Virus record (IMG/VR): IMGVR_UViG_3300006750_000009
Location: 1 to 60,091 of that record
Origin: a virus
Direction: 5' to 3' (one strand)
Length of the DNA: 60,091 bases
This document shows, piece by piece, positions 1 through 60,091 of the stretch (positions are counted from its first letter, which is position 1; the number at the start of each line of letters is the position of its first letter). A program made the position numbers and the translations under genes. The notes beneath the pieces are model-generated. The model worked only from the letters and a program-made list of their open reading frames with translations. It did no database searches and was not told the DNA's origin.

Positions 1-3
1 AAC

Positions 4-177
4 ATGACTTTATTGGAAATACCTTTTTGGGATTATGATCGAATAGAAGAAATACTTGATTGTTTTTTTGCAAAAAAGCCAATATTGTTTACAGAGCCGC
101 CAGAAATTGTAGTTAAATATGAGCCAATTATAAAAAAAGAGTTGAATAGACTTAAAAATTATAATCCCCAGAATTAA
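4..177 (+). CDS. Small hypothetical protein or 3' end of a gene cut by the window
   Basis: The frame is open from the window edge and reads 57 residues from the ATG at 4, beginning MTLLEIPFWDY and ending in a Lys/Asn-rich tail. No Shine-Dalgarno site can be judged because only three bases lie upstream, so this may be the C-terminal end of a longer gene. No family is recognised. It is followed 24 bases later by the next gene on the same strand. Confidence 0.45.
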   Translation: MTLLEIPFWDYDRIEEILDCFFAKKPILFTEPPEIVVKYEPIIKKELNRLKNYNPQN

Positions 178-201
178 TTAGAATTGCTCTATATAATTAT
201 T

Positions 202-786
202 ATGAGCAATACAGAAGATTATATGAAAGACCTAAACAACTGGGCAGACATGTATGAAAAAGCGTGTTCCGATGGCATATTTGGCGATGCACCTAAACCC
301 TACACTCCTTCATCTCAAACTGGGCAAGATGATTTTTTTGGAATGGTTGATTCACATCCATCACCAGAAATCGACAATGTTGATGCGTCTTATTGGGACG
401 CTATTTATAATGATGGACAATTGGCAGATCCTAGTGTTGGGGCACCAGAAGAGTTGCTTCAAGAATCTGTGAGCCCAGAAAAGTTCGAGAAATTAAAAGA
501 CCACCCAGCATCTAAGAAAGCCCTTAGCCCTAATCCAGTTGACCCAGAGACAGTTGGTAAAGACCAGCGTAGAAAGGTTACGCCTAATTGGACAGAGGGA
601 GAAGAGTTGGAGGAATTGGACAGCCTAAAAAGAAGCTTGTACGACCTAGAATGCAAACTTAGCGGTAAAGAAGGATTGTTGGAAAATAATGAAAAGATCG
701 TAAAAAAGCTTGATTCTCTCAAAATCAAGATTGATGAGTTGAGTCAAGAGCTAATTCCAACAGGTTGGAAAGATACAGAATCTTAA
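202..786 (+). CDS. Acidic coiled-coil hypothetical protein
   Basis: The protein has 194 residues from ATG 202. The N-terminal half is acidic and rich in Pro, Asp and Ser and is probably disordered. Residues about 140-185 form heptad-like Leu/Lys/Glu helices, a likely coiled coil. There is no Shine-Dalgarno site: a TATAAT box sits at 192-197, only four bases before the start, so the gene may be read from a leaderless transcript. A terminator follows directly. Function unknown; a virion or scaffold-type protein is possible but not shown. Confidence 0.7.
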   Translation: MSNTEDYMKDLNNWADMYEKACSDGIFGDAPKPYTPSSQTGQDDFFGMVDSHPSPEIDNVDASYWDAIYNDGQLADPSVGAPEELLQESVSPEKFEKLKDHPASKKALSPNPVDPETVGKDQRRKVTPNWTEGEELEELDSLKRSLYDLECKLSGKEGLLENNEKIVKKLDSLKIKIDELSQELIPTGWKDTES

Positions 787-801
787 AAAATACAAGAATT
801 T

Positions 802-837
802 AAGCCCGTCGATGCCTAGCATCTGGCGGGCTTTTTT
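802..837 (+). terminator. Rho-independent terminator
   Basis: An inverted repeat AAGCCCG / CGGGCTT is followed by a run of T. It ends the transcript of the coiled-coil protein upstream and lies before the ribosome binding site of the next gene. Confidence 0.8.
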
Positions 838-885
838 CGTATACTCTTGGACTGGTTACTTAATTCGATTTACAGGAGATTTAAC

Positions 886-1407
886 ATGTCCAATGTTTGG
901 AAAGCCCCAGGACCTATTTTTGACCTTACTACAGAAGTCAAAGAGAGGCATCACATGCCCCGATTGAGGGATGCAAAAATAACCGTCGCCATGCACGACA
1001 GCAAACCATTCAAGAATAATCGTCTGAATTGGGGGAAAACGTCAAAGTTTTCCCAGTTTAACAAAATATGGCAGGGAGACGTTTTAGACTTCTGTATAGT
1101 GCTTTGTGCCGATGTTTGGCACTCTGTTTTGGACGAAAATCAAAGAGAAGCATTAATTGATTTACATTTGACCAGATGTGAAGTAGAATATGTTCCAGAG
1201 CTTAATGAGGACGAGAAGCCAGTTAAGGACGAATTTGGAAGGACTTCATATACTGACGAGATAAAATTGGACGACGAAGGCAAAAAAAAATGGCAGGTCG
1301 TTCCATTGGACTTAATTGTTTTTTCTTCCAATGTGCGTAGATATGGTCTGTGGATTGAGGAAATAGACAATTTTGGACATGCACTAAAGCGTGCTGAGGA
1401 GGAGTGA
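886..1407 (+). CDS. Phage metallopeptidase-like protein with degenerate zinc site
   Basis: 173 residues from ATG 886, preceded by AGGAGAT. The pattern matches the putative phage metallopeptidase family: an early helix, a DFCIVLCADVWHSVLDENQR segment, then the position where the family has a DHELcHc zinc motif, and a C-terminal RYGLW signature. Here the zinc motif reads IDLHLTRCEVE and the second acidic motif (usually HDvEEF) reads LDLIVF, so several ligands are missing. I infer an inactive or repurposed member. The stop nearly abuts the next start, which suggests co-translation. Confidence 0.6.
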   Translation: MSNVWKAPGPIFDLTTEVKERHHMPRLRDAKITVAMHDSKPFKNNRLNWGKTSKFSQFNKIWQGDVLDFCIVLCADVWHSVLDENQREALIDLHLTRCEVEYVPELNEDEKPVKDEFGRTSYTDEIKLDDEGKKKWQVVPLDLIVFSSNVRRYGLWIEEIDNFGHALKRAEEE

Positions 1408-1408
1408 G

Positions 1409-1852
1409 ATGGGAATCTTGAAACGACAGTATGAAAGATTTAAGAGCGATCCTATTTTGGTGATTCTGATACTGTTAGTATTGGCATTTGCCGTTGCTAT
1501 TCCTCAGATGAGGAAAAGTCCTAAAGTGGAAATTCCTATAGTTGTATTTGACGAAGGTTTGAAACCTGGACAGATTTACGATGTCAAAAGAATAACTGTA
1601 ATTGAAGGTCATACGTTGGATATTATTCTGTCTGACGACAGAAGAATATTTTCCAAGCTGGACATTGTTTCGCCGCCCGAAGCGGCACAAAAAGTCAAGA
1701 ATTATTTCAACACATGCGTAAACCCTCAAGTTAAGTTGATTGCCAAAAAAGACGATCATATATGGATGGTTGACGTAGTTTCTGAGAGAGATGGAGAAAG
1801 ACAATGGCTGTCCCAGTTCTTAAAAGATCAAGGGCTAATATATCAGCGATGA
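1409..1852 (+). CDS. Membrane-anchored SNase-like (OB-fold) protein
   Basis: 147 residues from ATG 1409, with a strong GAGGAGG ribosome site inside the previous gene's end. A single hydrophobic segment at about residues 17-37 follows a short basic N-terminus, so an N-in anchor with the rest outside the membrane is likely. The exported part has the beta-barrel spacing of staphylococcal nuclease (VKRITVIEGHTLDI, then SPPEAAQKVKNYF), but the usual DGDT motif is EGHT. Nuclease activity is doubtful. The family assignment is tentative. Confidence 0.6.
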   Translation: MGILKRQYERFKSDPILVILILLVLAFAVAIPQMRKSPKVEIPIVVFDEGLKPGQIYDVKRITVIEGHTLDIILSDDRRIFSKLDIVSPPEAAQKVKNYFNTCVNPQVKLIAKKDDHIWMVDVVSERDGERQWLSQFLKDQGLIYQR

Positions 1853-2430
1853 TAGAAGAAGAAGAAAATATTCCAATAAATGGAACCGTAGTTCGCAAAG
1901 CTTCTAAAAAGAAGGCGTCAGAAGTTTCTGATGATTCTTATAGCATAGTTGAGCAAGAGAGAATGAAAAGTGTCATTCGACACATCTCTCATGTTCAACA
2001 GTCTTGCTCGCTATTGGGCGAGAGGCTTATTTTGCAGGGAGAAGTTGGTATGGGGCGAAAGCTTATTGCCAATGGATTCATCCATGATAATTCTAAATTT
2101 TATGGAATTGAATGGAAGCATTTGCATGATGATGTAAAGGTGGAATCGCCAGAGTTATTCGCGTCCGCTTTACAGCAGCATGTTCTTACGAATCGACATC
2201 ATCCTGAATATTGGGATGGGATAGAGAATATGCCACGACTGTTTCTTGCAGAGATGATCTGTGATTGGCATGCACGCAGTAGTGAGTTTGGCACAGATCT
2301 AAGAGGCTTCATAAAGGAAGTCGCAACTAAGAAGTTTAAGTTCACCTTGCAAGGTAAGGTATACAAAGATTTGAAGTATTTTGTGGACAGTCTTTTGGAC
2401 CAACCGTTTCAAAAATCAACAAAAAAGTGA
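1804..2430 (+). CDS. DUF5662-like phage protein
   Basis: 208 residues if started at ATG 1804, which has GGAG eight bases upstream. An alternative ATG at 1849 forms an ATGA overlap with the previous stop and gives 193 residues. The conserved part has HISHVQQSC, FIHDNSKF, a NRHHPEYW motif and a CDWHAR segment, the His/Asp-rich pattern I associate with DUF5662 proteins, which are frequent in phages and of unknown activity. The His/Asp residues suggest metal binding. The first 45 residues are polar and probably flexible. Confidence 0.7.
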   Translation: MAVPVLKRSRANISAMIEEEENIPINGTVVRKASKKKASEVSDDSYSIVEQERMKSVIRHISHVQQSCSLLGERLILQGEVGMGRKLIANGFIHDNSKFYGIEWKHLHDDVKVESPELFASALQQHVLTNRHHPEYWDGIENMPRLFLAEMICDWHARSSEFGTDLRGFIKEVATKKFKFTLQGKVYKDLKYFVDSLLDQPFQKSTKK

Positions 2431-2434
2431 TTTT

Positions 2435-2638
2435 ATGAAAAACAAAAAACTACTTAAGAAGCAAATCGTTCCACATTGTCCCGTATGTGATAAGGTTGTG
2501 CATGTTGAAACAACTAAGTCCATGCCGTTTTGTGGAGAGCGTTGTCGTACCATTGATCTAGGTCGATGGCTAACTGAAGATTATGGGGTTCCATTCGAAG
2601 GCGAAGAAGATTGCGAACTTTTCGAACAAGAAAGTTAA
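2435..2638 (+). CDS. yacG: YacG-type zinc finger protein
   Basis: 67 residues from ATG 2435. It has the family signature: CPVC, then PFCGERCRTIDLGRW and a YGVPFEGEED tail, so four cysteines bind one zinc. In bacteria YacG binds the GyrB subunit and inhibits DNA gyrase. A phage copy could alter host DNA supercoiling during infection; that role is inferred. It starts four bases after the upstream stop and belongs to the same run of genes. Confidence 0.85.
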   Translation: MKNKKLLKKQIVPHCPVCDKVVHVETTKSMPFCGERCRTIDLGRWLTEDYGVPFEGEEDCELFEQES

Positions 2639-2641
2639 ACA

Positions 2642-3100
2642 ATGTCAATAGTACAAAAGATTAGGGATCAGTTCCTACAAGCAAGGAAGAGTAAGAACCA
2701 GATAGAGAAGTCAATACTGTCTGTGGTGTTGGGCGAAGTAGAGAATCTAACGCCCGCTACGGCTAAATCGGCAAAACCTGTTACCGATGATCAAGTCTGT
2801 GGTATCATCAAAAAGACCATTAAAAACAATCGAATAACGATTGAGTCCCTTCAGTCAGACGATAGCCGTTTAGCGTGTTTACAAAAAGAGAATGAAGTCT
2901 TGGAGTCGTTTCTTCCACAATATCTTGATGAGTCGCAAGTTGAATCTGCGTTAGTGGAAATCAGACAAAATATTCTCGATGCCTCAGGAGACGGTCCCGC
3001 CACAGGACAAGCCATGAAATGCTTGCGAGAGCAAGGACATGCAGTTGAGGGACAAGTAGTGTCTTCTGTTGTTTCTAAGATACGAAAGGAATTGAACTGA
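2642..3100 (+). CDS. GatB/YqeY domain protein
   Basis: 152 residues, ATG three bases after the yacG stop. It matches YqeY throughout: an N-terminal helix pair (MSIVQKIRDQFLQARKSKN), an ENEVLESFLPQYLDE segment, and a C-terminal G-A-V-G-like helical tail with VVSSVVSKIRKEL. The domain is the tRNA-binding helical domain found at the C-terminus of GatB; stand-alone YqeY has no firmly known job. It fits the translation-related theme of this genome. Confidence 0.85.
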   Translation: MSIVQKIRDQFLQARKSKNQIEKSILSVVLGEVENLTPATAKSAKPVTDDQVCGIIKKTIKNNRITIESLQSDDSRLACLQKENEVLESFLPQYLDESQVESALVEIRQNILDASGDGPATGQAMKCLREQGHAVEGQVVSSVVSKIRKELN

Positions 3101-3106
3101 AAATAG

Positions 3107-3364
3107 ATGATTATCAAATTGACCGATGGTAGCGACATTGATGTGGATGACGTGAGTTTGTATTACCCAGATTCCGATCCTCTTGAAGTTCATTTGTCAA
3201 ATGGTAATTCTATGTTTTTATCTGGCGAAGATCGCTTGAGAGTTAGGTGCGTCTTGAAAGAGCATACGACGGATGGAAAAGACATTACGCCCGATGATAT
3301 TGCTCACATTGATCACCCTGGAATGAGTTTTTCTGAAATGTTGCGATTTTTTAGAGGTGTGTGA
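3107..3364 (+). CDS. Small hypothetical protein
   Basis: 85 residues, six bases after the YqeY stop. The first half is predicted beta-rich and acidic (TDGSDIDVDDVSLYYPDSD); the end is FSEMLRFFRGV. No family is recognised. It is the last gene before a terminator, so it closes the first transcription unit. Confidence 0.65.
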   Translation: MIIKLTDGSDIDVDDVSLYYPDSDPLEVHLSNGNSMFLSGEDRLRVRCVLKEHTTDGKDITPDDIAHIDHPGMSFSEMLRFFRGV

Positions 3365-3417
3365 ACATTTTTTGTCAGATTTCATCATCTCAAGCAACAT
3401 ACGCTAGGTGAGCAAGA

Positions 3418-3449
3418 AACGCCACAATCATTTTTTGTGGCGTTTTTTA
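3418..3449 (+). terminator. Rho-independent terminator
   Basis: A 10-bp stem AACGCCACAA / TTGTGGCGTT with a short loop is followed by T6. It separates the yacG-yqeY unit from the repeat-protein/helicase unit. Confidence 0.9.
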
Positions 3450-3477
3450 ATGAAGAGAAAAAATTTTAGAGATTGTG

Positions 3478-3506
3478 TTTACAATTACCCTGATTCAAAG
3501 TATAAT
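3478..3506 (+). promoter_or_regulatory. Phage sigma70-type promoter, first of a tandem pair
   Basis: TTTACA at 3478-3483, 17-base spacer ending AAG, TATAAT at 3501-3506. It matches the promoter form found at nine other places in the window and drives the repeat-protein/helicase unit. Confidence 0.8.
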
Positions 3507-3547
3507 AGGGTATAAGATGGCGACAAAAAATTTTTTAGAGATTGCCA

Positions 3548-3576
3548 TTAACAATTAACCTGATTCAAAGTACAAT
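3548..3576 (+). promoter_or_regulatory. Phage sigma70-type promoter, second of a tandem pair
   Basis: TTAACA at 3548-3553, 17-base spacer ending CAAAG, TACAAT at 3571-3576. It lies 20 bases before the start of the first repeat-protein gene. Confidence 0.8.
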
Positions 3577-3596
3577 GGTACTGAAAGGAAGCTGAA

Positions 3597-4733
3597 ATGA
3601 ATGCTGACGAAAAGAAGAAAGAATTGTTGAAATTGGCAAAAAAGGGAGGAAAAAGACCTAGTAAAAAGTCTCATCCTTTGGGACAGGCTTTAAGCAGTTA
3701 CATATGCAAGTCCAGTGGTTGTTGTGACGAATCCTTCGTTAAGGAAATCAAAAAATTAGCCCCACATTGGTTTGTGACTTCAATATCTAACGCCAATCAA
3801 AAGAAAAAAGAGTTGTTGAAATTGGCTAGAAAGGGAGGGGAAAGACCAAAAAGAAAGGATGCTTTGGGATCTGTTTTCTCCTCTTATGTAAATAATTCGC
3901 AAACTTCTTATGATGCATCATTCGCCAAAGAGATTAAAAAAATCGCCCCACATTGGTTTGTGAATCAATCAGACATTGCCAACCAAAAGAAAGAAGAGTT
4001 GCTGAAGTTGGCTAGGAAGGGAGGAAAAAGGCCAAATAGAGCGACTCACCCGCTAGGGCATGCTTTTGTTTCTTACATGAATTCGTCAAGTGATGCTTAC
4101 GACGAATCTTTCACTAAAGAAATTAAAGAATTAGCTCCACATTGGTTTAGGCGCAAATATGATCCCGATGCAAAAAAGAAGGAATTGTTAGACTTGGCTA
4201 AAAAAGGTGGAAAGCGACCAATGAAGTTGGAGTCTCCCGCCTCAAGAGACAATTATTCTATTATAGGGCATTACACATGCAGTAAAGACCCTTCTTACGA
4301 CGCATCCTTTACTGAAGAGATTAAAAAATTAGCGCCACATTGGTTCGAAAATCGTCAATCAGACATTGCCAATAAAAAGAAAGAAGAGTTGCTTGAGTTG
4401 GCTAAGAATGGAGGAGAAAGACCAAAGCAGAAAAAAAATACTTTGGGTCAGTCTCTTTCTCGCTACACAAGAAATAATAACAGGAGTTATGACGCAACAT
4501 TCGCAAAAGTAATTAAAAAATTAGCCCCACATTGGTTTGTGACTAGCACCAATTCTTCTAAGGAAAATAAAGAAGAGTTGTTGAAGATGGCTAGAAAGGG
4601 ATCAGCAAAACCTAAGTGGGGGACTAAGTTGGGGAATGCGTTGGTTAATTATTGCGGCAAATCCAATTCCTACGACCCAGTTTTCGAAAAAGAAATTAAA
4701 AAAATCGCACCACATTGGTTCAAGAAAGGATAG
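3597..4733 (+). CDS. Tandem-repeat protein A (six ~60-residue modules)
   Basis: 378 residues from ATG 3597, behind AAGGAAG. The protein is made entirely of six modules of about 60 residues. Each starts with KKKELLKLARKGGKRP, has a variable middle with LG and a Tyr (LGxxLxxYxxxSxxxYD), and ends KEIKKLAPHWF. Modules are strongly basic. The layout, short helices with a conserved core and a variable centre, suggests nucleic-acid or protein recognition, possibly related to helicase-associated modules; that is inference. Four further genes with the same module follow the helicase gene downstream. Confidence 0.85.
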   Translation: MNADEKKKELLKLAKKGGKRPSKKSHPLGQALSSYICKSSGCCDESFVKEIKKLAPHWFVTSISNANQKKKELLKLARKGGERPKRKDALGSVFSSYVNNSQTSYDASFAKEIKKIAPHWFVNQSDIANQKKEELLKLARKGGKRPNRATHPLGHAFVSYMNSSSDAYDESFTKEIKELAPHWFRRKYDPDAKKKELLDLAKKGGKRPMKLESPASRDNYSIIGHYTCSKDPSYDASFTEEIKKLAPHWFENRQSDIANKKKEELLELAKNGGERPKQKKNTLGQSLSRYTRNNNRSYDATFAKVIKKLAPHWFVTSTNSSKENKEELLKMARKGSAKPKWGTKLGNALVNYCGKSNSYDPVFEKEIKKIAPHWFKKG

Positions 4734-4737
4734 TCTA

Positions 4738-5334
4738 ATGGCACAGCCAAAATATCACAAAATCAAAGAGAAGATAAAGGCAAGAGAGCAGGTTGTGAAG
4801 TTTTATAGAGATACAGCAGAAAGAAAGTCCATACCAGAAGATCGAGGTTATTGGACGCTTTGCAACGAGCAGCCAGATGAAGAAGGGTCTGAAATAAACC
4901 AAATGGCTGAATGCGGGTTGATTGAAAAATCTCAATTCTTTGGCGTTGATTTCGATAAAAGAATTATAAAAGCAAATCGCAAGCACCACCCAGAAGCCAA
5001 TTGGCTTGCAGGAGATTGGCTGGAGTGTATCGAGGACAGTTATGATAATGGAACATTTAATCCCGCGCTTGTTTACCTGGATTGTACTTGCACTATCTTA
5101 AATAGTCTGAAGATTCTTGGCGATACAATGAATATGTGTCCCGAGGGAACATTAGTCGCAGCAAATTTTATGTTGTCAAATGGTCGCTCTAAAGAAGTCA
5201 TCGACCCAGATGATTTGGTGGAAGTAATTAATGTCTCTGGAGTTTTTTGGGACGATTGGGGTTTACAGAGAAGCTATTATCCATATACAGCCAGTCGCAC
5301 GCCGATGGCAACTTACTTTTTTGAAAGAATTTGA
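4738..5334 (+). CDS. Class I SAM methyltransferase-like protein
   Basis: 198 residues from ATG 4738 with AGGA upstream, four bases after repeat protein A. Residues about 65-115 read FFGVDFDKRIIKANR, ANWLAGDWLE and then NPALVYLDCTCTIL, which has the spacing of SAM-binding motif I/II acids, the next acidic loop and the motif IV strand of Rossmann methyltransferases. A canonical DPPY or NPPF is absent, so the substrate (DNA, RNA or protein) is unclear. It is placed between the repeat protein and the helicase and is likely co-expressed with both. Confidence 0.5.
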   Translation: MAQPKYHKIKEKIKAREQVVKFYRDTAERKSIPEDRGYWTLCNEQPDEEGSEINQMAECGLIEKSQFFGVDFDKRIIKANRKHHPEANWLAGDWLECIEDSYDNGTFNPALVYLDCTCTILNSLKILGDTMNMCPEGTLVAANFMLSNGRSKEVIDPDDLVEVINVSGVFWDDWGLQRSYYPYTASRTPMATYFFERI

Positions 5335-5335
5335 A

Positions 5336-7231
5336 ATGATTAAACCAGTTAATGTTAAATATGAGCCACAACGCAAGCTAATTAAAAAGAATTGGAAGCC
5401 AATTGATGATGCGAAGCCAAGAGTTCTTGGTTATGACGGAAGAGAACATCAGAAAAAGTGTTTTAAGAAGTTTGCTGGCGAAAGGTTGACAATTTTCATT
5501 TCTCCAACTGGAAGTGGAAAGAGTTTGGTTCAAGTGTTTAATGCAGGCAGAGAGATTCTTGAGTCTGATTATAGACAGAAACAAGTGTTTATTGTTCCGC
5601 AATTAAATATTGGGAATGGGTTTTCTGGATTTAAGCACGGAAAGCTAAGAGTTGGAAGGAATGTATACGGCTGGCACATCACAGAGGATTGCTGCAAGAA
5701 CAACAACGATTCAGTGAAGAGAATTAGAGCATTTTTGTTGGGAGGACAAAAGAAGCATAAGCGATTTAAGAACAAAGATGTGTTGGGTGGATGCACTGCC
5801 GTAGTAAGCTATCCTGCATTGATACGGGCTTTTAAGGGAATGAGCAAAAAGGATAAATTGAAAGCAATTAAAAATGTATCTTTTCGTATTGATGAAGTTC
5901 ATCATATATCTGGGGTAGACGAAGTTGGAAATTATGCGAACGAATTGGGTAAATTCACAAAATTTGTATTGGACAACAAAGGTAGTCTGCATTTGACAAC
6001 AGCGACATTTTTTCGTGGGGACAAAGGAGAGATTATATCTCAGAAGTATCTTAAAGATTTTTGTGTTTTTCGTGTTCCGTTTTTAGACCATTGGAAAACA
6101 TTGGGGTTAAAATCTCTTAACTTTAATTACAATTGTTACAAAAACAGTACGGAATTGATGCACCAAATTATTGAGGAAATTAAGAAAGAGCCAAACGAAT
6201 CACCGTTGGTAATCGTCCCAGCAGATAACGCTAAGTTCTTTAGGGGAATTTCAAAGGCCAGATGGGTGAAGAGGTTAGTTGTAAGGATGGAGGAAATATA
6301 CGGAAAGGGCAAGGTTCTTGATTTAGTCAATGCGGACAGTCAGAAGATCGACAAGCATCGTCTGACTACAGAGAAGCAGGACTTCTCGGCTATTGTGACC
6401 TGTCAGATAGGAAAAGAAGGAACTGACTGGCCAGCATGTTCTCGCATCCATAATACGCTTTTGGACGGAAATATTTTACAGTTGATCCAGAAGCTAGGAC
6501 GAGCATTGAGGCCATATAAGGGGAAAACAGATGTTGTAATGACAAATTACATTAAAGAAATGAAAAGTTGGGGAGATTCGGAAGTCAGAGATAGTTTGTC
6601 AGACTTATTCAATACTGTTATGGCATCGTCAATGTTAGATGATATGTTCTATCCTCTTTTGATGCCAACCCTTCCGCAAGACAAGGAAGGCAATAAACAA
6701 AGGTCTAAGAACGTTGATTTGGAAGAAGTGTATGGAGAGCATAGGGGTGCTTTAATTGATGATATGATGAGACGTGTTTTTGTAGAAGATGATATTGACG
6801 CAGAAAAAATTGATGAAATTATCGAAGAATTAATCGTAGAATATTCCGATCTCATGTTAGAAAACGTGGATCATGATGTTCTTAAAGATAGATTAAGAAA
6901 GGAATTGTTGCGTAGACAAAATCCTAATGACGCCGATTTAAGAGGATTGGATGGAATCACGTTGGATTTCATTCGCAAGGAAGGTGGATGGGATAAGGTT
7001 GTCAAAAAGTACATCGCCAATAATTCGCCATTCCATGGAAAGGTTGGTACAAAAGATCTTAAGGAGTTGAAGAAGTTTTTGAACGCTTTTTGTGTGGAAG
7101 AGTGGGCGGAAAATTTTAACAGAATCAATAAGATTGGCTTAGAAAATTTGGACAAAGATTCAGCCGATTATCGTTGGTGGCGATTGCAATGCATAAACCG
7201 TCCGCATTGGGAGGGTGAGACAAATGCTTAA
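5336..7231 (+). CDS. SF2 DEAD/DEAH-type helicase
   Basis: 631 residues from ATG 5336, one base after the methyltransferase-like stop. Motifs in order: a Q-like REHQKKCF, Walker A SPTGSGKS (56-63), the box IDEVHH, motif III TTATF, a TDWPACSRIHNTLL segment and motif VI QKLGRALRP. This is the RecA-like pair of type III restriction/RecQ-like superfamily 2 helicases. The C-terminal ~200 residues are acidic and helical with no nuclease motif seen. It is flanked on both sides by repeat-protein genes that probably work with it. Confidence 0.85.
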   Translation: MIKPVNVKYEPQRKLIKKNWKPIDDAKPRVLGYDGREHQKKCFKKFAGERLTIFISPTGSGKSLVQVFNAGREILESDYRQKQVFIVPQLNIGNGFSGFKHGKLRVGRNVYGWHITEDCCKNNNDSVKRIRAFLLGGQKKHKRFKNKDVLGGCTAVVSYPALIRAFKGMSKKDKLKAIKNVSFRIDEVHHISGVDEVGNYANELGKFTKFVLDNKGSLHLTTATFFRGDKGEIISQKYLKDFCVFRVPFLDHWKTLGLKSLNFNYNCYKNSTELMHQIIEEIKKEPNESPLVIVPADNAKFFRGISKARWVKRLVVRMEEIYGKGKVLDLVNADSQKIDKHRLTTEKQDFSAIVTCQIGKEGTDWPACSRIHNTLLDGNILQLIQKLGRALRPYKGKTDVVMTNYIKEMKSWGDSEVRDSLSDLFNTVMASSMLDDMFYPLLMPTLPQDKEGNKQRSKNVDLEEVYGEHRGALIDDMMRRVFVEDDIDAEKIDEIIEELIVEYSDLMLENVDHDVLKDRLRKELLRRQNPNDADLRGLDGITLDFIRKEGGWDKVVKKYIANNSPFHGKVGTKDLKELKKFLNAFCVEEWAENFNRINKIGLENLDKDSADYRWWRLQCINRPHWEGETNA

Positions 7232-8252
7232 AAGCGATATGAAGAAATGCTTAAAGATGATGGAAGGAGTCCCTGGATGGGAGTCCATATTCATAAAGCC
7301 ACTTCATGAGTCTGCCGACAAGAAGAAGAAAGAGTTGTTGAAGTTGGCTAGGAAGGGAGGAAAAAGGCCAAATCAGAAAACTCATCCTTTGGGATCTGCT
7401 CTTTGTAATTACGCGAGCAAGTCAAGTGATTGTTATGATGAAGACTTCACTAAAGAAATTAAAAAATTAGCACCAAATTGGTTTGAAAAAACTGCCGACA
7501 ACAATAAGAAAGAGTTATTGAAGTTGGCTAAAAAGAAAAAGGCAAAGAAGCCTCATCACAAGACTCTTTTGTGGGCTTATCTTATCGAGTACACAAACAT
7601 AAAAAAAGGAAAAAAAGGCTCTTACGACGCAGACTTTACTAAAGAGATTAAAAAATTCGCCCCACATTGGCTTTTAACTAAATCAGATGGTGTTATTAAA
7701 AAGAAAGAAGAGTTATTGAAGTTGGCTAGGAAGGGAGGAAAAAGGCCAAGTGAAAAAGTCCATCCTTTAGGAAAGGCTCTTACTCATTATACAAGTGAGT
7801 CAAGTGGAAATTATGACGCATCTTTTGCTAAAAAAATCAAAAAATTAGCTCCACATTGGTTTGTAGCTAAATCTGATATTGCTAATCAAAAGAAGAAAAA
7901 GTTGTTGGGATTGGCTAAAAAAGGTGGAAAAAGACCAAATGGAAGAACTCATCCTTTGGGGTCTGCTCTTTCCACTTATACGAGAAAGTCGCATAAGTCT
8001 TATGATGCATCCTTCACTAAAGAAATTAAAAAATTAGCTCCATATTGGTTTGTGACTCCATCAGACATTGCCAATCAAAAGAAAAAGGAGTTGTTGAAGT
8101 TAGCTAGAAAAGGTGGAGACAGACCAAAAAAAACTCACCATTTGGGATCTGTTCTTTCCAATTACACAAGCAATTGCACACGATACAATTCTTACGACCC
8201 CGCCTTCACAAAGCAAATCAAAAAATTAGCCCCACATTGGTTTAAGAAATGA
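7224..8252 (+). CDS. Tandem-repeat protein B (five modules)
   Basis: 342 residues from ATG 7224, overlapping the helicase stop by eight bases, behind GGAGGG. A short N-terminal segment (MLKSDMKKCLKMMEGVPGWE) precedes five copies of the KKELLKLA...GGKRP...LG...Y...YD...IKKLAPHWF module. Module 2 is the most divergent (KKKKAKKPHHKT, ending APHWLL). The N-terminal PGWESI element is shared with proteins C, D and E and absent from A. Translation is coupled to the helicase. Confidence 0.85.
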   Translation: MLKSDMKKCLKMMEGVPGWESIFIKPLHESADKKKKELLKLARKGGKRPNQKTHPLGSALCNYASKSSDCYDEDFTKEIKKLAPNWFEKTADNNKKELLKLAKKKKAKKPHHKTLLWAYLIEYTNIKKGKKGSYDADFTKEIKKFAPHWLLTKSDGVIKKKEELLKLARKGGKRPSEKVHPLGKALTHYTSESSGNYDASFAKKIKKLAPHWFVAKSDIANQKKKKLLGLAKKGGKRPNGRTHPLGSALSTYTRKSHKSYDASFTKEIKKLAPYWFVTPSDIANQKKKELLKLARKGGDRPKKTHHLGSVLSNYTSNCTRYNSYDPAFTKQIKKLAPHWFKK

Positions 8253-9040
8253 AGATTCCCAAAAGCGACCTTAAAAAAATGATCAAGATGATGGAAGGAG
8301 TCCCTGGATGGGAATCCATCTATGTTAAGTCAAAGCATGCGTCTTCAGACAGGAATAAAAAAGAGTTGCTGAAGTTGGCAAAAAAGGGAGGCGAAAGACC
8401 TAGTTCCAAAACTCATCCTTTGGGGCGTTTCGTTTTTAGCTACGCCAATAAGTTAAGTAATTGTTACGACGCAGATTTCGCCAAAGAGATTAAAAAATTA
8501 GTGCCACATTGGTTTGTGACTCGATCTAATCAAAAGAAAGAACAGTTGTTTGAGTTAGCTAGGAAAGGAGAAAAGAAGCCTCATTGCAAAACTCCTTTAG
8601 GAAGATATTTTTTTAGTTACACCAACAAGTTAAGCGGTTCTTATAACGAAGTATTCACGGAAGAAATTAAAAAATTAGTACCACATTGGTTTGTTGGATA
8701 TGTTGTAAGGCAAAAGAAAGAAGAGTTATTGAAATTGGCTAAAACTGGAGGAAAAAGACCAACTCAAAAAACAAATTCTTCTTTATGCAGTTACGCAAAT
8801 GAGTCAAGTAAATGCTATGACGCAACCTTTGCTAAAAAAATTAAAAAAATCGCCCCACATTGGTTTGAAAAAACTTCCAAAAAAAAGAAAGAAGAGTTAT
8901 TGAAGTTGGCTAAAAAGGGAGGAGAGAAGCCTTGTTGGAGGGATCATCCTTTGGGGAAGGATTTTTACAACTACACAAGCAGGACATCATCCTTTACCAA
9001 ACAAATCAAAAAATTAGCTCCACATTGGTTCAAGAAATGA
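8249..9040 (+). CDS. Tandem-repeat protein C (four modules)
   Basis: 263 residues; the ATG at 8249 overlaps the previous TGA as ATGA. It starts with MKIPKSDLKKMIKMMEGVPG and has four modules; the last is shortened (its YD segment is missing). The 5' end is nearly identical to that of genes D and E, so these genes arose by tandem duplication. Confidence 0.85.
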   Translation: MKIPKSDLKKMIKMMEGVPGWESIYVKSKHASSDRNKKELLKLAKKGGERPSSKTHPLGRFVFSYANKLSNCYDADFAKEIKKLVPHWFVTRSNQKKEQLFELARKGEKKPHCKTPLGRYFFSYTNKLSGSYNEVFTEEIKKLVPHWFVGYVVRQKKEELLKLAKTGGKRPTQKTNSSLCSYANESSKCYDATFAKKIKKIAPHWFEKTSKKKKEELLKLAKKGGEKPCWRDHPLGKDFYNYTSRTSSFTKQIKKLAPHWFKK

Positions 9041-10041
9041 AGATTCCCAAAAGCGACCTTAAAAAAATGCTCAAGATGATGGATGAAGTCCCTGGATGGG
9101 AATCCATATACATTGAGTCAAAGCATGCGTCTTCGGATAAGAATAAGAAAGAATTGCTGACATTGGCTAGGAAGGGAGGGGAAAGACCAAATCAAAAGAT
9201 GAGTTCTTTAGGAATTGCACTTTGTAGTTATACAAATAAGTCGCATAAGTCTTACAGCGAAGCCTTCACTAAAGAAATTAAAAAATTAGCACCACATTGG
9301 TTTGAAAACACTGCGGACAAAAAGAAAGAAGAGTTGCTTGAGTTGGCTAGGAAGGGAGGAGAAAGACCAACTCAAAGAAATCATCCTTTGGGAGTTGCTC
9401 TTTCTCATTACACAATAAAGTTAGATAAGTCGTATGATGAGGTTTTCGCTAAAAAGATTAAAAAAGTCGCCCCATACTGGTTTATAAGTCGATCAGACAT
9501 TGCCAATCAAAAGAAAAAAGAATTGTTGAAGTTGGCTAAAAGTTCTAAAAAAGCAGAGAAAAGACCAAACTTAAAAACTGCTCTGGGATCTTCTTTTTCT
9601 CATTACACAAGAAAGTCAAGTGGTTCTTATGACGCATTCTTCACCAAAAGAATTAAAAAAATCGCTCCGCATTGGTTTGAAAATTCTGCCGACGAGAATA
9701 AAAAAGAGTTATTGAAGTTGGCTAGGAATGGAAAAAGACCCATAGCGACAACTTCTTTGGGGTCTGCTCTTTGCAAATATACATCAAAGTTAAGTGGTTA
9801 TTGTGACGCGATCTTCACCAAAGAAATTAAAAAAATCGCTCCGCATTGGTTTGAAAATTCTGCCGACGAGAATAAAAAAGAGTTATTGAAGTTGGCTGAA
9901 AAAGGAGGAGAGCGACCAAATCAAAAAACTAATCCTTGCTCGAAGTACCTTTCTGCTTATACAAGCAAATCAAATCCTTGTTGCGACCCAACCTTCACAA
10001 AGCAAATCAAAAAATTAGCCCCACATTGGTTCAAGAAATGA
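9037..10041 (+). CDS. Tandem-repeat protein D (five modules)
   Basis: 334 residues from ATG 9037, again in an ATGA overlap with the gene before. It begins MKIPKSDLKKMLKMMDEVPG and carries five modules. Two neighbouring modules end with the same IKKIAPHWFENSADENKKEL text, which points to recent internal duplication or conversion. Module 3 has an insertion (SSKKAEKRP). Confidence 0.85.
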   Translation: MKIPKSDLKKMLKMMDEVPGWESIYIESKHASSDKNKKELLTLARKGGERPNQKMSSLGIALCSYTNKSHKSYSEAFTKEIKKLAPHWFENTADKKKEELLELARKGGERPTQRNHPLGVALSHYTIKLDKSYDEVFAKKIKKVAPYWFISRSDIANQKKKELLKLAKSSKKAEKRPNLKTALGSSFSHYTRKSSGSYDAFFTKRIKKIAPHWFENSADENKKELLKLARNGKRPIATTSLGSALCKYTSKLSGYCDAIFTKEIKKIAPHWFENSADENKKELLKLAEKGGERPNQKTNPCSKYLSAYTSKSNPCCDPTFTKQIKKLAPHWFKK

Positions 10042-11040
10042 AGATTCCTAAAAGCGACCTTAAAAAAATGCTCAAGATGATGGAAGGAATGCCTGGATGG
10101 GAATCTATTTATCCAAAGTCAATGCATGAGTCTTCTGATAAAAAGAAAAAAGATTTGTTGAAGTTGGCTAGGAAGGGAGGGAAAAGGACACATTATAAAA
10201 CTGCTTTCTGCCCTTAGTGATTATGTGTGTAGGGTCAGTGATTGTTACGACGCATCTTTCGCTAAAGAGATTAAAAAAATCGCCCCACATTGGTTTGTGA
10301 CTCAATCAGATCTTGCCAACAAAAAGAAGGAGGCGTTATTGAAGTTGGCTAGAAAAGGAGGAAAAAAACCTGCCCCAAAAACAGTTTTGTATAGCCCTCT
10401 CAATAATTACATAAGAAAATCAAACGCATGTTACGACGCATCTTTCGCTAAAGATATTAAAAAATTAGCTCCACATTGGTTTGAAAACTCCGCAGACAAA
10501 AAGAAAAAAGAGTTATTGAAGTTGGCTAGAAAAGGAAAAGAAAGACCAAAACACAAAACTTCTTTGGGACTTTCTTTTTTCAATTATATAAAAGAGACAA
10601 ATGATTGCTACGACGAATCCTTCACCAAAAAGATTAAAATAATCTCCCCACATTGGTTTGCAACTCCATCAGATGTTGCCAACAAAAAGAAGGAGGCGTT
10701 ATTGAAGTTGGCTAAAAAAGGAGGAAAAAGACCGCATCAAAAAACTAATCCTTTGGGATCTGCTATTTGCACCTATACAAGTATCAAATCAATTTCTTAT
10801 GATCCAACCTTCACCAAACAAATTAAAGAATTAGCACCACATTGGTTTATGGGAAGATCAGGTTTAGCTAATCAAAAGAAAAAAGATTTATTGAAGTTGG
10901 CAAAAAGTGGAGAAAAGCCACATTGGAAGTCCTTTTTGGGAAGACCCATGCATTCTTATATGAGTAAGTCGCACGGCTGCTACGACCCAGCCTTCACTAA
11001 AAAAATTAAAAAAATCGCCCCACATTGGTTCAAAACATAG
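10038..11040 (+). pseudogene. Tandem-repeat gene E, frameshifted in its first module
   Basis: The gene starts in the same ATGA context as C and D, with MKIPKSDLKKMLKMMEGMPG, but stops after 59 residues at 10217. The rest of module 1 (SALSDYVCRVSDCYDASF) and four more intact modules continue in another frame to 11040. Compared with sister copies (GCTTTGGGATCTGC), five bases are missing near 10208 (GCTTTCTGC), which explains the shift. The downstream part could still be made from an internal start such as GTG/ATG near 10225. It is either a decayed copy or a phase-variable one. Confidence 0.75.
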
Positions 11041-11058
11041 TTTTGGGGCGTTTTAATT
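11011..11058 (+). terminator. Possible terminator overlapping the end of gene E
   Basis: The coding tail AAAATCGCCCC can pair with GGGGCG-TTTT just after the stop at 11041-11054, followed by T-rich sequence. The loop is about 20 bases, so this is a weaker terminator than others here. Confidence 0.45.
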
Positions 11059-11121
11059 TTACCTCATCAGCACATCTAAACAAAATAATACCTAAACAAG
11101 CCCTACTTACTACCTTAACCT

Positions 11122-11307
11122 GTGGAGAAAAAATTTTTAATTCGGTGTAGAGACTGTCGTTGGAGCAAGCTTTCAACGGGGATAAAGAGCGATCTTGAAG
11201 GCATGATAGAGATTCGAGATTGTTCCAACTGTGGCAAGGCCAGGAAGTTCAGGTGTCCCAAATGCGGTAGATATGCCTACATGAGCAGGTTGAATAGTCG
11301 AAGATGA
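11122..11307 (+). CDS. Small zinc-ribbon protein
   Basis: 61 residues from a GTG at 11122. Three CxxC-type pairs are visible (CRDC, CSNC, CPKC) in a basic context, typical of zinc ribbons that bind nucleic acid or protein. The start is uncertain because no good ribosome site is present. The stop overlaps the next gene's ATG (ATGA). Confidence 0.6.
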   Translation: MEKKFLIRCRDCRWSKLSTGIKSDLEGMIEIRDCSNCGKARKFRCPKCGRYAYMSRLNSRR

Positions 11308-12485
11308 TAAGAAAGCACCTTAAGTCTAGCGCGGTATCTTCTAAGAAGCATGAGCGAGAGCCATTGGTTGATGATTTAGGTTTTACTGTTCACAGTTTCA
11401 ATAACAGGACCAGACCAACCGACAAGCGTAGGATTTTAATTATCAGTTGTTTTTCTGAGTTTGGTTGCGAGACAATTGGTACGATGTATTGTATTCCTCG
11501 CATTCTTCAGATGTATCCAAATTTCTACACGATAGTAGTAGGTTGGCATGGTCGAGAATATTTGTACCGTCATTTGGTTGACGAATATTGGGAGATAGCT
11601 GAGGAGCATCAGTGGTTACGAGATTATTGTCGTGCCTTCCACCATGTATCTAAGAATTTAAAGAAGTGTGAAGAGTCTTTGAAGGATTATGGTCAGGTTT
11701 TAGACTCTGGATTTGTTGGCATGGTTGCAGTTGGAAACATATGCAATGGATGCAAGAACTTTTGGGGCGAAAACGAACGAGCAGTTTCTTGTCCTAAGTG
11801 TCAGAGTACGCAAGTTGTTCAATCTATTTTGAGCAATGTTCAATTTTATAAGCCTCAGGCTATAAAAATTCCTAAGCCATCCAAGAGTCTTATGGATGAG
11901 GCATCTAAATACTTGGGAGAACGTCCCGTTGGCATTTTTGCTCGTGGTCGCAAGACTTATGGCAGGAATTTAGAGCCGGAGTTTTATGTGGATCTCATAA
12001 AGACTCTTGAGGACAAAGGGTACACTCCTATTTGGCTTGGCGAGAAGCAGAACACGTTAGAGTGTCCAGTCGATCATATCGTTGATATGAGCCGTAATCC
12101 CGTCAGCAGGGACTTGGAGTTAACATTGGCAATAGTTGCCCAACTTGAGTTTACAGTCCAATTCTGGACAGCCTCGACACGCTTAGCGGCAATGATGGAG
12201 ACTCCCTATCTTTTGTTTGAAAGTCCAGAGCAGATATTTGGACCTAAGGGGCAGGAGGGCATAAGAATTAATTTGGTGACAACAGGTAATAAGAAGATTT
12301 GCATTTCTCATTTTCTTAGTGTTTATGACGATCCTGATGCAGGGATAGCCTTGGTCAAATCGTGTGTAGAAGAAATGGAAGATGACAATTGGGAAGATGT
12401 AATTGGCATGGTAGACAGTAAAGAAACTATAACTGCTTTACGAGATGCCAATCTAAAGAGAATAGGAGCGATTCCAGATGAATAA
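11304..12485 (+). CDS. GT-B-like glycosyltransferase with zinc-ribbon insertion
   Basis: 393 residues from ATG 11304. The C-terminal half has the look of a GT9/heptosyltransferase nucleotide-sugar domain: GIFARGRKTYGR, a long helix, GYTPIWLGEK and later LAIVAQLEFTVQFWTASTRLA. The middle carries CNGCKNF and CPKCQST, a four-cysteine ribbon not usual for GT-B enzymes. It probably modifies a phage or host glycan or DNA; the acceptor cannot be told. The next gene is a similar protein. Confidence 0.5.
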   Translation: MIRKHLKSSAVSSKKHEREPLVDDLGFTVHSFNNRTRPTDKRRILIISCFSEFGCETIGTMYCIPRILQMYPNFYTIVVGWHGREYLYRHLVDEYWEIAEEHQWLRDYCRAFHHVSKNLKKCEESLKDYGQVLDSGFVGMVAVGNICNGCKNFWGENERAVSCPKCQSTQVVQSILSNVQFYKPQAIKIPKPSKSLMDEASKYLGERPVGIFARGRKTYGRNLEPEFYVDLIKTLEDKGYTPIWLGEKQNTLECPVDHIVDMSRNPVSRDLELTLAIVAQLEFTVQFWTASTRLAAMMETPYLLFESPEQIFGPKGQEGIRINLVTTGNKKICISHFLSVYDDPDAGIALVKSCVEEMEDDNWEDVIGMVDSKETITALRDANLKRIGAIPDE

Positions 12486-13617
12486 AGTTTCAGAAACGTT
12501 AAAAAAATGTGCGGCGGATACAGGTTTTGTTAGAGAGGTCTTTGATGATACTAAGGCTCCAGTGAATGCGGAGGACGTAATAGTAATTCCATTCTTTGGC
12601 GACATTCGTTCAACATTTATTTTTTCAACATTATTGTGTAAGCGAATGAAGGAATTGAATAGTTCCAAATATGTTGTTGTAGCCACATGGCCAGGACATA
12701 AGGGACTGTATCCATATGCTGACGAATGTTGGTCGCTTGCTAACATGGATAAGGTTGAGGAGTTGTACAATTCTTCTGATGGGTTTGAGAATTCTGATAG
12801 AGCGGTATACCTCATGTATCGGGTTTTGAACAGATACTTTACAGTTGTTGGTCATGAGGATATTGAGAAGTATTACCATAATGGTTTGACAACAGCATTT
12901 TGGAAAGATTTTAAATTTGTTGAGAGATCATTCCCAAGTGTCCCATCAGTGACTATTTTGGGCGAAAAATTTAATTCTGAGCTTCAAAAGCGACCTGGAT
13001 TCAAGGTTTTTATATGTCCGTCCAAATGGATAACGTACTGGAATCAGGGGAAATTAGTAAAAGCTCGTTGTCCTAAGGATTTTTGGGTAGGATTAGTTTC
13101 CCATCTTTTGGAGAATGAATTTGTTCCAATAATACATTTTGGACCTCTTGTTCATGACATATCTGATGTATTTGTTGAGAAATGCGTTTATTTGAACGAG
13201 CCAGACATTACTAAGGTTATGGGTGCAATGCGAGCAATTGGGTGTACTTTGGATGTATTTTCTGACTTTTCTCGTATATCTATGATGGCTAGATGTCCTT
13301 ATGTAAGTGTAACAGAGAGAGGAAAGCATGCTAGTGCTAAGGATTTCGAGTTGGATGGTCTGTGTGGTAAAGGTCTTCCAAAAGAGCATATTTTTTACTT
13401 TCCTACTATTATAGATAATAAGCAGTCTGCACATAGCGTTTATGAAATTGCAGCAACAAGATTAAAAAACTTTATACCTAATATTGATTTTGGAGCCTTG
13501 CCTCCTGCATCCGAATCTAGCATCGAAGTATCTTACGACGAAGTTAAGCGGGTGAAGAGGAAAAAGCGAGGAGCAAGATTTATAAGAATTCCTATAGAAA
13601 GGGAACTTGATGGCTAA
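12478..13617 (+). CDS. Second GT-B-like protein, divergent paralogue
   Basis: 379 residues from ATG 12478, overlapping the previous gene by eight bases. The order of elements mirrors its neighbour: an N-terminal Rossmann-like start (VIVIPFFGDIRSTFIFSTLL), VVVATWPGHKG, then FKVFICPSKWITYW, FVPIIHFGPLV and an ISMMARCPYVSVTE segment. It lacks the zinc ribbon. The C-terminus is very basic (KRVKRKKRGAR). Together the pair may act as a heteromeric or sequential transferase. Confidence 0.5.
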   Translation: MNKVSETLKKCAADTGFVREVFDDTKAPVNAEDVIVIPFFGDIRSTFIFSTLLCKRMKELNSSKYVVVATWPGHKGLYPYADECWSLANMDKVEELYNSSDGFENSDRAVYLMYRVLNRYFTVVGHEDIEKYYHNGLTTAFWKDFKFVERSFPSVPSVTILGEKFNSELQKRPGFKVFICPSKWITYWNQGKLVKARCPKDFWVGLVSHLLENEFVPIIHFGPLVHDISDVFVEKCVYLNEPDITKVMGAMRAIGCTLDVFSDFSRISMMARCPYVSVTERGKHASAKDFELDGLCGKGLPKEHIFYFPTIIDNKQSAHSVYEIAATRLKNFIPNIDFGALPPASESSIEVSYDEVKRVKRKKRGARFIRIPIERELDG

Positions 13618-13873
13618 CGTAACACGAGTTAGAGTCGTTCAAAAATATCAACTGTCAGATAGAGCATCCAAAGAAGAGAAAGAAAGAGCCTTTAAGGGAC
13701 TGTTTACTGCGTTCAAGAGACAAGTGACTGACGCTGGCATTTTGCACTTGTGCAAGAAGTATGAGCGATATGAGAAGCCTTCTGAAAAGCGTCATCGCAA
13801 GAAGAAGGAAAAGAACTTGGAGCGAATCAAGGCTCTCAGAGGCACAGATCCACGTAGTAAAAAGAAGAAATAA
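13610..13873 (+). CDS. rpsU: Ribosomal protein bS21
   Basis: 87 residues from ATG 13610 behind AAGGGAA. It matches bS21: an N-terminal strand VTRVRVV, FTAFKRQVTDAGIL, then KKYERYEKPSEKRHRKKKEK and a basic tail. bS21 sits at the platform of the 30S subunit near the anti-Shine-Dalgarno helix and affects start-site choice. Phage copies are known in large phages and are thought to favour phage mRNA. Here IF-1, IF-3 and peptide deformylase are encoded as well. Confidence 0.85.
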   Translation: MANVTRVRVVQKYQLSDRASKEEKERAFKGLFTAFKRQVTDAGILHLCKKYERYEKPSEKRHRKKKEKNLERIKALRGTDPRSKKKK

Positions 13874-13884
13874 GGGAGGCTTTA

Positions 13885-14274
13885 ATGGCTAATACGAAAA
13901 TTGTATCTTTCTCTATCCGTCCAGAGCAACACGACTTGCTAAAGAAAGAGAAAACTGTTAAAAAGGCAAATAGTGTGTCTGAAGTCATTCGTGGCATCGT
14001 AGACGACCATTTGAGTGGTTCTAATGTTTCTTTGGAATCGGACTTGAAAGATCAGGTGGATGAGGTATCATTAAGTAAGGGCGTTTCATCTAACGAAGTT
14101 GTGAACGACTTATTGAAGCGATACCTTGCGCCCGATGAAAAAGGTAGAAGCGTTGTAAAAGGCGAATCTCTTCCCGTTGTATTGAAGATACCATCGGAAC
14201 TTAAAGGAAATCGTAAAGAGCTTGCGGAATGGCTGCAAGCACGAGCGCAATTCATCTTGAACAAATTGGCCTAA
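13885..14274 (+). CDS. Ribbon-helix-helix-like regulator
   Basis: 129 residues from ATG 13885 with a strong GGGAGG site. Residues 1-45 (IVSFSIRPEQHDLLKKEK, then NSVSEVIRGIVDDHL) have the strand-helix-helix pattern of MetJ/Arc proteins, and residues about 55-82 look like a second, weaker copy (SNEVVNDLLKRYL). A DNA-binding or toxin-partner role is likely, target unknown. Confidence 0.55.
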   Translation: MANTKIVSFSIRPEQHDLLKKEKTVKKANSVSEVIRGIVDDHLSGSNVSLESDLKDQVDEVSLSKGVSSNEVVNDLLKRYLAPDEKGRSVVKGESLPVVLKIPSELKGNRKELAEWLQARAQFILNKLA

Positions 14275-14276
14275 AA

Positions 14277-14816
14277 ATGCCCACAGAAAATGAGCGGAAG
14301 TTTGTTTTAAAGTTTTGTGAAGAAGAGATAAAAGCAATTGCTGATAAGAAGCTGGACATTCATCAAGGGTATCTTGACTCTGGATCGTCACGGATACGGC
14401 ATACTGAGATTATGCTTGAAAAGTCTCATAAGTTTGTTTTTACATTCAAAAAAAGAGTTAATGGTCGCGTTGTTGAAATCGAAAGAAGTATTTCTCAACG
14501 CGACTTTCTTGATTTGTGGGACTCCACACATTCTAAACTTCGAAAGATAAGATATAACGTCAAATCTGAAGGATATGTTTGGGAAGTTGATTTTTTTAAA
14601 ACTTTGAATGATAAAAAAACATACTTTGCCATGGCAGAAGTTGAGTTGCCAGAAGGCAAAGAGATGCCAGATTCAGTTCCTTCTTTCATTAAGGATAATC
14701 TCTTGTATCTGGTTGATGAAGGTGATGATAGATTCAGTAGCAAATCTCTTTCAGATCATTCTCATGCAGATGATATGCTTGAACTTATAAAGGTGTATAA
14801 AGATGGAGCTAGTTGA
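14277..14816 (+). CDS. CYTH-domain triphosphate tunnel enzyme
   Basis: 179 residues from ATG 14277. It opens with ENERKFVL, the CYTH signature (ExExK-like), and has QGYLDSGSSRIRH, FTFKKRVNGRVVEIE, a WEVDFF strand and AMAEVELPEG, so alternating charged strands line a tunnel as in ThiTPase, CyaB and RNA triphosphatases. The likely reaction is hydrolysis or cyclisation of a nucleotide or inorganic triphosphate. An upstream ATG at 14229 would overlap the RHH gene and is less likely. Confidence 0.8.
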   Translation: MPTENERKFVLKFCEEEIKAIADKKLDIHQGYLDSGSSRIRHTEIMLEKSHKFVFTFKKRVNGRVVEIERSISQRDFLDLWDSTHSKLRKIRYNVKSEGYVWEVDFFKTLNDKKTYFAMAEVELPEGKEMPDSVPSFIKDNLLYLVDEGDDRFSSKSLSDHSHADDMLELIKVYKDGAS

Positions 14817-15276
14817 TTGCCAAGACATTCCCAGGAAAGAAGATGTTGAAAAGCTCTTTAAAGAAGACGCTGATGTTGTAAGGATGTACAATAATTTCAT
14901 AAAAATGAAAAAGCTGTGTGAAGAAACCAAAGGAGTGGGGCTTTCTGCTGTTCAAGTGGGGTTGCCACTTTCTATGTTTGTGGCTAAACTTGATGCTGGG
15001 TGGCGTAATTTTTTAAATTGTGAATACGAACGAGCGCCAGACGCCAAGGAAATTAAATCACTAGAGGGATGTTTGTCCTTGCCAGGAAGAGGGTTTCGTG
15101 TCTCAAGACATGATAGGATCGTGGTGAGAGGGCAAGATATGATTGTGGACGCAGACATTCTTGTTAGAGATATAGAGGAAGAATTGACTGGGTTTGATGC
15201 AATCGTTGTTCAGCACGAAATAGATCATCAAAATGGAATTTTGATTTCTGACATTGGAACCGAAGTAGATACTTAA
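14803..15276 (+). CDS. def: Peptide deformylase
   Basis: 157 residues from ATG 14803, overlapping the CYTH gene by 14 bases. All three motifs are intact: GVGLSAVQ (44-51), EGCLSLPG (88-95) and QHEIDH (137-142), giving the Cys/His/His metal site and catalytic Glu. The enzyme removes the formyl group from new N-termini. Phage deformylases are known from marine cyanophages, where they are short like this one. Confidence 0.92.
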   Translation: MELVDCQDIPRKEDVEKLFKEDADVVRMYNNFIKMKKLCEETKGVGLSAVQVGLPLSMFVAKLDAGWRNFLNCEYERAPDAKEIKSLEGCLSLPGRGFRVSRHDRIVVRGQDMIVDADILVRDIEEELTGFDAIVVQHEIDHQNGILISDIGTEVDT

Positions 15277-15289
15277 AAAAGAGAGAACA

Positions 15290-15568
15290 ATGGCTTTATC
15301 TAAAAAACAAACAGAAGATATTTGTCTTCAGACTTTAAGCAACCACAAAACTTGCAGGTACTTAGCTCAAGATGACCTGGACAGCAAGAAGTTCTATTGC
15401 TTGAAGAAGTCTGTTAAAAAGGCAATTGCTGATACAGAAGTAGGTGAATTCATGGGCAAAATGAAAAAGGCTGGACAAGATCCAAATGCTCAAGGGTTGC
15501 CTCTTGGAGACAATTGTACAGGCTATCCAATAATGGGCTATCTAGAACAAGGCTATGACGTTGACTAG
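15290..15568 (+). CDS. Small hypothetical protein
   Basis: 92 residues from ATG 15290 after AGAGAGAA. It has a basic N-terminal half with CLQTLSNHKTCRYL and a GDNCTGYPIMGYLEQGYDVD end. Five cysteines are spread over it without a clear zinc pattern. Its end overlaps the convergent lipoprotein gene by four bases. No family recognised. Confidence 0.7.
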   Translation: MALSKKQTEDICLQTLSNHKTCRYLAQDDLDSKKFYCLKKSVKKAIADTEVGEFMGKMKKAGQDPNAQGLPLGDNCTGYPIMGYLEQGYDVD

Positions 15569-16077
15569 CGGCAAATCCCACGTTTAGTCTGGCTTTTTAA
15601 AACAACGTTATATACGTCCTTCTCAATGTTGTCGTTAATTGCTTGGTAGAAGATGGCGTCTTCAAGATCTAAGTCATCTTGGTCTGCTATTGCATCTGCA
15701 AGCAATGACGATACCTTTTCGCTTTTCTGTGCGCGATTTCTATAATGGAAGGTCGTTAAAATTAAAATAACGCCCAATCCAAATACCATTATGAGCGCTC
15801 CATCTCCTTGCAATATTTGTACTCCACTATTCTCATTGTGTGACAGTTTTGCATTTAGGTTGACTAAGCCTTGTTGGAAATTGTCCAGGTTTTCAGAGAT
15901 TACACTGGCTTCTTGTCTAAGCTTCCCAAGTTCAGTAACTATGCTGTTTTGGTTTTGCTTTAATTCTTCTATTTCCCCACCCTGGTTATCTATTTCGTTT
16001 TCTAATCGTGGGGATAAATTTCCACACCCAGAGAAGAATAATAAAGAAGCCAAAGCTGTTGCAATTACGTATTTCAT
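15565..16077 (-). CDS. Lipoprotein with coiled coil and internal membrane segment
   Basis: 170 residues from the ATG at 16077, which has AAGGTGG upstream; an in-frame ATG at 16101 is less likely because it would spoil the signal peptide. The N-terminus is a signal with lipobox FFSGC, so Cys19 is lipidated. A coiled coil covers residues about 25-90, a hydrophobic span lies at about 95-115, and a 55-residue acidic tail follows. Lipid anchor plus membrane span is the topology of a unimolecular spanin, though the long tail is unusual. Confidence 0.7.
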   Translation of the reverse strand: MKYVIATALASLLFFSGCGNLSPRLENEIDNQGGEIEELKQNQNSIVTELGKLRQEASVISENLDNFQQGLVNLNAKLSHNENSGVQILQGDGALIMVFGLGVILILTTFHYRNRAQKSEKVSSLLADAIADQDDLDLEDAIFYQAINDNIEKDVYNVVLKSQTKRGICR

Positions 16078-16207
16078 TTTTTCCACCTTATCAAAATCCA
16101 TCTATCTTATATTTATTATTTATGTTATATTTTTATATTCCAGTCTTAAGTCTTTAATTAAAGAGGATCATGAATTGTTTGATTCAAAAGAAAATAAACA
16201 TGTTGAG

Positions 16208-16561
16208 ATGACAGTATTGCAAGCAAAAAAGCTGGCAGCAGATTATTTGCAGGCATATTTTCATTCTAAAAAACTTCACTCAGGTGAACCAATTTCCAAA
16301 GAGATGATAAACCATCCATATACAATATCAAGGGTTTTGAATACAAAGTCTTCAGATGGGTTTGAAATGGCTCATAAGATGCTTGGAGAGCCTACCAAAG
16401 AAGAAAGAAGAAAGGTAGAGAAGACGAGTGGCGTTTATGGGAATACCGAGGTGATAATACAAATTCTTGAAGAATGTTCAAAAATGGGTATCCCAAAGTG
16501 CTTTGCAGCAGGCATTTTGCTTTTACATCTAGAACTTTGTGCAGGATTGAGCGTCAATTAA
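16208..16561 (+). CDS. Hypothetical helical protein
   Basis: 117 residues from ATG 16208; the frame is open further upstream but that part lies opposite the lipoprotein gene. The sequence MTVLQAKKLAADYLQAYFHS and the C-terminal CFAAGILLLHLELCAG are helical. No family recognised. The start is uncertain because no clear ribosome site is present. Confidence 0.55.
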   Translation: MTVLQAKKLAADYLQAYFHSKKLHSGEPISKEMINHPYTISRVLNTKSSDGFEMAHKMLGEPTKEERRKVEKTSGVYGNTEVIIQILEECSKMGIPKCFAAGILLLHLELCAGLSVN

Positions 16562-16573
16562 CTTTAATAAGGC

Positions 16574-16888
16574 ATGAGTGATTTAGACTTTATTTCAGGT
16601 AATTTTTTTGACGTTGATTTGCCTCGTGAGTGGAAGTATTTGGAAAAATACTTCCACTCAGACGTTCAAAGGGCGTTTTTATATTACTACTATACCTTTG
16701 ACAACACTGAATTGATGGCAGACCATACTGGTCATCCTGTCAGTAAGCGTTGGTTGCGTAAGTTGAAGAGTAAATTAAGAAACATACGCAATGCACATAA
16801 AAAGGCTAAAAGTGAATTTGACATAGAAATGGTCGCTATTATTGAAAGCGGAAAATTTAGGGGATTTTATAAAACAGATGGCACATAG
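16574..16888 (+). CDS. Hypothetical protein with HTH-like tail
   Basis: 104 residues from ATG 16574. After an acidic start, the segment TELMADHTGHPVSKRWLRKL reads like a helix-turn-helix pair, followed by a basic helix. The coding sequence contains a perfect 15-bp inverted repeat at 16627-16660. Its 3' end overlaps the start of the homing endonuclease gene. Confidence 0.6.
   Translation: MSDLDFISGNFFDVDLPREWKYLEKYFHSDVQRAFLYYYYTFDNTELMADHTGHPVSKRWLRKLKSKLRNIRNAHKKAKSEFDIEMVAIIESGKFRGFYKTDGT
16627..16660. repeat. Perfect 15-bp inverted repeat with GGAA loop
   Basis: TGAGTGGAAGTATTT and its exact complement flank the four bases GGAA. It lies inside a coding sequence with no T run after it, so it is not a simple terminator. 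It could be an mRNA hairpin or a protein-binding palindrome. Confidence 0.85.
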
Positions 16889-18392
16889 AAAATCTTGTGG
16901 GCAATGCGGCATTGAGTTTAACGGACAGAAGTTAAAGACTAAGTTTTGTTCTAAAGTCTGTGCTGGAAAGGCTAAGAGAACTTCATACAACAAGAAGTGC
17001 GAAGAGTGCGATAATGTATTTGAAACTAATCCATCGGCTAATGCTAAGTTTTGTTCCAAGGATTGCAATTACAAAAATGCTGGAAGAACTGGCAGGATAA
17101 ATGTAGCTCGTATTGAGAAATGTTGCGAATTTTGCGAAAAAACATTTGGCATCACACCGGGAGCGGAACGTAAACGCATCAAACAATTTGGTGTTGGGGC
17201 AAAATTTTGCTCTGCCAAATGTATGGGAGCATATAAATCTGCTCAATTCGACCATCCAGACGTGAATAGGAAATGTGAGTTCTGTGGAAATGGATTTGTT
17301 GTCGAAAAGCCTTGCAAGAAAAATAGGTTTTGCACGAAAAAATGTTCGTGTGAAGCAATTAAAGAAGAAAATGAGAAAAAACGAAGCCGAATAGTTCCCT
17401 TGATGAAGGAGTATCGTCTCGCCAATACTGTCATAGAGACGGCGAAAAAGTTTGATATGTCTCCTTCTGGAATTCGGCAATGGGGAGTATTAGGACTAGA
17501 GGCGGAAAAGAGATTATCTTGCCCCAACCAACTTACTACGGAGCAAGAAGAGGTTTTAGTTGGCAACCTCTTGGGAGATGGCTATTTGAGATGCATAAAA
17601 CCAAACACAAATCAGAACACCCATTTTGGAATTCAGCAAAAATTGGAGCGATCTGAGTATCTAAAAGGATTGTATGATATTTATTCCCATTTTTCAAGCG
17701 GATATGGAGAGGGAAAAGCCAAAAAGCCAAGCAGGGTTAATGGCAAGATTACACATGCAGCAGAGCATTGGAACGGAGAGTGGTCAGAATGGTGTCAATT
17801 GCGCACAGTTTCCCATCCAGTTTTTAATGATTATCGTGTCAAGTGGTACGAAGAACCATATGTTAAAAACAGTCTAAAAATAATCCCAGACGATATTCGT
17901 TTGACGTGGAGAACGGCGGCAATTTGGATGTGTGATGATGGATCTAATCATGTGAACGATGTTATCAAGGGGAGAAATTATGGTCCAAGATATTTGATGA
18001 TACATACCGAATCATTTTCCGAAAATGAAGTTCAATTTCTGATCCAATGCCTGCAAAGGGATCTAGACATTAAAGGAACGCTGAACTACCATGATGGAAA
18101 GCCGACACTTCGTATTGGTGGCGATGACTGGTATAGATTTATTGAAAATATAAAACCCTATATTCCTTGGGAGTGTTTTCAATATAAATGTAAAAACCGT
18201 AAGAAAATCAATAGGAATAAGTCTGGGTTTGTGGGTGTAAGATTTCGTAGTGGGTCTTGGCACGCATACAAGTCATTTCGAGTAAGTGGAAAATACAAAC
18301 AGTTCCATATTGGATCATTTGAGACTCCCGAAGCAGCCGTTGATGCTCGTAAACGATGGATTGATAAATTTTCTCAAAAAGGGAATAAGTAA
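16878..18392 (+). CDS. Zinc-finger / LAGLIDADG / AP2 homing endonuclease
   Basis: 504 residues from ATG 16878; a TTG at 16842 is a longer alternative. The N-terminal ~180 residues hold four treble-clef-like Cys sets (CGQCGIEF..FCSKVC, CEECDNVF..FCSKDC, CCEFCEKTF..FCSAKC, CEFCGNGF..FCTKKC). Then comes an HTH-like part and a LAGLIDADG-type pair: LVGNLLGDGYLR and TAAIWMCDDGSN. The end (GFVGVRFRSGSWHAYKSF, then IGSFETPEAAVDAR) is an AP2 DNA-binding domain. It is a free-standing mobile endonuclease; the target is unknown. Confidence 0.85.
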   Translation: MAHRKSCGQCGIEFNGQKLKTKFCSKVCAGKAKRTSYNKKCEECDNVFETNPSANAKFCSKDCNYKNAGRTGRINVARIEKCCEFCEKTFGITPGAERKRIKQFGVGAKFCSAKCMGAYKSAQFDHPDVNRKCEFCGNGFVVEKPCKKNRFCTKKCSCEAIKEENEKKRSRIVPLMKEYRLANTVIETAKKFDMSPSGIRQWGVLGLEAEKRLSCPNQLTTEQEEVLVGNLLGDGYLRCIKPNTNQNTHFGIQQKLERSEYLKGLYDIYSHFSSGYGEGKAKKPSRVNGKITHAAEHWNGEWSEWCQLRTVSHPVFNDYRVKWYEEPYVKNSLKIIPDDIRLTWRTAAIWMCDDGSNHVNDVIKGRNYGPRYLMIHTESFSENEVQFLIQCLQRDLDIKGTLNYHDGKPTLRIGGDDWYRFIENIKPYIPWECFQYKCKNRKKINRNKSGFVGVRFRSGSWHAYKSFRVSGKYKQFHIGSFETPEAAVDARKRWIDKFSQKGNK

Positions 18393-18401
18393 AAAATATT
18401 G

Positions 18402-18429
18402 TTCACACTCAGTTAAATGAAAGTATTAT
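18402..18429 (+). promoter_or_regulatory. Possible phage promoter, weak
   Basis: TTCACA at 18402-18407 and AAG-TATTAT with the -10 at 18424-18429 resemble the phage promoter form, but the spacer is 16 and both boxes deviate. It lies 24 bases before the next start. Confidence 0.35.
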
Positions 18430-18452
18430 TTAACACAAAGATGAAATAGGCT

Positions 18453-18647
18453 ATGAGAGAAGATTTACTGACGGAATATAAGGCTGTGCTGGGCATGATT
18501 GACGAAACTGAGGAAAAAGCCAAATTGCTTCTTGTTCGTTTAGATGATGGGGAAATCATATCAGAAGAGGAAGTAGTTGACATAGAAGAGGACACTTCCA
18601 CATATATGCAGAGATTATTCCAACTTGAGCTATCTTTGGGTGTTTAA
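18453..18647 (+). CDS. Small acidic helical protein
   Basis: 64 residues from ATG 18453. Almost entirely predicted helix, very acidic in the second half (SEEEVVDIEEDTS). No family recognised. It lies next to the right end of the TnpB element. Confidence 0.6.
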   Translation: MREDLLTEYKAVLGMIDETEEKAKLLLVRLDDGEIISEEEVVDIEEDTSTYMQRLFQLELSLGV

Positions 18648-18659
18648 TGATTGATATGC

Positions 18660-18791
18660 TAAACTAAAAGAAAGACGTGATGGGGTGAACTGCCCAACTA
18701 ATCGTTGAACTTCATGCTTCATAGACAATTGGTTATTGCTAACTCTTACATCGTCTCCACATGTGTAATCGACTGTCCCAGCCGATGTGTT
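18660..18791 (-). ncRNA. Candidate omega RNA at the 3' end of tnpB
   Basis: The non-coding stretch after tnpB on its own strand can fold into several short hairpins. In related elements this segment gives the guide RNA whose scaffold overlaps the gene's 3' end. It is inferred from position and family only; a scaffold end at about 18704 (TTCAAC) would put the guide at about 18684-18703. Confidence 0.4.
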
Positions 18792-19871
18792 TTAGTTTAA
18801 TCCTTCATCAAGAATGTTTTTTGCTGCGTTTAAGTCACGATCTAATTCATGACCATTGGCGCAAGTCCATTTTCTATCTGAAAGCTTTAACTCTTGATTT
18901 ATCCAACCACAAATATTACATGTTTTACTGCTTGGGAAAAATCTATTTATTTTAACTACTTGCCTATCATTCCATTCCGCCTTGTAAGACAGATATTGAA
19001 TAAATGTTCCCCAACTAGCATCAGAAATATGTTTTGCTAATTTGTGATTTTTAACCATACCTTTAACATTTAAGTCTTCGCAACAAATTATATCATAATC
19101 GCAAATTAATTTATTTGATATTTTGTGAAGATTGTCATGACGACAATTGGCAATTTTTTCATGAATTAAAGCAACTTTTTTCTTTTGCCTTAAATATAAA
19201 TTACTGTCTTTTTGCTTTCTGCTTAAATGTTTTTGTGCCGTAGCTAATTCCTTTTCATGCTTTTTTAAAAATCTATGATTCTTAAACCGCATATCATCTG
19301 ATGTAATTATGAGTTCTTTTAGTCCTAGATCAATTCCAACTTTTTGATTGGTTTTCTCTTTAGGTTGATATTCTTCTTTGACTAAAATTGAAACATAATA
19401 CTTGCCAGACTGTGTTTTTGAAATTGTAAAATTTCTTATCTCTCCATTAATTTCCCTGTGTTGCTTAACTTTGATTCCATTTTTAAATTTTGGAAAATAA
19501 ATTTTACCGTTTTCCAATTTAATGGATTGTGGAACATGAAAACTATTTTTCTTTCTCTTTGATTTGTAATTTGGAAACTTTGAATTGCCTCTAAAGAAAT
19601 TAACATAAGCAATTTCAAGATTCCTCAAAGCATGTTGAACAGATTGACTATTCACTTCTTTCAACCAAGTTAATTCTTTTTTGAGTTTCGTTAAAGATTT
19701 TGCTTGAGCAAAATAATTATCTGACTTTTTTTCTTTTTGATATTGTTCTTGTCTTTGTTTAAGAAAGTGATTGTACACAAATCTCACGCAACCAAAATGC
19801 TTGCCAAGAAGGTTTTTTTGGTCTTCGTTAGGGCGTAACCTAAATTTATATGCTCTTTGTATTTTCTTCAC
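18792..19871 (-). CDS. tnpB: TnpB RNA-guided nuclease
   Basis: 359 residues. RuvC residues are intact: Asp181 (GIDLGL), Glu265 (CCEDLNVKGM) and the DRDLNAAKNI Asp near 344-346. A zinc site is CNIC...CANGH. The N-terminal RAYKFRLRPNEDQ helix is typical. TnpB cuts DNA guided by omega RNA and keeps the element in place. The stop is odd: after the TAA the same frame continues NTSAGTVDYTCGDDVRVSNN, the usual C-terminal tail of the family, so the protein is shortened by one stop codon. The catalytic core is unaffected. Confidence 0.9.
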   Translation of the reverse strand: MKKIQRAYKFRLRPNEDQKNLLGKHFGCVRFVYNHFLKQRQEQYQKEKKSDNYFAQAKSLTKLKKELTWLKEVNSQSVQHALRNLEIAYVNFFRGNSKFPNYKSKRKKNSFHVPQSIKLENGKIYFPKFKNGIKVKQHREINGEIRNFTISKTQSGKYYVSILVKEEYQPKEKTNQKVGIDLGLKELIITSDDMRFKNHRFLKKHEKELATAQKHLSRKQKDSNLYLRQKKKVALIHEKIANCRHDNLHKISNKLICDYDIICCEDLNVKGMVKNHKLAKHISDASWGTFIQYLSYKAEWNDRQVVKINRFFPSSKTCNICGWINQELKLSDRKWTCANGHELDRDLNAAKNILDEGLN

Positions 19872-19890
19872 ATAATATAATAGTATTGTT

Positions 19891-19920
19891 ATTTACAAAA
19901 ATAACGATAATTTTGTAAAT
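19891..19920. repeat. Palindrome upstream of tnpB
   Basis: ATTTACAAAA and TTTTGTAAAT form a perfect 10-bp inverted repeat with a 10-base loop, 20 bases before the tnpB start. It could be the element's left-end hairpin recognised by a TnpA supplied in trans. Confidence 0.6.
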
Positions 19921-19983
19921 TTTATAAAATACACAAACTTCACCTAAGAAAGCAGGAAAAGGAAACTGATTGCTAAATAAAGT

Positions 19984-20532
19984 ATGGATTTAAATTTTAG
20001 AACATGGTTTGATAGTCAAGACAAGAATGAATCGAGTGCTTTTACTCGTTCGAGAAGACAGTTTGCATTGGGCTTAGGTCCAGCACTTCCTGACGCTGCC
20101 CTTCATTCTCGTTCAACTTGTCCTCCAGGCGAACTTGAGGCAATCAAGAAGAACAAGAAAAAGAAGAAGAAGAAAGTAAAAAAAAAAGTAGTTAAAGAAG
20201 AGAACGACATTGATAAATGGCTATCAGCAGTTGATGATCTCAAGCGTGACATGGATGAACTCGGCAAAGAAAAGCCTGAGGACGAAGAAGATATAGATCC
20301 AGAAGAAGACGAAGACGGTATAGAAGACGAAGACATTCCAGCCGACGATGCCGACGATGCCGACGATGCTGATGATTCTGAGGAAGAAGAAGATGAAGAT
20401 CACGAAGATAATCTTCTTACCCAAATAAAAGGTCAATCGCCAGAATCACCAGAAATGCCTGATGATCTAGATTCTAAATTAAAGAGTGCTTTCAAAACAG
20501 GCGATGAAAGCGAAGAAGACGATGAACTATAA
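19984..20532 (+). CDS. Highly charged low-complexity protein
   Basis: 182 residues from ATG 19984. A Lys-rich block (residues 55-72) is followed by about 100 residues dominated by Asp and Glu, including a repeated DDADDADDAD stretch coded by a short DNA repeat. It is probably disordered. It lies upstream of packaging genes, where head scaffold or chaperone-like acidic proteins are often found; that role is a guess. No ribosome site is seen; a TAAATA box lies four bases before the ATG. Confidence 0.7.
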   Translation: MDLNFRTWFDSQDKNESSAFTRSRRQFALGLGPALPDAALHSRSTCPPGELEAIKKNKKKKKKKVKKKVVKEENDIDKWLSAVDDLKRDMDELGKEKPEDEEDIDPEEDEDGIEDEDIPADDADDADDADDSEEEEDEDHEDNLLTQIKGQSPESPEMPDDLDSKLKSAFKTGDESEEDDEL

Positions 20533-20858
20533 TGTTGGATTATATTGAAAGAATCGTCTATTCATTCATGTGGCTTGTAATCGGAGCCGTTTCTGCAATT
20601 GATACTTATTGGTCAGTTGAATTAGGTGAATCTCTCTACGCTGACGAAATGAATCCAGTGGGTCGTTTAATTATGTCCTTGGATGGTGGCGGAGTGGCTT
20701 TATTTATGGGACTCAAATTTATGGGTACTGTCTTTGTTTTAGGCTACTTTGTTTACATCTTCTCTAAATCGAAGAACTTTGCTTGGTCTACCATAGTTCC
20801 TATATTTCTTCTGCAACTTATGCTTCTTGTGTACCTGTATACGGGATTTAACTTCTAA
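20532..20858 (+). CDS. Membrane protein, DUF5658-like
   Basis: 108 residues, ATG sharing one base with the previous TAA. Three hydrophobic spans are visible (residues about 8-26, 53-76, 83-103). The motif SAIDTYWSVELGESLYADE followed by NPVGRLIM resembles DUF5658 membrane proteins. Function unknown. Confidence 0.65.
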   Translation: MLDYIERIVYSFMWLVIGAVSAIDTYWSVELGESLYADEMNPVGRLIMSLDGGGVALFMGLKFMGTVFVLGYFVYIFSKSKNFAWSTIVPIFLLQLMLLVYLYTGFNF

Positions 20859-20887
20859 GATAACTATATTATTGTTAGGAGTTAAAG

Positions 20888-21631
20888 ATGGATAAGCCAA
20901 GTTTCCCAGAGTTTTTAAAAAGTATTGAAGTAGAATCATTTTGGTCGATTTGCCAATTAAGTGGCAATTACAATGAAATTCCCAAACATTTTGAATTGTA
21001 TGATTATCAAAAAGACTTGGTAAACGCATATGAAAATGAAGATTTTATAATTCTTAAGAAGTTTAGGCAAGGAGGGTTTACGACACTATCTGTAGTCTAT
21101 TCATTGTATCTGTGTTATCTTGGCGAGAAGGATGAAAGTATTTTTCTTGCATTTAATATGGATCGTGAAGCATGTTGTGTTGGCAACTTGATTGATAGGT
21201 TGATGCAAGGCATTCCAGAAGGAATTATGCCAAACCTTGTTAAACAAACAGATCATGAAAAGGTGTTCGATAACGGATGTTCAATCTTGTTGTTGTCTTC
21301 GCAGTCGGGTTCATTGCGTGGAAGGTCTTTTTCTAGGATTTTTATTGATGAGTCGGCGTTTCATAGAGATATGGATAATTTTTGGAAAGCAATATATCCA
21401 TGTATTTCCGAAGGAGGAAAAGTTGTTGTGCAATCTACTCCAAGCGTCCATGATGGAGGAAGTTGGTTTAAAAAGACTTATTTAGACGCAATGAAATTGA
21501 AAAACAAATTTAGAATATTTCATACAAGTTACAAAGAGAATCCACAATACACTCCAGAATTCATAGAAACGCTACGATCTAATCTGGGTGACAAAGGATT
21601 CAAGCTGGAAATAGAAGCAGAATTTATTTAA
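20888..21631 (+). CDS. Terminase large subunit, ATPase domain only
   Basis: 247 residues from ATG 20888 behind TAGGAG. Motifs of the packaging ATPase are in order: a Q/adenine segment ELYDYQKDLVNAY, deviant Walker A KKFRQGGFTT (57-66), Walker B RIFIDESAF, and coupling motif VVVQSTP. The protein stops at KLEIEAEFI, where large terminases go on into the RNase H-like nuclease domain. So this is half a terminase by length. The nuclease may be a separate gene outside the window. Confidence 0.75.
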   Translation: MDKPSFPEFLKSIEVESFWSICQLSGNYNEIPKHFELYDYQKDLVNAYENEDFIILKKFRQGGFTTLSVVYSLYLCYLGEKDESIFLAFNMDREACCVGNLIDRLMQGIPEGIMPNLVKQTDHEKVFDNGCSILLLSSQSGSLRGRSFSRIFIDESAFHRDMDNFWKAIYPCISEGGKVVVQSTPSVHDGGSWFKKTYLDAMKLKNKFRIFHTSYKENPQYTPEFIETLRSNLGDKGFKLEIEAEFI

Positions 21632-22168
21632 ATGTTCCAAATAATCGGAGTAGGCGAATTAGGTGGCAATAGAGACAAGTTCACTCGCCTGTACAATAAG
21701 AAAGTAGGAAAAGGAAACTGGTTTTGGGGCTTCTGTGCCAAGAAAAACTTGTATTCTTGGGATATAGGCATGCAATTGTATGAGGATGCCTACTGGAACT
21801 ACTTTAGAGGTCATAAAGCAGCTTTGAAGGGCGTTGTGAGCTATTCTAACGTCTTTGTGGAAAGATCCAGTGATGTTGAGTCTGGATTGGACTATCGCAC
21901 TCAGCAGGGCTATGAGGACCATTATGAGGACATCGCAGTAAGAAGATGCCTCAGGAGAATGGGAGTGTGGTTCAAAGGCGAAAAAGACAGGTATTTGAAC
22001 GTCAATAGCTCCCCATTAAGCTCTCAACTCGTTAAATTCCACCTTCCACACCTTTTGGATGAAGGCGAAGATAATTGTGTAGCGTCATGGATATTAAACC
22101 ATAGAGTTGTTATAATCGCTGACGAACCATCAGACCAACAACAATTAGCAGAGATTCTAATACGATGA
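21632..22168 (+). CDS. Hypothetical protein in frame with the terminase stop
   Basis: 178 residues; ATG 21632 directly follows the terminase TAA in the same frame, with no ribosome site. The text GNRDKFTRLYNKKVGKGNW, YEDAYWNYFRGH and YEDIAVRRCLRRMGVWFKGE is rich in aromatic residues and looks like a conserved phage family, but I do not recognise it. I see no RNase H-like acidic triad, so it is unlikely to be the missing nuclease domain. It overlaps the deaminase start (ATGA). Confidence 0.65.
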   Translation: MFQIIGVGELGGNRDKFTRLYNKKVGKGNWFWGFCAKKNLYSWDIGMQLYEDAYWNYFRGHKAALKGVVSYSNVFVERSSDVESGLDYRTQQGYEDHYEDIAVRRCLRRMGVWFKGEKDRYLNVNSSPLSSQLVKFHLPHLLDEGEDNCVASWILNHRVVIIADEPSDQQQLAEILIR

Positions 22169-22854
22169 GTGATGAAATTAAAAAGCCCAATAATTCGACA
22201 ATAGTTCGAGTCGAAGTGACTAATGATCAATTGATCTCCGAACCAGGGGCAAATATAGAAGTTCACTCCTTTGATATAAAAACGACAGAAGTTCCAACTG
22301 TTGAAAGTAAAATTAAAACGCCCCCAAGGAAAGTTCCGACAAAAGATGATTTTTATATGGGAATGGCATTTGCTTCATCCGAAGAATCTAAAGATCCAAA
22401 TACGCAAGTAGGAGCATTTATTGTAGCTCCAGACAATGAACCTTTAGGATATGGATTTAATGGACCTCCAAGGAGTGTTGATGATGATGCAATGGATTGG
22501 TCTAGACCCGCTAAATATTTTAAAATAGTTCACGCTGAGATCAATGCTATTAGGCACTCCAGAAGAGAGCAATTAAAGGGATCAACGATTTATGTGACAG
22601 CAATGCCATGTAAGGATTGTATTCTCGATATAGCGAATTATGGCATAAGTAAGGTCGTTTACGCAGATATGAAAATAAACGACCCAAATTCTTCTTTGAC
22701 TTTGAACAATGACGATAAGAAATGCAAAACATTAGAAATTGCCGAAGATACTGGTGTGGAAGTTGTTAAATACACTGGAAGCTTAAATTGGCTAGAGAAA
22801 GTTGTCTCTAGGGCTAAACAGCAGGGTCTTATACATGAAGAACAATTGGACTAA
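22165..22854 (+). CDS. dCMP deaminase family protein
   Basis: 229 residues from ATG 22165. The zinc site is complete: VHAEINAI (His, catalytic Glu) and MPCKDC (two Cys). The first ~65 residues are an extra acidic, Pro/Thr-rich N-terminal part not found in typical 150-180 residue enzymes. The enzyme converts dCMP to dUMP for dTTP supply. A second deaminase lies at 28360. Confidence 0.85.
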   Translation: MSDEIKKPNNSTIVRVEVTNDQLISEPGANIEVHSFDIKTTEVPTVESKIKTPPRKVPTKDDFYMGMAFASSEESKDPNTQVGAFIVAPDNEPLGYGFNGPPRSVDDDAMDWSRPAKYFKIVHAEINAIRHSRREQLKGSTIYVTAMPCKDCILDIANYGISKVVYADMKINDPNSSLTLNNDDKKCKTLEIAEDTGVEVVKYTGSLNWLEKVVSRAKQQGLIHEEQLD

Positions 22855-23215
22855 AAGTTTTGAAAACAGATGTTATGTTGAAGTTCCAAATCATGGAGTG
22901 GTAGATTTGGAGCCATTTGTGTGGGGCGCATTTTTTTATAAGCCAATTTTTGATGAAGAAGAACCTTTGAGAGTGATATTGGATTTGGATGTTCCTCGAA
23001 AAGACACTACAAGTTGGCAGTCCGATGACCCAGACATGATGGCAGTTTATGACACACTTCATTCGTCAATCAGTAACCGTGTCTCTGTTTGTAAGTTTAA
23101 GCCTCCGAAAAAGAGAGAGTCCATGGCATCTCTTAGAAAGATTGGCATGGGAGATTCCCCTTACAAGGGTCGTCATCAAATAAGATTAGTAAGGCTTGAA
23201 TGGTGGTTAGTATGA
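22835..23215 (+). CDS. Hypothetical protein
   Basis: 126 residues from ATG 22835, overlapping the deaminase gene by 20 bases. It has a FVWGAFFYKPIFDEEEPLRV segment and a basic C-terminus ending WWLV. No family recognised. Confidence 0.65.
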   Translation: MKNNWTKSFENRCYVEVPNHGVVDLEPFVWGAFFYKPIFDEEEPLRVILDLDVPRKDTTSWQSDDPDMMAVYDTLHSSISNRVSVCKFKPPKKRESMASLRKIGMGDSPYKGRHQIRLVRLEWWLV

Positions 23216-23263
23216 GTTTTAAATTGGAGTTGGTAATTTCAGCTACTAACAATATATAAATGT

Positions 23264-24073
23264 ATGGCAGTTAGAGGATCATCAATAGGAGTATCGTGCG
23301 GTTCCAGTAGTGGATGCACTGATGAATTTGGATGCGTTGAAGGCGTATGCCCAGATTTTACAATTCGTCGTCACGACACCAAGCCTGATTTCAGGGTTTC
23401 GGTTGAAGATTGTGATGGCCCAATGGATTTGACTGATTTAGTTTTAGAAGTCAATATGTGGGCGAAAGCTAAGCTTAAAGCGGCAATAACAGATACAGAT
23501 ACTTATTTTGCTTTGGCAGATGGCATTGGTTTTCAACAAATTATGGTTGGAGACATTATTGTCATGGATAGGGTTAGGCTTCCAGAGCGAATGTTGGTTA
23601 CTGGTTTTGATGAAACCAATAAGCTCGTTCAGGTAACAAGAGGTTATCAAGGGACGACAGAAGGTGCATACAAAAAAGGCACATCTTTAAGGATTATTAG
23701 AATAATAGATTCTTCTGCCCAAACCGAAATGGTTTTGGATGATGTGATACAAACTGATGGAACTACCGCCAAAGACCAATTAGTAGAAAGTTTTTTCATT
23801 TATTCTTTTGGACCTAATGACACTTGCTTGCCAGGATGTTATTGGTTAGAATTTAAGCTAATGAAGATGGAAGATGTGGTAGTAAGTGGGTCAAGTGTCT
23901 CGATTATGGCGACAAGTGATGCAAGTATAATTCCAACATTCACAGATCCTAGTTTGACTCCAACTGATTTTGGATGCAAGCTAGGTGATGGAGTCGAGTG
24001 GATGAGACGTTACCCAACTGTAGGAGAAGGATTCCTCATTCAAATTGTGGATTCTCCAACTGTAGAGCTTTAA
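23264..24073 (+). CDS. Probable virion structural protein
   Basis: 269 residues from ATG 23264. The segment PDFTIRRHDTKPDFRVSVED followed by DLTDLVLEVNMWA is typical of beta-rich baseplate/tail-fibre proteins. The VTRGYQGTTEGAYKKGTSLR stretch is common in phage structural proteins that bind repeats of themselves. It is Cys-rich near the start. No ribosome site; a TATAAA box ends three bases before the ATG. Confidence 0.65.
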   Translation: MAVRGSSIGVSCGSSSGCTDEFGCVEGVCPDFTIRRHDTKPDFRVSVEDCDGPMDLTDLVLEVNMWAKAKLKAAITDTDTYFALADGIGFQQIMVGDIIVMDRVRLPERMLVTGFDETNKLVQVTRGYQGTTEGAYKKGTSLRIIRIIDSSAQTEMVLDDVIQTDGTTAKDQLVESFFIYSFGPNDTCLPGCYWLEFKLMKMEDVVVSGSSVSIMATSDASIIPTFTDPSLTPTDFGCKLGDGVEWMRRYPTVGEGFLIQIVDSPTVEL

Positions 24074-24102
24074 CTTTTCACAATTTATAAGAAAGGCGGA
24101 TA

Positions 24103-25728
24103 ATGGCTACTTTATCTGAGTTCTTGATCGAGCGTTTGGAAAACGCAGGGATTAAGCATGTGTTTGGTGTACCTGGAGATTATTGCTTAAAGTTTTACGA
24201 GCAATTATACAACAGTCCAATTGATGTCATTAACACAACTGATGAAGCACACGCAGGATTTGCTGCCGACGCTTATGCTCGTTTGAATGGCGCTGGTTGT
24301 GTGTGCGTCACATATAATGTAGGAACTTTAAAATTAGCAAATGCTGTTGCTTGTGCTTATGCTGAAAAATCCCCATTGGTAGTGATTTCAGGTTCGCCTG
24401 GAGTAGTAGAGCGAAATGATGACATGCTTCTCCATCACACGGTTAGAAGTTACGATTGTCAAAAAGACGTTTTTAAAAATATAACTTGTGCCAGTACGGT
24501 TTTAGATAATCCTGATACTGCTGGATATGAAATTGACCGTGTATTAGGTGAAATGAAGCATCACAAGCTTCCAGTATACATTGAATTGCCAAGAGATTTG
24601 GTAGAAAAGCCTATTACTTACGATGTTTATGGAATTGGCACTCCAAAAATGCAAGAAACAGACCCAGAGAACTTGGAAGAGGCTTTGGAGGAGGTTGTTG
24701 GCTGGATTGATTCGGCTAAGAATCCAGTCATATTAGCTGGCGTTGAAGTAGCTAGATTTGGATTAGGAAAGCAACTTTTGAAGTTTGCCGAAAAGGGCAA
24801 CATACCTATAGCCACAACATTGTTGAGTAAGTCGGTAATTAGCGAGACTCATCCATTGTTCGCTGGAGTTTATTCAGGCAGCGCAAGTCGTGAAGGGGTT
24901 AGTGATCTTGTGGAAGAATCGGATTGTTTAATTATGTTTGGGGTTTTGTTAACGGACTTAACTCTTAGCTTCAATCCAAAGAGATTTGCCAAGCGACAAA
25001 CAGTTGCCGTTTCTGTTTCCGAACTTAAAGTTAAAAATCACACATATACAAATGTGTTGATGACAGATTTTTGCGAGTCTCTATTCAAAGCAGAAGTAAA
25101 AGAACGACCCATTGGAGATCTTCCAAAGAAAGCTGTTGTTGAGGATTTTGTTCCTAAGCCAGATACACCATTGACTACCAAGCGTTTGTTTGAAAAGATA
25201 AATGCCATCCTTGACAAGAATATGGCGATACTCGCTGATATTGGTGATAGCCTGTTTGGTGCATCAGATTTGGTTGTTCATGATTCTAATCAGTTTATAT
25301 CACCAGCATTTTACACATCCATGGGAGCTTCAATTCCAGGTGCGTTGGGTGTTCAGTCGTTGAATCCAAAGACAAGACCAATCGTAATTGTTGGCGACGG
25401 AGCTTTTCAAATGGCTTGCACTGAGCTAGGAACAATTGTAAAGCGTGGATTGAATCCAATTGTCATAGTTCTTAACAATGGCGGATATAATACGGAAAGG
25501 CTTATCTTAGATGGCGATTTTAATGACATTCCAGATTGGGAATATGAAAAAATTGTGGAAATGATCGGTGGAGGCAAAGGATTTAGGGTGGAGACGGAGG
25601 AATCTTTAGACTCTGCCATGGATATTGCTCTTGACTCTGACGAACTAACCGTGTTAAATGTGTTAGTGGGAAGAGAAGTATCTCCCGCTTTAGAACGCAT
25701 TACAAGTGGTTTATCTAAACGAATTTAA
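24103..25728 (+). CDS. Thiamine-PP 2-keto acid decarboxylase (pyruvate/indolepyruvate type)
   Basis: 541 residues, full length for the family. The N-terminal PYR domain has the activating Glu48 (TTDEAHAGFAADAYAR) and the His pair LLHHTV (111-112) that marks pyruvate/indolepyruvate decarboxylases rather than acetolactate synthases. The PP domain has GDGAFQMACTELG ... LNNGGYNTE (about 431-465), binding Mg-thiamine-PP, with the second catalytic Glu. The product would be an aldehyde. With the aldehyde dehydrogenase at 30292 it could form a short keto acid to acid pathway. Very unusual in a phage. Confidence 0.85.
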   Translation: MATLSEFLIERLENAGIKHVFGVPGDYCLKFYEQLYNSPIDVINTTDEAHAGFAADAYARLNGAGCVCVTYNVGTLKLANAVACAYAEKSPLVVISGSPGVVERNDDMLLHHTVRSYDCQKDVFKNITCASTVLDNPDTAGYEIDRVLGEMKHHKLPVYIELPRDLVEKPITYDVYGIGTPKMQETDPENLEEALEEVVGWIDSAKNPVILAGVEVARFGLGKQLLKFAEKGNIPIATTLLSKSVISETHPLFAGVYSGSASREGVSDLVEESDCLIMFGVLLTDLTLSFNPKRFAKRQTVAVSVSELKVKNHTYTNVLMTDFCESLFKAEVKERPIGDLPKKAVVEDFVPKPDTPLTTKRLFEKINAILDKNMAILADIGDSLFGASDLVVHDSNQFISPAFYTSMGASIPGALGVQSLNPKTRPIVIVGDGAFQMACTELGTIVKRGLNPIVIVLNNGGYNTERLILDGDFNDIPDWEYEKIVEMIGGGKGFRVETEESLDSAMDIALDSDELTVLNVLVGREVSPALERITSGLSKRI

Positions 25729-26246
25729 TGTCAAAAATAAAAAAAGATGAAGAAAGTCGTGTAAACTATCAAATTCGCGCACACAGAGTTTTGGTCATAC
25801 ACGATGGTCAGAAACTCGGAGAAATGCATCCTAAAGATGCTATTGCAAAAGCACAGGAATTGGAGTTAGATCTTGTTGAGGTTGCTCCAAATGCAAAGCC
25901 TCCTGTGTGTACCATCATGGATTATGGAAAGTGGAAGTACGATCAATCTAAAAAAGATCGTTCTTCCCAATCTCACTCTTCAAAGTCTGAAGTTAAAACT
26001 GTGAGAATGAGGCAGAACACGGAAGACCATGATGTAGAAACTAAACTTAAGTTAATTAAAAAGTTTCTAATTAGTGGCAAGAAAGTCCAATTGCAAATAA
26101 GAAGCAAAGGACGAGAGCTTGCTCACAAGGATCGTGGTCTGGAAATTGCCAAGCATATAATTAAAGAGCTTGAAGAAATTGGCAAGCCAGAAGCTACTCC
26201 GCGAATCAATGGCAACGAAGTTAGTTGCCGTATCAACCCTGTGTAA
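25728..26246 (+). CDS. infC: Translation initiation factor IF-3
   Basis: 172 residues, ATG overlapping the previous TAA by one base. Both domains are present: an N-terminal domain (NYQIRAHRVLVIHDGQKLG, then LVEVAPNAKPPVCTIMDYGK) and a C-terminal domain (VKTVRMRQNTEDHDVETKL, LISGKKVQLQIRSKGRE). The linker is lysine/serine-rich. IF-3 binds 30S and checks start codons. Together with IF-1 and bS21 it would let the phage alter initiation. Confidence 0.92.
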   Translation: MSKIKKDEESRVNYQIRAHRVLVIHDGQKLGEMHPKDAIAKAQELELDLVEVAPNAKPPVCTIMDYGKWKYDQSKKDRSSQSHSSKSEVKTVRMRQNTEDHDVETKLKLIKKFLISGKKVQLQIRSKGRELAHKDRGLEIAKHIIKELEEIGKPEATPRINGNEVSCRINPV

Positions 26247-26273
26247 GAAATATAAAGTTTCTAAAGGAATATT

Positions 26274-26540
26274 ATGGAATTAATGTTTGGACCAGGAGAT
26301 GTCGTAATTCATTTGCTTACTAGCGAATGGCTTATGATACTCGCTCAAGTTACAGAAGAAGAGCCCAAAGGCTATACTGTTCGTAGGTCAAGTGATTATA
26401 GTATAATGAACTTGGCACATTTCGAAGTTGGAGTCCCAAAGGAAGAAAAAAATGACAGCAATCAAGATAACGGAAGAAGCACAGAAGGAAATCAAGAAGG
26501 TGTTCGAGGACCAGAAACTATCGAAGACGACGGTTCTTAG
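26274..26540 (+). CDS. Small hypothetical protein overlapping the IscA-like gene
   Basis: 88 residues from ATG 26274 behind AAAGGAA. A short beta-rich first part (GPGDVVIHLLTSEWLMILAQ, then YTVRRSSDYSIMNL) looks like a folded domain; the last 30 residues are polar, overlap the next gene by 89 bases and probably carry little constraint. Function unknown. Confidence 0.6.
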   Translation: MELMFGPGDVVIHLLTSEWLMILAQVTEEEPKGYTVRRSSDYSIMNLAHFEVGVPKEEKNDSNQDNGRSTEGNQEGVRGPETIEDDGS

Positions 26541-26787
26541 AATTGCTGCCGAAGGCGGGGGATGCTCTGGCATCAGACATACGCTTAACTTTGAAGAAAC
26601 AAAGGATAGTGAAATTGATGAAACTCAAAATCTTGTCGTAGAATTTGATGGATTCAAATCAGTAATAGATAAAAAGTCTTTGCTGTTCATGGATGGAACA
26701 ACTATTGATTATCTTCAAGATGCTGACAAAAGAGGGTTCGTGTTTGAAAATCCAAATGCAACAGGTTGCGGTGGTTGCGGGCAATGA
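26452..26787 (+). CDS. IscA/HesB-type iron-sulfur carrier
   Basis: 111 residues from ATG 26452 behind AAAGGAAG. It has the A-type carrier pattern with Cys38 in EGGGCSGIRH, a SLLFMDGTTIDYL strand and NPNATGCGGCGQ at the end. The usual C-terminal pair is C-G-C; here it is C-G-G-C (Cys106, Cys109), a one-residue insertion. The family binds Fe-S clusters or iron. It may support host or phage iron-sulfur enzymes. Confidence 0.85.
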   Translation: MTAIKITEEAQKEIKKVFEDQKLSKTTVLRIAAEGGGCSGIRHTLNFEETKDSEIDETQNLVVEFDGFKSVIDKKSLLFMDGTTIDYLQDADKRGFVFENPNATGCGGCGQ

Positions 26788-27065
26788 GCGAAGAAGCAAG
26801 ATGTGCAGGCGCATGTTTGACGCATTGCTGCAAAATACATGGATGTAAATACAGAGATCCTAATTGCCCAGTTGCAAACAACAAGCAAGAAGGAATAGCT
26901 GGATGCGAAGAATGCGGATTAGAGGCAGAGGGATATTATGGATGTTCTGACAAAGATGCATGGGACATGATATTAGAGATAGTTGCAGAAATCCATTCAT
27001 TGCCTCCTGAATCATTTGCTCAGCGCAAGAAAGACCTTATAGCCATTGTAAGGAAGTATATTTAA
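26784..27065 (+). CDS. Cysteine-rich small protein
   Basis: 93 residues from ATG 26784, ATGA overlap with the IscA-like gene. Eleven or so cysteines fall in the first 60 residues (CAGACLTHCCKIHGCKY, CPVA, CEECG), suggesting metal or cluster binding; the last third is helical. Being coupled to the IscA-like gene, it may be its partner. No known family recognised. Confidence 0.65.
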   Translation: MSEEARCAGACLTHCCKIHGCKYRDPNCPVANNKQEGIAGCEECGLEAEGYYGCSDKDAWDMILEIVAEIHSLPPESFAQRKKDLIAIVRKYI

Positions 27066-27349
27066 TTATTGAAGAAGTTCTGATAACCAGATTTTTTATC
27101 TCTATTTCCGGCACTCCATCCCGCTCTATACTCGTTGGCCGTTACCCAGTTTAACGGTGCCAGCCAATTTCCATCATAGCCATCGTGATAACCACGAATA
27201 AAAGATGAATCGTATACTTTGTCTCGATTCAGACTTTCTTTTGGCTTCTCTTCCACAATTGGCTTAACAGGTACAGCCTTAGGTTCTGGGGTCTTTGCGC
27301 ATCCTACGAACAAAGTGGACACGAATAATATTAAAAATAGTCTTGTCAT
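27062..27349 (-). CDS. Small lipoprotein
   Basis: 95 residues. Signal sequence MTRLFLILFVSTLFVGC with lipobox FVGC (Cys17), then a Pro/Lys-rich linker and a C-terminal YRAGWSAGNRDKK. It is exported and lipidated; a role in lysis or in superinfection exclusion is possible but not shown. AAAGGAG lies upstream. It converges on the Cys-rich gene with a 4-base overlap. Confidence 0.75.
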   Translation of the reverse strand: MTRLFLILFVSTLFVGCAKTPEPKAVPVKPIVEEKPKESLNRDKVYDSSFIRGYHDGYDGNWLAPLNWVTANEYRAGWSAGNRDKKSGYQNFFNN

Positions 27350-27392
27350 TGATACTCCTTTTGTTTAATATTTATGACTGGAGATAATTATT

Positions 27393-27578
27393 ATGAAAGA
27401 ATTTGTTCTGGCTTTTCTGTCCATTTTTATAGCAATGGCTGTATGTCCTTTGTCATGGGGTATGTGGGGCGTATTTTTTATTTCAGCACCACTCTATTCA
27501 ATGGCACTTCTTTGGCCTAAAAGGCACTTAATTATGAATTATATAAAAAAAATTAAAACGCCCCTTGATGTGGGATAG
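27393..27578 (+). CDS. Small membrane protein
   Basis: 61 residues from ATG 27393 with GGAG upstream. Two hydrophobic spans (residues about 4-22 and 25-42) and a basic C-terminus, so an N-out or hairpin topology with a cytoplasmic tail. A holin-like size, but no supporting neighbour. Confidence 0.6.
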   Translation: MKEFVLAFLSIFIAMAVCPLSWGMWGVFFISAPLYSMALLWPKRHLIMNYIKKIKTPLDVG

Positions 27579-27599
27579 GATTTTATTTAATATAAAGAT

Positions 27600-27806
27600 A
27601 TGAATAATACCCCAATGACACAGACGCCTGATGGACGATGGGTTCCTGCCCAACCATTGCCTTTTTGCAAAGATACACGTCCTTGGTATGTTAGAATTTA
27701 TCATAAAATTTTAGTAATTTGTGGGCAGGATGAAGATGAGTTGATGGATTCTTGGTATGTTCCAATGGAGCCTCCTATTGAAGATTTAAATAAGGTTAGA
27801 GGATAA
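27600..27806 (+). CDS. Small hypothetical protein
   Basis: 68 residues from ATG 27600. Pro/Trp-rich (TPDGRWVPAQPLPF, PWYVRIYHKILVICG). No ribosome site is present; a TATAAA box ends three bases before the ATG. Function unknown. Confidence 0.6.
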   Translation: MNNTPMTQTPDGRWVPAQPLPFCKDTRPWYVRIYHKILVICGQDEDELMDSWYVPMEPPIEDLNKVRG

Positions 27807-27808
27807 TT

Positions 27809-28363
27809 ATGAAAAATCATTGGGTTAATTTTGATAAAGTAGAAGACGTACTAAAAGTAGAAGACGTACTAAAAGTAGAAGACGTACTAAAAGTAGAAGA
27901 CGGACTAATTGAGTACGAAGATGGAACAAAGATGTGGATTAAAGGTGGAGATTGCCATCGCTTAGACGGTCCAGCAATTGAGTGGAGTGATGGAACAAAA
28001 GAATGGTGCGTAGCTGGGGGCTGGCATAGATTGGACGGTCCAGCACTTGAATTTTCAGACGGGGAAAAATCTTGGTGGAAGAACGGTAGGCGTCATAGAT
28101 TAGACGGTCCAGCGGTAATATGCTCAGATGGATCAGAGGTTTGGTACAGAGATGGAGTTAAAATAGATCCACCAAAAACAGGAAATAGGATGAATGACTT
28201 CCCTGGCGAGCACGACAACCATGTGCAACAACTTGCAAGTGGTGATGACGCTAGGTATTCATCAGGAATTAAAGTAGAAATGCCTCCTATCATGAAGCCT
28301 CTTATGGAAGTTGAAGTTCCTCCAAAAGCGGTTGGCGAAGCAGAATGGGAGTTAGACGTATGA
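27809..28363 (+). CDS. MORN-like repeat protein 1
   Basis: 184 residues from ATG 27809. Four repeats of about 23 residues read DGTKMW...HRLDGPA, a pattern close to MORN/YwqK repeats, which form beta-hairpin stacks. Near the start VEDVLK is repeated four times, coded by an 18-bp DNA repeat. The last 60 residues are unrelated and acidic. The first 12 codons are almost identical to those of the gene at 29785, so the two are paralogues. Confidence 0.75.
   Translation: MKNHWVNFDKVEDVLKVEDVLKVEDVLKVEDGLIEYEDGTKMWIKGGDCHRLDGPAIEWSDGTKEWCVAGGWHRLDGPALEFSDGEKSWWKNGRRHRLDGPAVICSDGSEVWYRDGVKIDPPKTGNRMNDFPGEHDNHVQQLASGDDARYSSGIKVEMPPIMKPLMEVEVPPKAVGEAEWELDV
27839..27910 (+). repeat. 18-bp tandem repeat inside MORN-like gene 1
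   Basis: GTAGAAGACGTACTAAAA occurs three times in perfect tandem (27839-27892) and a fourth, changed copy follows. It keeps the reading frame, so copy number changes would only add or remove VEDVLK units. Confidence 0.9.
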
Positions 28364-28884
28364 GCAATGGTGACTTATATGCTGATTGGTTGAGACAAGC
28401 ATACGAAGAAGCCACAAAGAGTCCTGATCCATCAACTCAAAATGGGGCTTTGTTGGTTTATGACACTTTTGCGAATGGCGTGCCAATAGACGACCCAGAC
28501 ATAGTTGCTGTTGATCATAATCGTTTTCCAGATGGTGTTGAATATTTGAATGAACGTTGGGAAAGACCATTAAAATACAAGATCATTGAACATGCAGAAC
28601 GAAATGTGATATACAAAGCGGCATCCAAACGTACTGGCACAGGTGGATCAACAATGGTTTGTCCTTGGGCTGCATGTAGTGATTGTGCAAGAGCAATAAT
28701 TCAATCTGGAGTTAAGAAGCTTGTGACTCACAAGCAAGCAGGTGATCGTTCTCCTCCATTTTGGAAAGAAGAAATTAAAGTTGCCTTTGAAATGTTGAAT
28801 GAGGCAAAAGTAGAGATTGTTTTGTTTGATGGAAAAGTAGATGGACCAGAGGTTCGTCATAGTGGCGAGGTTTGGACTCCATGA
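28360..28884 (+). CDS. Second cytidine/dCMP deaminase-like protein
   Basis: 174 residues from ATG 28360, ATGA overlap with MORN-like gene 1. The zinc site is EHAERNVIY and PWAACSDC, both complete. It lacks the acidic N-terminal extension of the other copy. Substrate could be dCMP or a modified or free cytosine nucleotide; two copies in one phage suggest different substrates. Confidence 0.8.
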   Translation: MSNGDLYADWLRQAYEEATKSPDPSTQNGALLVYDTFANGVPIDDPDIVAVDHNRFPDGVEYLNERWERPLKYKIIEHAERNVIYKAASKRTGTGGSTMVCPWAACSDCARAIIQSGVKKLVTHKQAGDRSPPFWKEEIKVAFEMLNEAKVEIVLFDGKVDGPEVRHSGEVWTP

Positions 28885-28923
28885 TGACATTTGATGACCT
28901 ATCCGTTGGAGACAGGAGTGTAA

Positions 28924-29784
28924 ATGAGTTTTTTCAGATACCCAGGTGGTAAATCTAAATTACGAAATCAAATTGCATCTAAGTTAAATTCTATAGGTGA
29001 ATCTGATCTTGAATATAGAGAGCCTTTTTTTGGTGGAGGAAGCATTGGAATTAAATTGCTTCAAGAAACTGATATAAAAAAAATGTGGGTAAATGATTTT
29101 GATCCAGGTATTTTTTGCTTGTGGTCTACGCTCATAAACCGACCAGATCTTCTCAAAGATAGGGTGAATGATTTTAAGCCATCTGTGGATCGTTTCTACG
29201 AATACAAAGAACATCTTACTGATAAGCCACCAGAACTAACATCAGATGATCTAGTCGCAGAGTACGGATTTAAAAAATTAGCCATCCATCAGATTTCATA
29301 TTCGGGTTTAGGAACAAAGTCTGGTGGACCTTTAGGTGGAGCAAGTCAAAAGTCGGATTATAAGGTTGACTGCCGATGGTCGCCTAAATACATCTGCAAG
29401 AAAATAGACAAGTTGAACAATAGATTTTCTGAATTGAATATTAGATGCACCAACTTAGATTTCTCTGAGTTGATTTTAGACACTGAATGTGATGCAGTAA
29501 TTTATTTAGATCCTCCATACTTTGTTAAGGGAAATGAGTTATATCAACACGGTTTCAATGAGGAAGATCACAATCGTTTAGCCAAGGCATTAAAGGAAAC
29601 AAACCATAAGTGGGTATTGTCCTACGATGACTGTGAAGAAATTCGTTCACTTTATGAAGGTTGGTCTAACATTGAAGTTATAGATGGAATAAACTATAGC
29701 ATCACAGCGTTGAAAAATAAAGAAACTGGCGAGAGATCAAGTCGCACAAAAACAGAGTTGCTTATTATGTCGAGAAATAATTAA
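28924..29784 (+). CDS. dam: N6-adenine DNA methyltransferase, Dam class
   Basis: 286 residues from ATG 28924 behind AGGAG. Motifs of the D12 class: RYPGGKSKL and EPFFGGGSIG (SAM binding), a target-recognition middle with YSGLGTKSGG, then catalytic YLDPPYF. It methylates adenine in DNA, possibly GATC; that site is not shown. Likely protects phage DNA from host restriction or acts in its regulation. It is followed without a gap by MORN-like gene 2. Confidence 0.9.
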   Translation: MSFFRYPGGKSKLRNQIASKLNSIGESDLEYREPFFGGGSIGIKLLQETDIKKMWVNDFDPGIFCLWSTLINRPDLLKDRVNDFKPSVDRFYEYKEHLTDKPPELTSDDLVAEYGFKKLAIHQISYSGLGTKSGGPLGGASQKSDYKVDCRWSPKYICKKIDKLNNRFSELNIRCTNLDFSELILDTECDAVIYLDPPYFVKGNELYQHGFNEEDHNRLAKALKETNHKWVLSYDDCEEIRSLYEGWSNIEVIDGINYSITALKNKETGERSSRTKTELLIMSRNN

Positions 29785-30279
29785 ATGAAAAATCATTGGG
29801 TTAATGTTGATAAAGTAGAATTTGAAGTTGACCGTGATGGAACTAAAAGTTGGAGTAAAAATGGAATGGTTCATCGAGAAGACGGACCAGCAGTTGAACA
29901 TTTCAATGGAACAAAGTCTTGGATACAAAACGGAGAGTATCATCGTTTAGATGGACCAGCAATGGAATTTGCGAGCGGAAGAAAGGTTTGGCTGATGCAT
30001 GGAAAGTATCATAACTTAGAAGGTCCAGCGATAATTACTCAAGATGGTCATAAAGAATGGTGGCTAGACGGATCACGTCATCGAGGAAATGGACCAGCAA
30101 TAGAACGAACGAATGGAAGAAATGAATGGTTTATAGATGGAAAGCGTCATAGGTTGGATGGACCAGCAGTTGAACAGTTAGATGGTCATAAAGAATGGTG
30201 GGTAGAGGGCGTCTTGCAATGTGTTAAATATGCAAAAGGAAATGTCGTTCCTCTGGATGAAATTTTAAAAAACAATTAA
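29785..30279 (+). CDS. MORN-like repeat protein 2
   Basis: 164 residues, ATG right after the methyltransferase TAA. Six repeats of about 23 residues (GTKSW...HRLDGPAVE) make up nearly the whole protein. It shares MKNHWVN.DKVE with the copy at 27809. Such repeats are common in phage and bacterial proteins of unknown function. Confidence 0.75.
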   Translation: MKNHWVNVDKVEFEVDRDGTKSWSKNGMVHREDGPAVEHFNGTKSWIQNGEYHRLDGPAMEFASGRKVWLMHGKYHNLEGPAIITQDGHKEWWLDGSRHRGNGPAIERTNGRNEWFIDGKRHRLDGPAVEQLDGHKEWWVEGVLQCVKYAKGNVVPLDEILKNN

Positions 30280-30291
30280 GGAATAAAATAA

Positions 30292-31761
30292 ATGTTTGTT
30301 GGAGTTAATTATGTCAATGGCGAGTTTGGTCAACACTCAGCCGATTTTGCAAGTATCAACCCTGCCAATGAAAAGCAGTTGGGAATGTTTCCAATAACCA
30401 AAGGCAAGGGAGTTGATGAAGCCGTAGATGCTGCAAGGTGTGCATTTAATACATGGCGTGAACTTAGTCGAGTCAAACGTGGTGAGTATTTTGACAACTT
30501 GGCTCAGATCATGAAGAAGGAACATGATAGATTAGTTGAAACTATTACATTAGAAACTGGTAAGACTCTCAATGAAGCACATGCGGAAGTGACAGAAGCA
30601 CGTCACATGGTCGAGTATGTGGTTGGCATGTCAAGAATGCCGTATGGAGAGGTAATCGCTAGTGAAGTCTCGGAGAAGGACGCTTACACGTTCCGTAAGC
30701 CCAAGGGAGTTGTTGCTATTGTTTCCCCTTGGAATTTTCCGATGGCTATAGGAGGCTTCTGGAACGCCGCCCCAGCTATCGCAGAGGGTAACTGTGTGGT
30801 GTGGAAGCCGAGTGAGTTGACTCCAATGTGCGCTCAGGTTGTAACTGAGCTTTATGATCAAGCTGGCTTTCCACCAGGAGTTTTTAATTTAATTCATGGT
30901 ATGGACAAGACAGGTGAGGAACTTGTTCATAACCAAGTGGACTGCATCTTGTTTACGGGATCGGCAGAGGTGGGCATGTTGATACGTCAGCATTGTGCGT
31001 CCACATGGCACAAAACATGCGCTTGCGAAATGGGTAGCAAGTCAGCCGTTGTCTTATTTGATGACGCGAATATGAATCTGGCGATAGATGCCTGTATCGC
31101 AAGCGCATTTAAATTAAGTGGTCAAAGATGTGTTTCTTCTGGAAGAATGATTGTCCAGAGAAGTCGTCTTGACGAGTTTACCAGTCTGTTCGTTGAGCGG
31201 GCTGGGACTTTGAAAGTTGGTGATCCAATGTTGGAAGATGGATTGTTTTATGGTCCAATGATTAGTGCAGAGCAGATGCTTAGAGTCCAAGACTTTAATA
31301 GAACCGCATCTGGAGATCCTGATGCTGATGTTTTGATGAATGGAGTTCATGTTGGAGACAAAGGTTATTGTCTGTCTCCTCATGTTTATGGGATGGAATG
31401 GGCGGATAAAATTACTTTAAAAAATGAAGTATTTGGTCCACATGTTGCCATCATTCCTTTCGACGATGTGGATGAAGGCATTGATATTTATAATGATACT
31501 AAATTTGCATTAGCGGTTGGAATCATCACAGATAATTTTAAAATTGCAAGACGTTGCCGCACTAGAATGGATTATGGAATGGGATACTGGAATGGGTCAA
31601 GCATTGGTGCAGAGAGCCATCTTCCATTTTCAGGTTTAAAGGCCAGCGGGAACTCCAGACCTTCTGCTGCTCATTGTTATCGCTCTGTTACAGATGAGGT
31701 GTCTTGGACGGTAAATCATGAAGATGGTCTTACATTTTGCCAAGGAATGGATACAAAATAA
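30292..31761 (+). CDS. NAD(P)-dependent aldehyde dehydrogenase
   Basis: 489 residues, full length. Signature residues: Asn148 (SPWNFP), Glu246 in CEMGSK (usual ELGGK), nucleophile Cys280 in SGQRCVSS. The coenzyme site FTGSAEVG is present. The enzyme oxidises an aldehyde to an acid. Substrate cannot be read from the sequence. With the keto acid decarboxylase at 24103 the pair would oxidise a 2-keto acid via its aldehyde, giving NAD(P)H. Weak ribosome site AAGGAAT. Confidence 0.9.
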   Translation: MFVGVNYVNGEFGQHSADFASINPANEKQLGMFPITKGKGVDEAVDAARCAFNTWRELSRVKRGEYFDNLAQIMKKEHDRLVETITLETGKTLNEAHAEVTEARHMVEYVVGMSRMPYGEVIASEVSEKDAYTFRKPKGVVAIVSPWNFPMAIGGFWNAAPAIAEGNCVVWKPSELTPMCAQVVTELYDQAGFPPGVFNLIHGMDKTGEELVHNQVDCILFTGSAEVGMLIRQHCASTWHKTCACEMGSKSAVVLFDDANMNLAIDACIASAFKLSGQRCVSSGRMIVQRSRLDEFTSLFVERAGTLKVGDPMLEDGLFYGPMISAEQMLRVQDFNRTASGDPDADVLMNGVHVGDKGYCLSPHVYGMEWADKITLKNEVFGPHVAIIPFDDVDEGIDIYNDTKFALAVGIITDNFKIARRCRTRMDYGMGYWNGSSIGAESHLPFSGLKASGNSRPSAAHCYRSVTDEVSWTVNHEDGLTFCQGMDTK

Positions 31762-31784
31762 TTGAAACACTACTCTTTTATAGC

Positions 31785-32027
31785 ATGCTAAGAAAGAGAA
31801 GAAACAATAAAATCACTGGAAAGTATCTGGTGACAGACCCCGATGGGAAAGAATACACTGTTTTAGAGTACACTTTTGTGATACAATCTAAAGCACGTAA
31901 TATTGTTACCAAAGAGGTTGAAGGCGTTGTTAGCTACAAGACATCTGATGGAAAAGAGGTTCAAGTGGAAGATGAACAATTATTTCTGGATGGTGTTAAA
32001 TTAGAAATTCAAGAGATAATCCTTTAG
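31785..32027 (+). CDS. Small hypothetical protein
   Basis: 80 residues from ATG 31785. A basic start (MLRKRRNNK) is followed by a beta-rich part (YLVTDPDGKEYTVLEYTFVI). No family recognised. It is followed by a good ribosome site for the GroES-like gene. Confidence 0.6.
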   Translation: MLRKRRNNKITGKYLVTDPDGKEYTVLEYTFVIQSKARNIVTKEVEGVVSYKTSDGKEVQVEDEQLFLDGVKLEIQEIIL

Positions 32028-32037
32028 GAGATAAAGA

Positions 32038-32466
32038 ATGAGTCAAGTCCCAGATGTTGTAGACTTTAAGCCAGTTGGATCAAATATTTTGATCGAATTA
32101 GTCAATAGTGAAGAGTTGTTGCCAGCAAGCGTCCTTGAAATCGTAGGTGAAACTGCGAATAAAATGGCAGATGATTTTGGTGCTCCACAAGCATATGTTT
32201 TGGCAGTAGGACCTGCTGCAAAGCCAGAAGATTGGGGATTTAGTGTTGGCGACCGTGTTGCCATTAGTGCAAAAATGACACCATTGCCACCAGTTGCTTT
32301 GTCAACAGATTCCCCAGAACTTTTGGACGTTCATGGCAAGCCAAGACGTGCAAGAGGTATTTTGGATAGCCCTGCTGGAATTAAGGCTGTATTGGTCGAA
32401 GCAGATGCAAGTGCAAATGCAGAGACGACAGAGAAGTGCTGTGGTGGAGGCTCTTGTAAGGTTTAA
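32038..32466 (+). CDS. GroES-like co-chaperonin
   Basis: 142 residues behind TAGGAGAT. The beta-barrel outline of Cpn10 is seen: FKPVGSNILIELV, YVLAVGPAA, WGFSVGDRVAI. It is longer than bacterial GroES (about 97) owing to an insert after the first strand and a 40-residue tail ending in CCGGGSCKV. The tail cysteines resemble the metal-binding ends of some chaperonins. A T4 gp31-like role in capsid folding is plausible. Confidence 0.65.
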   Translation: MSQVPDVVDFKPVGSNILIELVNSEELLPASVLEIVGETANKMADDFGAPQAYVLAVGPAAKPEDWGFSVGDRVAISAKMTPLPPVALSTDSPELLDVHGKPRRARGILDSPAGIKAVLVEADASANAETTEKCCGGGSCKV

Positions 32467-33440
32467 TGGATGATCTTTATTCTATATTAGGTGTCTCTGA
32501 AGACGCTACTCAGGATGAGATCAGTGCCGAGTACAAGAAACTAGCAATCAAATTCCACCCTGATGCTAGTTCTGAAGAAGGTGCATCCGAGAAATTTAAG
32601 CAAATATCAACTGCCTACGAGACGCTAGGAGATCCGGCGAAACGTAGGCAGTATGATATGCGCGGTCAAGGTGGCTTTAATATAAATATAAACGATTTCT
32701 TTGGAAGAGTTCGTAAAGCCGCGAACTCGCAGGCAAAGATTGAAGTTTCATTAGAAGAAGCCAAAACTGGTTGTACGAAGATACTAAAAATTAAACGCCC
32801 AATGAAGTGTGTTTTATGTAGTGGTACTGGTGCATCGAAGACTGAAAAGTGCGGAAATTGCCGTGGATCTGGCGTAGTGAATATGTCTGTTGATGGTCCG
32901 TTTAATGTCCAGTCTGCTTGTAATGTTTGTGGTGGTCGTGGAATGAAGATTTTAGAAAGTTGCAATGATTGCAATAACGGTATGGTTTCTGGTGAATCAG
33001 AAGAGGTTAGAGTCGAGATTCCTGCTGGCATAATGTCTGGGATGGCATTGAGGTTCCCAGGAAAGGGATCAGAGGGCGTTGAAGACCAGATGCCAGGGGA
33101 TCTTATAGTTCATATAAACGTCAAGAAGCATGATGTTTTTGATGTTAAGGGCGTTAATTTAATTTATAGAACCCCTATTTCTTACGCAAAGTTGGTAATG
33201 GGTTGTAAATTAGATGTTCCAACTTTAGATGGCGAGGTAATGGAAGTCACTATACCGCCAGGAACATTGAGTGGTTCTAATTTTAAATTAAGAGGTTTGG
33301 GCATGCCTGATCTGAACTATGATGGGTCAGGAGATCTGTATGCTGTGATAGATGTTGAGATACCGAAAGATTTGAGTGAAGAACATTTGAAAATAATAGA
33401 ACAATTAGTTGAGATTGAAAATGAAAAAAATAAACAATAG
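32466..33440 (+). CDS. dnaJ: DnaJ (Hsp40) co-chaperone
   Basis: 324 residues, ATG sharing a base with the previous stop. J domain 1-67 with HPD at 31-33, a short linker, a zinc domain with CVLCSGTG, CGNCRGSG, CNVCGGRG and CNDCNNGM (fourth motif altered), and both C-terminal beta domains. The G/F-rich region is almost gone. DnaJ recruits DnaK; the phage copy may redirect host DnaK to phage proteins. Confidence 0.92.
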   Translation: MDDLYSILGVSEDATQDEISAEYKKLAIKFHPDASSEEGASEKFKQISTAYETLGDPAKRRQYDMRGQGGFNININDFFGRVRKAANSQAKIEVSLEEAKTGCTKILKIKRPMKCVLCSGTGASKTEKCGNCRGSGVVNMSVDGPFNVQSACNVCGGRGMKILESCNDCNNGMVSGESEEVRVEIPAGIMSGMALRFPGKGSEGVEDQMPGDLIVHINVKKHDVFDVKGVNLIYRTPISYAKLVMGCKLDVPTLDGEVMEVTIPPGTLSGSNFKLRGLGMPDLNYDGSGDLYAVIDVEIPKDLSEEHLKIIEQLVEIENEKNKQ

Positions 33441-33654
33441 TCAAAAAATTATGTTGGTTGTAGCAGTAACGATGATGTCTGTGCTTTTGTTGTTTTCTTT
33501 TGGATCTCCAATAATTGCAAAAATACCATCTGTTCAAGATGCTGTAATTAACCAATTGAAAAAAGACAAGGGATTCTGCCCTTCTCCTTACGGTCCTGGC
33601 TTTAGTCCCGATAGAGTGGAAATGACTGAGTTTGAGGGCTGGAAAGATGATTGA
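33421..33654 (+). CDS. Small membrane-anchored protein
   Basis: 77 residues from ATG 33421, overlapping dnaJ by 20 bases. One hydrophobic span (residues about 10-32) after a basic start, then a short exported tail with CPSPYGPGFSPDRVEM. Function unknown. Confidence 0.65.
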   Translation: MKKINNSQKIMLVVAVTMMSVLLLFSFGSPIIAKIPSVQDAVINQLKKDKGFCPSPYGPGFSPDRVEMTEFEGWKDD

Positions 33655-33895
33655 AGAAAAAATATACGAACACAATAGTTGCACTTATGTTCGATATTAC
33701 ATGGCTCACAATGGCATGTATAGAGAAAACGGCAGGATGATCTATGAGACGGTCCCAGAAATTGGCGACATAATACATCCATTCTCTATACGATCAGATG
33801 ACAAATGGAGAGTTGTTGACGTTAAATTTCCTCATGATCCAAAGACAGAGAAGTTTTGCTGCATGGACATTTATTATGAGAATGTCTACCCCTGA
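33647..33895 (+). CDS. Small hypothetical protein
   Basis: 82 residues from ATG 33647, overlapping the gene before by eight bases. The sequence is aromatic-rich and soluble (YVRYYMAHNGMYRENG, MDIYYENVYP). No family recognised. It converges on the next minus-strand gene. Confidence 0.6.
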   Translation: MIEEKIYEHNSCTYVRYYMAHNGMYRENGRMIYETVPEIGDIIHPFSIRSDDKWRVVDVKFPHDPKTEKFCCMDIYYENVYP

Positions 33896-34257
33896 ACAGT
33901 AATTTTATCTATTTGTTCAGTATCTCCTTGAAAGATGACATTCATCATTCTTCCGACCTTTGGCTCTGGTCTTAATTCATCAAACCTAGATCTTGGTATA
34001 GCCAATTGATATGTTTTGTGATTTGCATCCATAATCCCGACTTTCACTGGATCTTCTTTATATCTTACTTTGAAGATAGTTCCACTTACTGGTCTTGCAT
34101 TTATTATCCCAAGTTCTGTGCTTGGTAGCATTCCACGGTCATCACTGCTTGTCTCTGACCCTGTTTGAGCACTATCTGTGTAGGCTCCTGTAGCATAGTC
34201 TCCCATGCCTCCAGGGATGTTTGTTTCGACAGCAATTAAAAATTCTTTGAATCTCAT
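33886..34257 (-). CDS. Hypothetical protein, possibly structural
   Basis: 123 residues. It starts MRFKEFLIAVETN, has a Gly/Ser/Thr-rich middle and a basic beta-rich C-terminal half (GTIFKVRYKEDPVKVGI). The TATAAATA box at 34265-34272 on this strand lies seven bases before the ATG, similar to T4 late promoters. No family recognised. Confidence 0.6.
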   Translation of the reverse strand: MRFKEFLIAVETNIPGGMGDYATGAYTDSAQTGSETSSDDRGMLPSTELGIINARPVSGTIFKVRYKEDPVKVGIMDANHKTYQLAIPRSRFDELRPEPKVGRMMNVIFQGDTEQIDKITVQG

Positions 34258-34271
34258 ACTAAAGTATTTAT

Positions 34272-34667
34272 ATGCATGAGACAGAAAACGTAGTGATTAA
34301 AACGGCTGATGTGGATAAAAATATTGTTCCTTTGGTGAATTGGATAAATTCATTTGATGACTTAGAAACCTTATTTTGTTGTGAGGGCAATCAAAATGAC
34401 CCAAATCTAGTAACTCGCGCATATGTAATGTTCTGCTCTCAATCGCAATGGTCGCTCATGCAAGTAATGAAGGTTTTCGAGGATTTCAATAGAACAATTG
34501 ATGAAAAATATATAGCAGAGCATTTGGATGGTAATGGAATTTTTAATATTCCTACAGTGGATATAAGTTTTGAACCAAATTATTGTTCATCGCTGAGATA
34601 TACAATGGGATTTCAAAACAGAGACGTAATGATGGATTTTATTGATTATATAGGAAATAAAAAATGA
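34272..34667 (+). CDS. Conserved phage hypothetical protein
   Basis: 131 residues from ATG 34272. The part VDKNIVPLVNWINSFDDLE followed by TLFCCEGN is a pattern I have seen in many phage proteins of unknown role; Cys residues follow an 'SCEG'-like motif. The start codon overlaps the opposite-strand promoter box. Confidence 0.6.
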   Translation: MHETENVVIKTADVDKNIVPLVNWINSFDDLETLFCCEGNQNDPNLVTRAYVMFCSQSQWSLMQVMKVFEDFNRTIDEKYIAEHLDGNGIFNIPTVDISFEPNYCSSLRYTMGFQNRDVMMDFIDYIGNKK

Positions 34668-35026
34668 GTGTACCAGCTTGGGAATTGGCATCAGTAGAGA
34701 TGCTTGTTCCAGTATATATAAATTGTCACATGAGCCTAGAAAATAGCAATGACATTAGTAAAATTAAAGTTTTTGGATATGTAAATATGATTAAAGGAAT
34801 TCTATATTTGCATGACGAATTGCCAGAAGGTGTTGATGAAGAGGAGTTTAAGAAAGCCGCACTAAATGCAGTAAAAAACCCTCCTCAGCCGATCCTTCCA
34901 GTTGTCCCAGAAGAACTTTATAGCAGATTTCATGAAGTTCAATCTATACAAGTACCAGAGAGAGCTTTTAAGTCTGATCCACCCGAACGTCCAAAAGAGG
35001 AAGAAGAAGATGCCAGAGAAGATTAA
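34664..35026 (+). CDS. Hypothetical protein with disordered acidic tail
   Basis: 120 residues, ATGA overlap with the previous gene. A folded first half and a Pro/Glu-rich end (ERPKEEEEDARED). Function unknown. Confidence 0.6.
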   Translation: MSVPAWELASVEMLVPVYINCHMSLENSNDISKIKVFGYVNMIKGILYLHDELPEGVDEEEFKKAALNAVKNPPQPILPVVPEELYSRFHEVQSIQVPERAFKSDPPERPKEEEEDARED

Positions 35027-35237
35027 TCTAAGCGTTGGTGGAGGAAGCTCATCCCCTTGGTTCCCAATAAAATGCACCACACATGAACAGGTGATTAAAG
35101 AGATAAAGAGACATAGATATGAGCCAAAAGTTACCGCAAAGTTAATTAAGGCTGTTAAATCATATCCAAACAATGCAATTGGATCTTTTATTAAAAACTT
35201 TAACACTCATTTGGCAAAAGCTCAAGGAAAAAAGTAA
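35010..35237 (+). CDS. Small basic protein
   Basis: 75 residues from ATG 35010, overlapping the gene before by 17 bases behind GAGGAAG. It has a GGGSSSPW turn and a helical basic C-terminus (KAVKSYPNNAIGSFIKNF). Function unknown. Confidence 0.55.
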   Translation: MPEKINLSVGGGSSSPWFPIKCTTHEQVIKEIKRHRYEPKVTAKLIKAVKSYPNNAIGSFIKNFNTHLAKAQGKK

Positions 35238-35276
35238 ATTTATACTCTGATAGTAATATCCTAAGGAGTATAAATT

Positions 35277-35897
35277 ATGGCTAATATAAATACAGGGAGA
35301 CACGTTGTATCTCCTGGCGAAGATCGTAGAAAGAAAGTATTGGATGCTGGTGGAGGAGTTGTAGATGTAAGCCAACTATCTCCCGAAGACAGAGCGAAGT
35401 TTATCGCATCCCAAGAAGCAAACAAGCCTCTAGGCGAATGTTGCAAAGCACCCGATAAAACATTGGATGACCTCAAAAAGGTGTTAGAGCCTTGTTCTGT
35501 AGACAGTCTTCCAAAAGTGACTGTCACACCAGACGCACAGCAGTTCATTCCTACAAGACAGGCTGGCTTGGCTGGTTTTGATGTTGTGGCTAATGTAGAT
35601 GCAGATGGCGCTGGAAGAAAGGTTATTTCATTGCCGCCACGAGGAAGTGTGACCGTGGATTGCGGGTTTTATATTAACGTCCCAGATAATATGTCAGCAT
35701 TCATTTCTATCAGTGATGAATTGGCTGAAGCTGGCGTTATAATTAAAAACGCCCCTGCTGTTGTCAGAAACGGAGATAGAGCCAAGATTATGGTCGCAAA
35801 CATAAGCAAAGGTTCTGTAATCAACATAGATCATGGACAAAAAGTTGCGCAACTTAGATTGGTTGAAACTGTCTTCTTTGATGTTGAGGTTGGATAA
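35277..35897 (+). CDS. dUTPase-fold protein, likely not an active dUTPase
   Basis: 206 residues behind AAGGAGT. Residues about 95-200 match the trimeric dUTPase beta-clip: AGFDVVANV, VDCGFYINVP, SDELAEAGVIIKNAPAVV, GQKVAQLRLVE. The usual uracil-site motif GVIDxDY is replaced by GVIIKNAP, and the AGYDL and SELA motifs are changed, so catalysis is doubtful. Some phage dUTPase-fold proteins are signalling or structural. The first 90 residues are an unrelated extension. Confidence 0.6.
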   Translation: MANINTGRHVVSPGEDRRKKVLDAGGGVVDVSQLSPEDRAKFIASQEANKPLGECCKAPDKTLDDLKKVLEPCSVDSLPKVTVTPDAQQFIPTRQAGLAGFDVVANVDADGAGRKVISLPPRGSVTVDCGFYINVPDNMSAFISISDELAEAGVIIKNAPAVVRNGDRAKIMVANISKGSVINIDHGQKVAQLRLVETVFFDVEVG

Positions 35898-36001
35898 TGA
35901 AAAATCCGTGGATTGAAAATGATGAAAACAGCATTAAGGTCAATGTGACTTTTGATTCAGGAAAAATGCACGTTACAATTGGAAAAGGTAGTTTGAAATG
36001 A
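35897..36001 (+). CDS. Very small protein (34 residues)
   Basis: ATG 35897 shares a base with the previous TAA, and the TGA at 35999 overlaps the next ATG at 35998, so the frame fits an operon exactly. The product starts MKNPWIENDENSIKV. It is too short for family recognition; the perfect stop/start coupling is the evidence. Confidence 0.5.
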   Translation: MKNPWIENDENSIKVNVTFDSGKMHVTIGKGSLK

Positions 36002-36204
36002 AAAAAGTATTTGTAGTTTTCAAAGTTGCACGTCAGGTACAAGGCGAATACGTCATGGTCCAAACTTTGGGCGTTTTTAATTCATCTCAAACAGCAGAGA
36101 AGTTTGGGAAGTCCCAAGCAAAAGGTACTGAATTAGTGGCAACCCCAGAAGGAAAAGTGGAATGCCATTGCGAAGTCGGAATACATGAAGCAGAGCTTAA
36201 ATAA
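35998..36204 (+). CDS. Small hypothetical protein
   Basis: 68 residues, ATG overlapping the stop of the 34-residue gene. It starts MKKVFVVFKVARQ and ends with a CHCEVG stretch. Function unknown. Confidence 0.6.
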   Translation: MKKVFVVFKVARQVQGEYVMVQTLGVFNSSQTAEKFGKSQAKGTELVATPEGKVECHCEVGIHEAELK

Positions 36205-36212
36205 GGAATCTA

Positions 36213-36977
36213 ATGGAATCTAATAAAATTATTACGCCCCACAATCCTCTTGAGGGCGAAAAGCCAGAAATGAACATCCCACTGAGGGATAACACGGATG
36301 AGCAAGTTTCTATAATTATCGTTCATAGAAATAAGCCAGATTATCTTAGCATGTTGCTTCAATCTATCACAGTTACAAGTTTTAACAATAACTATGAAAT
36401 CATTGTTGTTGATAATGGATCTGGTAAGGAGTCGCAAGATTTCTTGGATGAATTAGAGCAAGAAGGCGAAATAAAAATAATTAGAAATGAAGAGAATTTG
36501 TATTGGAGCGCAGCAGCAAACAAAGGCGCTGCTGCGGCTGATGAAAATTCAAAGCATTTTATATTCATGCATCATGATGTTGTAGTTCTTCACCCAGGCT
36601 GGATTGATCTTTTTGTGAATGTAGCAGAAGGGCGTGAATCTGGAATCGTTGGAACAGAACTTGCAGAATACATGATTGCAGGACAAAAGGTTTCATATCT
36701 GCAAGAGTGGTGCTTGTTGGTTAGCAGAGAAGTGTGGGGGTATGTGGGTCCGTTTGAAGAATCATTGCCACAAGTAGGGCATTCTTTCGTTCTTACATTC
36801 AAAGCACAAAAAATGGGATTCAAGCCTCAAATTATCGGAACATCAGTTGTTCATCATTACAGAGTGTTTGAGCTTGATATTAACGATTATGAAAGGTTGA
36901 TAGAAACTGCAATGACAGAAATTCCAAAGCTGATTACAGACATTCAAAGCAAGCCTCTGAATAACCCCATTCTATAA
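36213..36977 (+). CDS. Family 2 glycosyltransferase
   Basis: 254 residues from ATG 36213. GT-A core: VSIIIVHRNKPDYL, EIIVVDNGS, then a metal-site region HHDVVVLHPGW in place of the usual DxD, and a WGYVGPFEESLPQ acceptor loop. It transfers a sugar from a nucleotide sugar, possibly to a phage glycan, capsid or host surface. Other sugar genes are at 11304-13617 and 43533. Confidence 0.8.
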   Translation: MESNKIITPHNPLEGEKPEMNIPLRDNTDEQVSIIIVHRNKPDYLSMLLQSITVTSFNNNYEIIVVDNGSGKESQDFLDELEQEGEIKIIRNEENLYWSAAANKGAAAADENSKHFIFMHHDVVVLHPGWIDLFVNVAEGRESGIVGTELAEYMIAGQKVSYLQEWCLLVSREVWGYVGPFEESLPQVGHSFVLTFKAQKMGFKPQIIGTSVVHHYRVFELDINDYERLIETAMTEIPKLITDIQSKPLNNPIL

Positions 36978-37015
36978 CCATATATATCACTAGGTTATTT
37001 AAGGGAGAATTTAAT

Positions 37016-37147
37016 ATGGTACAAACTCCATCAGATGAAGTTGTTATAAATTTTGGAAATCAAACTGTAACTGGACACTTGCAATTTGTTCCATCTAACA
37101 TAACAGCCTCAGATTTAGAGACAAGTTCGTCAGTTTCAATGTTATAA
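37016..37147 (+). CDS. Small protein (43 residues)
   Basis: ATG 37016 behind a good AAGGGAGA site; the stop lies at the edge of the bidirectional terminator. It reads MVQTPSDEVVINFGNQTVTG and is Ser/Thr-rich at the end. Function unknown; context supports expression. Confidence 0.55.
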   Translation: MVQTPSDEVVINFGNQTVTGHLQFVPSNITASDLETSSSVSML

Positions 37148-37178
37148 AAAAACGCCCCCTAGCTAGGGGGCGTTTTTT
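37147..37178. terminator. Bidirectional terminator
   Basis: A perfect palindrome of AAAAAACGCCCCCTAG and its complement serves both the + strand operon and the convergent RNA ligase gene. Confidence 0.92.
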
Positions 37179-37180
37179 AT

Positions 37181-38563
37181 TTACTCTGGTGTTTCCTCAT
37201 CCCTGAGTCCTATCAGATCCATGAATTTTCCAGCATTCCCAGATTTAACTTCTTCATTGATCCATTCACCAGATTCTTTCGCCGCTTCTTTTCTCTTTTC
37301 CATTTCTTTTTTTGAAGCAGCACGCTGCGCATCAGATCCTCTTCCAATGTCGCTCAAACATGTAAATATATTGTCCCTTAAAACACGTTCATCTGTAACG
37401 TTGATGTTTTGCAGGATTATACTTCTCATTGTAGAGCAGTCTTCGCCAGGAGTAGCTTTTTCTTCTTTTTCTCCACGAATTTTTTGGAGTTTGATTTCCC
37501 ATTTTTTAAGCATTTGCTTTCCAAACAGTTCATACGCAAGATTCTTCTGAGTTAGATTTTTATCTTGCCACTTTTTAACTTTGCCAACGGCAAGGTCAAT
37601 AAGTTCATTTAATTTCGCAGTGATTAGATCTGTCTTCTCCTTGGCATGAGGGAAGTATGAGATAATTTCTTCCTCTTCCCCTTCCAGCACTTTTGGAACA
37701 AGTCTCTTCATAGACAATTCACCAATGAAGTGATGTTTTTCAACATAGCCTGGATCTTTGACTTTGACACGTTTCCCTGTATTTCTATCTCGGAAGACGT
37801 ATCCTTCAAAGTCAGGAGTATCTTTGTTGATTTCATCCATCATTCTTTGAATTTCGCTTTGATCATCAATGGAATCCCATCGTCGTGGTCTAAAAGCCCC
37901 GATACGATCTGCGATTTCATCTAGTTGATCTTCGCAAGACTCTCTGTGCGTTTCTATATTTCTTGCTCCCAAGAGATATAGACCGTATTGTTCCTTTTTA
38001 TACTTTGTCAATACAGCACTTGCTTCATGGATGAATTCAAACACATAGGTGTGTGGCATATCTCCTTTATGGAATTTTAAGTCTAAAACATATGTTCCAA
38101 TCAGAGGCATGAATTCATATCTTTTGCCATAGAAGCTAGTGAGTTGCATTTGCATATCTTGATCTGAATCAGACACCATTTTTCTGGTGTGCCAATTTGG
38201 ATTTTTTGCTAGTTCGTTTGGGAAGAACACTCCAACCATCGTGCCGTCCATTTTTTCTAGCATTTCAGCGTTGGACATATCGACAGGATCAGCGCCTTTT
38301 TCTGCCTTGTTCAGAAATCGCACGAATGGGAAGCTGGCGATAAGCGAAAGTGGATCTCCATTAAAGCCATCGACTTTTCGCACAACCATACCTCTCACTA
38401 GACGATTGTATTCGTTTCGTCCACCAGGAGCGTAATTCAGTACCCAGTATTGTCCTTTATCTCCCCAATGGATTTCTTGGCGATTTAGCCATTCTGCATC
38501 GCCATCAACCAAAGCTTGGATAATAGTGCGTAAATTGTCTTTTTCGACTTGTGTGGTTTCCAT
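37181..38563 (-). CDS. T4 Rnl1-like RNA ligase
   Basis: 460 residues. Nucleotidyl transferase motif I is EKMDGTMV with Lys104; motif Ia-like LVRGMVV lies before it, motif IV is EGYVFRD and motif V KRVKVKDP. The C-terminal third is a basic, helical domain longer than in T4 Rnl1. In T4 the enzyme repairs tRNA cut by host anticodon nucleases; a similar defence role is likely. It has its own promoter on this strand. Confidence 0.85.
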   Translation of the reverse strand: METTQVEKDNLRTIIQALVDGDAEWLNRQEIHWGDKGQYWVLNYAPGGRNEYNRLVRGMVVRKVDGFNGDPLSLIASFPFVRFLNKAEKGADPVDMSNAEMLEKMDGTMVGVFFPNELAKNPNWHTRKMVSDSDQDMQMQLTSFYGKRYEFMPLIGTYVLDLKFHKGDMPHTYVFEFIHEASAVLTKYKKEQYGLYLLGARNIETHRESCEDQLDEIADRIGAFRPRRWDSIDDQSEIQRMMDEINKDTPDFEGYVFRDRNTGKRVKVKDPGYVEKHHFIGELSMKRLVPKVLEGEEEEIISYFPHAKEKTDLITAKLNELIDLAVGKVKKWQDKNLTQKNLAYELFGKQMLKKWEIKLQKIRGEKEEKATPGEDCSTMRSIILQNINVTDERVLRDNIFTCLSDIGRGSDAQRAASKKEMEKRKEAAKESGEWINEEVKSGNAGKFMDLIGLRDEETPE

Positions 38564-38625
38564 TTTTATCTCCCTTTATTCGATGTTGTTGCTTGAGATT
38601 GGACAATCTGACAACATATTTCCAA

Positions 38626-38654
38626 ATTATACTCAATAAATGGTCAATTGTAAA
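38626..38654 (-). promoter_or_regulatory. Phage promoter for the RNA ligase gene
   Basis: On the minus strand: TTTACA at 38654-38649, a 17-base spacer ending GAG, TATAAT at 38631-38626. The start of the spacer (ATTGACC) is identical to that in the promoter at the window end. Confidence 0.85.
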
Positions 38655-38702
38655 CAAAGTTCCGAAACATACATAAGATATAACCTTTTTTAGGAGGATG
38701 AT

Positions 38703-39368
38703 TTGGCAAAATCTCGAACAGCGAGTCGTAAAAAAAACAGTAAGTTTCACATGGAATTCCTAAACACGCACCAGCAGATAGCTTATGGAGCCTATCAGCA
38801 GCATGACATTATATTCCTTCTTGGTCCAGCAGGTGTAGGCAAAACTCACTTGGCAATGTCATTTGCGATAAATGACATTTTGGCAGGGGATAAAAGCAAG
38901 GTTGTTTTGACCCGTCCGATTGTTGAAGCTGGGGAAAGCCTTGGCTATTTGCCAGGAGATTTTGAAGAAAAGGTAAATCCTTATATGCTTCCTATGTTTG
39001 ACTGCTTGGAGAAGATGGTTGGAAAAGGAGAAACGCCTCAAAAAGACACGTTGAAAAGGGCGATTGAAGTTGCGCCTTTGGCGTACATGAGAGGACGCAC
39101 TTTTGACGATTCTGTTTGCATTTTTGATGAGGCTCAAAACGCGACTAAGACGCAATTGAAGTTGTTCTTAAGTCGCTTGGGCAAGGACAGCAAAATGATT
39201 ATTACGGGAGATCCAAATCAAAGTGACCGTCATAGTGTAGGTGATGTGCATTTAGAAGATGTTGTCCACAGGCTTGAGAACGTTAAAGGCGTGTCCATCA
39301 TACGTTTTGACAACTCAGCAATTGTTAGGCATGAACTTGTAGGAAAGATTTTAGATAAGTTAGTATAA
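38703..39368 (+). CDS. phoH: PhoH-like ATPase
   Basis: 221 residues from a TTG at 38703 placed seven bases after a strong AGGAGG; no ATG fits as well. Walker A GPAGVGKT (41-48), Walker B CIFDEAQN (139-146), sensor TGDPNQSD. PhoH proteins are common in large phages; activity as RNA helicase or nuclease partner has been suggested. The gene runs into the structural gene after one base. Confidence 0.9.
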   Translation: MAKSRTASRKKNSKFHMEFLNTHQQIAYGAYQQHDIIFLLGPAGVGKTHLAMSFAINDILAGDKSKVVLTRPIVEAGESLGYLPGDFEEKVNPYMLPMFDCLEKMVGKGETPQKDTLKRAIEVAPLAYMRGRTFDDSVCIFDEAQNATKTQLKLFLSRLGKDSKMIITGDPNQSDRHSVGDVHLEDVVHRLENVKGVSIIRFDNSAIVRHELVGKILDKLV

Positions 39369-39369
39369 T

Positions 39370-40842
39370 ATGGCACTTCTTACATACGTAGTTTCCGAAC
39401 CAGTAATTACAGTGACCCCAGAGTCTACGATAGTCGCATCTTGTGACTTCAATGATAATAGGGACTTTAGTTGGGATGTAATTACTGAGCCGATTCTTTA
39501 TAATTTCCGAGTAGAATCGGAATGTAGCACCGAATTGAATTGCAATCCTGATTCCGATCAAGATTGCAATATCAGTATGTTTGGCGTAGATTCCCCAGGA
39601 GAGCGAGTTGTAATTAACGTGGTTGCAACAGACGTTTCTGACGTGTGCCAACAATTGTCTGATCGTGGGTTTGATTTTTTGATAAGCAGTATCAAAAAAT
39701 TTAGTCGCCCCTTTGATCGTTCTCAGAGAGAAGCGTTAGAAGCCGCTGGGTTTGATTTTACATGTAACACTTTAGAAGAACAAGATCTTGGTAATGCCGA
39801 GTGTGATGAATTTATTTTGACGAGTGGAGAATTCGACTTCACAGTCACAGCAACAGTTACAACTTCGGGAGGAATATTTTTCTCATATCCTCCAGATGAA
39901 GGTGGTGGACTGTTTATTATGTACACATCGCCAACAGTCACAGTTGCGCCTGAATCAACATTGGGGATTAGTTCTGGAGTAGCATTTTCTTACATATCTA
40001 ATGCTGCTGTGACGGTTACTAGTGAATCTGAAATGTCGTCAGGCACAGATCTAGGGGTATTGTCTACAGCAGGCAGTTCCCTGGTGTCTCTGTTGGACTT
40101 TGTGGCATTTTTTGGCACTACGACAGGAGCGACATTGGAGGGACTGGAAGAGACTTTAATACCAGTAGATTGCGATTGCAATCCGCTTCCTTCTACTTTG
40201 GAATTGCATCACAACATTGTGAGGGGTGACAATCCTTTGCAGTTTTTCTTGACCAGAAATTCGTTAGATTTTGCTAGTCCAGCAGATTTGGTATTCAGTC
40301 GAGGTAATGTGTCTGACATACAGTACGATGGTGCGTGGCAAGAAATAAATAGTTTCTCTGGGCTCGGAAATTCAGGAGATCAAGAAAGTTGGTCAGTTTC
40401 TTCTGAATGGTCTTGTACCGATCAACAGAGTGCCTTTGACCTGGACGGAGCATTTTATTGGAGGTTTTCCATCTACATTAGGCAAAATCTTTATGATGGA
40501 ACATATAGGGATACGAGAATATTGGTAAGGTTCTCATCTGTGGGAGTTTGTTTGACAGATGTTGGCAAAGATATAGATTTTGTGTTCGATTTAGACACAG
40601 AAAACAAGACTGTTTCTGTCGTAAGAGGGGAGGCAACTATAAGTTCAATTGTGTTGAGAGATGGAATTGGGCTATTTAAAACAAAAGAATGGACAGAAGA
40701 TCCAAATTTACGAATTAAGATTACTAAATTAGATTTGTCAACAGTCGCTCCAAGACTGGACATTAGCCCACTTTTCCCAGATCAACCTTCCCCGCAATTA
40801 GTCGCTGAAGACGAATCCGGGGTTTTTGTAGAGGTCCAATAA
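39370..40842 (+). CDS. Probable virion structural protein (beta-rich)
   Basis: 490 residues from ATG 39370. Long Thr/Ser/Val-rich beta repeats (VTVTPESTI, VTVAPESTL, VTVTSESEM) recur about three times near residues 12-25, 193-202 and 213-222. Pro-rich C-terminus. This is typical of tail-fibre or capsid decoration proteins. A small membrane protein follows with a one-base overlap. Confidence 0.6.
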   Translation: MALLTYVVSEPVITVTPESTIVASCDFNDNRDFSWDVITEPILYNFRVESECSTELNCNPDSDQDCNISMFGVDSPGERVVINVVATDVSDVCQQLSDRGFDFLISSIKKFSRPFDRSQREALEAAGFDFTCNTLEEQDLGNAECDEFILTSGEFDFTVTATVTTSGGIFFSYPPDEGGGLFIMYTSPTVTVAPESTLGISSGVAFSYISNAAVTVTSESEMSSGTDLGVLSTAGSSLVSLLDFVAFFGTTTGATLEGLEETLIPVDCDCNPLPSTLELHHNIVRGDNPLQFFLTRNSLDFASPADLVFSRGNVSDIQYDGAWQEINSFSGLGNSGDQESWSVSSEWSCTDQQSAFDLDGAFYWRFSIYIRQNLYDGTYRDTRILVRFSSVGVCLTDVGKDIDFVFDLDTENKTVSVVRGEATISSIVLRDGIGLFKTKEWTEDPNLRIKITKLDLSTVAPRLDISPLFPDQPSPQLVAEDESGVFVEVQ

Positions 40843-41201
40843 TGGGAACAATATTAACGATTTTATTTTGCATATTGCTTGTAGTAGGAGCAATATGTTC
40901 AATTGCTGGTTTTTTAATCGCAATGTCACTGTCTAATCTACTAGTCAACTTGAATGAAAGGTTGGCTCAATTGGTAGAAATTTTGTTTGTTTTAGGAGAA
41001 CAAAAGAAGGCGATTGATCCATCAATAGAAAGAATTCCAGGTCGAGGACAGGGATTACAAGATTTGAAAAATAACGGAACATATGATCCACGGCATGCAA
41101 CGCAGGCTCAACCGTCGCCAGAGATGAAGTGGGGAGAAAACACCCCAATCGCTCCTGATGGTAATCCAGCTAATGGAACGTGGGACAAAAACTTACAATA
41201 A
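40842..41201 (+). CDS. Small membrane protein
   Basis: 119 residues. One long hydrophobic span (residues about 4-30), an amphipathic helix, then a Pro/Gly/Asn-rich hydrophilic tail. Start ATG shares a base with the previous stop. Function unknown. Confidence 0.65.
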   Translation: MGTILTILFCILLVVGAICSIAGFLIAMSLSNLLVNLNERLAQLVEILFVLGEQKKAIDPSIERIPGRGQGLQDLKNNGTYDPRHATQAQPSPEMKWGENTPIAPDGNPANGTWDKNLQ

Positions 41202-41283
41202 AACTTGCAAACTGCTAAAGTAGTGGTTTGAAACTAACGATACTAACGTAAAATATACATAAAGAATAACTAAGGACAACTAT

Positions 41284-41811
41284 ATGTTAACTATAAATAA
41301 ACGTAATGAACTAATACTTTCACATATGCCACTAGCTGATAAAATAGCTTTTTATAAAAAAGGAAAAGTTCCTTATTTCATAGATGTTGATGAACTAAAA
41401 TCAGCAGCGTATTTTGGACTTGTAGACGCAGCATGCAAATATAACCCAAAATACAAGTCTTTCGCAGGATATGCATCTATTAGAATTTCTGGGTCAATCT
41501 GTGACTTTCTCAGATCATTGGGTTGGGGAAGCAAATGTCAATACACTGTCATTTTTTGCGATGAAGATTCTCCTTTAGATTCATGGAAAGAAGCCGATCC
41601 AGAAGATGATTGGCAATCTTTTAAGGATGTAATTAAAAAATTGGACAAAATTGAGCAACAGGTCTTGATGTGGTATTATGGTGAAGGCTATAATATGAGA
41701 GAAATCGGAGACAAGCTAGATGTTAGCGAGTCCCGAATCAGTCAGATAATCAAAAGATGCAAGATTTTACTGAAAAGACAGTGGGAAGATAAAAAGGATG
41801 AATTGTACTAA
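41284..41811 (+). CDS. Sigma70-family RNA polymerase sigma factor
   Basis: 175 residues behind AAGGAC. Region 2 is seen in DVDELKSAAYFGLVDAACKY and FAGYASIRISGSICDFLRS (like the FliA/SigB core-binding and -10 part). Region 4 is a clear HTH: YNMREIGDKLDVSESRISQI. Regions 1 and 3 are reduced. It may direct host polymerase to phage promoters, perhaps the TATAAA-box group. It overlaps the next gene by 14 bases. Confidence 0.85.
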   Translation: MLTINKRNELILSHMPLADKIAFYKKGKVPYFIDVDELKSAAYFGLVDAACKYNPKYKSFAGYASIRISGSICDFLRSLGWGSKCQYTVIFCDEDSPLDSWKEADPEDDWQSFKDVIKKLDKIEQQVLMWYYGEGYNMREIGDKLDVSESRISQIIKRCKILLKRQWEDKKDELY

Positions 41812-42691
41812 TAAAATTTACGCCCCTATATTATGCGTATTTTTGCTAACATCGTCAGTTTTTGCGGTGGACTATAATGTTCGAACATCAACAGGAAGTG
41901 TTGGCATACCAATTCCTACAGGAGTTGCTGAATTAGATCCATCTATAGAAATAAAAAATTGGTGGAGAGGCGTTTCTGGGGATTTTGAGGTAATTAGTCT
42001 TGATGATGAAAAAGGAAAATGGATTGAAAATAATATCAATAAATTCAAAAATGAAATTTTGCCAAAGTGGGGACTGCCAAATGTGAAAATTACCGCCCCT
42101 GTCAGGGTCATTTTGGTCCCTGACAAAGAAATCATGAAAAAGCTTTTCAGAATAGAGGAATCGAGAATTGAAGTTTTTCGTGATTATAAAGGGGAAAAAA
42201 TTCATGTCATTTACATGGTTACAGAAGATACTGTAGAAAGTACAGTAAATCCCTGTTTGATGAAAATGATGTTGGCAGAATTCGCTCTTGAGCAAAATTT
42301 AAAATTTCCTTTTTGGATATACCAAGGGATGTCTGGACTGTCTTCTTCCCCAAAGTCAGTTCGTGATATGTTGAGAAAAAACAAATATCAAAGTGTTGAA
42401 GATGTTTTTTCTGGAACAGAAGTAGAGTGGAGGAAGTTGGACGTTTATAATCGAGCGTCATTTGATTATCGGTGTATGGTTTTAACTTTGCTTTTAAGAC
42501 AAGAGTTTGGAGAACGGAATTTACATAAGTATTTGAAAGCGGAATCCACAGATAGTATAAAAGATGTGTATGGATTTAGGGATATTTCTCAATTTGATTC
42601 GGTTTACAAAAGGTATTCTGATGACTTGAAAGAAGCCTTTGATAGGAAAAGAGTCCCTGATAAATACTTGAAAATTTTACCTGCAAAATAA
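41798..42691 (+). CDS. Exported protein, peptidase MA-like without active site
   Basis: 297 residues. A signal peptide (IYAPILCVFLLTSSVFA) with likely cleavage near residue 23. The body has the outline of gluzincin peptidase-MA proteins (VRVILVPDKEIMKKLF, then FPFWIYQGMSG) but LMKMMLAEFALEQ stands where HExxH is expected. I infer a secreted, non-catalytic protein; the family call is tentative. Confidence 0.5.
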   Translation: MNCTNKIYAPILCVFLLTSSVFAVDYNVRTSTGSVGIPIPTGVAELDPSIEIKNWWRGVSGDFEVISLDDEKGKWIENNINKFKNEILPKWGLPNVKITAPVRVILVPDKEIMKKLFRIEESRIEVFRDYKGEKIHVIYMVTEDTVESTVNPCLMKMMLAEFALEQNLKFPFWIYQGMSGLSSSPKSVRDMLRKNKYQSVEDVFSGTEVEWRKLDVYNRASFDYRCMVLTLLLRQEFGERNLHKYLKAESTDSIKDVYGFRDISQFDSVYKRYSDDLKEAFDRKRVPDKYLKILPAK

Positions 42692-42703
42692 GAGGTTTTT
42701 AAA

Positions 42704-42997
42704 ATGTTTAGTTTAATCGGTTGGATAGTATACGGATTGATAGTAGGTCTTATTGCTAAGGCTTTACACCCAGGTGACGATCCAGTGGGTTTTGTCCCAA
42801 CGGTAGGGATTGGTGTGGCTGGAAGTTTTGTTGGCGGATTTGTAAATTGGACAATAGGAAATGGACACTCGCCATTGGCAACATCAGGAATTATGATGGG
42901 TGTGGTTGGTGGCATTGCATTCTTGTTTGCTTACAGGTACATTCGTCTAAAGTGGCTGTCTGATGAGCCAAGAAGTTTTTGGACAGGCAAAAAATGA
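42704..42997 (+). CDS. GlsB/YeaQ/YmgE family membrane protein
   Basis: 97 residues. Three spans with family marks GWIVYGLIVGLIAKALHPG, GVAGSFVGGFV and a Gly-rich last helix. Sometimes named transglycosylase-associated protein; function unknown, induced by stress in bacteria. ATG 42704. Confidence 0.85.
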   Translation: MFSLIGWIVYGLIVGLIAKALHPGDDPVGFVPTVGIGVAGSFVGGFVNWTIGNGHSPLATSGIMMGVVGGIAFLFAYRYIRLKWLSDEPRSFWTGKK

Positions 42998-43242
42998 ATG
43001 ATTTCCCGCCTGATGTAGTAGAGGCTCTTAAGAAACGATATTCAAAAATACCCCCCTTGGTATTTCATCGTTCTTGTGAGCGAGTACAGACAGTTGGAGA
43101 GTTGTTTGATGTGTTGGATGACTATCCTTATGAATGTCCAATAGTTTGGTCTGAGGAAAGCAAAAGATGGGTTACGACCAAAGATTTGTTTCAAACTGAA
43201 AATTTTGATTTATTTAAAGAGACTGAAAATGAAAGAGATTAA
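42994..43242 (+). CDS. Small hypothetical protein
   Basis: 82 residues from ATG 42994, overlapping the gene before by four bases. It has a helical start (DVVEALKKRYSKIPPLVFH) and a WSEESKRWVTTKDLF segment. No family recognised. Confidence 0.65.
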   Translation: MNDFPPDVVEALKKRYSKIPPLVFHRSCERVQTVGELFDVLDDYPYECPIVWSEESKRWVTTKDLFQTENFDLFKETENERD

Positions 43243-43540
43243 GACGCAAGAAGAATTGAATGAACTGTCTAGTTCTAAGATGGTAGTTGTAGATTTTTAT
43301 GCAACTTGGTGCGGTCCATGCATGGCTTTATCGCCTGTGCTTGAAAAGATTTCAGAAGAAACTGAGAATTCAACAATTGTGAAAGTGAATACCGAAGAAG
43401 CACCATCGTTGGCAGAGAAGTATAAAATTTCTGCAATACCAGCGATTCTCTTCATCAAAGATGGAGAAGAAGTTGAAAGATTGGTTGGTTTACAATCTGA
43501 GGCAAACATTAAAAGTAAATTGGAGACTTTAAGTGAGTAG
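43229..43540 (+). CDS. trxA: Thioredoxin
   Basis: 103 residues from ATG 43229. Active site DFYATWCGPCMAL, cis-Pro loop SAIPAILF, and normal length. It reduces disulfides, for example for ribonucleotide reductase. It overlaps its neighbours by 14 and 8 bases. Confidence 0.92.
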   Translation: MKEIKTQEELNELSSSKMVVVDFYATWCGPCMALSPVLEKISEETENSTIVKVNTEEAPSLAEKYKISAIPAILFIKDGEEVERLVGLQSEANIKSKLETLSE

Positions 43541-44552
43541 AGTATTGTTGACCGGCGCTGGTGGTTTTATTGGCGCTCATTGTGTTGAGTATTTTTTAGA
43601 GAATACAGATTGGAATTTAGTTTTATTTGATTCCTTTCGACACAAAGGTCTTCATCAAAGACTGATCGACATAGTTGGCGATCAGCTTTTTGATGAACGT
43701 GTTGAAATTCATAAGGTTGATCTGTCTGTTCCAATTCCTGCCCCATTAGAAAATCTAGTTGCTGGCGATAAGCCAATTGACATGATAATCAATATGGCTT
43801 CTAACTCTGCTGTGGAGAGATCTACTCAAGATCCAACTGAATGTTTGAGAAATAATTTTGATTTGTCAATTAACATGTTGGAATTTGCTCGCAGAATAAA
43901 ACCAAATCTTTTCATCCAGATTTCTACAGATGAAGTGTATGGTGAAGCACGCCCAGGAGAGGCACACAAGGAGTGGGATGAAATTATGCCTTCCAATCCT
44001 TATGCAGCATCGAAGGCTGCACAAGAGGCTGTGGCGATCTCCTATTGGCGAACCTATGGAGTTCCTGTTGTAATTACAAATACAATGAACGTAATCGGAG
44101 AAGCCCAAGATACAGAGAAGTTTCTTCCAAAAATCATAAAGATGGTAAATGCTGGAAAGACCATGCCAATTTATGGCGAAAGCATAGACAACATAGGCAC
44201 GAGGTTTTATTTGCATGCAGCTAATTTTGCTGATGCACTTGTGTTTATTTCTAAAATGCCTCCAGCCAGCTATGATGGGGGGCATGGAGCCGACCGCCCA
44301 GACAGGTACAACATTGTTGGCGATTCTGAATTAAATAACTTGGAATTAGCACAAAAAGTTGCCGAATCGGTTGGAAAGCCTCTTAAGTGGGAGTTGGTAT
44401 CTTCAGAATCGGCTCGCCCTGGATATGACCGCAGATATGCTCTGGATGGTCAAAAATTGGCGCAATTAGGGTGGAAACAGCCTATTTCGTTTGATGAGTC
44501 CATTCAAAGGATTGTAAAATGGACATTGGAAAAATCTCATTGGACAGCATGA
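43533..44552 (+). CDS. NAD-dependent sugar epimerase/dehydratase
   Basis: 339 residues from GTG 43533 (GGAG six bases before). An extended SDR: GAGGFIGAHC, STDEVYGE, catalytic YAASK, and RPGYDRRYALDGQKLAQLGW near the end, closest to dTDP-glucose 4,6-dehydratases (RfbB). Makes a 4-keto-6-deoxy or epimerised nucleotide sugar, which may supply the glycosyltransferases. Confidence 0.85.
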   Translation: MSRVLLTGAGGFIGAHCVEYFLENTDWNLVLFDSFRHKGLHQRLIDIVGDQLFDERVEIHKVDLSVPIPAPLENLVAGDKPIDMIINMASNSAVERSTQDPTECLRNNFDLSINMLEFARRIKPNLFIQISTDEVYGEARPGEAHKEWDEIMPSNPYAASKAAQEAVAISYWRTYGVPVVITNTMNVIGEAQDTEKFLPKIIKMVNAGKTMPIYGESIDNIGTRFYLHAANFADALVFISKMPPASYDGGHGADRPDRYNIVGDSELNNLELAQKVAESVGKPLKWELVSSESARPGYDRRYALDGQKLAQLGWKQPISFDESIQRIVKWTLEKSHWTA

Positions 44553-44565
44553 GATATTTTTCTTG

Positions 44566-44594
44566 TTGTCAAATCGACTCATCTCAAGTATGAT
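44566..44594 (+). promoter_or_regulatory. Phage promoter
   Basis: TTGTCA at 44566-44571, 17-base spacer ending CAAG, TATGAT at 44589-44594. The next ATG is five bases after the -10, so the transcript may be leaderless. Confidence 0.7.
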
Positions 44595-44599
44595 GTAGT

Positions 44600-44911
44600 A
44601 TGTGGATAGCATCATTATTGCCGATAACTTGGATTGCACTTGGAGGACTTTTCCCGTTTTTTAGAAAAGGGAGAGGAAAGATGTTGTGGTCGATTGTTCA
44701 TATCTATATTTGTTTGAATGCATCGTTTTTCGCAGCGATTAGCGCAGTATATTATGAGCGACCAATATTTTTATTCTCCATGTGGATGTTCCTAGCGGGA
44801 CTTGAAATGGTTAGTTTCAAATACGATCTTCATAACGAAGGTTGGGAAATGAGAAGGAGATTGAGAAACATGCAATATCGCATTGGGTGGGAAGAGTGGG
44901 AAAATGGTTAA
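44600..44911 (+). CDS. Small membrane protein
   Basis: 103 residues from ATG 44600. Three hydrophobic spans (residues about 2-20, 29-47, 54-70) and a basic helical tail (MRRRLRNMQYRIG). With the promoter -10 so close, a downstream start would be an alternative. Function unknown. Confidence 0.6.
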   Translation: MWIASLLPITWIALGGLFPFFRKGRGKMLWSIVHIYICLNASFFAAISAVYYERPIFLFSMWMFLAGLEMVSFKYDLHNEGWEMRRRLRNMQYRIGWEEWENG

Positions 44912-45269
44912 CATTTTAGAATATCATAATTGCATTTTCGCAACTGCGTTAATTCTTTTGTTCGTTGGCTTTTTTTTGAAATTCGCATACAATGATGTGA
45001 TTGCTTTTCAGGTTTTTCATGTCTATGTCTGCATTTTTATGGCGTTTTCAATTACTCTCAATGAGGTTGTCCAAGATCATACATCATGTCTTGTTGTCGT
45101 GTGGTTTTTTTTGTTGTATACAGAGCTTAAACAGTTCAAGGCTTTACTTGACTTAAAACAATTATTTTTGGAATTAGAACTTCGTGGATTGAGAGTTCCA
45201 GAGCCTATAAGACCAGGAGAAGCTGTTATTAGGATGTTTCAAATAGATGGACCACCACGTCCAGTTTAG
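44904..45269 (+). CDS. Membrane protein
   Basis: 121 residues from ATG 44904, overlapping the gene before by eight bases. Three hydrophobic spans (residues about 9-27, 33-53, 62-75), then a cytoplasmic tail ending PPRPV. It looks like a partner of the previous membrane protein. Confidence 0.6.
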   Translation: MVNILEYHNCIFATALILLFVGFFLKFAYNDVIAFQVFHVYVCIFMAFSITLNEVVQDHTSCLVVVWFFLLYTELKQFKALLDLKQLFLELELRGLRVPEPIRPGEAVIRMFQIDGPPRPV

Positions 45270-45281
45270 AAAGGTTATAAG

Positions 45282-45998
45282 ATGATGAGGAAGATGTTTG
45301 CTTGCGCTGATTGGCATTGGGATCATGCCAATATTTTGTTTTACACCAAAAGATTTGCGTTTATGTCGCAAAGAGAGATAAAAGAAACAAAAGAGGCGGC
45401 AGGTAGTGGCAGAAAAAGAGTGAAATACAGTAGGGATACTGTTGAACGAATGAACACAGCCATTATTGATGATTGCAACTCTAAGGCAGGACCAGAAGAC
45501 GTTATTTGGAATTTAGGAGATGTTCTTTTTGGTCCAAATGATCCAGATGCGTTTTATGGCAGGTTGATGGAATTGCGTTCGAGAATAAATTGTAAAAATT
45601 TGAACTTGGTTCTAGGAAATCATGACAAAAAATTAGATGTAAGATCCCCACGAAAATATCGTTCATTGTCAGAAGATCAGATACATAACGTTTTCAATGA
45701 AGTGCATTCCAAGGTGATGATACAGACCTTTCAAGGACAGTATATTTTATGCGACCACACAATGCATTGCATTTGGGAAGGGAACCATAAAGGAATATGG
45801 CACTTATATGGTCACAGTCATACAAATGCTGAAGGCATTCGAGAAGAGTGGCTTCCAAATGCGAAAATGCTTGATGTCGGTATCGACAATGCGGCACGAC
45901 TTGGATTAGGATATACAATGTTCGATGTGTCAAATGGGTCATGGCTAAAAGGTTTTATGGACAACAAAAAAGGACAAGCAATAGATTGCGTTAGGTAA
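45282..45998 (+). CDS. Calcineurin-like metallophosphoesterase
   Basis: 238 residues. Metal motifs in order: [26 protein letters not shown] and YGHSHTN, all complete. A Lys/Arg-rich insert (residues 40-52) follows motif 1. It hydrolyses a phosphodiester or monoester; substrate unknown. Confidence 0.85.
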
Positions 45999-46002
45999 AA
46001 TT

Positions 46003-46248
46003 ATGAATAAGAAAAAAGAAGAAGGAATCGAAATTTCTGGCGTTGTTACAGCAGCAATGGGTGGAGATAAATTTAAGGTTGCCGTTAAAGATGAAGAAGG
46101 AAACCTAGTTGAAGGACATGAAGTAGTTGCTCATCTCGCAGGAAAAATGCGCAGATTTTACATCCGAATAGTACCAGGAGATGATGTCAAGGTGGAACTT
46201 TCGCCATACGATCTCACTAAAGGAAGAATCACTTACAGGAATAAGTAA
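46003..46248 (+). CDS. infA: Translation initiation factor IF-1
   Basis: 81 residues from ATG 46003. The OB fold is clear: [56 protein letters not shown]-1 binds the 30S A site during initiation. Phage-encoded IF-1 is rare; IF-3 and bS21 are also in this window. Confidence 0.92.
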
Positions 46249-46249
46249 A

Positions 46250-46672
46250 ATGACAAAAAATCTTACAGTTGTGCCAAAAGAAAATTTGCTACTTGCAACA
46301 TTTCCAGCAAAAGGATGCGATGCTGGTATCGGAGTTGCAATGCACAAAGATGAAGGGTATGGATATTTTGTAGATGTTGGAATTGCTGGAATCCAAAAAC
46401 ATGCCAGTGATGTCATTAAGTGGTTGGCTAAAGCGAAAATGGTAGACCATAAGCCGACAGTTGTTGACCTGGAAATGAAGCCAAAATTTGTGAAACAAAT
46501 TTTAACGCCCAATCAATTGAAGATATGTTCTAAGGGAATAATGGTAAAAATTCCAAATTCGGATGATTTCATCTTGGTGTCTATGACTAAAGAGGAAATG
46601 TCAGATCATGCTCAAAGGGCCCTGAGGTTTTACACAAAACTTCAAGCAGACAAGACCACAAGGAATCTCTAA
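46250..46672 (+). CDS. Hypothetical protein
   Basis: 140 residues from ATG 46250, one base after the IF-1 stop. It has a VVPKENLLLATFPAKGCDAG segment and a helical C-terminus (AQRALRFYTKLQ). No family recognised. It is the last gene before the SPFH operon promoter. Confidence 0.65.
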   Translation: MTKNLTVVPKENLLLATFPAKGCDAGIGVAMHKDEGYGYFVDVGIAGIQKHASDVIKWLAKAKMVDHKPTVVDLEMKPKFVKQILTPNQLKICSKGIMVKIPNSDDFILVSMTKEEMSDHAQRALRFYTKLQADKTTRNL

Positions 46673-46713
46673 GCCCCCCTCTAGGCTGGTTTCTGTCTTT
46701 TTTAAGAATCTTC

Positions 46714-46742
46714 TTACCAAATGCTCCTAATTGAAGTACAAT
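46714..46742 (+). promoter_or_regulatory. Phage promoter for the SPFH genes
   Basis: TTACCA at 46714-46719, 17-base spacer ending GAAG, TACAAT at 46737-46742, 86 bases before the first SPFH start. Confidence 0.8.
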
Positions 46743-46827
46743 GGTACAGCTACGCAATTATGCGAGAACAAAATAGTTGGCAAAATTGATTGCCAAAAAG
46801 CAGTTAACATTTTTTTGGAGAAGTTTA

Positions 46828-48339
46828 ATGGGAAATCGTTTAGGACTTATGCTTGGACTCACCGCTTGTGGTGTGGTTATGGCATTGGCGGGATTTTGGA
46901 TTGTATGGACAAGTTTTAGGATTGATGTCCCAGAAAAGCATTGTGCTGTTTTGACTCGACGAACTGGAATGGACATTCCTAACGATGCTGAAATTTCTCC
47001 ACTTCCTAAGGATGGATGGCATTACAAGGGCGTTCAACAAGAGGTTCTGTTGGAGGGTCGTTATTTTTACAATTGTTACAACTACGGTTGGAATGTAATT
47101 CCAATGTTTGAGGTTCCTACTGGCAAGTTGGCGGTCAAGGTTCGACGCATTGGAGCCGATCTTCCTGTCGGACAGTTGGTGGCTAGAAGTGAGGATCAAA
47201 AAGGAATTGTTTCTGAGGTTTTACGACCTGGACGTTACGCGATTAATCCACACATCTATGATGTAAAGCTATTCGATCCTGTCACTGTTCCTGCTGGATT
47301 CCGTGGAGTGAGAACGAATTTGAGCGGACCAATGCCAGAAGATCCAAATGTATTGTTGGTCACTGAAGGTTTTCGTGGAGTTCAGGAAAAGACATACGAA
47401 GAAGGAACTTATTACGTCAACCCTTATGTCGAACGAATTAATTTGGTTGATTGTCGAAGCAAGCGATTTAATTTGAATGAATCTGGCGAGATGGGATTCC
47501 CATCTAAGGATGGATTTTGGGTAAGTCTTGATGGTCGTCTTGAATTTAGAATTCAACCTGACAAAGCTGCAATTGTATTTGTTACCTATAATGATGTGAC
47601 AAATAAGGTGGGCATGACAGACCCGTTGGATCAAGAGATTATCAATAAAGTTATTATGCCAAATGCCAGATCATATTGTCGCTTGCGTGGTTCTGACAAC
47701 AGTGGTCGTGATTTTATTGGAGGTTCCACTCGTGAAGCTTTCCAAACCGATTTCTCTGATAAGATGGTTGCCGCATGTTCTCCACAAGGCGTAGAGATCG
47801 TTCAAGCTCTTATTACAAGAGTGGTTCCACCAAAGAGAATTGCCGATCCTGTTAGAGAGCGTGAGGTTTCTCTTCAGACTCTCGACCATTATACGCAAGA
47901 GATTAAGCTTCAAGAGGCTGAGAAGTCGTTGGCAATCTCTTCTGAGATGGTAAAGCGTGGACCCGCTATTAGAGCGGCTGAACAAAGTGTAACTAAAATT
48001 GTTGAGGCTGCTAACAAAGAGCAGAAAATTGCATTGCAAGAGGCAAATAAGAATTTTGGAGTTGCTGAGCGTGATTTAGAAGCTGCTAAGGATAAAGCTG
48101 AAGCAATTTTGGCGAGAGGCAAAGCAACAGCAGCAGTTATCATATTCAACAATGAGGCACTTGCCGCTGGATGGAAAGAAGGAGTGACAGCTTTTAATGG
48201 AGACGGGGATGCATATTCTCGAATGTTCCTATTGCAAAAGGTTGCCCCAGGCTTTACGGGCATCATGGTTAATACGGCTGAAGATTCTAGTCCCTTGATG
48301 GACATTTTCAAAGAATTTAACGAACAGCCACAAAAGTAA
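46828..48339 (+). CDS. SPFH/Band 7 membrane protein 1
   Basis: 503 residues from ATG 46828 behind TTGGAG. One N-terminal span (about 5-30), then an SPFH core (VPTGKLAVKVRRIGADLP, VPAGFRGVRTNL) and a long charged coiled coil (EIKLQEAEKSLAIS..., AERDLEAAKDKAEAILARGKA) with a short end. Band 7 proteins such as HflK/HflC form large ring cages on membranes. The neighbour is a paralogue, so a two-subunit cage is likely. Confidence 0.85.
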   Translation: MGNRLGLMLGLTACGVVMALAGFWIVWTSFRIDVPEKHCAVLTRRTGMDIPNDAEISPLPKDGWHYKGVQQEVLLEGRYFYNCYNYGWNVIPMFEVPTGKLAVKVRRIGADLPVGQLVARSEDQKGIVSEVLRPGRYAINPHIYDVKLFDPVTVPAGFRGVRTNLSGPMPEDPNVLLVTEGFRGVQEKTYEEGTYYVNPYVERINLVDCRSKRFNLNESGEMGFPSKDGFWVSLDGRLEFRIQPDKAAIVFVTYNDVTNKVGMTDPLDQEIINKVIMPNARSYCRLRGSDNSGRDFIGGSTREAFQTDFSDKMVAACSPQGVEIVQALITRVVPPKRIADPVREREVSLQTLDHYTQEIKLQEAEKSLAISSEMVKRGPAIRAAEQSVTKIVEAANKEQKIALQEANKNFGVAERDLEAAKDKAEAILARGKATAAVIIFNNEALAAGWKEGVTAFNGDGDAYSRMFLLQKVAPGFTGIMVNTAEDSSPLMDIFKEFNEQPQK

Positions 48340-48369
48340 TTTATTTCAAACAAAAAGAAAGACAGATAA

Positions 48370-50037
48370 ATGTTGAATAACTTAAAGAAGTATGGACTCC
48401 CGGTTTTGTTGCTTGCAGTAGTGGTTGGGGTTAGCGTGTTGTTCGTCCAGTGGACAATCAACAGAGTTTATGTTCCAGAGGGATGTAGCATGGTATTGCG
48501 GTACAAAGGTCCGTTGCCATTCGTCCCAGGAAAAAGAAGGTATGCCAAAGAAGGTCACTTCGCAGTAGTTGACAAAGATGGACATCAAGAGATTGGAATC
48601 CTTGCAGACCTAAAAGGACCAGGGCGACATTTTTATTGTCCAATCTGGTGGGAAAGAACAATTTTTGATCATGAAGGATTGGGAAGAGGCGATAACCCAA
48701 GTGATACGAATGTAATGCTTGTTCGACCAGGACAGGTTGCAGTTGTTCGATCTGCTGTAGGAGATGACCTTCCAGAAGGAGAGTATCTTGTTGATGGCGA
48801 ATTGGGAGAAACTAACAATAAAGGAATCCTGCGAAAAGTTTACGGACCAGGAATCTATCGAGCGCATCCTTACGCTTATCAGTTCACAATTGTTGGAGAA
48901 GAGGTAGAAGATAAGGGCGGACAAGTTAAGCATTCTGGTTGGGTCGAAATTCCAACTGGATATGTTGGAGTTGTTACAAATAAAGCGAATATTCCAGCAA
49001 AGAAGCTCACAAAGGGAATTCAAAAAAATGTCCTCCCACCAGGATTGTATCCAATCAATGGAAAAGAACAGGAAATTGATATTGTCGAAATTGGCTATCG
49101 AGAAACGACCGTTCGGGTAGTCAACAAAACAGATAAAGCTGGAAAAGTTTTGAAGTCGGATTCAGGAGAACCATTGATTGCTGATGGATCATCTGGAATT
49201 GACTTTCCAAGTAGCGATGGATTTGAAATCTACATGGACTTCACTGCAATTTGGGGAGTTATGCCAGACCAAGCAGCGTCTATTATTAGCCGATTTGGAA
49301 ATGTCGATGCAATTGAAAATAGAGTGATACTTCCTCAAATCGAGAGTATCGGAAGAAATAAAGGATCTTCATATTCGGCAAAGCAATTGTTGGTAGGAAC
49401 GGATCGAGCGGTTTTCCAAAAAAGTATTTCCGATAAATTTAGGACAGTTTTGGAAGGGAAAAGCTTGACGTTAAGCGAAGGGTTGGTAAGGGCTGTTTAT
49501 ATCCCACAAGAGGTGCTGAAGCCAATCCAAGATAAGTATGTCGCTGACGAAAATAAAATTACTCGCGAACAGCAGCAAGAAACTGCGTTAGAAGAAGCGA
49601 AACTACGCGATGCAGAGCAAGAGGTTGCTTTAGAACGTCAAGTTGTTGAGTCTCAAACTGATGTGTTGGTTGGAGATGAGTTAGCTGCTGGCGATAAGGA
49701 AGTGGGAGAAATTCAAGCCGACACCAGAAAGCTGGTTGCCGAAATTGATAAGAAAACAGCGATGCTTGAGGCTCAAGCTGAAATTTTACTTGGACAAGCA
49801 TCGGCAGACGCTAAAAAAATGAAAGCTGAAGCTGAGGCTGGGAAGTTCAAACTAGCTGTCGCGGCGTTTGGATCACCACTAGCTTACAATAAGTACATCT
49901 TTGCCTCGCAACTGCCAGAGAGTGTAAAGTTGAACTTCATGTATGCTGGAGAAGGAACTTTGTGGACGGATTTGAATAAGGCTGGAAAAGGAATTCAACC
50001 TACAATTCCTTTGCGACAAGCGCCTGAAAACAAATAG
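48370..50037 (+). CDS. SPFH/Band 7 membrane protein 2
   Basis: 555 residues from ATG 48370. N-terminal span (about 10-30), SPFH part (IPTGYVGVVTNKANIPAKK, DFPSSDGFEIYMDFTAIW), then a Gln/Glu/Lys coiled coil (REQQQETALEEAKLRDAEQE) and a non-charged tail. It follows protein 1 by 30 bases and ends at a strong terminator, so the two are one unit. Confidence 0.85.
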   Translation: MLNNLKKYGLPVLLLAVVVGVSVLFVQWTINRVYVPEGCSMVLRYKGPLPFVPGKRRYAKEGHFAVVDKDGHQEIGILADLKGPGRHFYCPIWWERTIFDHEGLGRGDNPSDTNVMLVRPGQVAVVRSAVGDDLPEGEYLVDGELGETNNKGILRKVYGPGIYRAHPYAYQFTIVGEEVEDKGGQVKHSGWVEIPTGYVGVVTNKANIPAKKLTKGIQKNVLPPGLYPINGKEQEIDIVEIGYRETTVRVVNKTDKAGKVLKSDSGEPLIADGSSGIDFPSSDGFEIYMDFTAIWGVMPDQAASIISRFGNVDAIENRVILPQIESIGRNKGSSYSAKQLLVGTDRAVFQKSISDKFRTVLEGKSLTLSEGLVRAVYIPQEVLKPIQDKYVADENKITREQQQETALEEAKLRDAEQEVALERQVVESQTDVLVGDELAAGDKEVGEIQADTRKLVAEIDKKTAMLEAQAEILLGQASADAKKMKAEAEAGKFKLAVAAFGSPLAYNKYIFASQLPESVKLNFMYAGEGTLWTDLNKAGKGIQPTIPLRQAPENK

Positions 50038-50048
50038 TTCCTAGTGGC

Positions 50049-50079
50049 AAAATTAACGCCCTTCGGGGCGTTAATTTTT
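50049..50079 (+). terminator. Strong Rho-independent terminator
   Basis: A 13-bp stem AAAATTAACGCCC / GGGCGTTAATTTT with a TTCG tetraloop, then T. It separates the SPFH unit from the Ubl region. Confidence 0.95.
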
Positions 50080-50105
50080 ACGCCCCGATACAATGCAAGT
50101 GTGTT

Positions 50106-50729
50106 ATGAGACTTATTTATTCGAATAAATTCAAAGTTGTTGTAGAGCAGCCTCCGTCTTGTAGGTCTGTTAAAATAGTTTCAAATAGGTTTAATTTGAA
50201 TCGTAATTTTTTTCTTTCTTTTCCATATGTGGTATATGCGTTAGACAAAAAAGACTTTATACTTCAGGTTGGATTTCGAAATAAGCCAACAAATAAAAAG
50301 GATTTTGAAGATGGAGGAATTTATCTTCCTCCCCTTCCAAATGTTTACTCTGATGATTTAGAGACTTGTTTGGGAGACAATGTTCCAGAGAGTGCAAAAG
50401 AAGAAAAGTGGGACATTAGAAAAATGATAAGTGTGTTTTGGCAATCTACGTTTATTGAAGATGAGGAGTCGTGGGTTTCAGTCGATTCATGTTACTCTTC
50501 TTTTTCTAAGGTTGCAAGAAAGCAAGCTATACATCCACGGTTTAAGGATACGCCATCTGAGGGCGGATATTACATCTGGGAAGCCTTGTCTAAGAAAGAT
50601 CCTAACTTTGTGCTAAAGATGGATTGGCCAAAGCCTCGTGCTTATAGCAGGGATTCCGCAAAAGTTGAGTCTGTGATTGATTTTACATTTGTGGATTTGA
50701 ATGGAAATCAAAATGAATGGGTTAATTAA
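50106..50729 (+). CDS. E2-like protein 1 (short paralogue)
   Basis: 207 residues from ATG 50106. It has the order of the bacterial E2 family tied to PRTRC/ThiF systems: a FPYVVYAL strand, then YLPPLPNVYSDD, Cys88 in LETCLGDN, and a helix ending SVFWQSTF. The Cys is shared in position with the two paralogues at 51318 and 55984, so it is the predicted thioester residue. It lacks their ~95-residue N-terminal helical part. It would accept the Ubl from the E1-like protein. Confidence 0.7.
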   Translation: MRLIYSNKFKVVVEQPPSCRSVKIVSNRFNLNRNFFLSFPYVVYALDKKDFILQVGFRNKPTNKKDFEDGGIYLPPLPNVYSDDLETCLGDNVPESAKEEKWDIRKMISVFWQSTFIEDEESWVSVDSCYSSFSKVARKQAIHPRFKDTPSEGGYYIWEALSKKDPNFVLKMDWPKPRAYSRDSAKVESVIDFTFVDLNGNQNEWVN

Positions 50730-51242
50730 ATGTCAAGAGTAAAAGACTTTTTGTTTGGGACGCCAGTGAACGTAATAGAGGTAAAGTCGCCAGATTCACT
50801 GATGGGACGCAGTGACAAGTGTAATATTTTCCCTATTGTCTTTTTGGGTGGGGGAATTTCTGGAACGGAAGATTGGCAAGCGGGATTTTCGGAAAGAATT
50901 TCTGATGTTGATATTACAGTGATAAACCCAAGACAGGAAGTGTATGTGGAGGGAGAACAGAGCGCAATGGACCAAGTTAGATGGGAATACAACCATTTTA
51001 AGGTTGTCGAGCGTGCTGAAGGCTTGTTCTTTTTTTGGTTCCCTCCAGAAACATTGTGTCCTATAACTTTGTTTGAACTTGGAAAATTTATTCGACAAGA
51101 TCATTTGATTGTTGGTTGCGACCCTGGATACAAAAGAAGATTCGATGTAAAAGAACAATTGAAATTAGAGCGACCAGACGTTACCGTTTTTGATTCATTG
51201 GATGCAATGGAAGACGGAGTAAGAAGATGGGCGTTAAAGTGA
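50730..51242 (+). CDS. Nucleoside 2-deoxyribosyltransferase-like protein
   Basis: 170 residues, ATG directly after the previous TAA. FLGGGISGTEDWQAGF, VINPRQE and WFPPETLCPITLFELGKF match the Nuc_deoxyri_tr2 family, a Rossmann-like fold related to TIR-type NAD-processing domains. Function may be nucleotide salvage or hydrolysis; its place within the Ubl cassette makes an accessory role possible. Confidence 0.7.
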   Translation: MSRVKDFLFGTPVNVIEVKSPDSLMGRSDKCNIFPIVFLGGGISGTEDWQAGFSERISDVDITVINPRQEVYVEGEQSAMDQVRWEYNHFKVVERAEGLFFFWFPPETLCPITLFELGKFIRQDHLIVGCDPGYKRRFDVKEQLKLERPDVTVFDSLDAMEDGVRRWALK

Positions 51243-51251
51243 TTTTTTTTG

Positions 51252-51280
51252 TTTACAAACATTGAAATGTGAAGTATAAT
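51252..51280 (+). promoter_or_regulatory. Phage promoter before E2-like gene 2
   Basis: TTTACA at 51252-51257, 17-base spacer ending GAAG, TATAAT at 51275-51280, 38 bases before the ATG. Confidence 0.85.
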
Positions 51281-51317
51281 CAATTACAAGACTTAAAGAC
51301 CTAGTTTAGGATGAAAA

Positions 51318-52490
51318 ATGTCAACTGCAAAAAATAGAAGAAAAGTGGCGCATAAAATTTCTAGGGGAGTTGAGAAATTCCTTGAGGAAAACAAGGATTC
51401 GACAGAGCCAGCCAAGGTAGCTGTCCACACTGCTGTGGAAGGAACTTTGAAAAGCTTGCAGGGCAATATCGGCGCTGATCTTGACGCAGTGGCAAGAGAG
51501 CAGAGTATTGCATTGGCGAAAACTTTGCAAAAATCACTTTTTCAATTGGCTAACGACACTTGGTTCGACCATGACAAGGGAGATATGATGATAGTGCCAG
51601 AAGGCACTAGATTTGTACATCGTCAAGGAACAACTGTTTACATCGCAATTGAAGAAAAGCCTCAAGTTAGAAGTATTAGATACGAAAAAGGAAATAGAAC
51701 CTATAATTACAGGGTTGCTTTGCCTTATTGTATCTTTATTTTCCCCGTTGGGACTTTTGTTGATGATAACGGAAATCCACGTTACAACCTGAATCAAGGA
51801 AAGTTGGCATTTTCGAAACAGCCACTTACATCTCTTGATCAGGAGGTGTATTGTCCGTGCCTTCCTAACATCAATACAGAAGATAGAGAATTGAAGATTT
51901 GCATGGGTGGAGCGTTTAACTTCAATGTAAATGAAACTCTGTGCGAACAAATAAGACTTTACATAACTCACTTCTGGGGCGCTCCATTCGGAACAGATTG
52001 GGCACATGAATTTGAAAGAATGGGCGGAAAAGACAGAAGGTTTGCAAATTTCAACAGATGGCAAACTGCATCGGAAGAAAATCCGTTGTTTGTTTTGGAA
52101 GATGAAATCGAATATAGATCTGCCGGAACATTTGGAAAGTTGGTGCTGGAGAACATTACTGACAGCAGCGATATTAACGTTCCGTTGCGTAAGATTGTAA
52201 AAACTGCTGTTGACAGTCTTGGTCAAGATGTGATCAGAACATTGAGACAGGCTGACTTGCTGAAAAACTTTGACGCCAAGACGGTTGACAAGTGTGTGTA
52301 TGAGTTGATGTGTAAGTGTGTTCGTGATTGCGTTGATTCTGTTACAGATGATTTGGTTGTTGAAGACAGAGAAGAATTCAACAGTTCCAGAGATAGCCTT
52401 GAGGACGACTTGACCGACCTTCTTGTCACTCTTGAGAAAAGAGTAACCAAAGAAAAAGGTGAATCGTCTGGTTATTGGGGAAAAATTTAA
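51318..52490 (+). CDS. E2-like protein 2 (long paralogue)
   Basis: 390 residues from ATG 51318. A helical part (1-85), a beta segment PEGTRFVHRQGTTVYIAIEE (94-113), ALPYCIFIFPVGTF, CPCLPNINTED, Cys195 in LKICMGG and a helix YITHFWGAPFGTDW form the E2-like core. After it comes a C-terminal helical acidic part (290-390). The core pattern of a Pro-Asn strand, then Cys, then Phe-Trp helix is that of the PRTRC-B/Prok-E2 group. It is predicted to carry the Ubl on Cys195. Confidence 0.72.
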   Translation: MSTAKNRRKVAHKISRGVEKFLEENKDSTEPAKVAVHTAVEGTLKSLQGNIGADLDAVAREQSIALAKTLQKSLFQLANDTWFDHDKGDMMIVPEGTRFVHRQGTTVYIAIEEKPQVRSIRYEKGNRTYNYRVALPYCIFIFPVGTFVDDNGNPRYNLNQGKLAFSKQPLTSLDQEVYCPCLPNINTEDRELKICMGGAFNFNVNETLCEQIRLYITHFWGAPFGTDWAHEFERMGGKDRRFANFNRWQTASEENPLFVLEDEIEYRSAGTFGKLVLENITDSSDINVPLRKIVKTAVDSLGQDVIRTLRQADLLKNFDAKTVDKCVYELMCKCVRDCVDSVTDDLVVEDREEFNSSRDSLEDDLTDLLVTLEKRVTKEKGESSGYWGKI

Positions 52491-52499
52491 TCATTTCAT

Positions 52500-52528
52500 T
52501 TGTCAATTGTACGATTCTTAAGTATAAT
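52500..52528 (+). promoter_or_regulatory. Phage promoter 1 before the JAMM gene
   Basis: TTGTCA at 52500-52505, 17-base spacer ending TAAG, TATAAT at 52523-52528. Confidence 0.85.
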
Positions 52529-52586
52529 GGTTATAACGACGAACGAAAAGAAAAGTTGATGACGGAAAAATTTGGTAATTTTTCAC

Positions 52587-52615
52587 TTACCAAATCAAAG
52601 TTTACGAAGTATAAT
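52587..52615 (+). promoter_or_regulatory. Phage promoter 2 before the JAMM gene
   Basis: TTACCA at 52587-52592, 17-base spacer ending GAAG, TATAAT at 52610-52615, 42 bases before the ATG. Confidence 0.85.
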
Positions 52616-52657
52616 CTCTAGTAGAAGTTAAAACATTTTCGAGTTTGGGAGAAAAAG

Positions 52658-53821
52658 ATGAGTTTGACATTTCCTATCTACGTTGCTGAAAAAGGCAAGA
52701 AGTTGCCTGCAAAGGGAACGTATTATGTTGTGGGTCGCACAAGAAATTACTTGCATAAAGACACTGGACTTGTGCGTGCATTGGTTGAAGTTGATTCTAT
52801 CGGTGCTTTGCAAGACATTGAGCCATACGTTCAATTGTTGCTTCCAAAGCTTCCGCCAGACATTTTGTATCGTGCATGGAAGTTTTTCAATGCGGCATAC
52901 AATAAGTTTAAGTCGGAATCTGCCGTAGTGATTCACTACAACAAAGATGATGGAGAATACTATCTCCATTGCCCAGAGCAAACAGTTAGTCATGGAAGTG
53001 TCAACTATGATCTGGATGATCGTTTTGAAAACTATCAATTGGTAGGAACGATCCACAGTCACGCAGATTTCAATGCGTTCCACAGTGGAACAGACATTGA
53101 TGATGAAGTCGATCAGGATGGAGTTCACATCACACTCGGTCATGTGGATGGCAAATATTTTTCGGCTTCCGCTTGTTTGGTTGTGAATGGGACTCGTTTT
53201 GAAACGGCATTGGAGAACACTGGTCTTGGTGTTCGCAGAGTTACGATGAAAGATGGTGATCCAAATATTTCGGCTGGACGTGCCGACCGATACATGGTGT
53301 CATTGAGCGATGAGGAAAAAGCCGCTGTTGATGCCGCTTATGATCAAGAGATCAAGGATTGGGTTAAGGATAAGGTGTCTGGGAGACAAACTGGGTTCAA
53401 CAGAGGTTCCGTTGTAAGTTACCCAAGCACAACCCCTGCCAGCAATGGCAATAGTAGTGGTGTTTCTTCGACTTCGACTCGAAATGAGAGCACTTTTGTT
53501 CATCGTCTCGATCCAAAGGGGTCTGGTCGCAAGGGTTGGTTCAACCAAAATGGCGATGAATTGAATCCTTCCGATAATGAAACTTCTGCGGAAAAGCCAG
53601 AAAACGAAACTTCTGAGCAACCAGAAAACTGGGACGCTGAGGCGGTTTTGGCAGAGAATGATTTGCTTGAAGGTGCCGAACTGCCTAAAGCTGACGACGA
53701 TGTTGTCGATTTGACTATTGCTGATGATTCTTCGGAAGAATCTTCGGACGATGTTCCTGCTGGTGTTGCGGATCATCTTGACGAAAAAGAAGAGCCCACG
53801 ATTGGGCAGAAGGACAGTTAA
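52658..53821 (+). CDS. JAMM/JAB metallopeptidase (PRTRC-A-like)
   Basis: 387 residues from ATG 52658 behind GGGAG. The metal motif is complete: GTIHSHADFNAFHSGTDIDD, with His133, His135, Ser143 and Asp146; Glu88 is a candidate catalytic acid. This is the deubiquitinase-type JAMM fold. The sequence around the motif is very close to PRTRC system protein A. The last 170 residues are acidic and disordered. It may process the Ubl tail or remove it from targets; the E1-like gene follows at once. Confidence 0.88.
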   Translation: MSLTFPIYVAEKGKKLPAKGTYYVVGRTRNYLHKDTGLVRALVEVDSIGALQDIEPYVQLLLPKLPPDILYRAWKFFNAAYNKFKSESAVVIHYNKDDGEYYLHCPEQTVSHGSVNYDLDDRFENYQLVGTIHSHADFNAFHSGTDIDDEVDQDGVHITLGHVDGKYFSASACLVVNGTRFETALENTGLGVRRVTMKDGDPNISAGRADRYMVSLSDEEKAAVDAAYDQEIKDWVKDKVSGRQTGFNRGSVVSYPSTTPASNGNSSGVSSTSTRNESTFVHRLDPKGSGRKGWFNQNGDELNPSDNETSAEKPENETSEQPENWDAEAVLAENDLLEGAELPKADDDVVDLTIADDSSEESSDDVPAGVADHLDEKEEPTIGQKDS

Positions 53822-54574
53822 GTGATTAATAAATTAGAATGCCCCGAAATTAACAGCATCAGAGTTATTGGTGTTGGAGGGATTGGACTTAGCCTCCTAC
53901 CTTCTCTTTGCCGGTATTTGAACTACCACCCAGAGATTGATGATGTTGACGTGTTTCTGATTGATGGCGACGAATACGAAGCTCGCAATCAGAGTCGTCA
54001 AGCATTTCAAGAGATGGGGAACAAGGCTGAAGTTACAAGAAGACAGTATGAGACGGAGTTTCAAAATCTTTTTTTCAATGCTGTTCAGGAATATTTGACA
54101 GAAGACAATATTGGGTATCACGTTCGTGAAGGAGATATTATCTTTTGTTGTGTTGACAATCATTCCACAAGAAAGCTTGTTATTGAAGAGTGTCAAAACT
54201 TGGAAAATATGATCTTGATTTCTGGTGGAAACGATTTGTACGACGGAAATGTTTCCATCTACATTCGAGTTGATGGCGAAGATGTTACCAAGTCTCCAAT
54301 CGAAGTATACCCTGAAATTGCGTCACCTCCAGAAGGAGACGAAAATCCAGGTGATGTCGATGAAGAGAGAGAAGGTGGTTGTGCAAACGAAGTTGAGTCA
54401 ACACCTCAGATTTTGTTCGCCAACAACATGGCGGCAGCTATGATGGGAAATGCTTTCTATCAAGTGGTTGAAGGCAAGCATGGTAATCGCGGAGATTGGT
54501 ACTTTGACATTAATACCAACGCTACCCGTCAAAACGAAAGAGCTATGCCAAACGAAGCTCAAAAAATTAATTGA
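53822..54574 (+). CDS. E1/ThiF-like Ubl-activating enzyme
   Basis: 250 residues from GTG 53822 behind AGAAGGAC. Rossmann nucleotide site VIGVGGIG (15-22), the acidic/Arg set FLIDGDEYEARNQSRQ (Asp48, Asn56, Arg59), Lys68 and CCVDN (Asp112). Cys187 in GGCANEVESTP sits before the final helix, the position of the reactive Cys of ThiF/PRTRC enzymes. No second catalytic Cys domain. It would adenylate the Ubl C-terminal Gly and pass it to an E2. Confidence 0.85.
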   Translation: MINKLECPEINSIRVIGVGGIGLSLLPSLCRYLNYHPEIDDVDVFLIDGDEYEARNQSRQAFQEMGNKAEVTRRQYETEFQNLFFNAVQEYLTEDNIGYHVREGDIIFCCVDNHSTRKLVIEECQNLENMILISGGNDLYDGNVSIYIRVDGEDVTKSPIEVYPEIASPPEGDENPGDVDEEREGGCANEVESTPQILFANNMAAAMMGNAFYQVVEGKHGNRGDWYFDINTNATRQNERAMPNEAQKIN

Positions 54575-54582
54575 GAATCTAT

Positions 54583-54611
54583 TTAACATTTAGCATTATA
54601 TGAAGTATAAT
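54583..54611 (+). promoter_or_regulatory. Phage promoter for the Ubl gene
   Basis: TTAACA at 54583-54588, 17-base spacer ending GAAG, TATAAT at 54606-54611. The Ubl gene is thus expressed from its own promoter and not only from the E1 transcript. Confidence 0.85.
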
Positions 54612-54638
54612 GTAGTATAAGACAGTTTACTGTGTGTC

Positions 54639-54668
54639 GCCCATAACGGGCAATCGCCCACAACGGGC
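54639..54668 (+). promoter_or_regulatory. Twin small hairpins in the Ubl leader
   Basis: GCCCATAACGGGC and GCCCACAACGGGC, almost identical, lie in tandem between promoter and ribosome site, and a T6 stretch follows. They may act as a weak terminator/attenuator or mRNA stabiliser; the stems are only four G-C pairs each. Confidence 0.5.
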
Positions 54669-54697
54669 AAATTTTTTAACCTTCGGAGGTTTTTAGG

Positions 54698-55045
54698 ATG
54701 AGTGACCAAGAACAACGGCCACAAGACGACGCAAATGCTCAGCGTCCAGCAGATGAGCAAAATCAGAACCAAGCTGGTGACGCAGATGCAGCCGCAGATG
54801 CGGGCGATGCCGACAAAAGCAGCGATGCTGCTGGTTCTGTCACGGTTATTCATGGTGCGAATAACCAAAAGTTTGACAACCTTGCTGGCTCGACGGTCGG
54901 TGACGTTCGTGACACTTTGACTGACGTTTTCAACATTCCACAGGACGCACAAGCGTTGGTGAATGGCGAGAATGCTGGCGGAAACTATCGTCTCCGTCCA
55001 GAGGACACACTTGAGTTCATTCGCCAAGCAGGAGTCAAGGGTTAA
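54698..55045 (+). CDS. Ubiquitin-like beta-grasp protein (PRTRC-C-like)
   Basis: 115 residues from ATG 54698, after a strong GGAGG. Residues 1-46 are a disordered acidic Gln/Asp/Ala tail; 47-115 form a beta-grasp (SVTVIHGANNQKF, TVGDVRDTLTDVFNIP, AQALVNGENAGG, RPEDTLEFIRQAGVKG). The chain ends in Lys-Gly, like PRTRC-C and other Ubls, so no processing is needed to expose the Gly. The gene has the best ribosome site of the cassette, and its own promoter and terminator, as expected for an abundant small modifier. Confidence 0.8.
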   Translation: MSDQEQRPQDDANAQRPADEQNQNQAGDADAAADAGDADKSSDAAGSVTVIHGANNQKFDNLAGSTVGDVRDTLTDVFNIPQDAQALVNGENAGGNYRLRPEDTLEFIRQAGVKG

Positions 55046-55090
55046 ACCTTGACATCTTTGGCAGTGAAATCAGGGTGTAGCATCCCTTCC

Positions 55091-55129
55091 AAAATCGCCC
55101 CTGCCACATGGTGGGGGCGATTTTTTTTT
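55091..55129 (+). terminator. Rho-independent terminator after the Ubl gene
   Basis: AAAATCGCCCC / GGGGCGATTTT with an inner CCACATGG loop, followed by T9. Confidence 0.92.
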
Positions 55130-55148
55130 ATGTGTAAAGGAAATAATA

Positions 55149-55604
55149 ATGAATATGAAAAAGCCTAAGAAACCAAAGAGAGTGCATGGCAAGAACTATC
55201 TTGATCAAAAGGATCGTCATAAAGCGCAGAACTTGATGATGGAACCTTCCACGGCAAAGATAGAGCCTCATGTAAATAGATGGACTCCAAAGAACCCTGT
55301 CTGGGCAACTGTGTATGTTGGAAATGATTTTGTTCGTATTGAAGAACTGGAATCAATTGACAGTGTGGCAGGAAGAGTGTATGAAATTGTTGCAAAAAAT
55401 GGAGTTGTTGGTGGAAAGTCGTGTTCATGGCATGACACATTTTTGCATTTGTATTTGGAAGATCCAAATGAATCGGCAAGTTTTTCAGACAAAAAATGCA
55501 CTTTTTGTCTTGACCAATATGGACATGTTTGCATTCGAGGTATCGGCGGAATTTTAACCCCATACTCAGAGTGGAGAGAGGCAAATGCATCACTCAATTC
55601 TTGA
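55149..55604 (+). CDS. Hypothetical protein in the Ubl cassette
   Basis: 151 residues from ATG 55149 behind AAAGGAA. A Lys/Pro-rich basic start (KKPKKPKRVHGK) and a mixed alpha/beta remainder with Cys and Trp residues (GKSCSWHDTFLHLYLEDP, KKCTFCLDQYGHVCIRG). No family recognised. Its end overlaps the next gene by 20 bases. Confidence 0.65.
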   Translation: MNMKKPKKPKRVHGKNYLDQKDRHKAQNLMMEPSTAKIEPHVNRWTPKNPVWATVYVGNDFVRIEELESIDSVAGRVYEIVAKNGVVGGKSCSWHDTFLHLYLEDPNESASFSDKKCTFCLDQYGHVCIRGIGGILTPYSEWREANASLNS

Positions 55605-55974
55605 TGAATTATGCACAGATCATTATGAAGTGCGTTGGATGTGTGGTACGGACAATACAAGTGCGTTTCATGACTCTCTAAAGAAAGATGGGCTTGTGCT
55701 TCTGTTGTCAGCCATGTATGATTGTGGAGAAGTTGAGGATGGAGAGATACAAGAGTTTGTTGACAGGCTTTTGTCTGCTCACTATGAAAAAGGCGTCTTC
55801 TTTCCATTTGATACAGCCCTCTCAGCAATATGTGTGGCGATGGAGGATAAGAGAACACCATTCGCAAATCAGTTTCTAAAAAGTTTGTTGTCAGTTTTTG
55901 GAGGCACATGCGTAGAGTTTTTGAAGACAAGTAGAATGTCAAAAATGTGTTTTGAGATAAACGAAAAAAGTTAG
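55585..55974 (+). CDS. Hypothetical helical protein in the Ubl cassette
   Basis: 129 residues from ATG 55585. All-helical in appearance (LLLSAMYDCGEVEDGEIQEF, FANQFLKSLLSVF). No family recognised. It is nine bases upstream of E2-like gene 3. Confidence 0.65.
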   Translation: MHHSILDELCTDHYEVRWMCGTDNTSAFHDSLKKDGLVLLLSAMYDCGEVEDGEIQEFVDRLLSAHYEKGVFFPFDTALSAICVAMEDKRTPFANQFLKSLLSVFGGTCVEFLKTSRMSKMCFEINEKS

Positions 55975-55983
55975 GAATAAAAA

Positions 55984-56952
55984 ATGTCTAAAGATTATTG
56001 GTCTGGCGAGTTTGTTGATCTGTTAAACGATGGAGTCGCTGAGGACAAAAAAGAACAGTCTTCTATTCCGCAAGTTGAAAACATAGATGAAATTGTGGAG
56101 AATGGAAAAGACAGTCTCATGCGAGAGTTTGAAAAGTTGGCTTTACTGACAGCTTCTAATCTTCATAAGGGCGTTTTGTCAGATGCAGATGTTGATGTTG
56201 GAAAGTTAATGAGACAGTTTGAGAGCGACCTTGCAAACAGAATGTCAAGAACACTGTTAAGTGTGCAAGCAAGTCCCATGCCTCCTGGCACACGTTTCGC
56301 TTTGCCGTTTGGCAATTCCATTGTTTACGTAATTGAGCATGAGCCATGTGTTCGTTCCATCTATCATAGCCAAGGAATAAACGGTAAAGCATCCTTAGCG
56401 TTTCCATATATGGTTTTTGGGACGTTGGTGGACAAAAATAGAATACCAGGGCATCTACACATTGGATGCTCTAACAAGTCTCTCTCAAGCCTTGATGATC
56501 GTCTTGAACGAATTCACCTTTCTAACATTTATCAGAGTTTTAACAAGATGGGGGTTTGCGATTCTTCCATTAGTGGTGGCTCGGCTGCAAAAAAGGGGTC
56601 AACGGTTGCAGAAAAGGTAGAGGCAGTGATAACACAGTTCTGGGCTTCTCAATGGAACGGAGCAGGAATGACAAGTGAGTGCAAGGATTCGAAAGTTACC
56701 ACTATTGCCAGTTGGGAGAAGAATACAAAAAAAGATCCAATGTTTTCATTGAAGGTAAAGTGGCAGTCCGCTGGCATTAATGTTCGTCAATTTGCTGAAG
56801 GTCTTGCTGGATCAAAGATAGATGAAGAAAAGAAAAGCCATGCTCGATTGGACACTGATTTCAGAGGTCTTGGAAGAGAGTTGGTTGGCAATGTCACAAA
56901 TGCTCTAAATTTGCGTTTGGAAGAACAGGGGATTACATTCCGTGATGAATAA
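55984..56952 (+). CDS. E2-like protein 3 (long paralogue)
   Basis: 322 residues from ATG 55984. Collinear with protein 2: an N-terminal helical part, PPGTRFALPFGNSIVYVIEH (100-119), AFPYMVFGTL, then Cys192 in NKMGVCDSS and AVITQFWASQWNG. The proline-asparagine strand before the Cys is changed (LSNIYQSFN), and a Ser/Gly insert follows it. Lower similarity suggests a different target or an inactive partner. Its end overlaps the first MIB/HERC2-like gene by eight bases. Confidence 0.65.
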   Translation: MSKDYWSGEFVDLLNDGVAEDKKEQSSIPQVENIDEIVENGKDSLMREFEKLALLTASNLHKGVLSDADVDVGKLMRQFESDLANRMSRTLLSVQASPMPPGTRFALPFGNSIVYVIEHEPCVRSIYHSQGINGKASLAFPYMVFGTLVDKNRIPGHLHIGCSNKSLSSLDDRLERIHLSNIYQSFNKMGVCDSSISGGSAAKKGSTVAEKVEAVITQFWASQWNGAGMTSECKDSKVTTIASWEKNTKKDPMFSLKVKWQSAGINVRQFAEGLAGSKIDEEKKSHARLDTDFRGLGRELVGNVTNALNLRLEEQGITFRDE

Positions 56953-57277
56953 TGAATACAATGACAACACATTTTCAATGAAAAGGCTTTTGAACACGTA
57001 TAAAGAGTTGCATGGACTTAATGTAAGTGAAACTGGTCCTGTAACTAAAGAAAACGTTTTCGTTGGCGCAAGAGTGGCGAGCGCCCCTGATTGGATTTAT
57101 GGGGATCAAAATAGATACGATCACCAGGGCCGTCCAGTGGCGGTAACGCCTGGAATGAGCCTTGCTGGAACTGTTGTCTCAGCAGATAAGTATACTACGC
57201 ATGGTGTTTGTGTCGAGTGGGACACTGGCTACAAAGATGTCTACAGACATATAGATCTAGTTTTTTTTGAAAGTTAA
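56945..57277 (+). CDS. MIB/HERC2-domain-like protein 1
   Basis: 110 residues from ATG 56945. A short N-terminal helix (FSMKRLLNTYKELHG) and then FVGARVASAPDWIYGDQ ... GTVVSA ... VCVEWDTGYKDVYRH IDLVFF. That order of a V-Arg-V-x-G/A-PDW, Asp-Gln, GTV, WD-x-G and YR is the MIB/HERC2 domain pattern known from E3 ligases Mindbomb and HERC2. The fold call comes from motif order only. Its coupling to E2-like gene 3 suggests a role in target binding. Confidence 0.68.
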   Translation: MNNEYNDNTFSMKRLLNTYKELHGLNVSETGPVTKENVFVGARVASAPDWIYGDQNRYDHQGRPVAVTPGMSLAGTVVSADKYTTHGVCVEWDTGYKDVYRHIDLVFFES

Positions 57278-57280
57278 AAA

Positions 57281-57601
57281 ATGTCTGGGAACACAAACTC
57301 TCTTGCAAATCTTATTGGTAGATGGTCAAAGTTGTATGAATGTGAATTGTCTCTAGGTCCTGTAACTAAAGAAAATGTGTTTTTTGGCGCAAGAGTTGTA
57401 AGAGGCCCTGATTGGATATATGGTAATCAAGACAGAGAAGGAAACTATGGATATGAATATGCGCATCAAGACGATGATTGTAAATATATTGGAACTATTG
57501 TAGGAGGTCCAGACATGGATGGATATGCGTTGGTCATATGGGATACTGGTTGTCAAGACTACTATAGAATTGAAGATTGGCAAGATTTATTGTTTGCTTG
57601 A
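57281..57601 (+). CDS. MIB/HERC2-domain-like protein 2
   Basis: 106 residues from ATG 57281. This is the closest match of the set: FFGARVVRGPDWIYGNQDRE ... YIGTIVGG ... ALVIWDTGCQDYYRI ... DLLF, which agrees with human-type MIB/HERC2 domains at the RGPDW, GNQD, GTI and WD-x-G positions. The N-terminal helix (NSLANLIGRWSKLYECE) is shared with protein 3. Three bases separate it from the gene before. Confidence 0.72.
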   Translation: MSGNTNSLANLIGRWSKLYECELSLGPVTKENVFFGARVVRGPDWIYGNQDREGNYGYEYAHQDDDCKYIGTIVGGPDMDGYALVIWDTGCQDYYRIEDWQDLLFA

Positions 57602-57612
57602 AAGTTAAAAAA

Positions 57613-57933
57613 ATGAATGAAGAAACAAATTCTCTTGCAAATCTTATTGATAGATGGTCAAAGTTGTATGAATGTGAAATTGATGTAATTGCAACAGTTG
57701 ACAATATTTACATTGGCGCAAAAGTGTGGAAAGGTCCTACTTGGGGATGGTGGGTCGAAGCTGACGAACAAGTTTTCGGAAAAGAACAAGAAGGAGAAGG
57801 AGCAGGAGTGGGAATTGTTCGCTCCATGCCAAGAAAAATTAACGGTCAAATGTATGTCAATGTCGAATGGGAAAGTGGCGTTAGTAATGCATATTCAATA
57901 AGTCCAGAACAAGATCTCGTGTTGATTATATGA
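57613..57933 (+). CDS. MIB/HERC2-domain-like protein 3
   Basis: 106 residues from ATG 57613. The N-terminal helix is nearly identical to that of protein 2. The domain is more divergent: YIGAKVWKGPTWGWWVEADE, GVGIVRSM, VNVEWESGVSNAYSI and DLVLII. The PDW triplet is PTW. An ATGA overlap joins it to the next gene. Confidence 0.6.
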   Translation: MNEETNSLANLIDRWSKLYECEIDVIATVDNIYIGAKVWKGPTWGWWVEADEQVFGKEQEGEGAGVGIVRSMPRKINGQMYVNVEWESGVSNAYSISPEQDLVLII

Positions 57934-58295
57934 TTGTTCCAAAATCTATTAAATGTGTTTTTGAATCGTGGATAGAATTGAATGGCATTACATACAATTC
58001 TCGCATTTATGAACAAAGAAAATGCTGTAGAGCAGTAAGTGAATGCGTTAGGCAATGGGATGTGTATTGTGGTGGTAATTTATTTTTGAATAATAAAAAT
58101 GTATTTGTTGGAGCAAAAGTTCAAGATTTGTGTGGAGCCCATCGCCAATACGATGGCGAAATTGGAACGGTAATAGATGTTAGTAAAGTTTCCTATCCAG
58201 AGTGGCCGCAAGCACACATGGATGTTGTGATTCAATTTGATGGAGTTAAAATGTCTGGGTTTTATTATTACGAAGATTATGTATTTGTTGATTGA
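57930..58295 (+). CDS. Divergent MIB/HERC2-like protein 4
   Basis: 121 residues from ATG 57930. The N-terminal part is Cys-rich (KCCRAVSECVRQWDVYCGG). The second half keeps NVFVGAKVQDL, GEIGTVIDV, DVVIQFDGVKMSGFYYYEDY, matching its neighbours in outline though the PDW element is gone. Assignment rests on context plus these pieces. Confidence 0.5.
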   Translation: MIVPKSIKCVFESWIELNGITYNSRIYEQRKCCRAVSECVRQWDVYCGGNLFLNNKNVFVGAKVQDLCGAHRQYDGEIGTVIDVSKVSYPEWPQAHMDVVIQFDGVKMSGFYYYEDYVFVD

Positions 58296-58298
58296 ATT

Positions 58299-58613
58299 AT
58301 GAATAAAAATAACGACAACACTTTTGTGATGGAACGTCTTGTGGATGTGTGGGGAGAGTTAAATGGATGCGTAATTGAAGACGAAGTTGTTACAAAAGAA
58401 AATGCATTTGTAGGGGCAAGAGTCGCAAAGGGTCCAGACTGGGATTGGGGAGATCAAAACATTAATCCAAGAAGTGGGTTAGAAATGTATGGGAAAATTT
58501 TACGGTTGGACTCCGAAGATGAGTTCAACGAATATTGGGTGCAAGTCGAGTGGGAGAATGGAAGGGGAGACTCCTACAGAGTATATCCACAACGAGAGTT
58601 GGTGTTCGCATGA
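58299..58613 (+). CDS. MIB/HERC2-domain-like protein 5
   Basis: 104 residues from ATG 58299. Helix NTFVMERLVDVWGELNG, then VTKENAFVGARVAKGPDWDW, GDQN, GKILRL, VQVEWENGRGDSYRV and ELVFA, again the full motif order. The helix DNA is almost identical to that of protein 6. Confidence 0.68.
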   Translation: MNKNNDNTFVMERLVDVWGELNGCVIEDEVVTKENAFVGARVAKGPDWDWGDQNINPRSGLEMYGKILRLDSEDEFNEYWVQVEWENGRGDSYRVYPQRELVFA

Positions 58614-58915
58614 ACAGACATAACGACAACACTTTTGTGATGGAACGTCTTGTGGATGTGTGGGGAGAGTTGTATGATTGTTCAATTAGACCGAAAGGTG
58701 TAATTACAAAAGAAAATGCATATGTCGGAGCAAAAGTAATGAGAGGACCAGATTGGGGAGAATTATATGATTGTTCAATTCTATCACCAGAAGAATTGAC
58801 GTGGACATGGAATGAATACGTTGAAGCGTTATCAAGAAAAAAACAACCAGTTTCATACGACGATATGCGAAATGTTGGCGATAATGAACTGTTGCATATT
58901 AGGAGAATGAAATGA
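58610..58915 (+). CDS. Rearranged MIB/HERC2-like protein 6
   Basis: 101 residues from ATG 58610, ATGA overlap. It starts like protein 5, including ENAYVGAKVMRGPDW, but then GELYDCSI appears a second time (first at about residue 20), and an unrelated acidic/basic end follows. So the domain was cut after its first strand by an internal duplication or recombination. It is probably a non-functional or altered copy. Confidence 0.6.
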   Translation: MNRHNDNTFVMERLVDVWGELYDCSIRPKGVITKENAYVGAKVMRGPDWGELYDCSILSPEELTWTWNEYVEALSRKKQPVSYDDMRNVGDNELLHIRRMK

Positions 58916-59103
58916 ATATACTTGAAGAAGCATTGAAAAATTTAGACGGAGACTTTAGTTCAAATGATCTCTTCGAAGAAATTAAAAAAGTTAGAGCAAA
59001 TCGTTATTATCATGGATGGGGAAACGACGCCTCGACAGTGGGTTGCGATTGGCTCTCTGTAATAGAAGATTTATGTAACACTCTTATAGATGGACGACAA
59101 TAA
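58912..59103 (+). CDS. Small hypothetical protein
   Basis: 63 residues, ATG in ATGA overlap with the gene before. Helical, with YYHGWGNDAS and a DLCNTLIDGRQ end. No family recognised. It shares a base with the next start. Confidence 0.6.
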   Translation: MNILEEALKNLDGDFSSNDLFEEIKKVRANRYYHGWGNDASTVGCDWLSVIEDLCNTLIDGRQ

Positions 59104-59321
59104 TGGCTAAAAGAAATCCACTAGACAAAGCGTTTAATCTCGCTAAACGTAGAAAACAACCTAAAATTGGACTCGTTGTAAGTAAAATTATAAACGCCCA
59201 AGCTGCAAAAAGGTTGTCTGACGGAGAATCTGTAGATGATGCGAAAAATGACTTCGAAGAATTGACTAAAACAATTAGTCAAGACATTGTAGAAGTTCTA
59301 AGAAAAAAAGGAATAGAGTGA
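59103..59321 (+). CDS. Small basic helical protein
   Basis: 72 residues from ATG 59103. Starts MAKRNPLDKAFNLAKRRKQP, then helical and mixed charge. No family recognised; a nucleic-acid-binding role would fit the charge. Confidence 0.6.
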   Translation: MAKRNPLDKAFNLAKRRKQPKIGLVVSKIINAQAAKRLSDGESVDDAKNDFEELTKTISQDIVEVLRKKGIE

Positions 59322-59560
59322 TGCAACTCGAAAATCAAGACGTTGATAGACAGACCGCATATCGCGCATATATGGCTTCCAGAAGATTGAAAAAAGAAAA
59401 TGTTTGGGTGGCTAAAGTGGATGTTGCAAGTAAAAGTTATTGGATTGGGCAAATTGATAAAAGAAGCTTTTTCTGTTGTCCAGCATCAAAGTTTGTGGTA
59501 AAACAAGACATGTTGGATTACATGAATGAAAAATTAAAGCTACAGCCTTTCGAGGGATAA
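59321..59560 (+). CDS. Small hypothetical protein
   Basis: 79 residues from ATG 59321, sharing a base with the previous stop; an in-frame GTG at 59318 is an alternative. Has VWVAKVDVASKSYWIGQI and a CCPASKF segment. Function unknown. Confidence 0.6.
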   Translation: MQLENQDVDRQTAYRAYMASRRLKKENVWVAKVDVASKSYWIGQIDKRSFFCCPASKFVVKQDMLDYMNEKLKLQPFEG

Positions 59561-60000
59561 TGATTACTACAGCAATTGTTTTGTATTGTTTGGTGTGCTG
59601 GGGTGCAGTGATCTGTTCATTGTATAGTGGAAGATATAATCCAAAGCATGGAGACGAAGAAATGGATACGGCATTTGTGATTCTTATGCCTATTTTGGCT
59701 CCAATTGGACTTATAACAATGGCGGTGGTTGGAGTTTTTATTGGAGTTGGATATTTTATTCGTATGTTGCCATTCGGAAAGCAAATAGCCAAGACAATGA
59801 TGACAATATATAAATGTGGGGAAAGAAAACGCAATCCTGGCAACATAGTTCCAATACCAGATCTCCCACGCAACCTGTTCGTACCAGATCTCCCACGCAA
59901 CCTGTTCAATCCAAACCCTGGCTTGCTGCCAATAGAGCATCCTGATGCTGAGGCGATAAATCTCGACAACGATAATATCCCTGGTAATATAAGATTTTGA
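59560..60000 (+). CDS. Membrane protein with Pro/Asn-rich tail
   Basis: 146 residues from ATG 59560. Two or three hydrophobic spans (residues about 3-22 and 38-68) and a cytoplasmic tail. A 27-bp direct repeat codes for PDLPRNLFV twice in the tail. Function unknown. Confidence 0.65.
   Translation: MITTAIVLYCLVCWGAVICSLYSGRYNPKHGDEEMDTAFVILMPILAPIGLITMAVVGVFIGVGYFIRMLPFGKQIAKTMMTIYKCGERKRNPGNIVPIPDLPRNLFVPDLPRNLFNPNPGLLPIEHPDAEAINLDNDNIPGNIRF
59855..59908 (+). repeat. 27-bp tandem duplication in the last gene
   Basis: Two adjoining copies starting TACCAGATCTCCCACG, in frame. Differences at the end of copy 2 are small, so the event is recent. Confidence 0.85.
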
Positions 60001-60066
60001 AAATATCTGTCAGATAATCAATTCTCAATCAACATACGAATAACGAAAAGAAAAATTCATAAACGG

Positions 60067-60091
60067 TTAACAATTGACCATTTTTGAAGTA
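60067..60091 (+). promoter_or_regulatory. Phage promoter cut by the window end
   Basis: TTAACA at 60067-60072 and a 17-base spacer ending GAAG, followed by TA, the first two bases of the expected TATAAT. The next gene lies outside the window. Confidence 0.75.

Follow-up and report, generated by a model that had tools for sequence, protein, structure and literature searches.

The window analysed here is the whole 60-kb stretch of DNA given as positions 1 to 60,091 of IMG/VR record IMGVR_UViG_3300006750_000009, a genome fragment. Profile matches identified a terminase (TerL, phrog_2, 3.5e-26), PhoH (1.8e-63) and an RNA ligase/tail fibre attachment protein (1.3e-28), and because these are encoded on it the contig is considered a genuine phage, as had been supposed in the initial annotation. 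Positions 50106-56952 of the + strand hold genes for an E1/ThiF enzyme, a β-grasp ubiquitin-like modifier (Ubl), a JAMM/JAB peptidase and three E2-like paralogues, each at the place and on the strand first assigned to it. The features of this region and of the gene array that follows it are listed below.

50106..50729, + strand: E2a, E2-like protein, 207 aa, predicted catalytic Cys88 in LPNVYSDDLETC; Prok-E2_D (PF14460)
50730..51242, + strand: nucleoside 2-deoxyribosyltransferase-like gene between E2a and E2b; PF15891, 1.4e-14
51252..51280, + strand: sigma-70-type promoter-like site TTTACA-17-TATAAT preceding E2b; matches the consensus at 11 of 12 positions
51318..52490, + strand: E2b, E2-like protein, 390 aa, predicted catalytic Cys195; UBC-like core at about 84-263 with helical flanks
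52500..52615, + strand: two promoter-like sites, TTGTCA-17-TATAAT and TTACCA-17-TATAAT, upstream of the JAB gene
52658..53821, + strand: JAB/JAMM metallopeptidase, 387 aa, acidic C-terminal tail; PRTRC_A (TIGR03735)
53822..54574, + strand: E1/ThiF-family Ubl-activating enzyme, 250 aa, GTG start, Cys187; PF00899
54583..54611, + strand: promoter-like site TTAACA-17-TATAAT preceding the Ubl gene; matches the consensus at 11 of 12 positions
54698..55045, + strand: Ubl, beta-grasp modifier (AlphaFold), 115 aa, C-terminus GVKG
55091..55133, + strand: intrinsic terminator, 15-pair stem and T run
55149..55974, + strand: two overlapping ORFans of 151 and 129 aa between Ubl and E2c; no Pfam match
55984..56952, + strand: E2c, E2-like protein, 322 aa, predicted catalytic Cys192; BLAST match to E2b
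56942..58915, + strand: six tandem paralogues directly downstream of E2c, three with a recognisable MIB/HERC2 domain (PF06701)

The E1 protein matches PF00899 at 1.4e-12 (47.7 bits, cut-off 28.1). The residues ascribed to it earlier were all found: VIGVGGIG, D48/R59 and Cys187, which with K68 supply the GxGGxG motif, the Asp/Arg/Lys adenylation residues and the acceptor Cys of the E1/ThiF superfamily, and are 97-100% conserved. Cys187, Q196 and N201 are present in 71 of 71 relatives, in an alignment of low overall identity. The PDB matches of the E1 profile are MoeB, ThiF, UBA4 and UBA5, and it reaches Citrobacter BubCD (PDB 9ea4) at 1.8e-4.

Profile searches gave no family match for the Ubl protein of the window. 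In its AlphaFold model the Ubl domain (pLDDT 94-97) adopts a beta-grasp fold with an exposed C-terminal Gly, and residues 1-45, modelled at low confidence, are probably disordered. The best structural match of the model is MoaD (Z 9.4); ubiquitin matches at Z about 8. The sequence ends in ...EFIRQAGVKG, with the terminal Lys-Gly that had been described, and K114 and G115 are retained in 58 of 58 aligned relatives. This tail carries a single Gly after Lys instead of Gly-Gly, which counts against a conjugation reading. Extensions beyond the final Lys-Gly occur in 28 of 85 distinct Ubl ORFs, which is compatible with maturation by the JAB protein.

Matches of the JAB protein to PRTRC_A (TIGR03735, 2e-12) and Prok-JAB (4e-5) are both under cut-off. 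Its zinc motif is complete, as first read: E87, H133-S-H135, S143 and D146 form the JAMM pattern E...HxH...S..D, kept in 75 of 75 relatives. Alignment profiles of JAB, E2 and Ubl searched against PDB revealed no clear relatives by sequence.

The E2-like proteins are paralogues with a common Cys (Cys88, Cys195 and Cys192), as initially noted, and match each other by BLAST (E2c-E2b 1e-18; the two pairs with E2a 7e-10 and 8e-7). E2a lies above the Pfam cut-off of Prok-E2_D (PF14460; 27.9 bits vs 25), E2b and E2c singly lie below it, and 41 of 55 members of the E2 alignment match Prok-E2_D at E<=1. N184 and C195 (E2b numbering) are invariant, Cys195 in 73 of 73 sequences (alignment A6), and the motif of N and Cys is kept in E2a and E2c. 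The HPN histidine is absent from the window E2s, which retain its Asn and the Cys; among the 73 sequences no column C-terminal to the Cys shows a conserved His at 70% or more. In structural alignment of the E2b core (VIA-align) all rows were E2s, including eukaryotic ones, with Z of only 4.3-5.3, values that a common arrangement can also give. Foldseek with the whole E2b model found no match in PDB, E2s included, probably because of the helical flanks, and a search of BFVD returned three viral proteins without known function.

The sequence AAGTATAAT occurs seven times in the window (0.8 expected), four of these within the operon; the promoter-consensus total of the region equals the shuffle expectation. 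Because the sigma-70-type promoter-like sites are strong, early expression by host RNA polymerase is our best guess, judged from promoter consensus. The terminator at 55091..55133 is predicted to close a separate Ubl transcription unit. The nucleoside 2-deoxyribosyltransferase-like gene is probably outside the cascade: it and an SPFH gene were considered as members of the system and rejected, as neither stands beside the operon in any other locus. No relatives of the two ORFans were found in other loci.

Single-protein scans of viral contigs with the E1, the JAB and the upstream epimerase as queries gave no matches, and relatives were recovered by alignment-based scans only. These scans of IMG/VR yielded 96 distinct E1s, 75 of them in loci where E2, JAB, E1 and Ubl occur together. 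Such recurrence in distinct viral loci, with invariant catalytic residues, rules out chance co-occurrence. Carrier contigs reach 527 kb, and TerL was found on 41 of 50. The families, the folds, the invariant catalytic residues and the dozens of other phages with the same set support the initial annotation in its reading of a complete Ubl conjugation pathway on a phage. In the largest clade the operon lies among core genes beside the phage RNA polymerase (65 of 67 class-A-like loci); class A operons adjoin RNA polymerase and recombination genes.

Divergent versions are carried by the cultured phages Bacillus KLEB27-3, Vibrio D69/D148/D181 and Salmonella Arash. Like the window, these have adjacent E2, JAB and E1 genes and a Ubl ending in G-x-KG; unlike it, they have a single E2, and their E1 and JAB proteins show about 20-31% identity to those of the window. 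In KLEB27-3 (four copies) and D69 (three copies) the Ubl is tandem and upstream, unlike in the window, and that of KLEB27-3 is a polyubiquitin-like precursor. In Arash the homologues of E2 and E1 bear the annotation 'structural protein'. Relatives of the window operon have 4-8 E2s for one operon E1 and one Ubl: three E2 copies lie in this 60-kb fragment and eight in a 527-kb relative. The extra copies are dispersed, and the Cys is kept in 15 of 15 extra E2-like ORFs checked. By gene content, one E1 with many E2s is a eukaryote-like layout in these phages.

The tandem array just 3' of the region (56942-58915) was absent from the initial annotation. PF06701 matches exceed the cut-off of 33.5 in two of its genes (42.0 and 34.5 bits), which lie at 57281-57601 and 58299-58613, and a third reaches 24.9. 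The sole PDB matches of the array are MIB1 (5e-16) and HECTD1, both E3 ubiquitin ligases. The MIB/HERC2 domain is common to Mind bomb/HECTD1 ligases and the phage proteins, which differ in being single small domains (about 100-120 aa) in which Pfam matched no RING or HECT domain; no catalytic E3 of either type was found. The array proteins might, as a guess, be candidate E3-like substrate adaptors. No MIB/HERC2 genes were found in the cultured phages and plasmids searched, nor any PF06701 match in the records of 62 further carrier phages; of these searches, the second lacked a positive control.

It is likely, in our judgement, that the phage operon is a functional ubiquitin-like conjugation cascade. 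Our best guess is that it acts early, either in takeover or by modifying early phage or host proteins; that host or phage proteins would be modified had also been supposed in the initial annotation. We infer the chemistry as follows. Gly115 at the Ubl C-terminus would be adenylated by the ThiF-type E1, carried on E1 Cys187, and passed to the Cys of one of the three E2-like enzymes, which would attach it to a target's amino group. Removal or recycling of the Ubl would fall to the JAMM peptidase. The JAB would also mature the Ubl in those relatives with tandem precursors or precursors that have extra C-terminal residues. Several E2s may be fed by one E1 and one Ubl, each E2 choosing targets of its own; the MIB/HERC2 proteins encoded downstream may serve as adaptors in this. 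A bolder proposal, which we hold only tentatively, is that large phages independently built a branching eukaryote-like ubiquitin system, in which one E1 and Ubl serve many E2s with their own targets and, here, the MIB/HERC2 array acts as E3-like adaptors rewiring the host proteome.

A sulfur-carrier pathway, with E1 and Ubl acting like MoeB/MoaD or ThiF/ThiS to supply the sulfur that a cofactor or a modified base requires and the E2s misread, would suit the nearest PDB profiles of the E1, which include MoeB and ThiF, and MoaD as best structural match of the Ubl. It is improbable given the invariant E2-type N..C motif beside nearly every E1, the alignment of the E2 core with E2s and the nearly constant presence of JAB; a sulfur-mobilising partner was not noticed in the window. 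The suggestion in the initial annotation that host Ubl-based defence is countered, by a module stripping host-applied Ubl tags (anti-Bil) with the other parts accessory or decoy, accords with the complete JAMM active site. It is unsupported as the main role, and we think it slightly more improbable still, because removal would need the JAB alone, yet the invariant active sites of E1, E2 and Ubl are kept intact.

Two further readings keep the chemistry of the conjugation cascade and change its target, and each seems to us unlikely to about the same degree. A resident phage could tag virion parts of superinfecting phages and spoil their assembly, as a Bil-like weapon: the four activities are those of BilABCD and BilD is weakly matched (E 0.0048), but BilA, BilB and BilC profiles gave no match, the operon of the largest clade sits among core genes by RNA polymerase and not in a variable cargo position, and the E2 expansion is dispersed. 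Alternatively, the Ubl could be fixed onto the phage's own structural proteins in morphogenesis, for which the Arash annotations speak, as do lambdoid phages, in which a JAB protein and a Ub-like tail assembly protein are neighbours (PMC1779556). Against this, the recognised structural genes do not adjoin the window operon, and the neighbours of class A operons are RNA polymerase and recombination genes.

With the conjugation cascade, a pathway known from bacterial anti-phage defence is here owned by phages. If it works, bacterial viruses reprogram cells through protein tagging, and the one-E1/many-E2 arrangement offers a simple model for the evolution of E2 specificity. The cultured carriers Arash and KLEB27-3 make the pathway directly testable.

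The ubiquitin system tags proteins in animals and plants, and bacterial Ubl conjugation is known as a host defence against phages. Searches of the available open-access literature returned no account of an E1-E2-Ubl-JAB pathway encoded by phages, and two jumbo-phage reviews (PMC7824862, PMC13282480) do not mention one. The initial annotation had likened the operon to PRTRC and Bil systems; the resemblance is correct, and membership of either is not borne out. PRTRC cassettes (PRTRC_A, PRTRC_B, ThiF, Ubl and ParB, on plasmids and in bacteria) share with the window homologous JAB and E1, an E2 of the broad Prok-E2_D family and the adjacent order E2-JAB-E1. The window E1 scores 40.0 bits against TIGR03736 (2.6e-10, cut-off 144.75), far below the level for PRTRC ThiF, and the JAB 47.1 bits against TIGR03735 (cut-off 101.8), far below that for PRTRC A. 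A PRTRC-type ParB, stated earlier to be absent, has no match in the window, which is a fragment, and none above cut-off in 17 relatives. The window operon differs from PRTRC in this lack of ParB, in a Ubl placed after E1, in multiple E2s and in being phage-borne.

Antiviral BilABCD operons have the same four activities and E1-E2-Ubl-JAB conjugation logic. The only Bil profile to match was BilD, marginally at 13.6 bits, and the operon is not assigned to Bil; compared with Bil/Bub systems such as Citrobacter BubCD, the window has Prok-E2_D E2s, several of them, carried by the phage itself. Class 6d operons (Iyer, Burroughs and Aravind 2006, PMC1779556) combine Ub-like, JAB, E1-like and E2-like genes; their E2 is without the classical HPN histidine and has a conserved His that lies C-terminal to the Cys. 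The window operon has this set of four genes, with E2s likewise without the HPN histidine. It differs from class 6d in that the alignment of the phage E2s shows no such conserved His at 70% or more, in that the E2 copies are multiplied, and in that the operon is borne by a phage.

The initial annotation had claimed an E1, a ubiquitin-like modifier (Ubl), a JAB/JAMM peptidase and three E2-like genes. All six were located on the plus strand of the window, between 50106 and 56952. The region is organised as follows.

50106-50729, +, E2a; Prok-E2_D match above cut-off
50730-51242, +, nucleoside deoxyribosyltransferase-like gene, between E2a and E2b
51318-52490, +, E2b; paralogous to the other window E2s, alignment touching Prok-E2_D
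52658-53821, +, JAB/JAMM peptidase; Prok-JAB and PRTRC_A matches, both below cut-off
53822-54574, +, E1/ThiF enzyme; ThiF PF00899, 1.4e-12
54698-55045, +, Ubl, directly after E1 in gene order
55149-55974, +, two ORFans, between Ubl and E2c
55984-56952, +, E2c; paralogous to the other window E2s, alignment touching Prok-E2_D
56942-58915, +, six tandem small genes, after E2c

E2b and E2c were recognised as E2-like by paralogy and by the E2 alignment, of which 41 of 55 members touched Prok-E2_D in profile comparison. Two adjacent SPFH/Band 7 membrane-domain proteins (46777-50037) lie just 5' of the operon and were found in no related locus.

Overall identity of the relatives to the window proteins is low, yet the catalytic residues are invariant in the alignments: JAMM E87/H133/H135/S143/D146 (75/75), E1 Cys187 (71/71), E2 Asn184/Cys195 (73/73) and Ubl Lys114-Gly115 (58/58). 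The last Lys-Gly is the exact end of 57 of 85 distinct Ubl ORFs; the other 28 extend beyond it and would need trimming. The Ubl fold was checked by AlphaFold prediction (40-sequence alignment), and the model is a beta-beta-alpha-beta-beta beta-grasp domain (pLDDT 94-97) ending in a free tail at the C-terminus, and it matches MoaD (Z 9.4), ubiquitin (Z ~8) and also SUMO/SAMP. For the modelled E2b core (residues ~84-263), VIA-align matched only E2 enzymes (Rad6, UbcH5B, Ubc9, Cdc34 and Ubc12; 110-127 residues, Z 4.3-5.3), a specific but weak likeness; Foldseek alone found no E2 match to the E2b model.

By its sequence the window, an IMG/VR virus record of 60,091 bases, is phage DNA. It encodes a terminase large subunit (TerL), PhoH, a T4-type RNA ligase/tail fibre attachment protein and a phage-type helicase. 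A terminase match was present in 41 of 50 related contigs. The nearest TerLs (34-38% identity) are those of phages with the order E2-E2-JAB-E1-Ubl, and the window E1 groups, with moderate support, with the E1s of these phages; the closest E1 in the tree (52% identity) is from a 527-kb phage. The window also contains LAGLIDADG endonuclease and TnpB-like transposon genes (16842-18392, 18792-19871) 5' of a short terminase ORF (247 aa), phage-encoded translation initiation factors IF-3 (25728-26246) and IF-1 (46003-46248), peptide deformylase (14803-15276) and DnaJ (32466-33440). Two metabolic genes are unusual for a phage; they code for a thiamine-diphosphate enzyme (24103-25728) and an aldehyde dehydrogenase (30292-31761). 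Five genes (3597-11040) consist of degenerate ~55-aa repeats, KKKELLKLARKGGKRP...KEIKKLAPHWF, with one relative in the compared loci L007/L008.

Two alignment-based scans and profile searches collected 96 distinct E1 genes, at 75 of which E2, JAB, E1 and Ubl occur together. Related loci fall into three layouts. Class A, with 55 distinct complete examples, has the order long E2 (~850 aa)-JAB-E1-Ubl-second E1-like gene. In class B, to which the window belongs, the order is E2(-E2)-JAB-E1-Ubl, and in class C it is (poly)Ubl-E2-JAB-E1. Some class C carriers are cultured phages. Bacillus KLEB27-3 has four Prok_Ub domains in tandem, three Ubl-like repeats were identified by eye in Vibrio D69, and Salmonella Arash also belongs here. 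The Arash Ubl ORF (107-307 of its locus, L005) overlaps annotated gene gp251c in a different frame and is therefore probably missing from the record, where E2 and E1 are both annotated as 'structural protein'. The second E1-like protein 3' of the Ubl, seen in class A locus L047 (11153-12070) and ~43 unique class A loci, keeps GxGxxG and the Asp/Lys residues, seemingly without the Arg-Gln pair, and is possibly a pseudo-E1 partner. In class A, Ubl proteins such as that of L047 (10599-11078) carry a fused N-terminal domain weakly like the Rho N-terminal domain (E 0.05), and one class A JAB has zinc ribbons.

Nearly every class B genome has one operon copy each of E1 and Ubl by profile; the 84-kb contig has one additional weak match to each. 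E2 profile counts were three in the window, four in the 84-kb contig, seven in a 340-kb contig and eight in the 527-kb phage, the extra copies lying mostly distant from the operon. The Cys was retained in 15/15 extra E2-like ORFs checked, in most after an (L)PN motif. Such a one-to-many E1/E2 layout is typical of eukaryotes and would be unusual among prokaryotic Ubl operons.

The six tandem genes are mutually paralogous, and the first starts within the 3' end of E2c. At least three carry a MIB/HERC2 domain, known elsewhere from E3 ubiquitin ligases; two exceed the Pfam cut-off for MIB_HERC2, and one more matches below it (2e-5). Run against the PDB, a profile built from all six matched only three sequences, each of an E3 ubiquitin ligase: one of MIB1 (5e-16) and two of HECTD1 (~1e-3). 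The family (PF06701) was not seen in 62 other carrier phage records. The MIB/HERC2 domain itself is non-catalytic; from adjacency to E2c and family identity we infer that the six are candidate E3-like substrate adaptors.

Three promoter-like sites, each with 11/12 sigma-70 positions, lie directly 5' of E2b, JAB and Ubl. A strong terminator closes the Ubl gene, which therefore looks like a separate unit. For the promoter-like motif AAGTATAAT, the window has seven occurrences versus 0.8 expected (3499, 51273, 52521, 52608 and 54604 among them), four in the operon region. The sites and the enrichment suggest that the host polymerase transcribes the operon early, but in total, promoter-like sites in this region show no excess over shuffled expectation. 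Class A operons adjoin phage RNA polymerase beta-prime and beta genes (beta-prime in 65/67 class-A-like loci), and a phage sigma-factor-like gene precedes several class B operons. Since such neighbours may reflect shared descent within each class, they do no more than hint at the transcription machinery as a possible target.

The component families are known ones: class 6d operons (Iyer et al. 2006, PMC1779556) contain them, as do PRTRC cassettes and antiviral Bil/Bub operons, and to this extent the resemblance noted in the initial annotation holds, but the window falls short of both the PRTRC and the Bil membership thresholds. The papers that were searched, two jumbo-phage reviews among them, gave no description of a complete phage-encoded Ubl conjugation system. 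We therefore regard the gene set in the window as a phage-encoded variant built from known component families.
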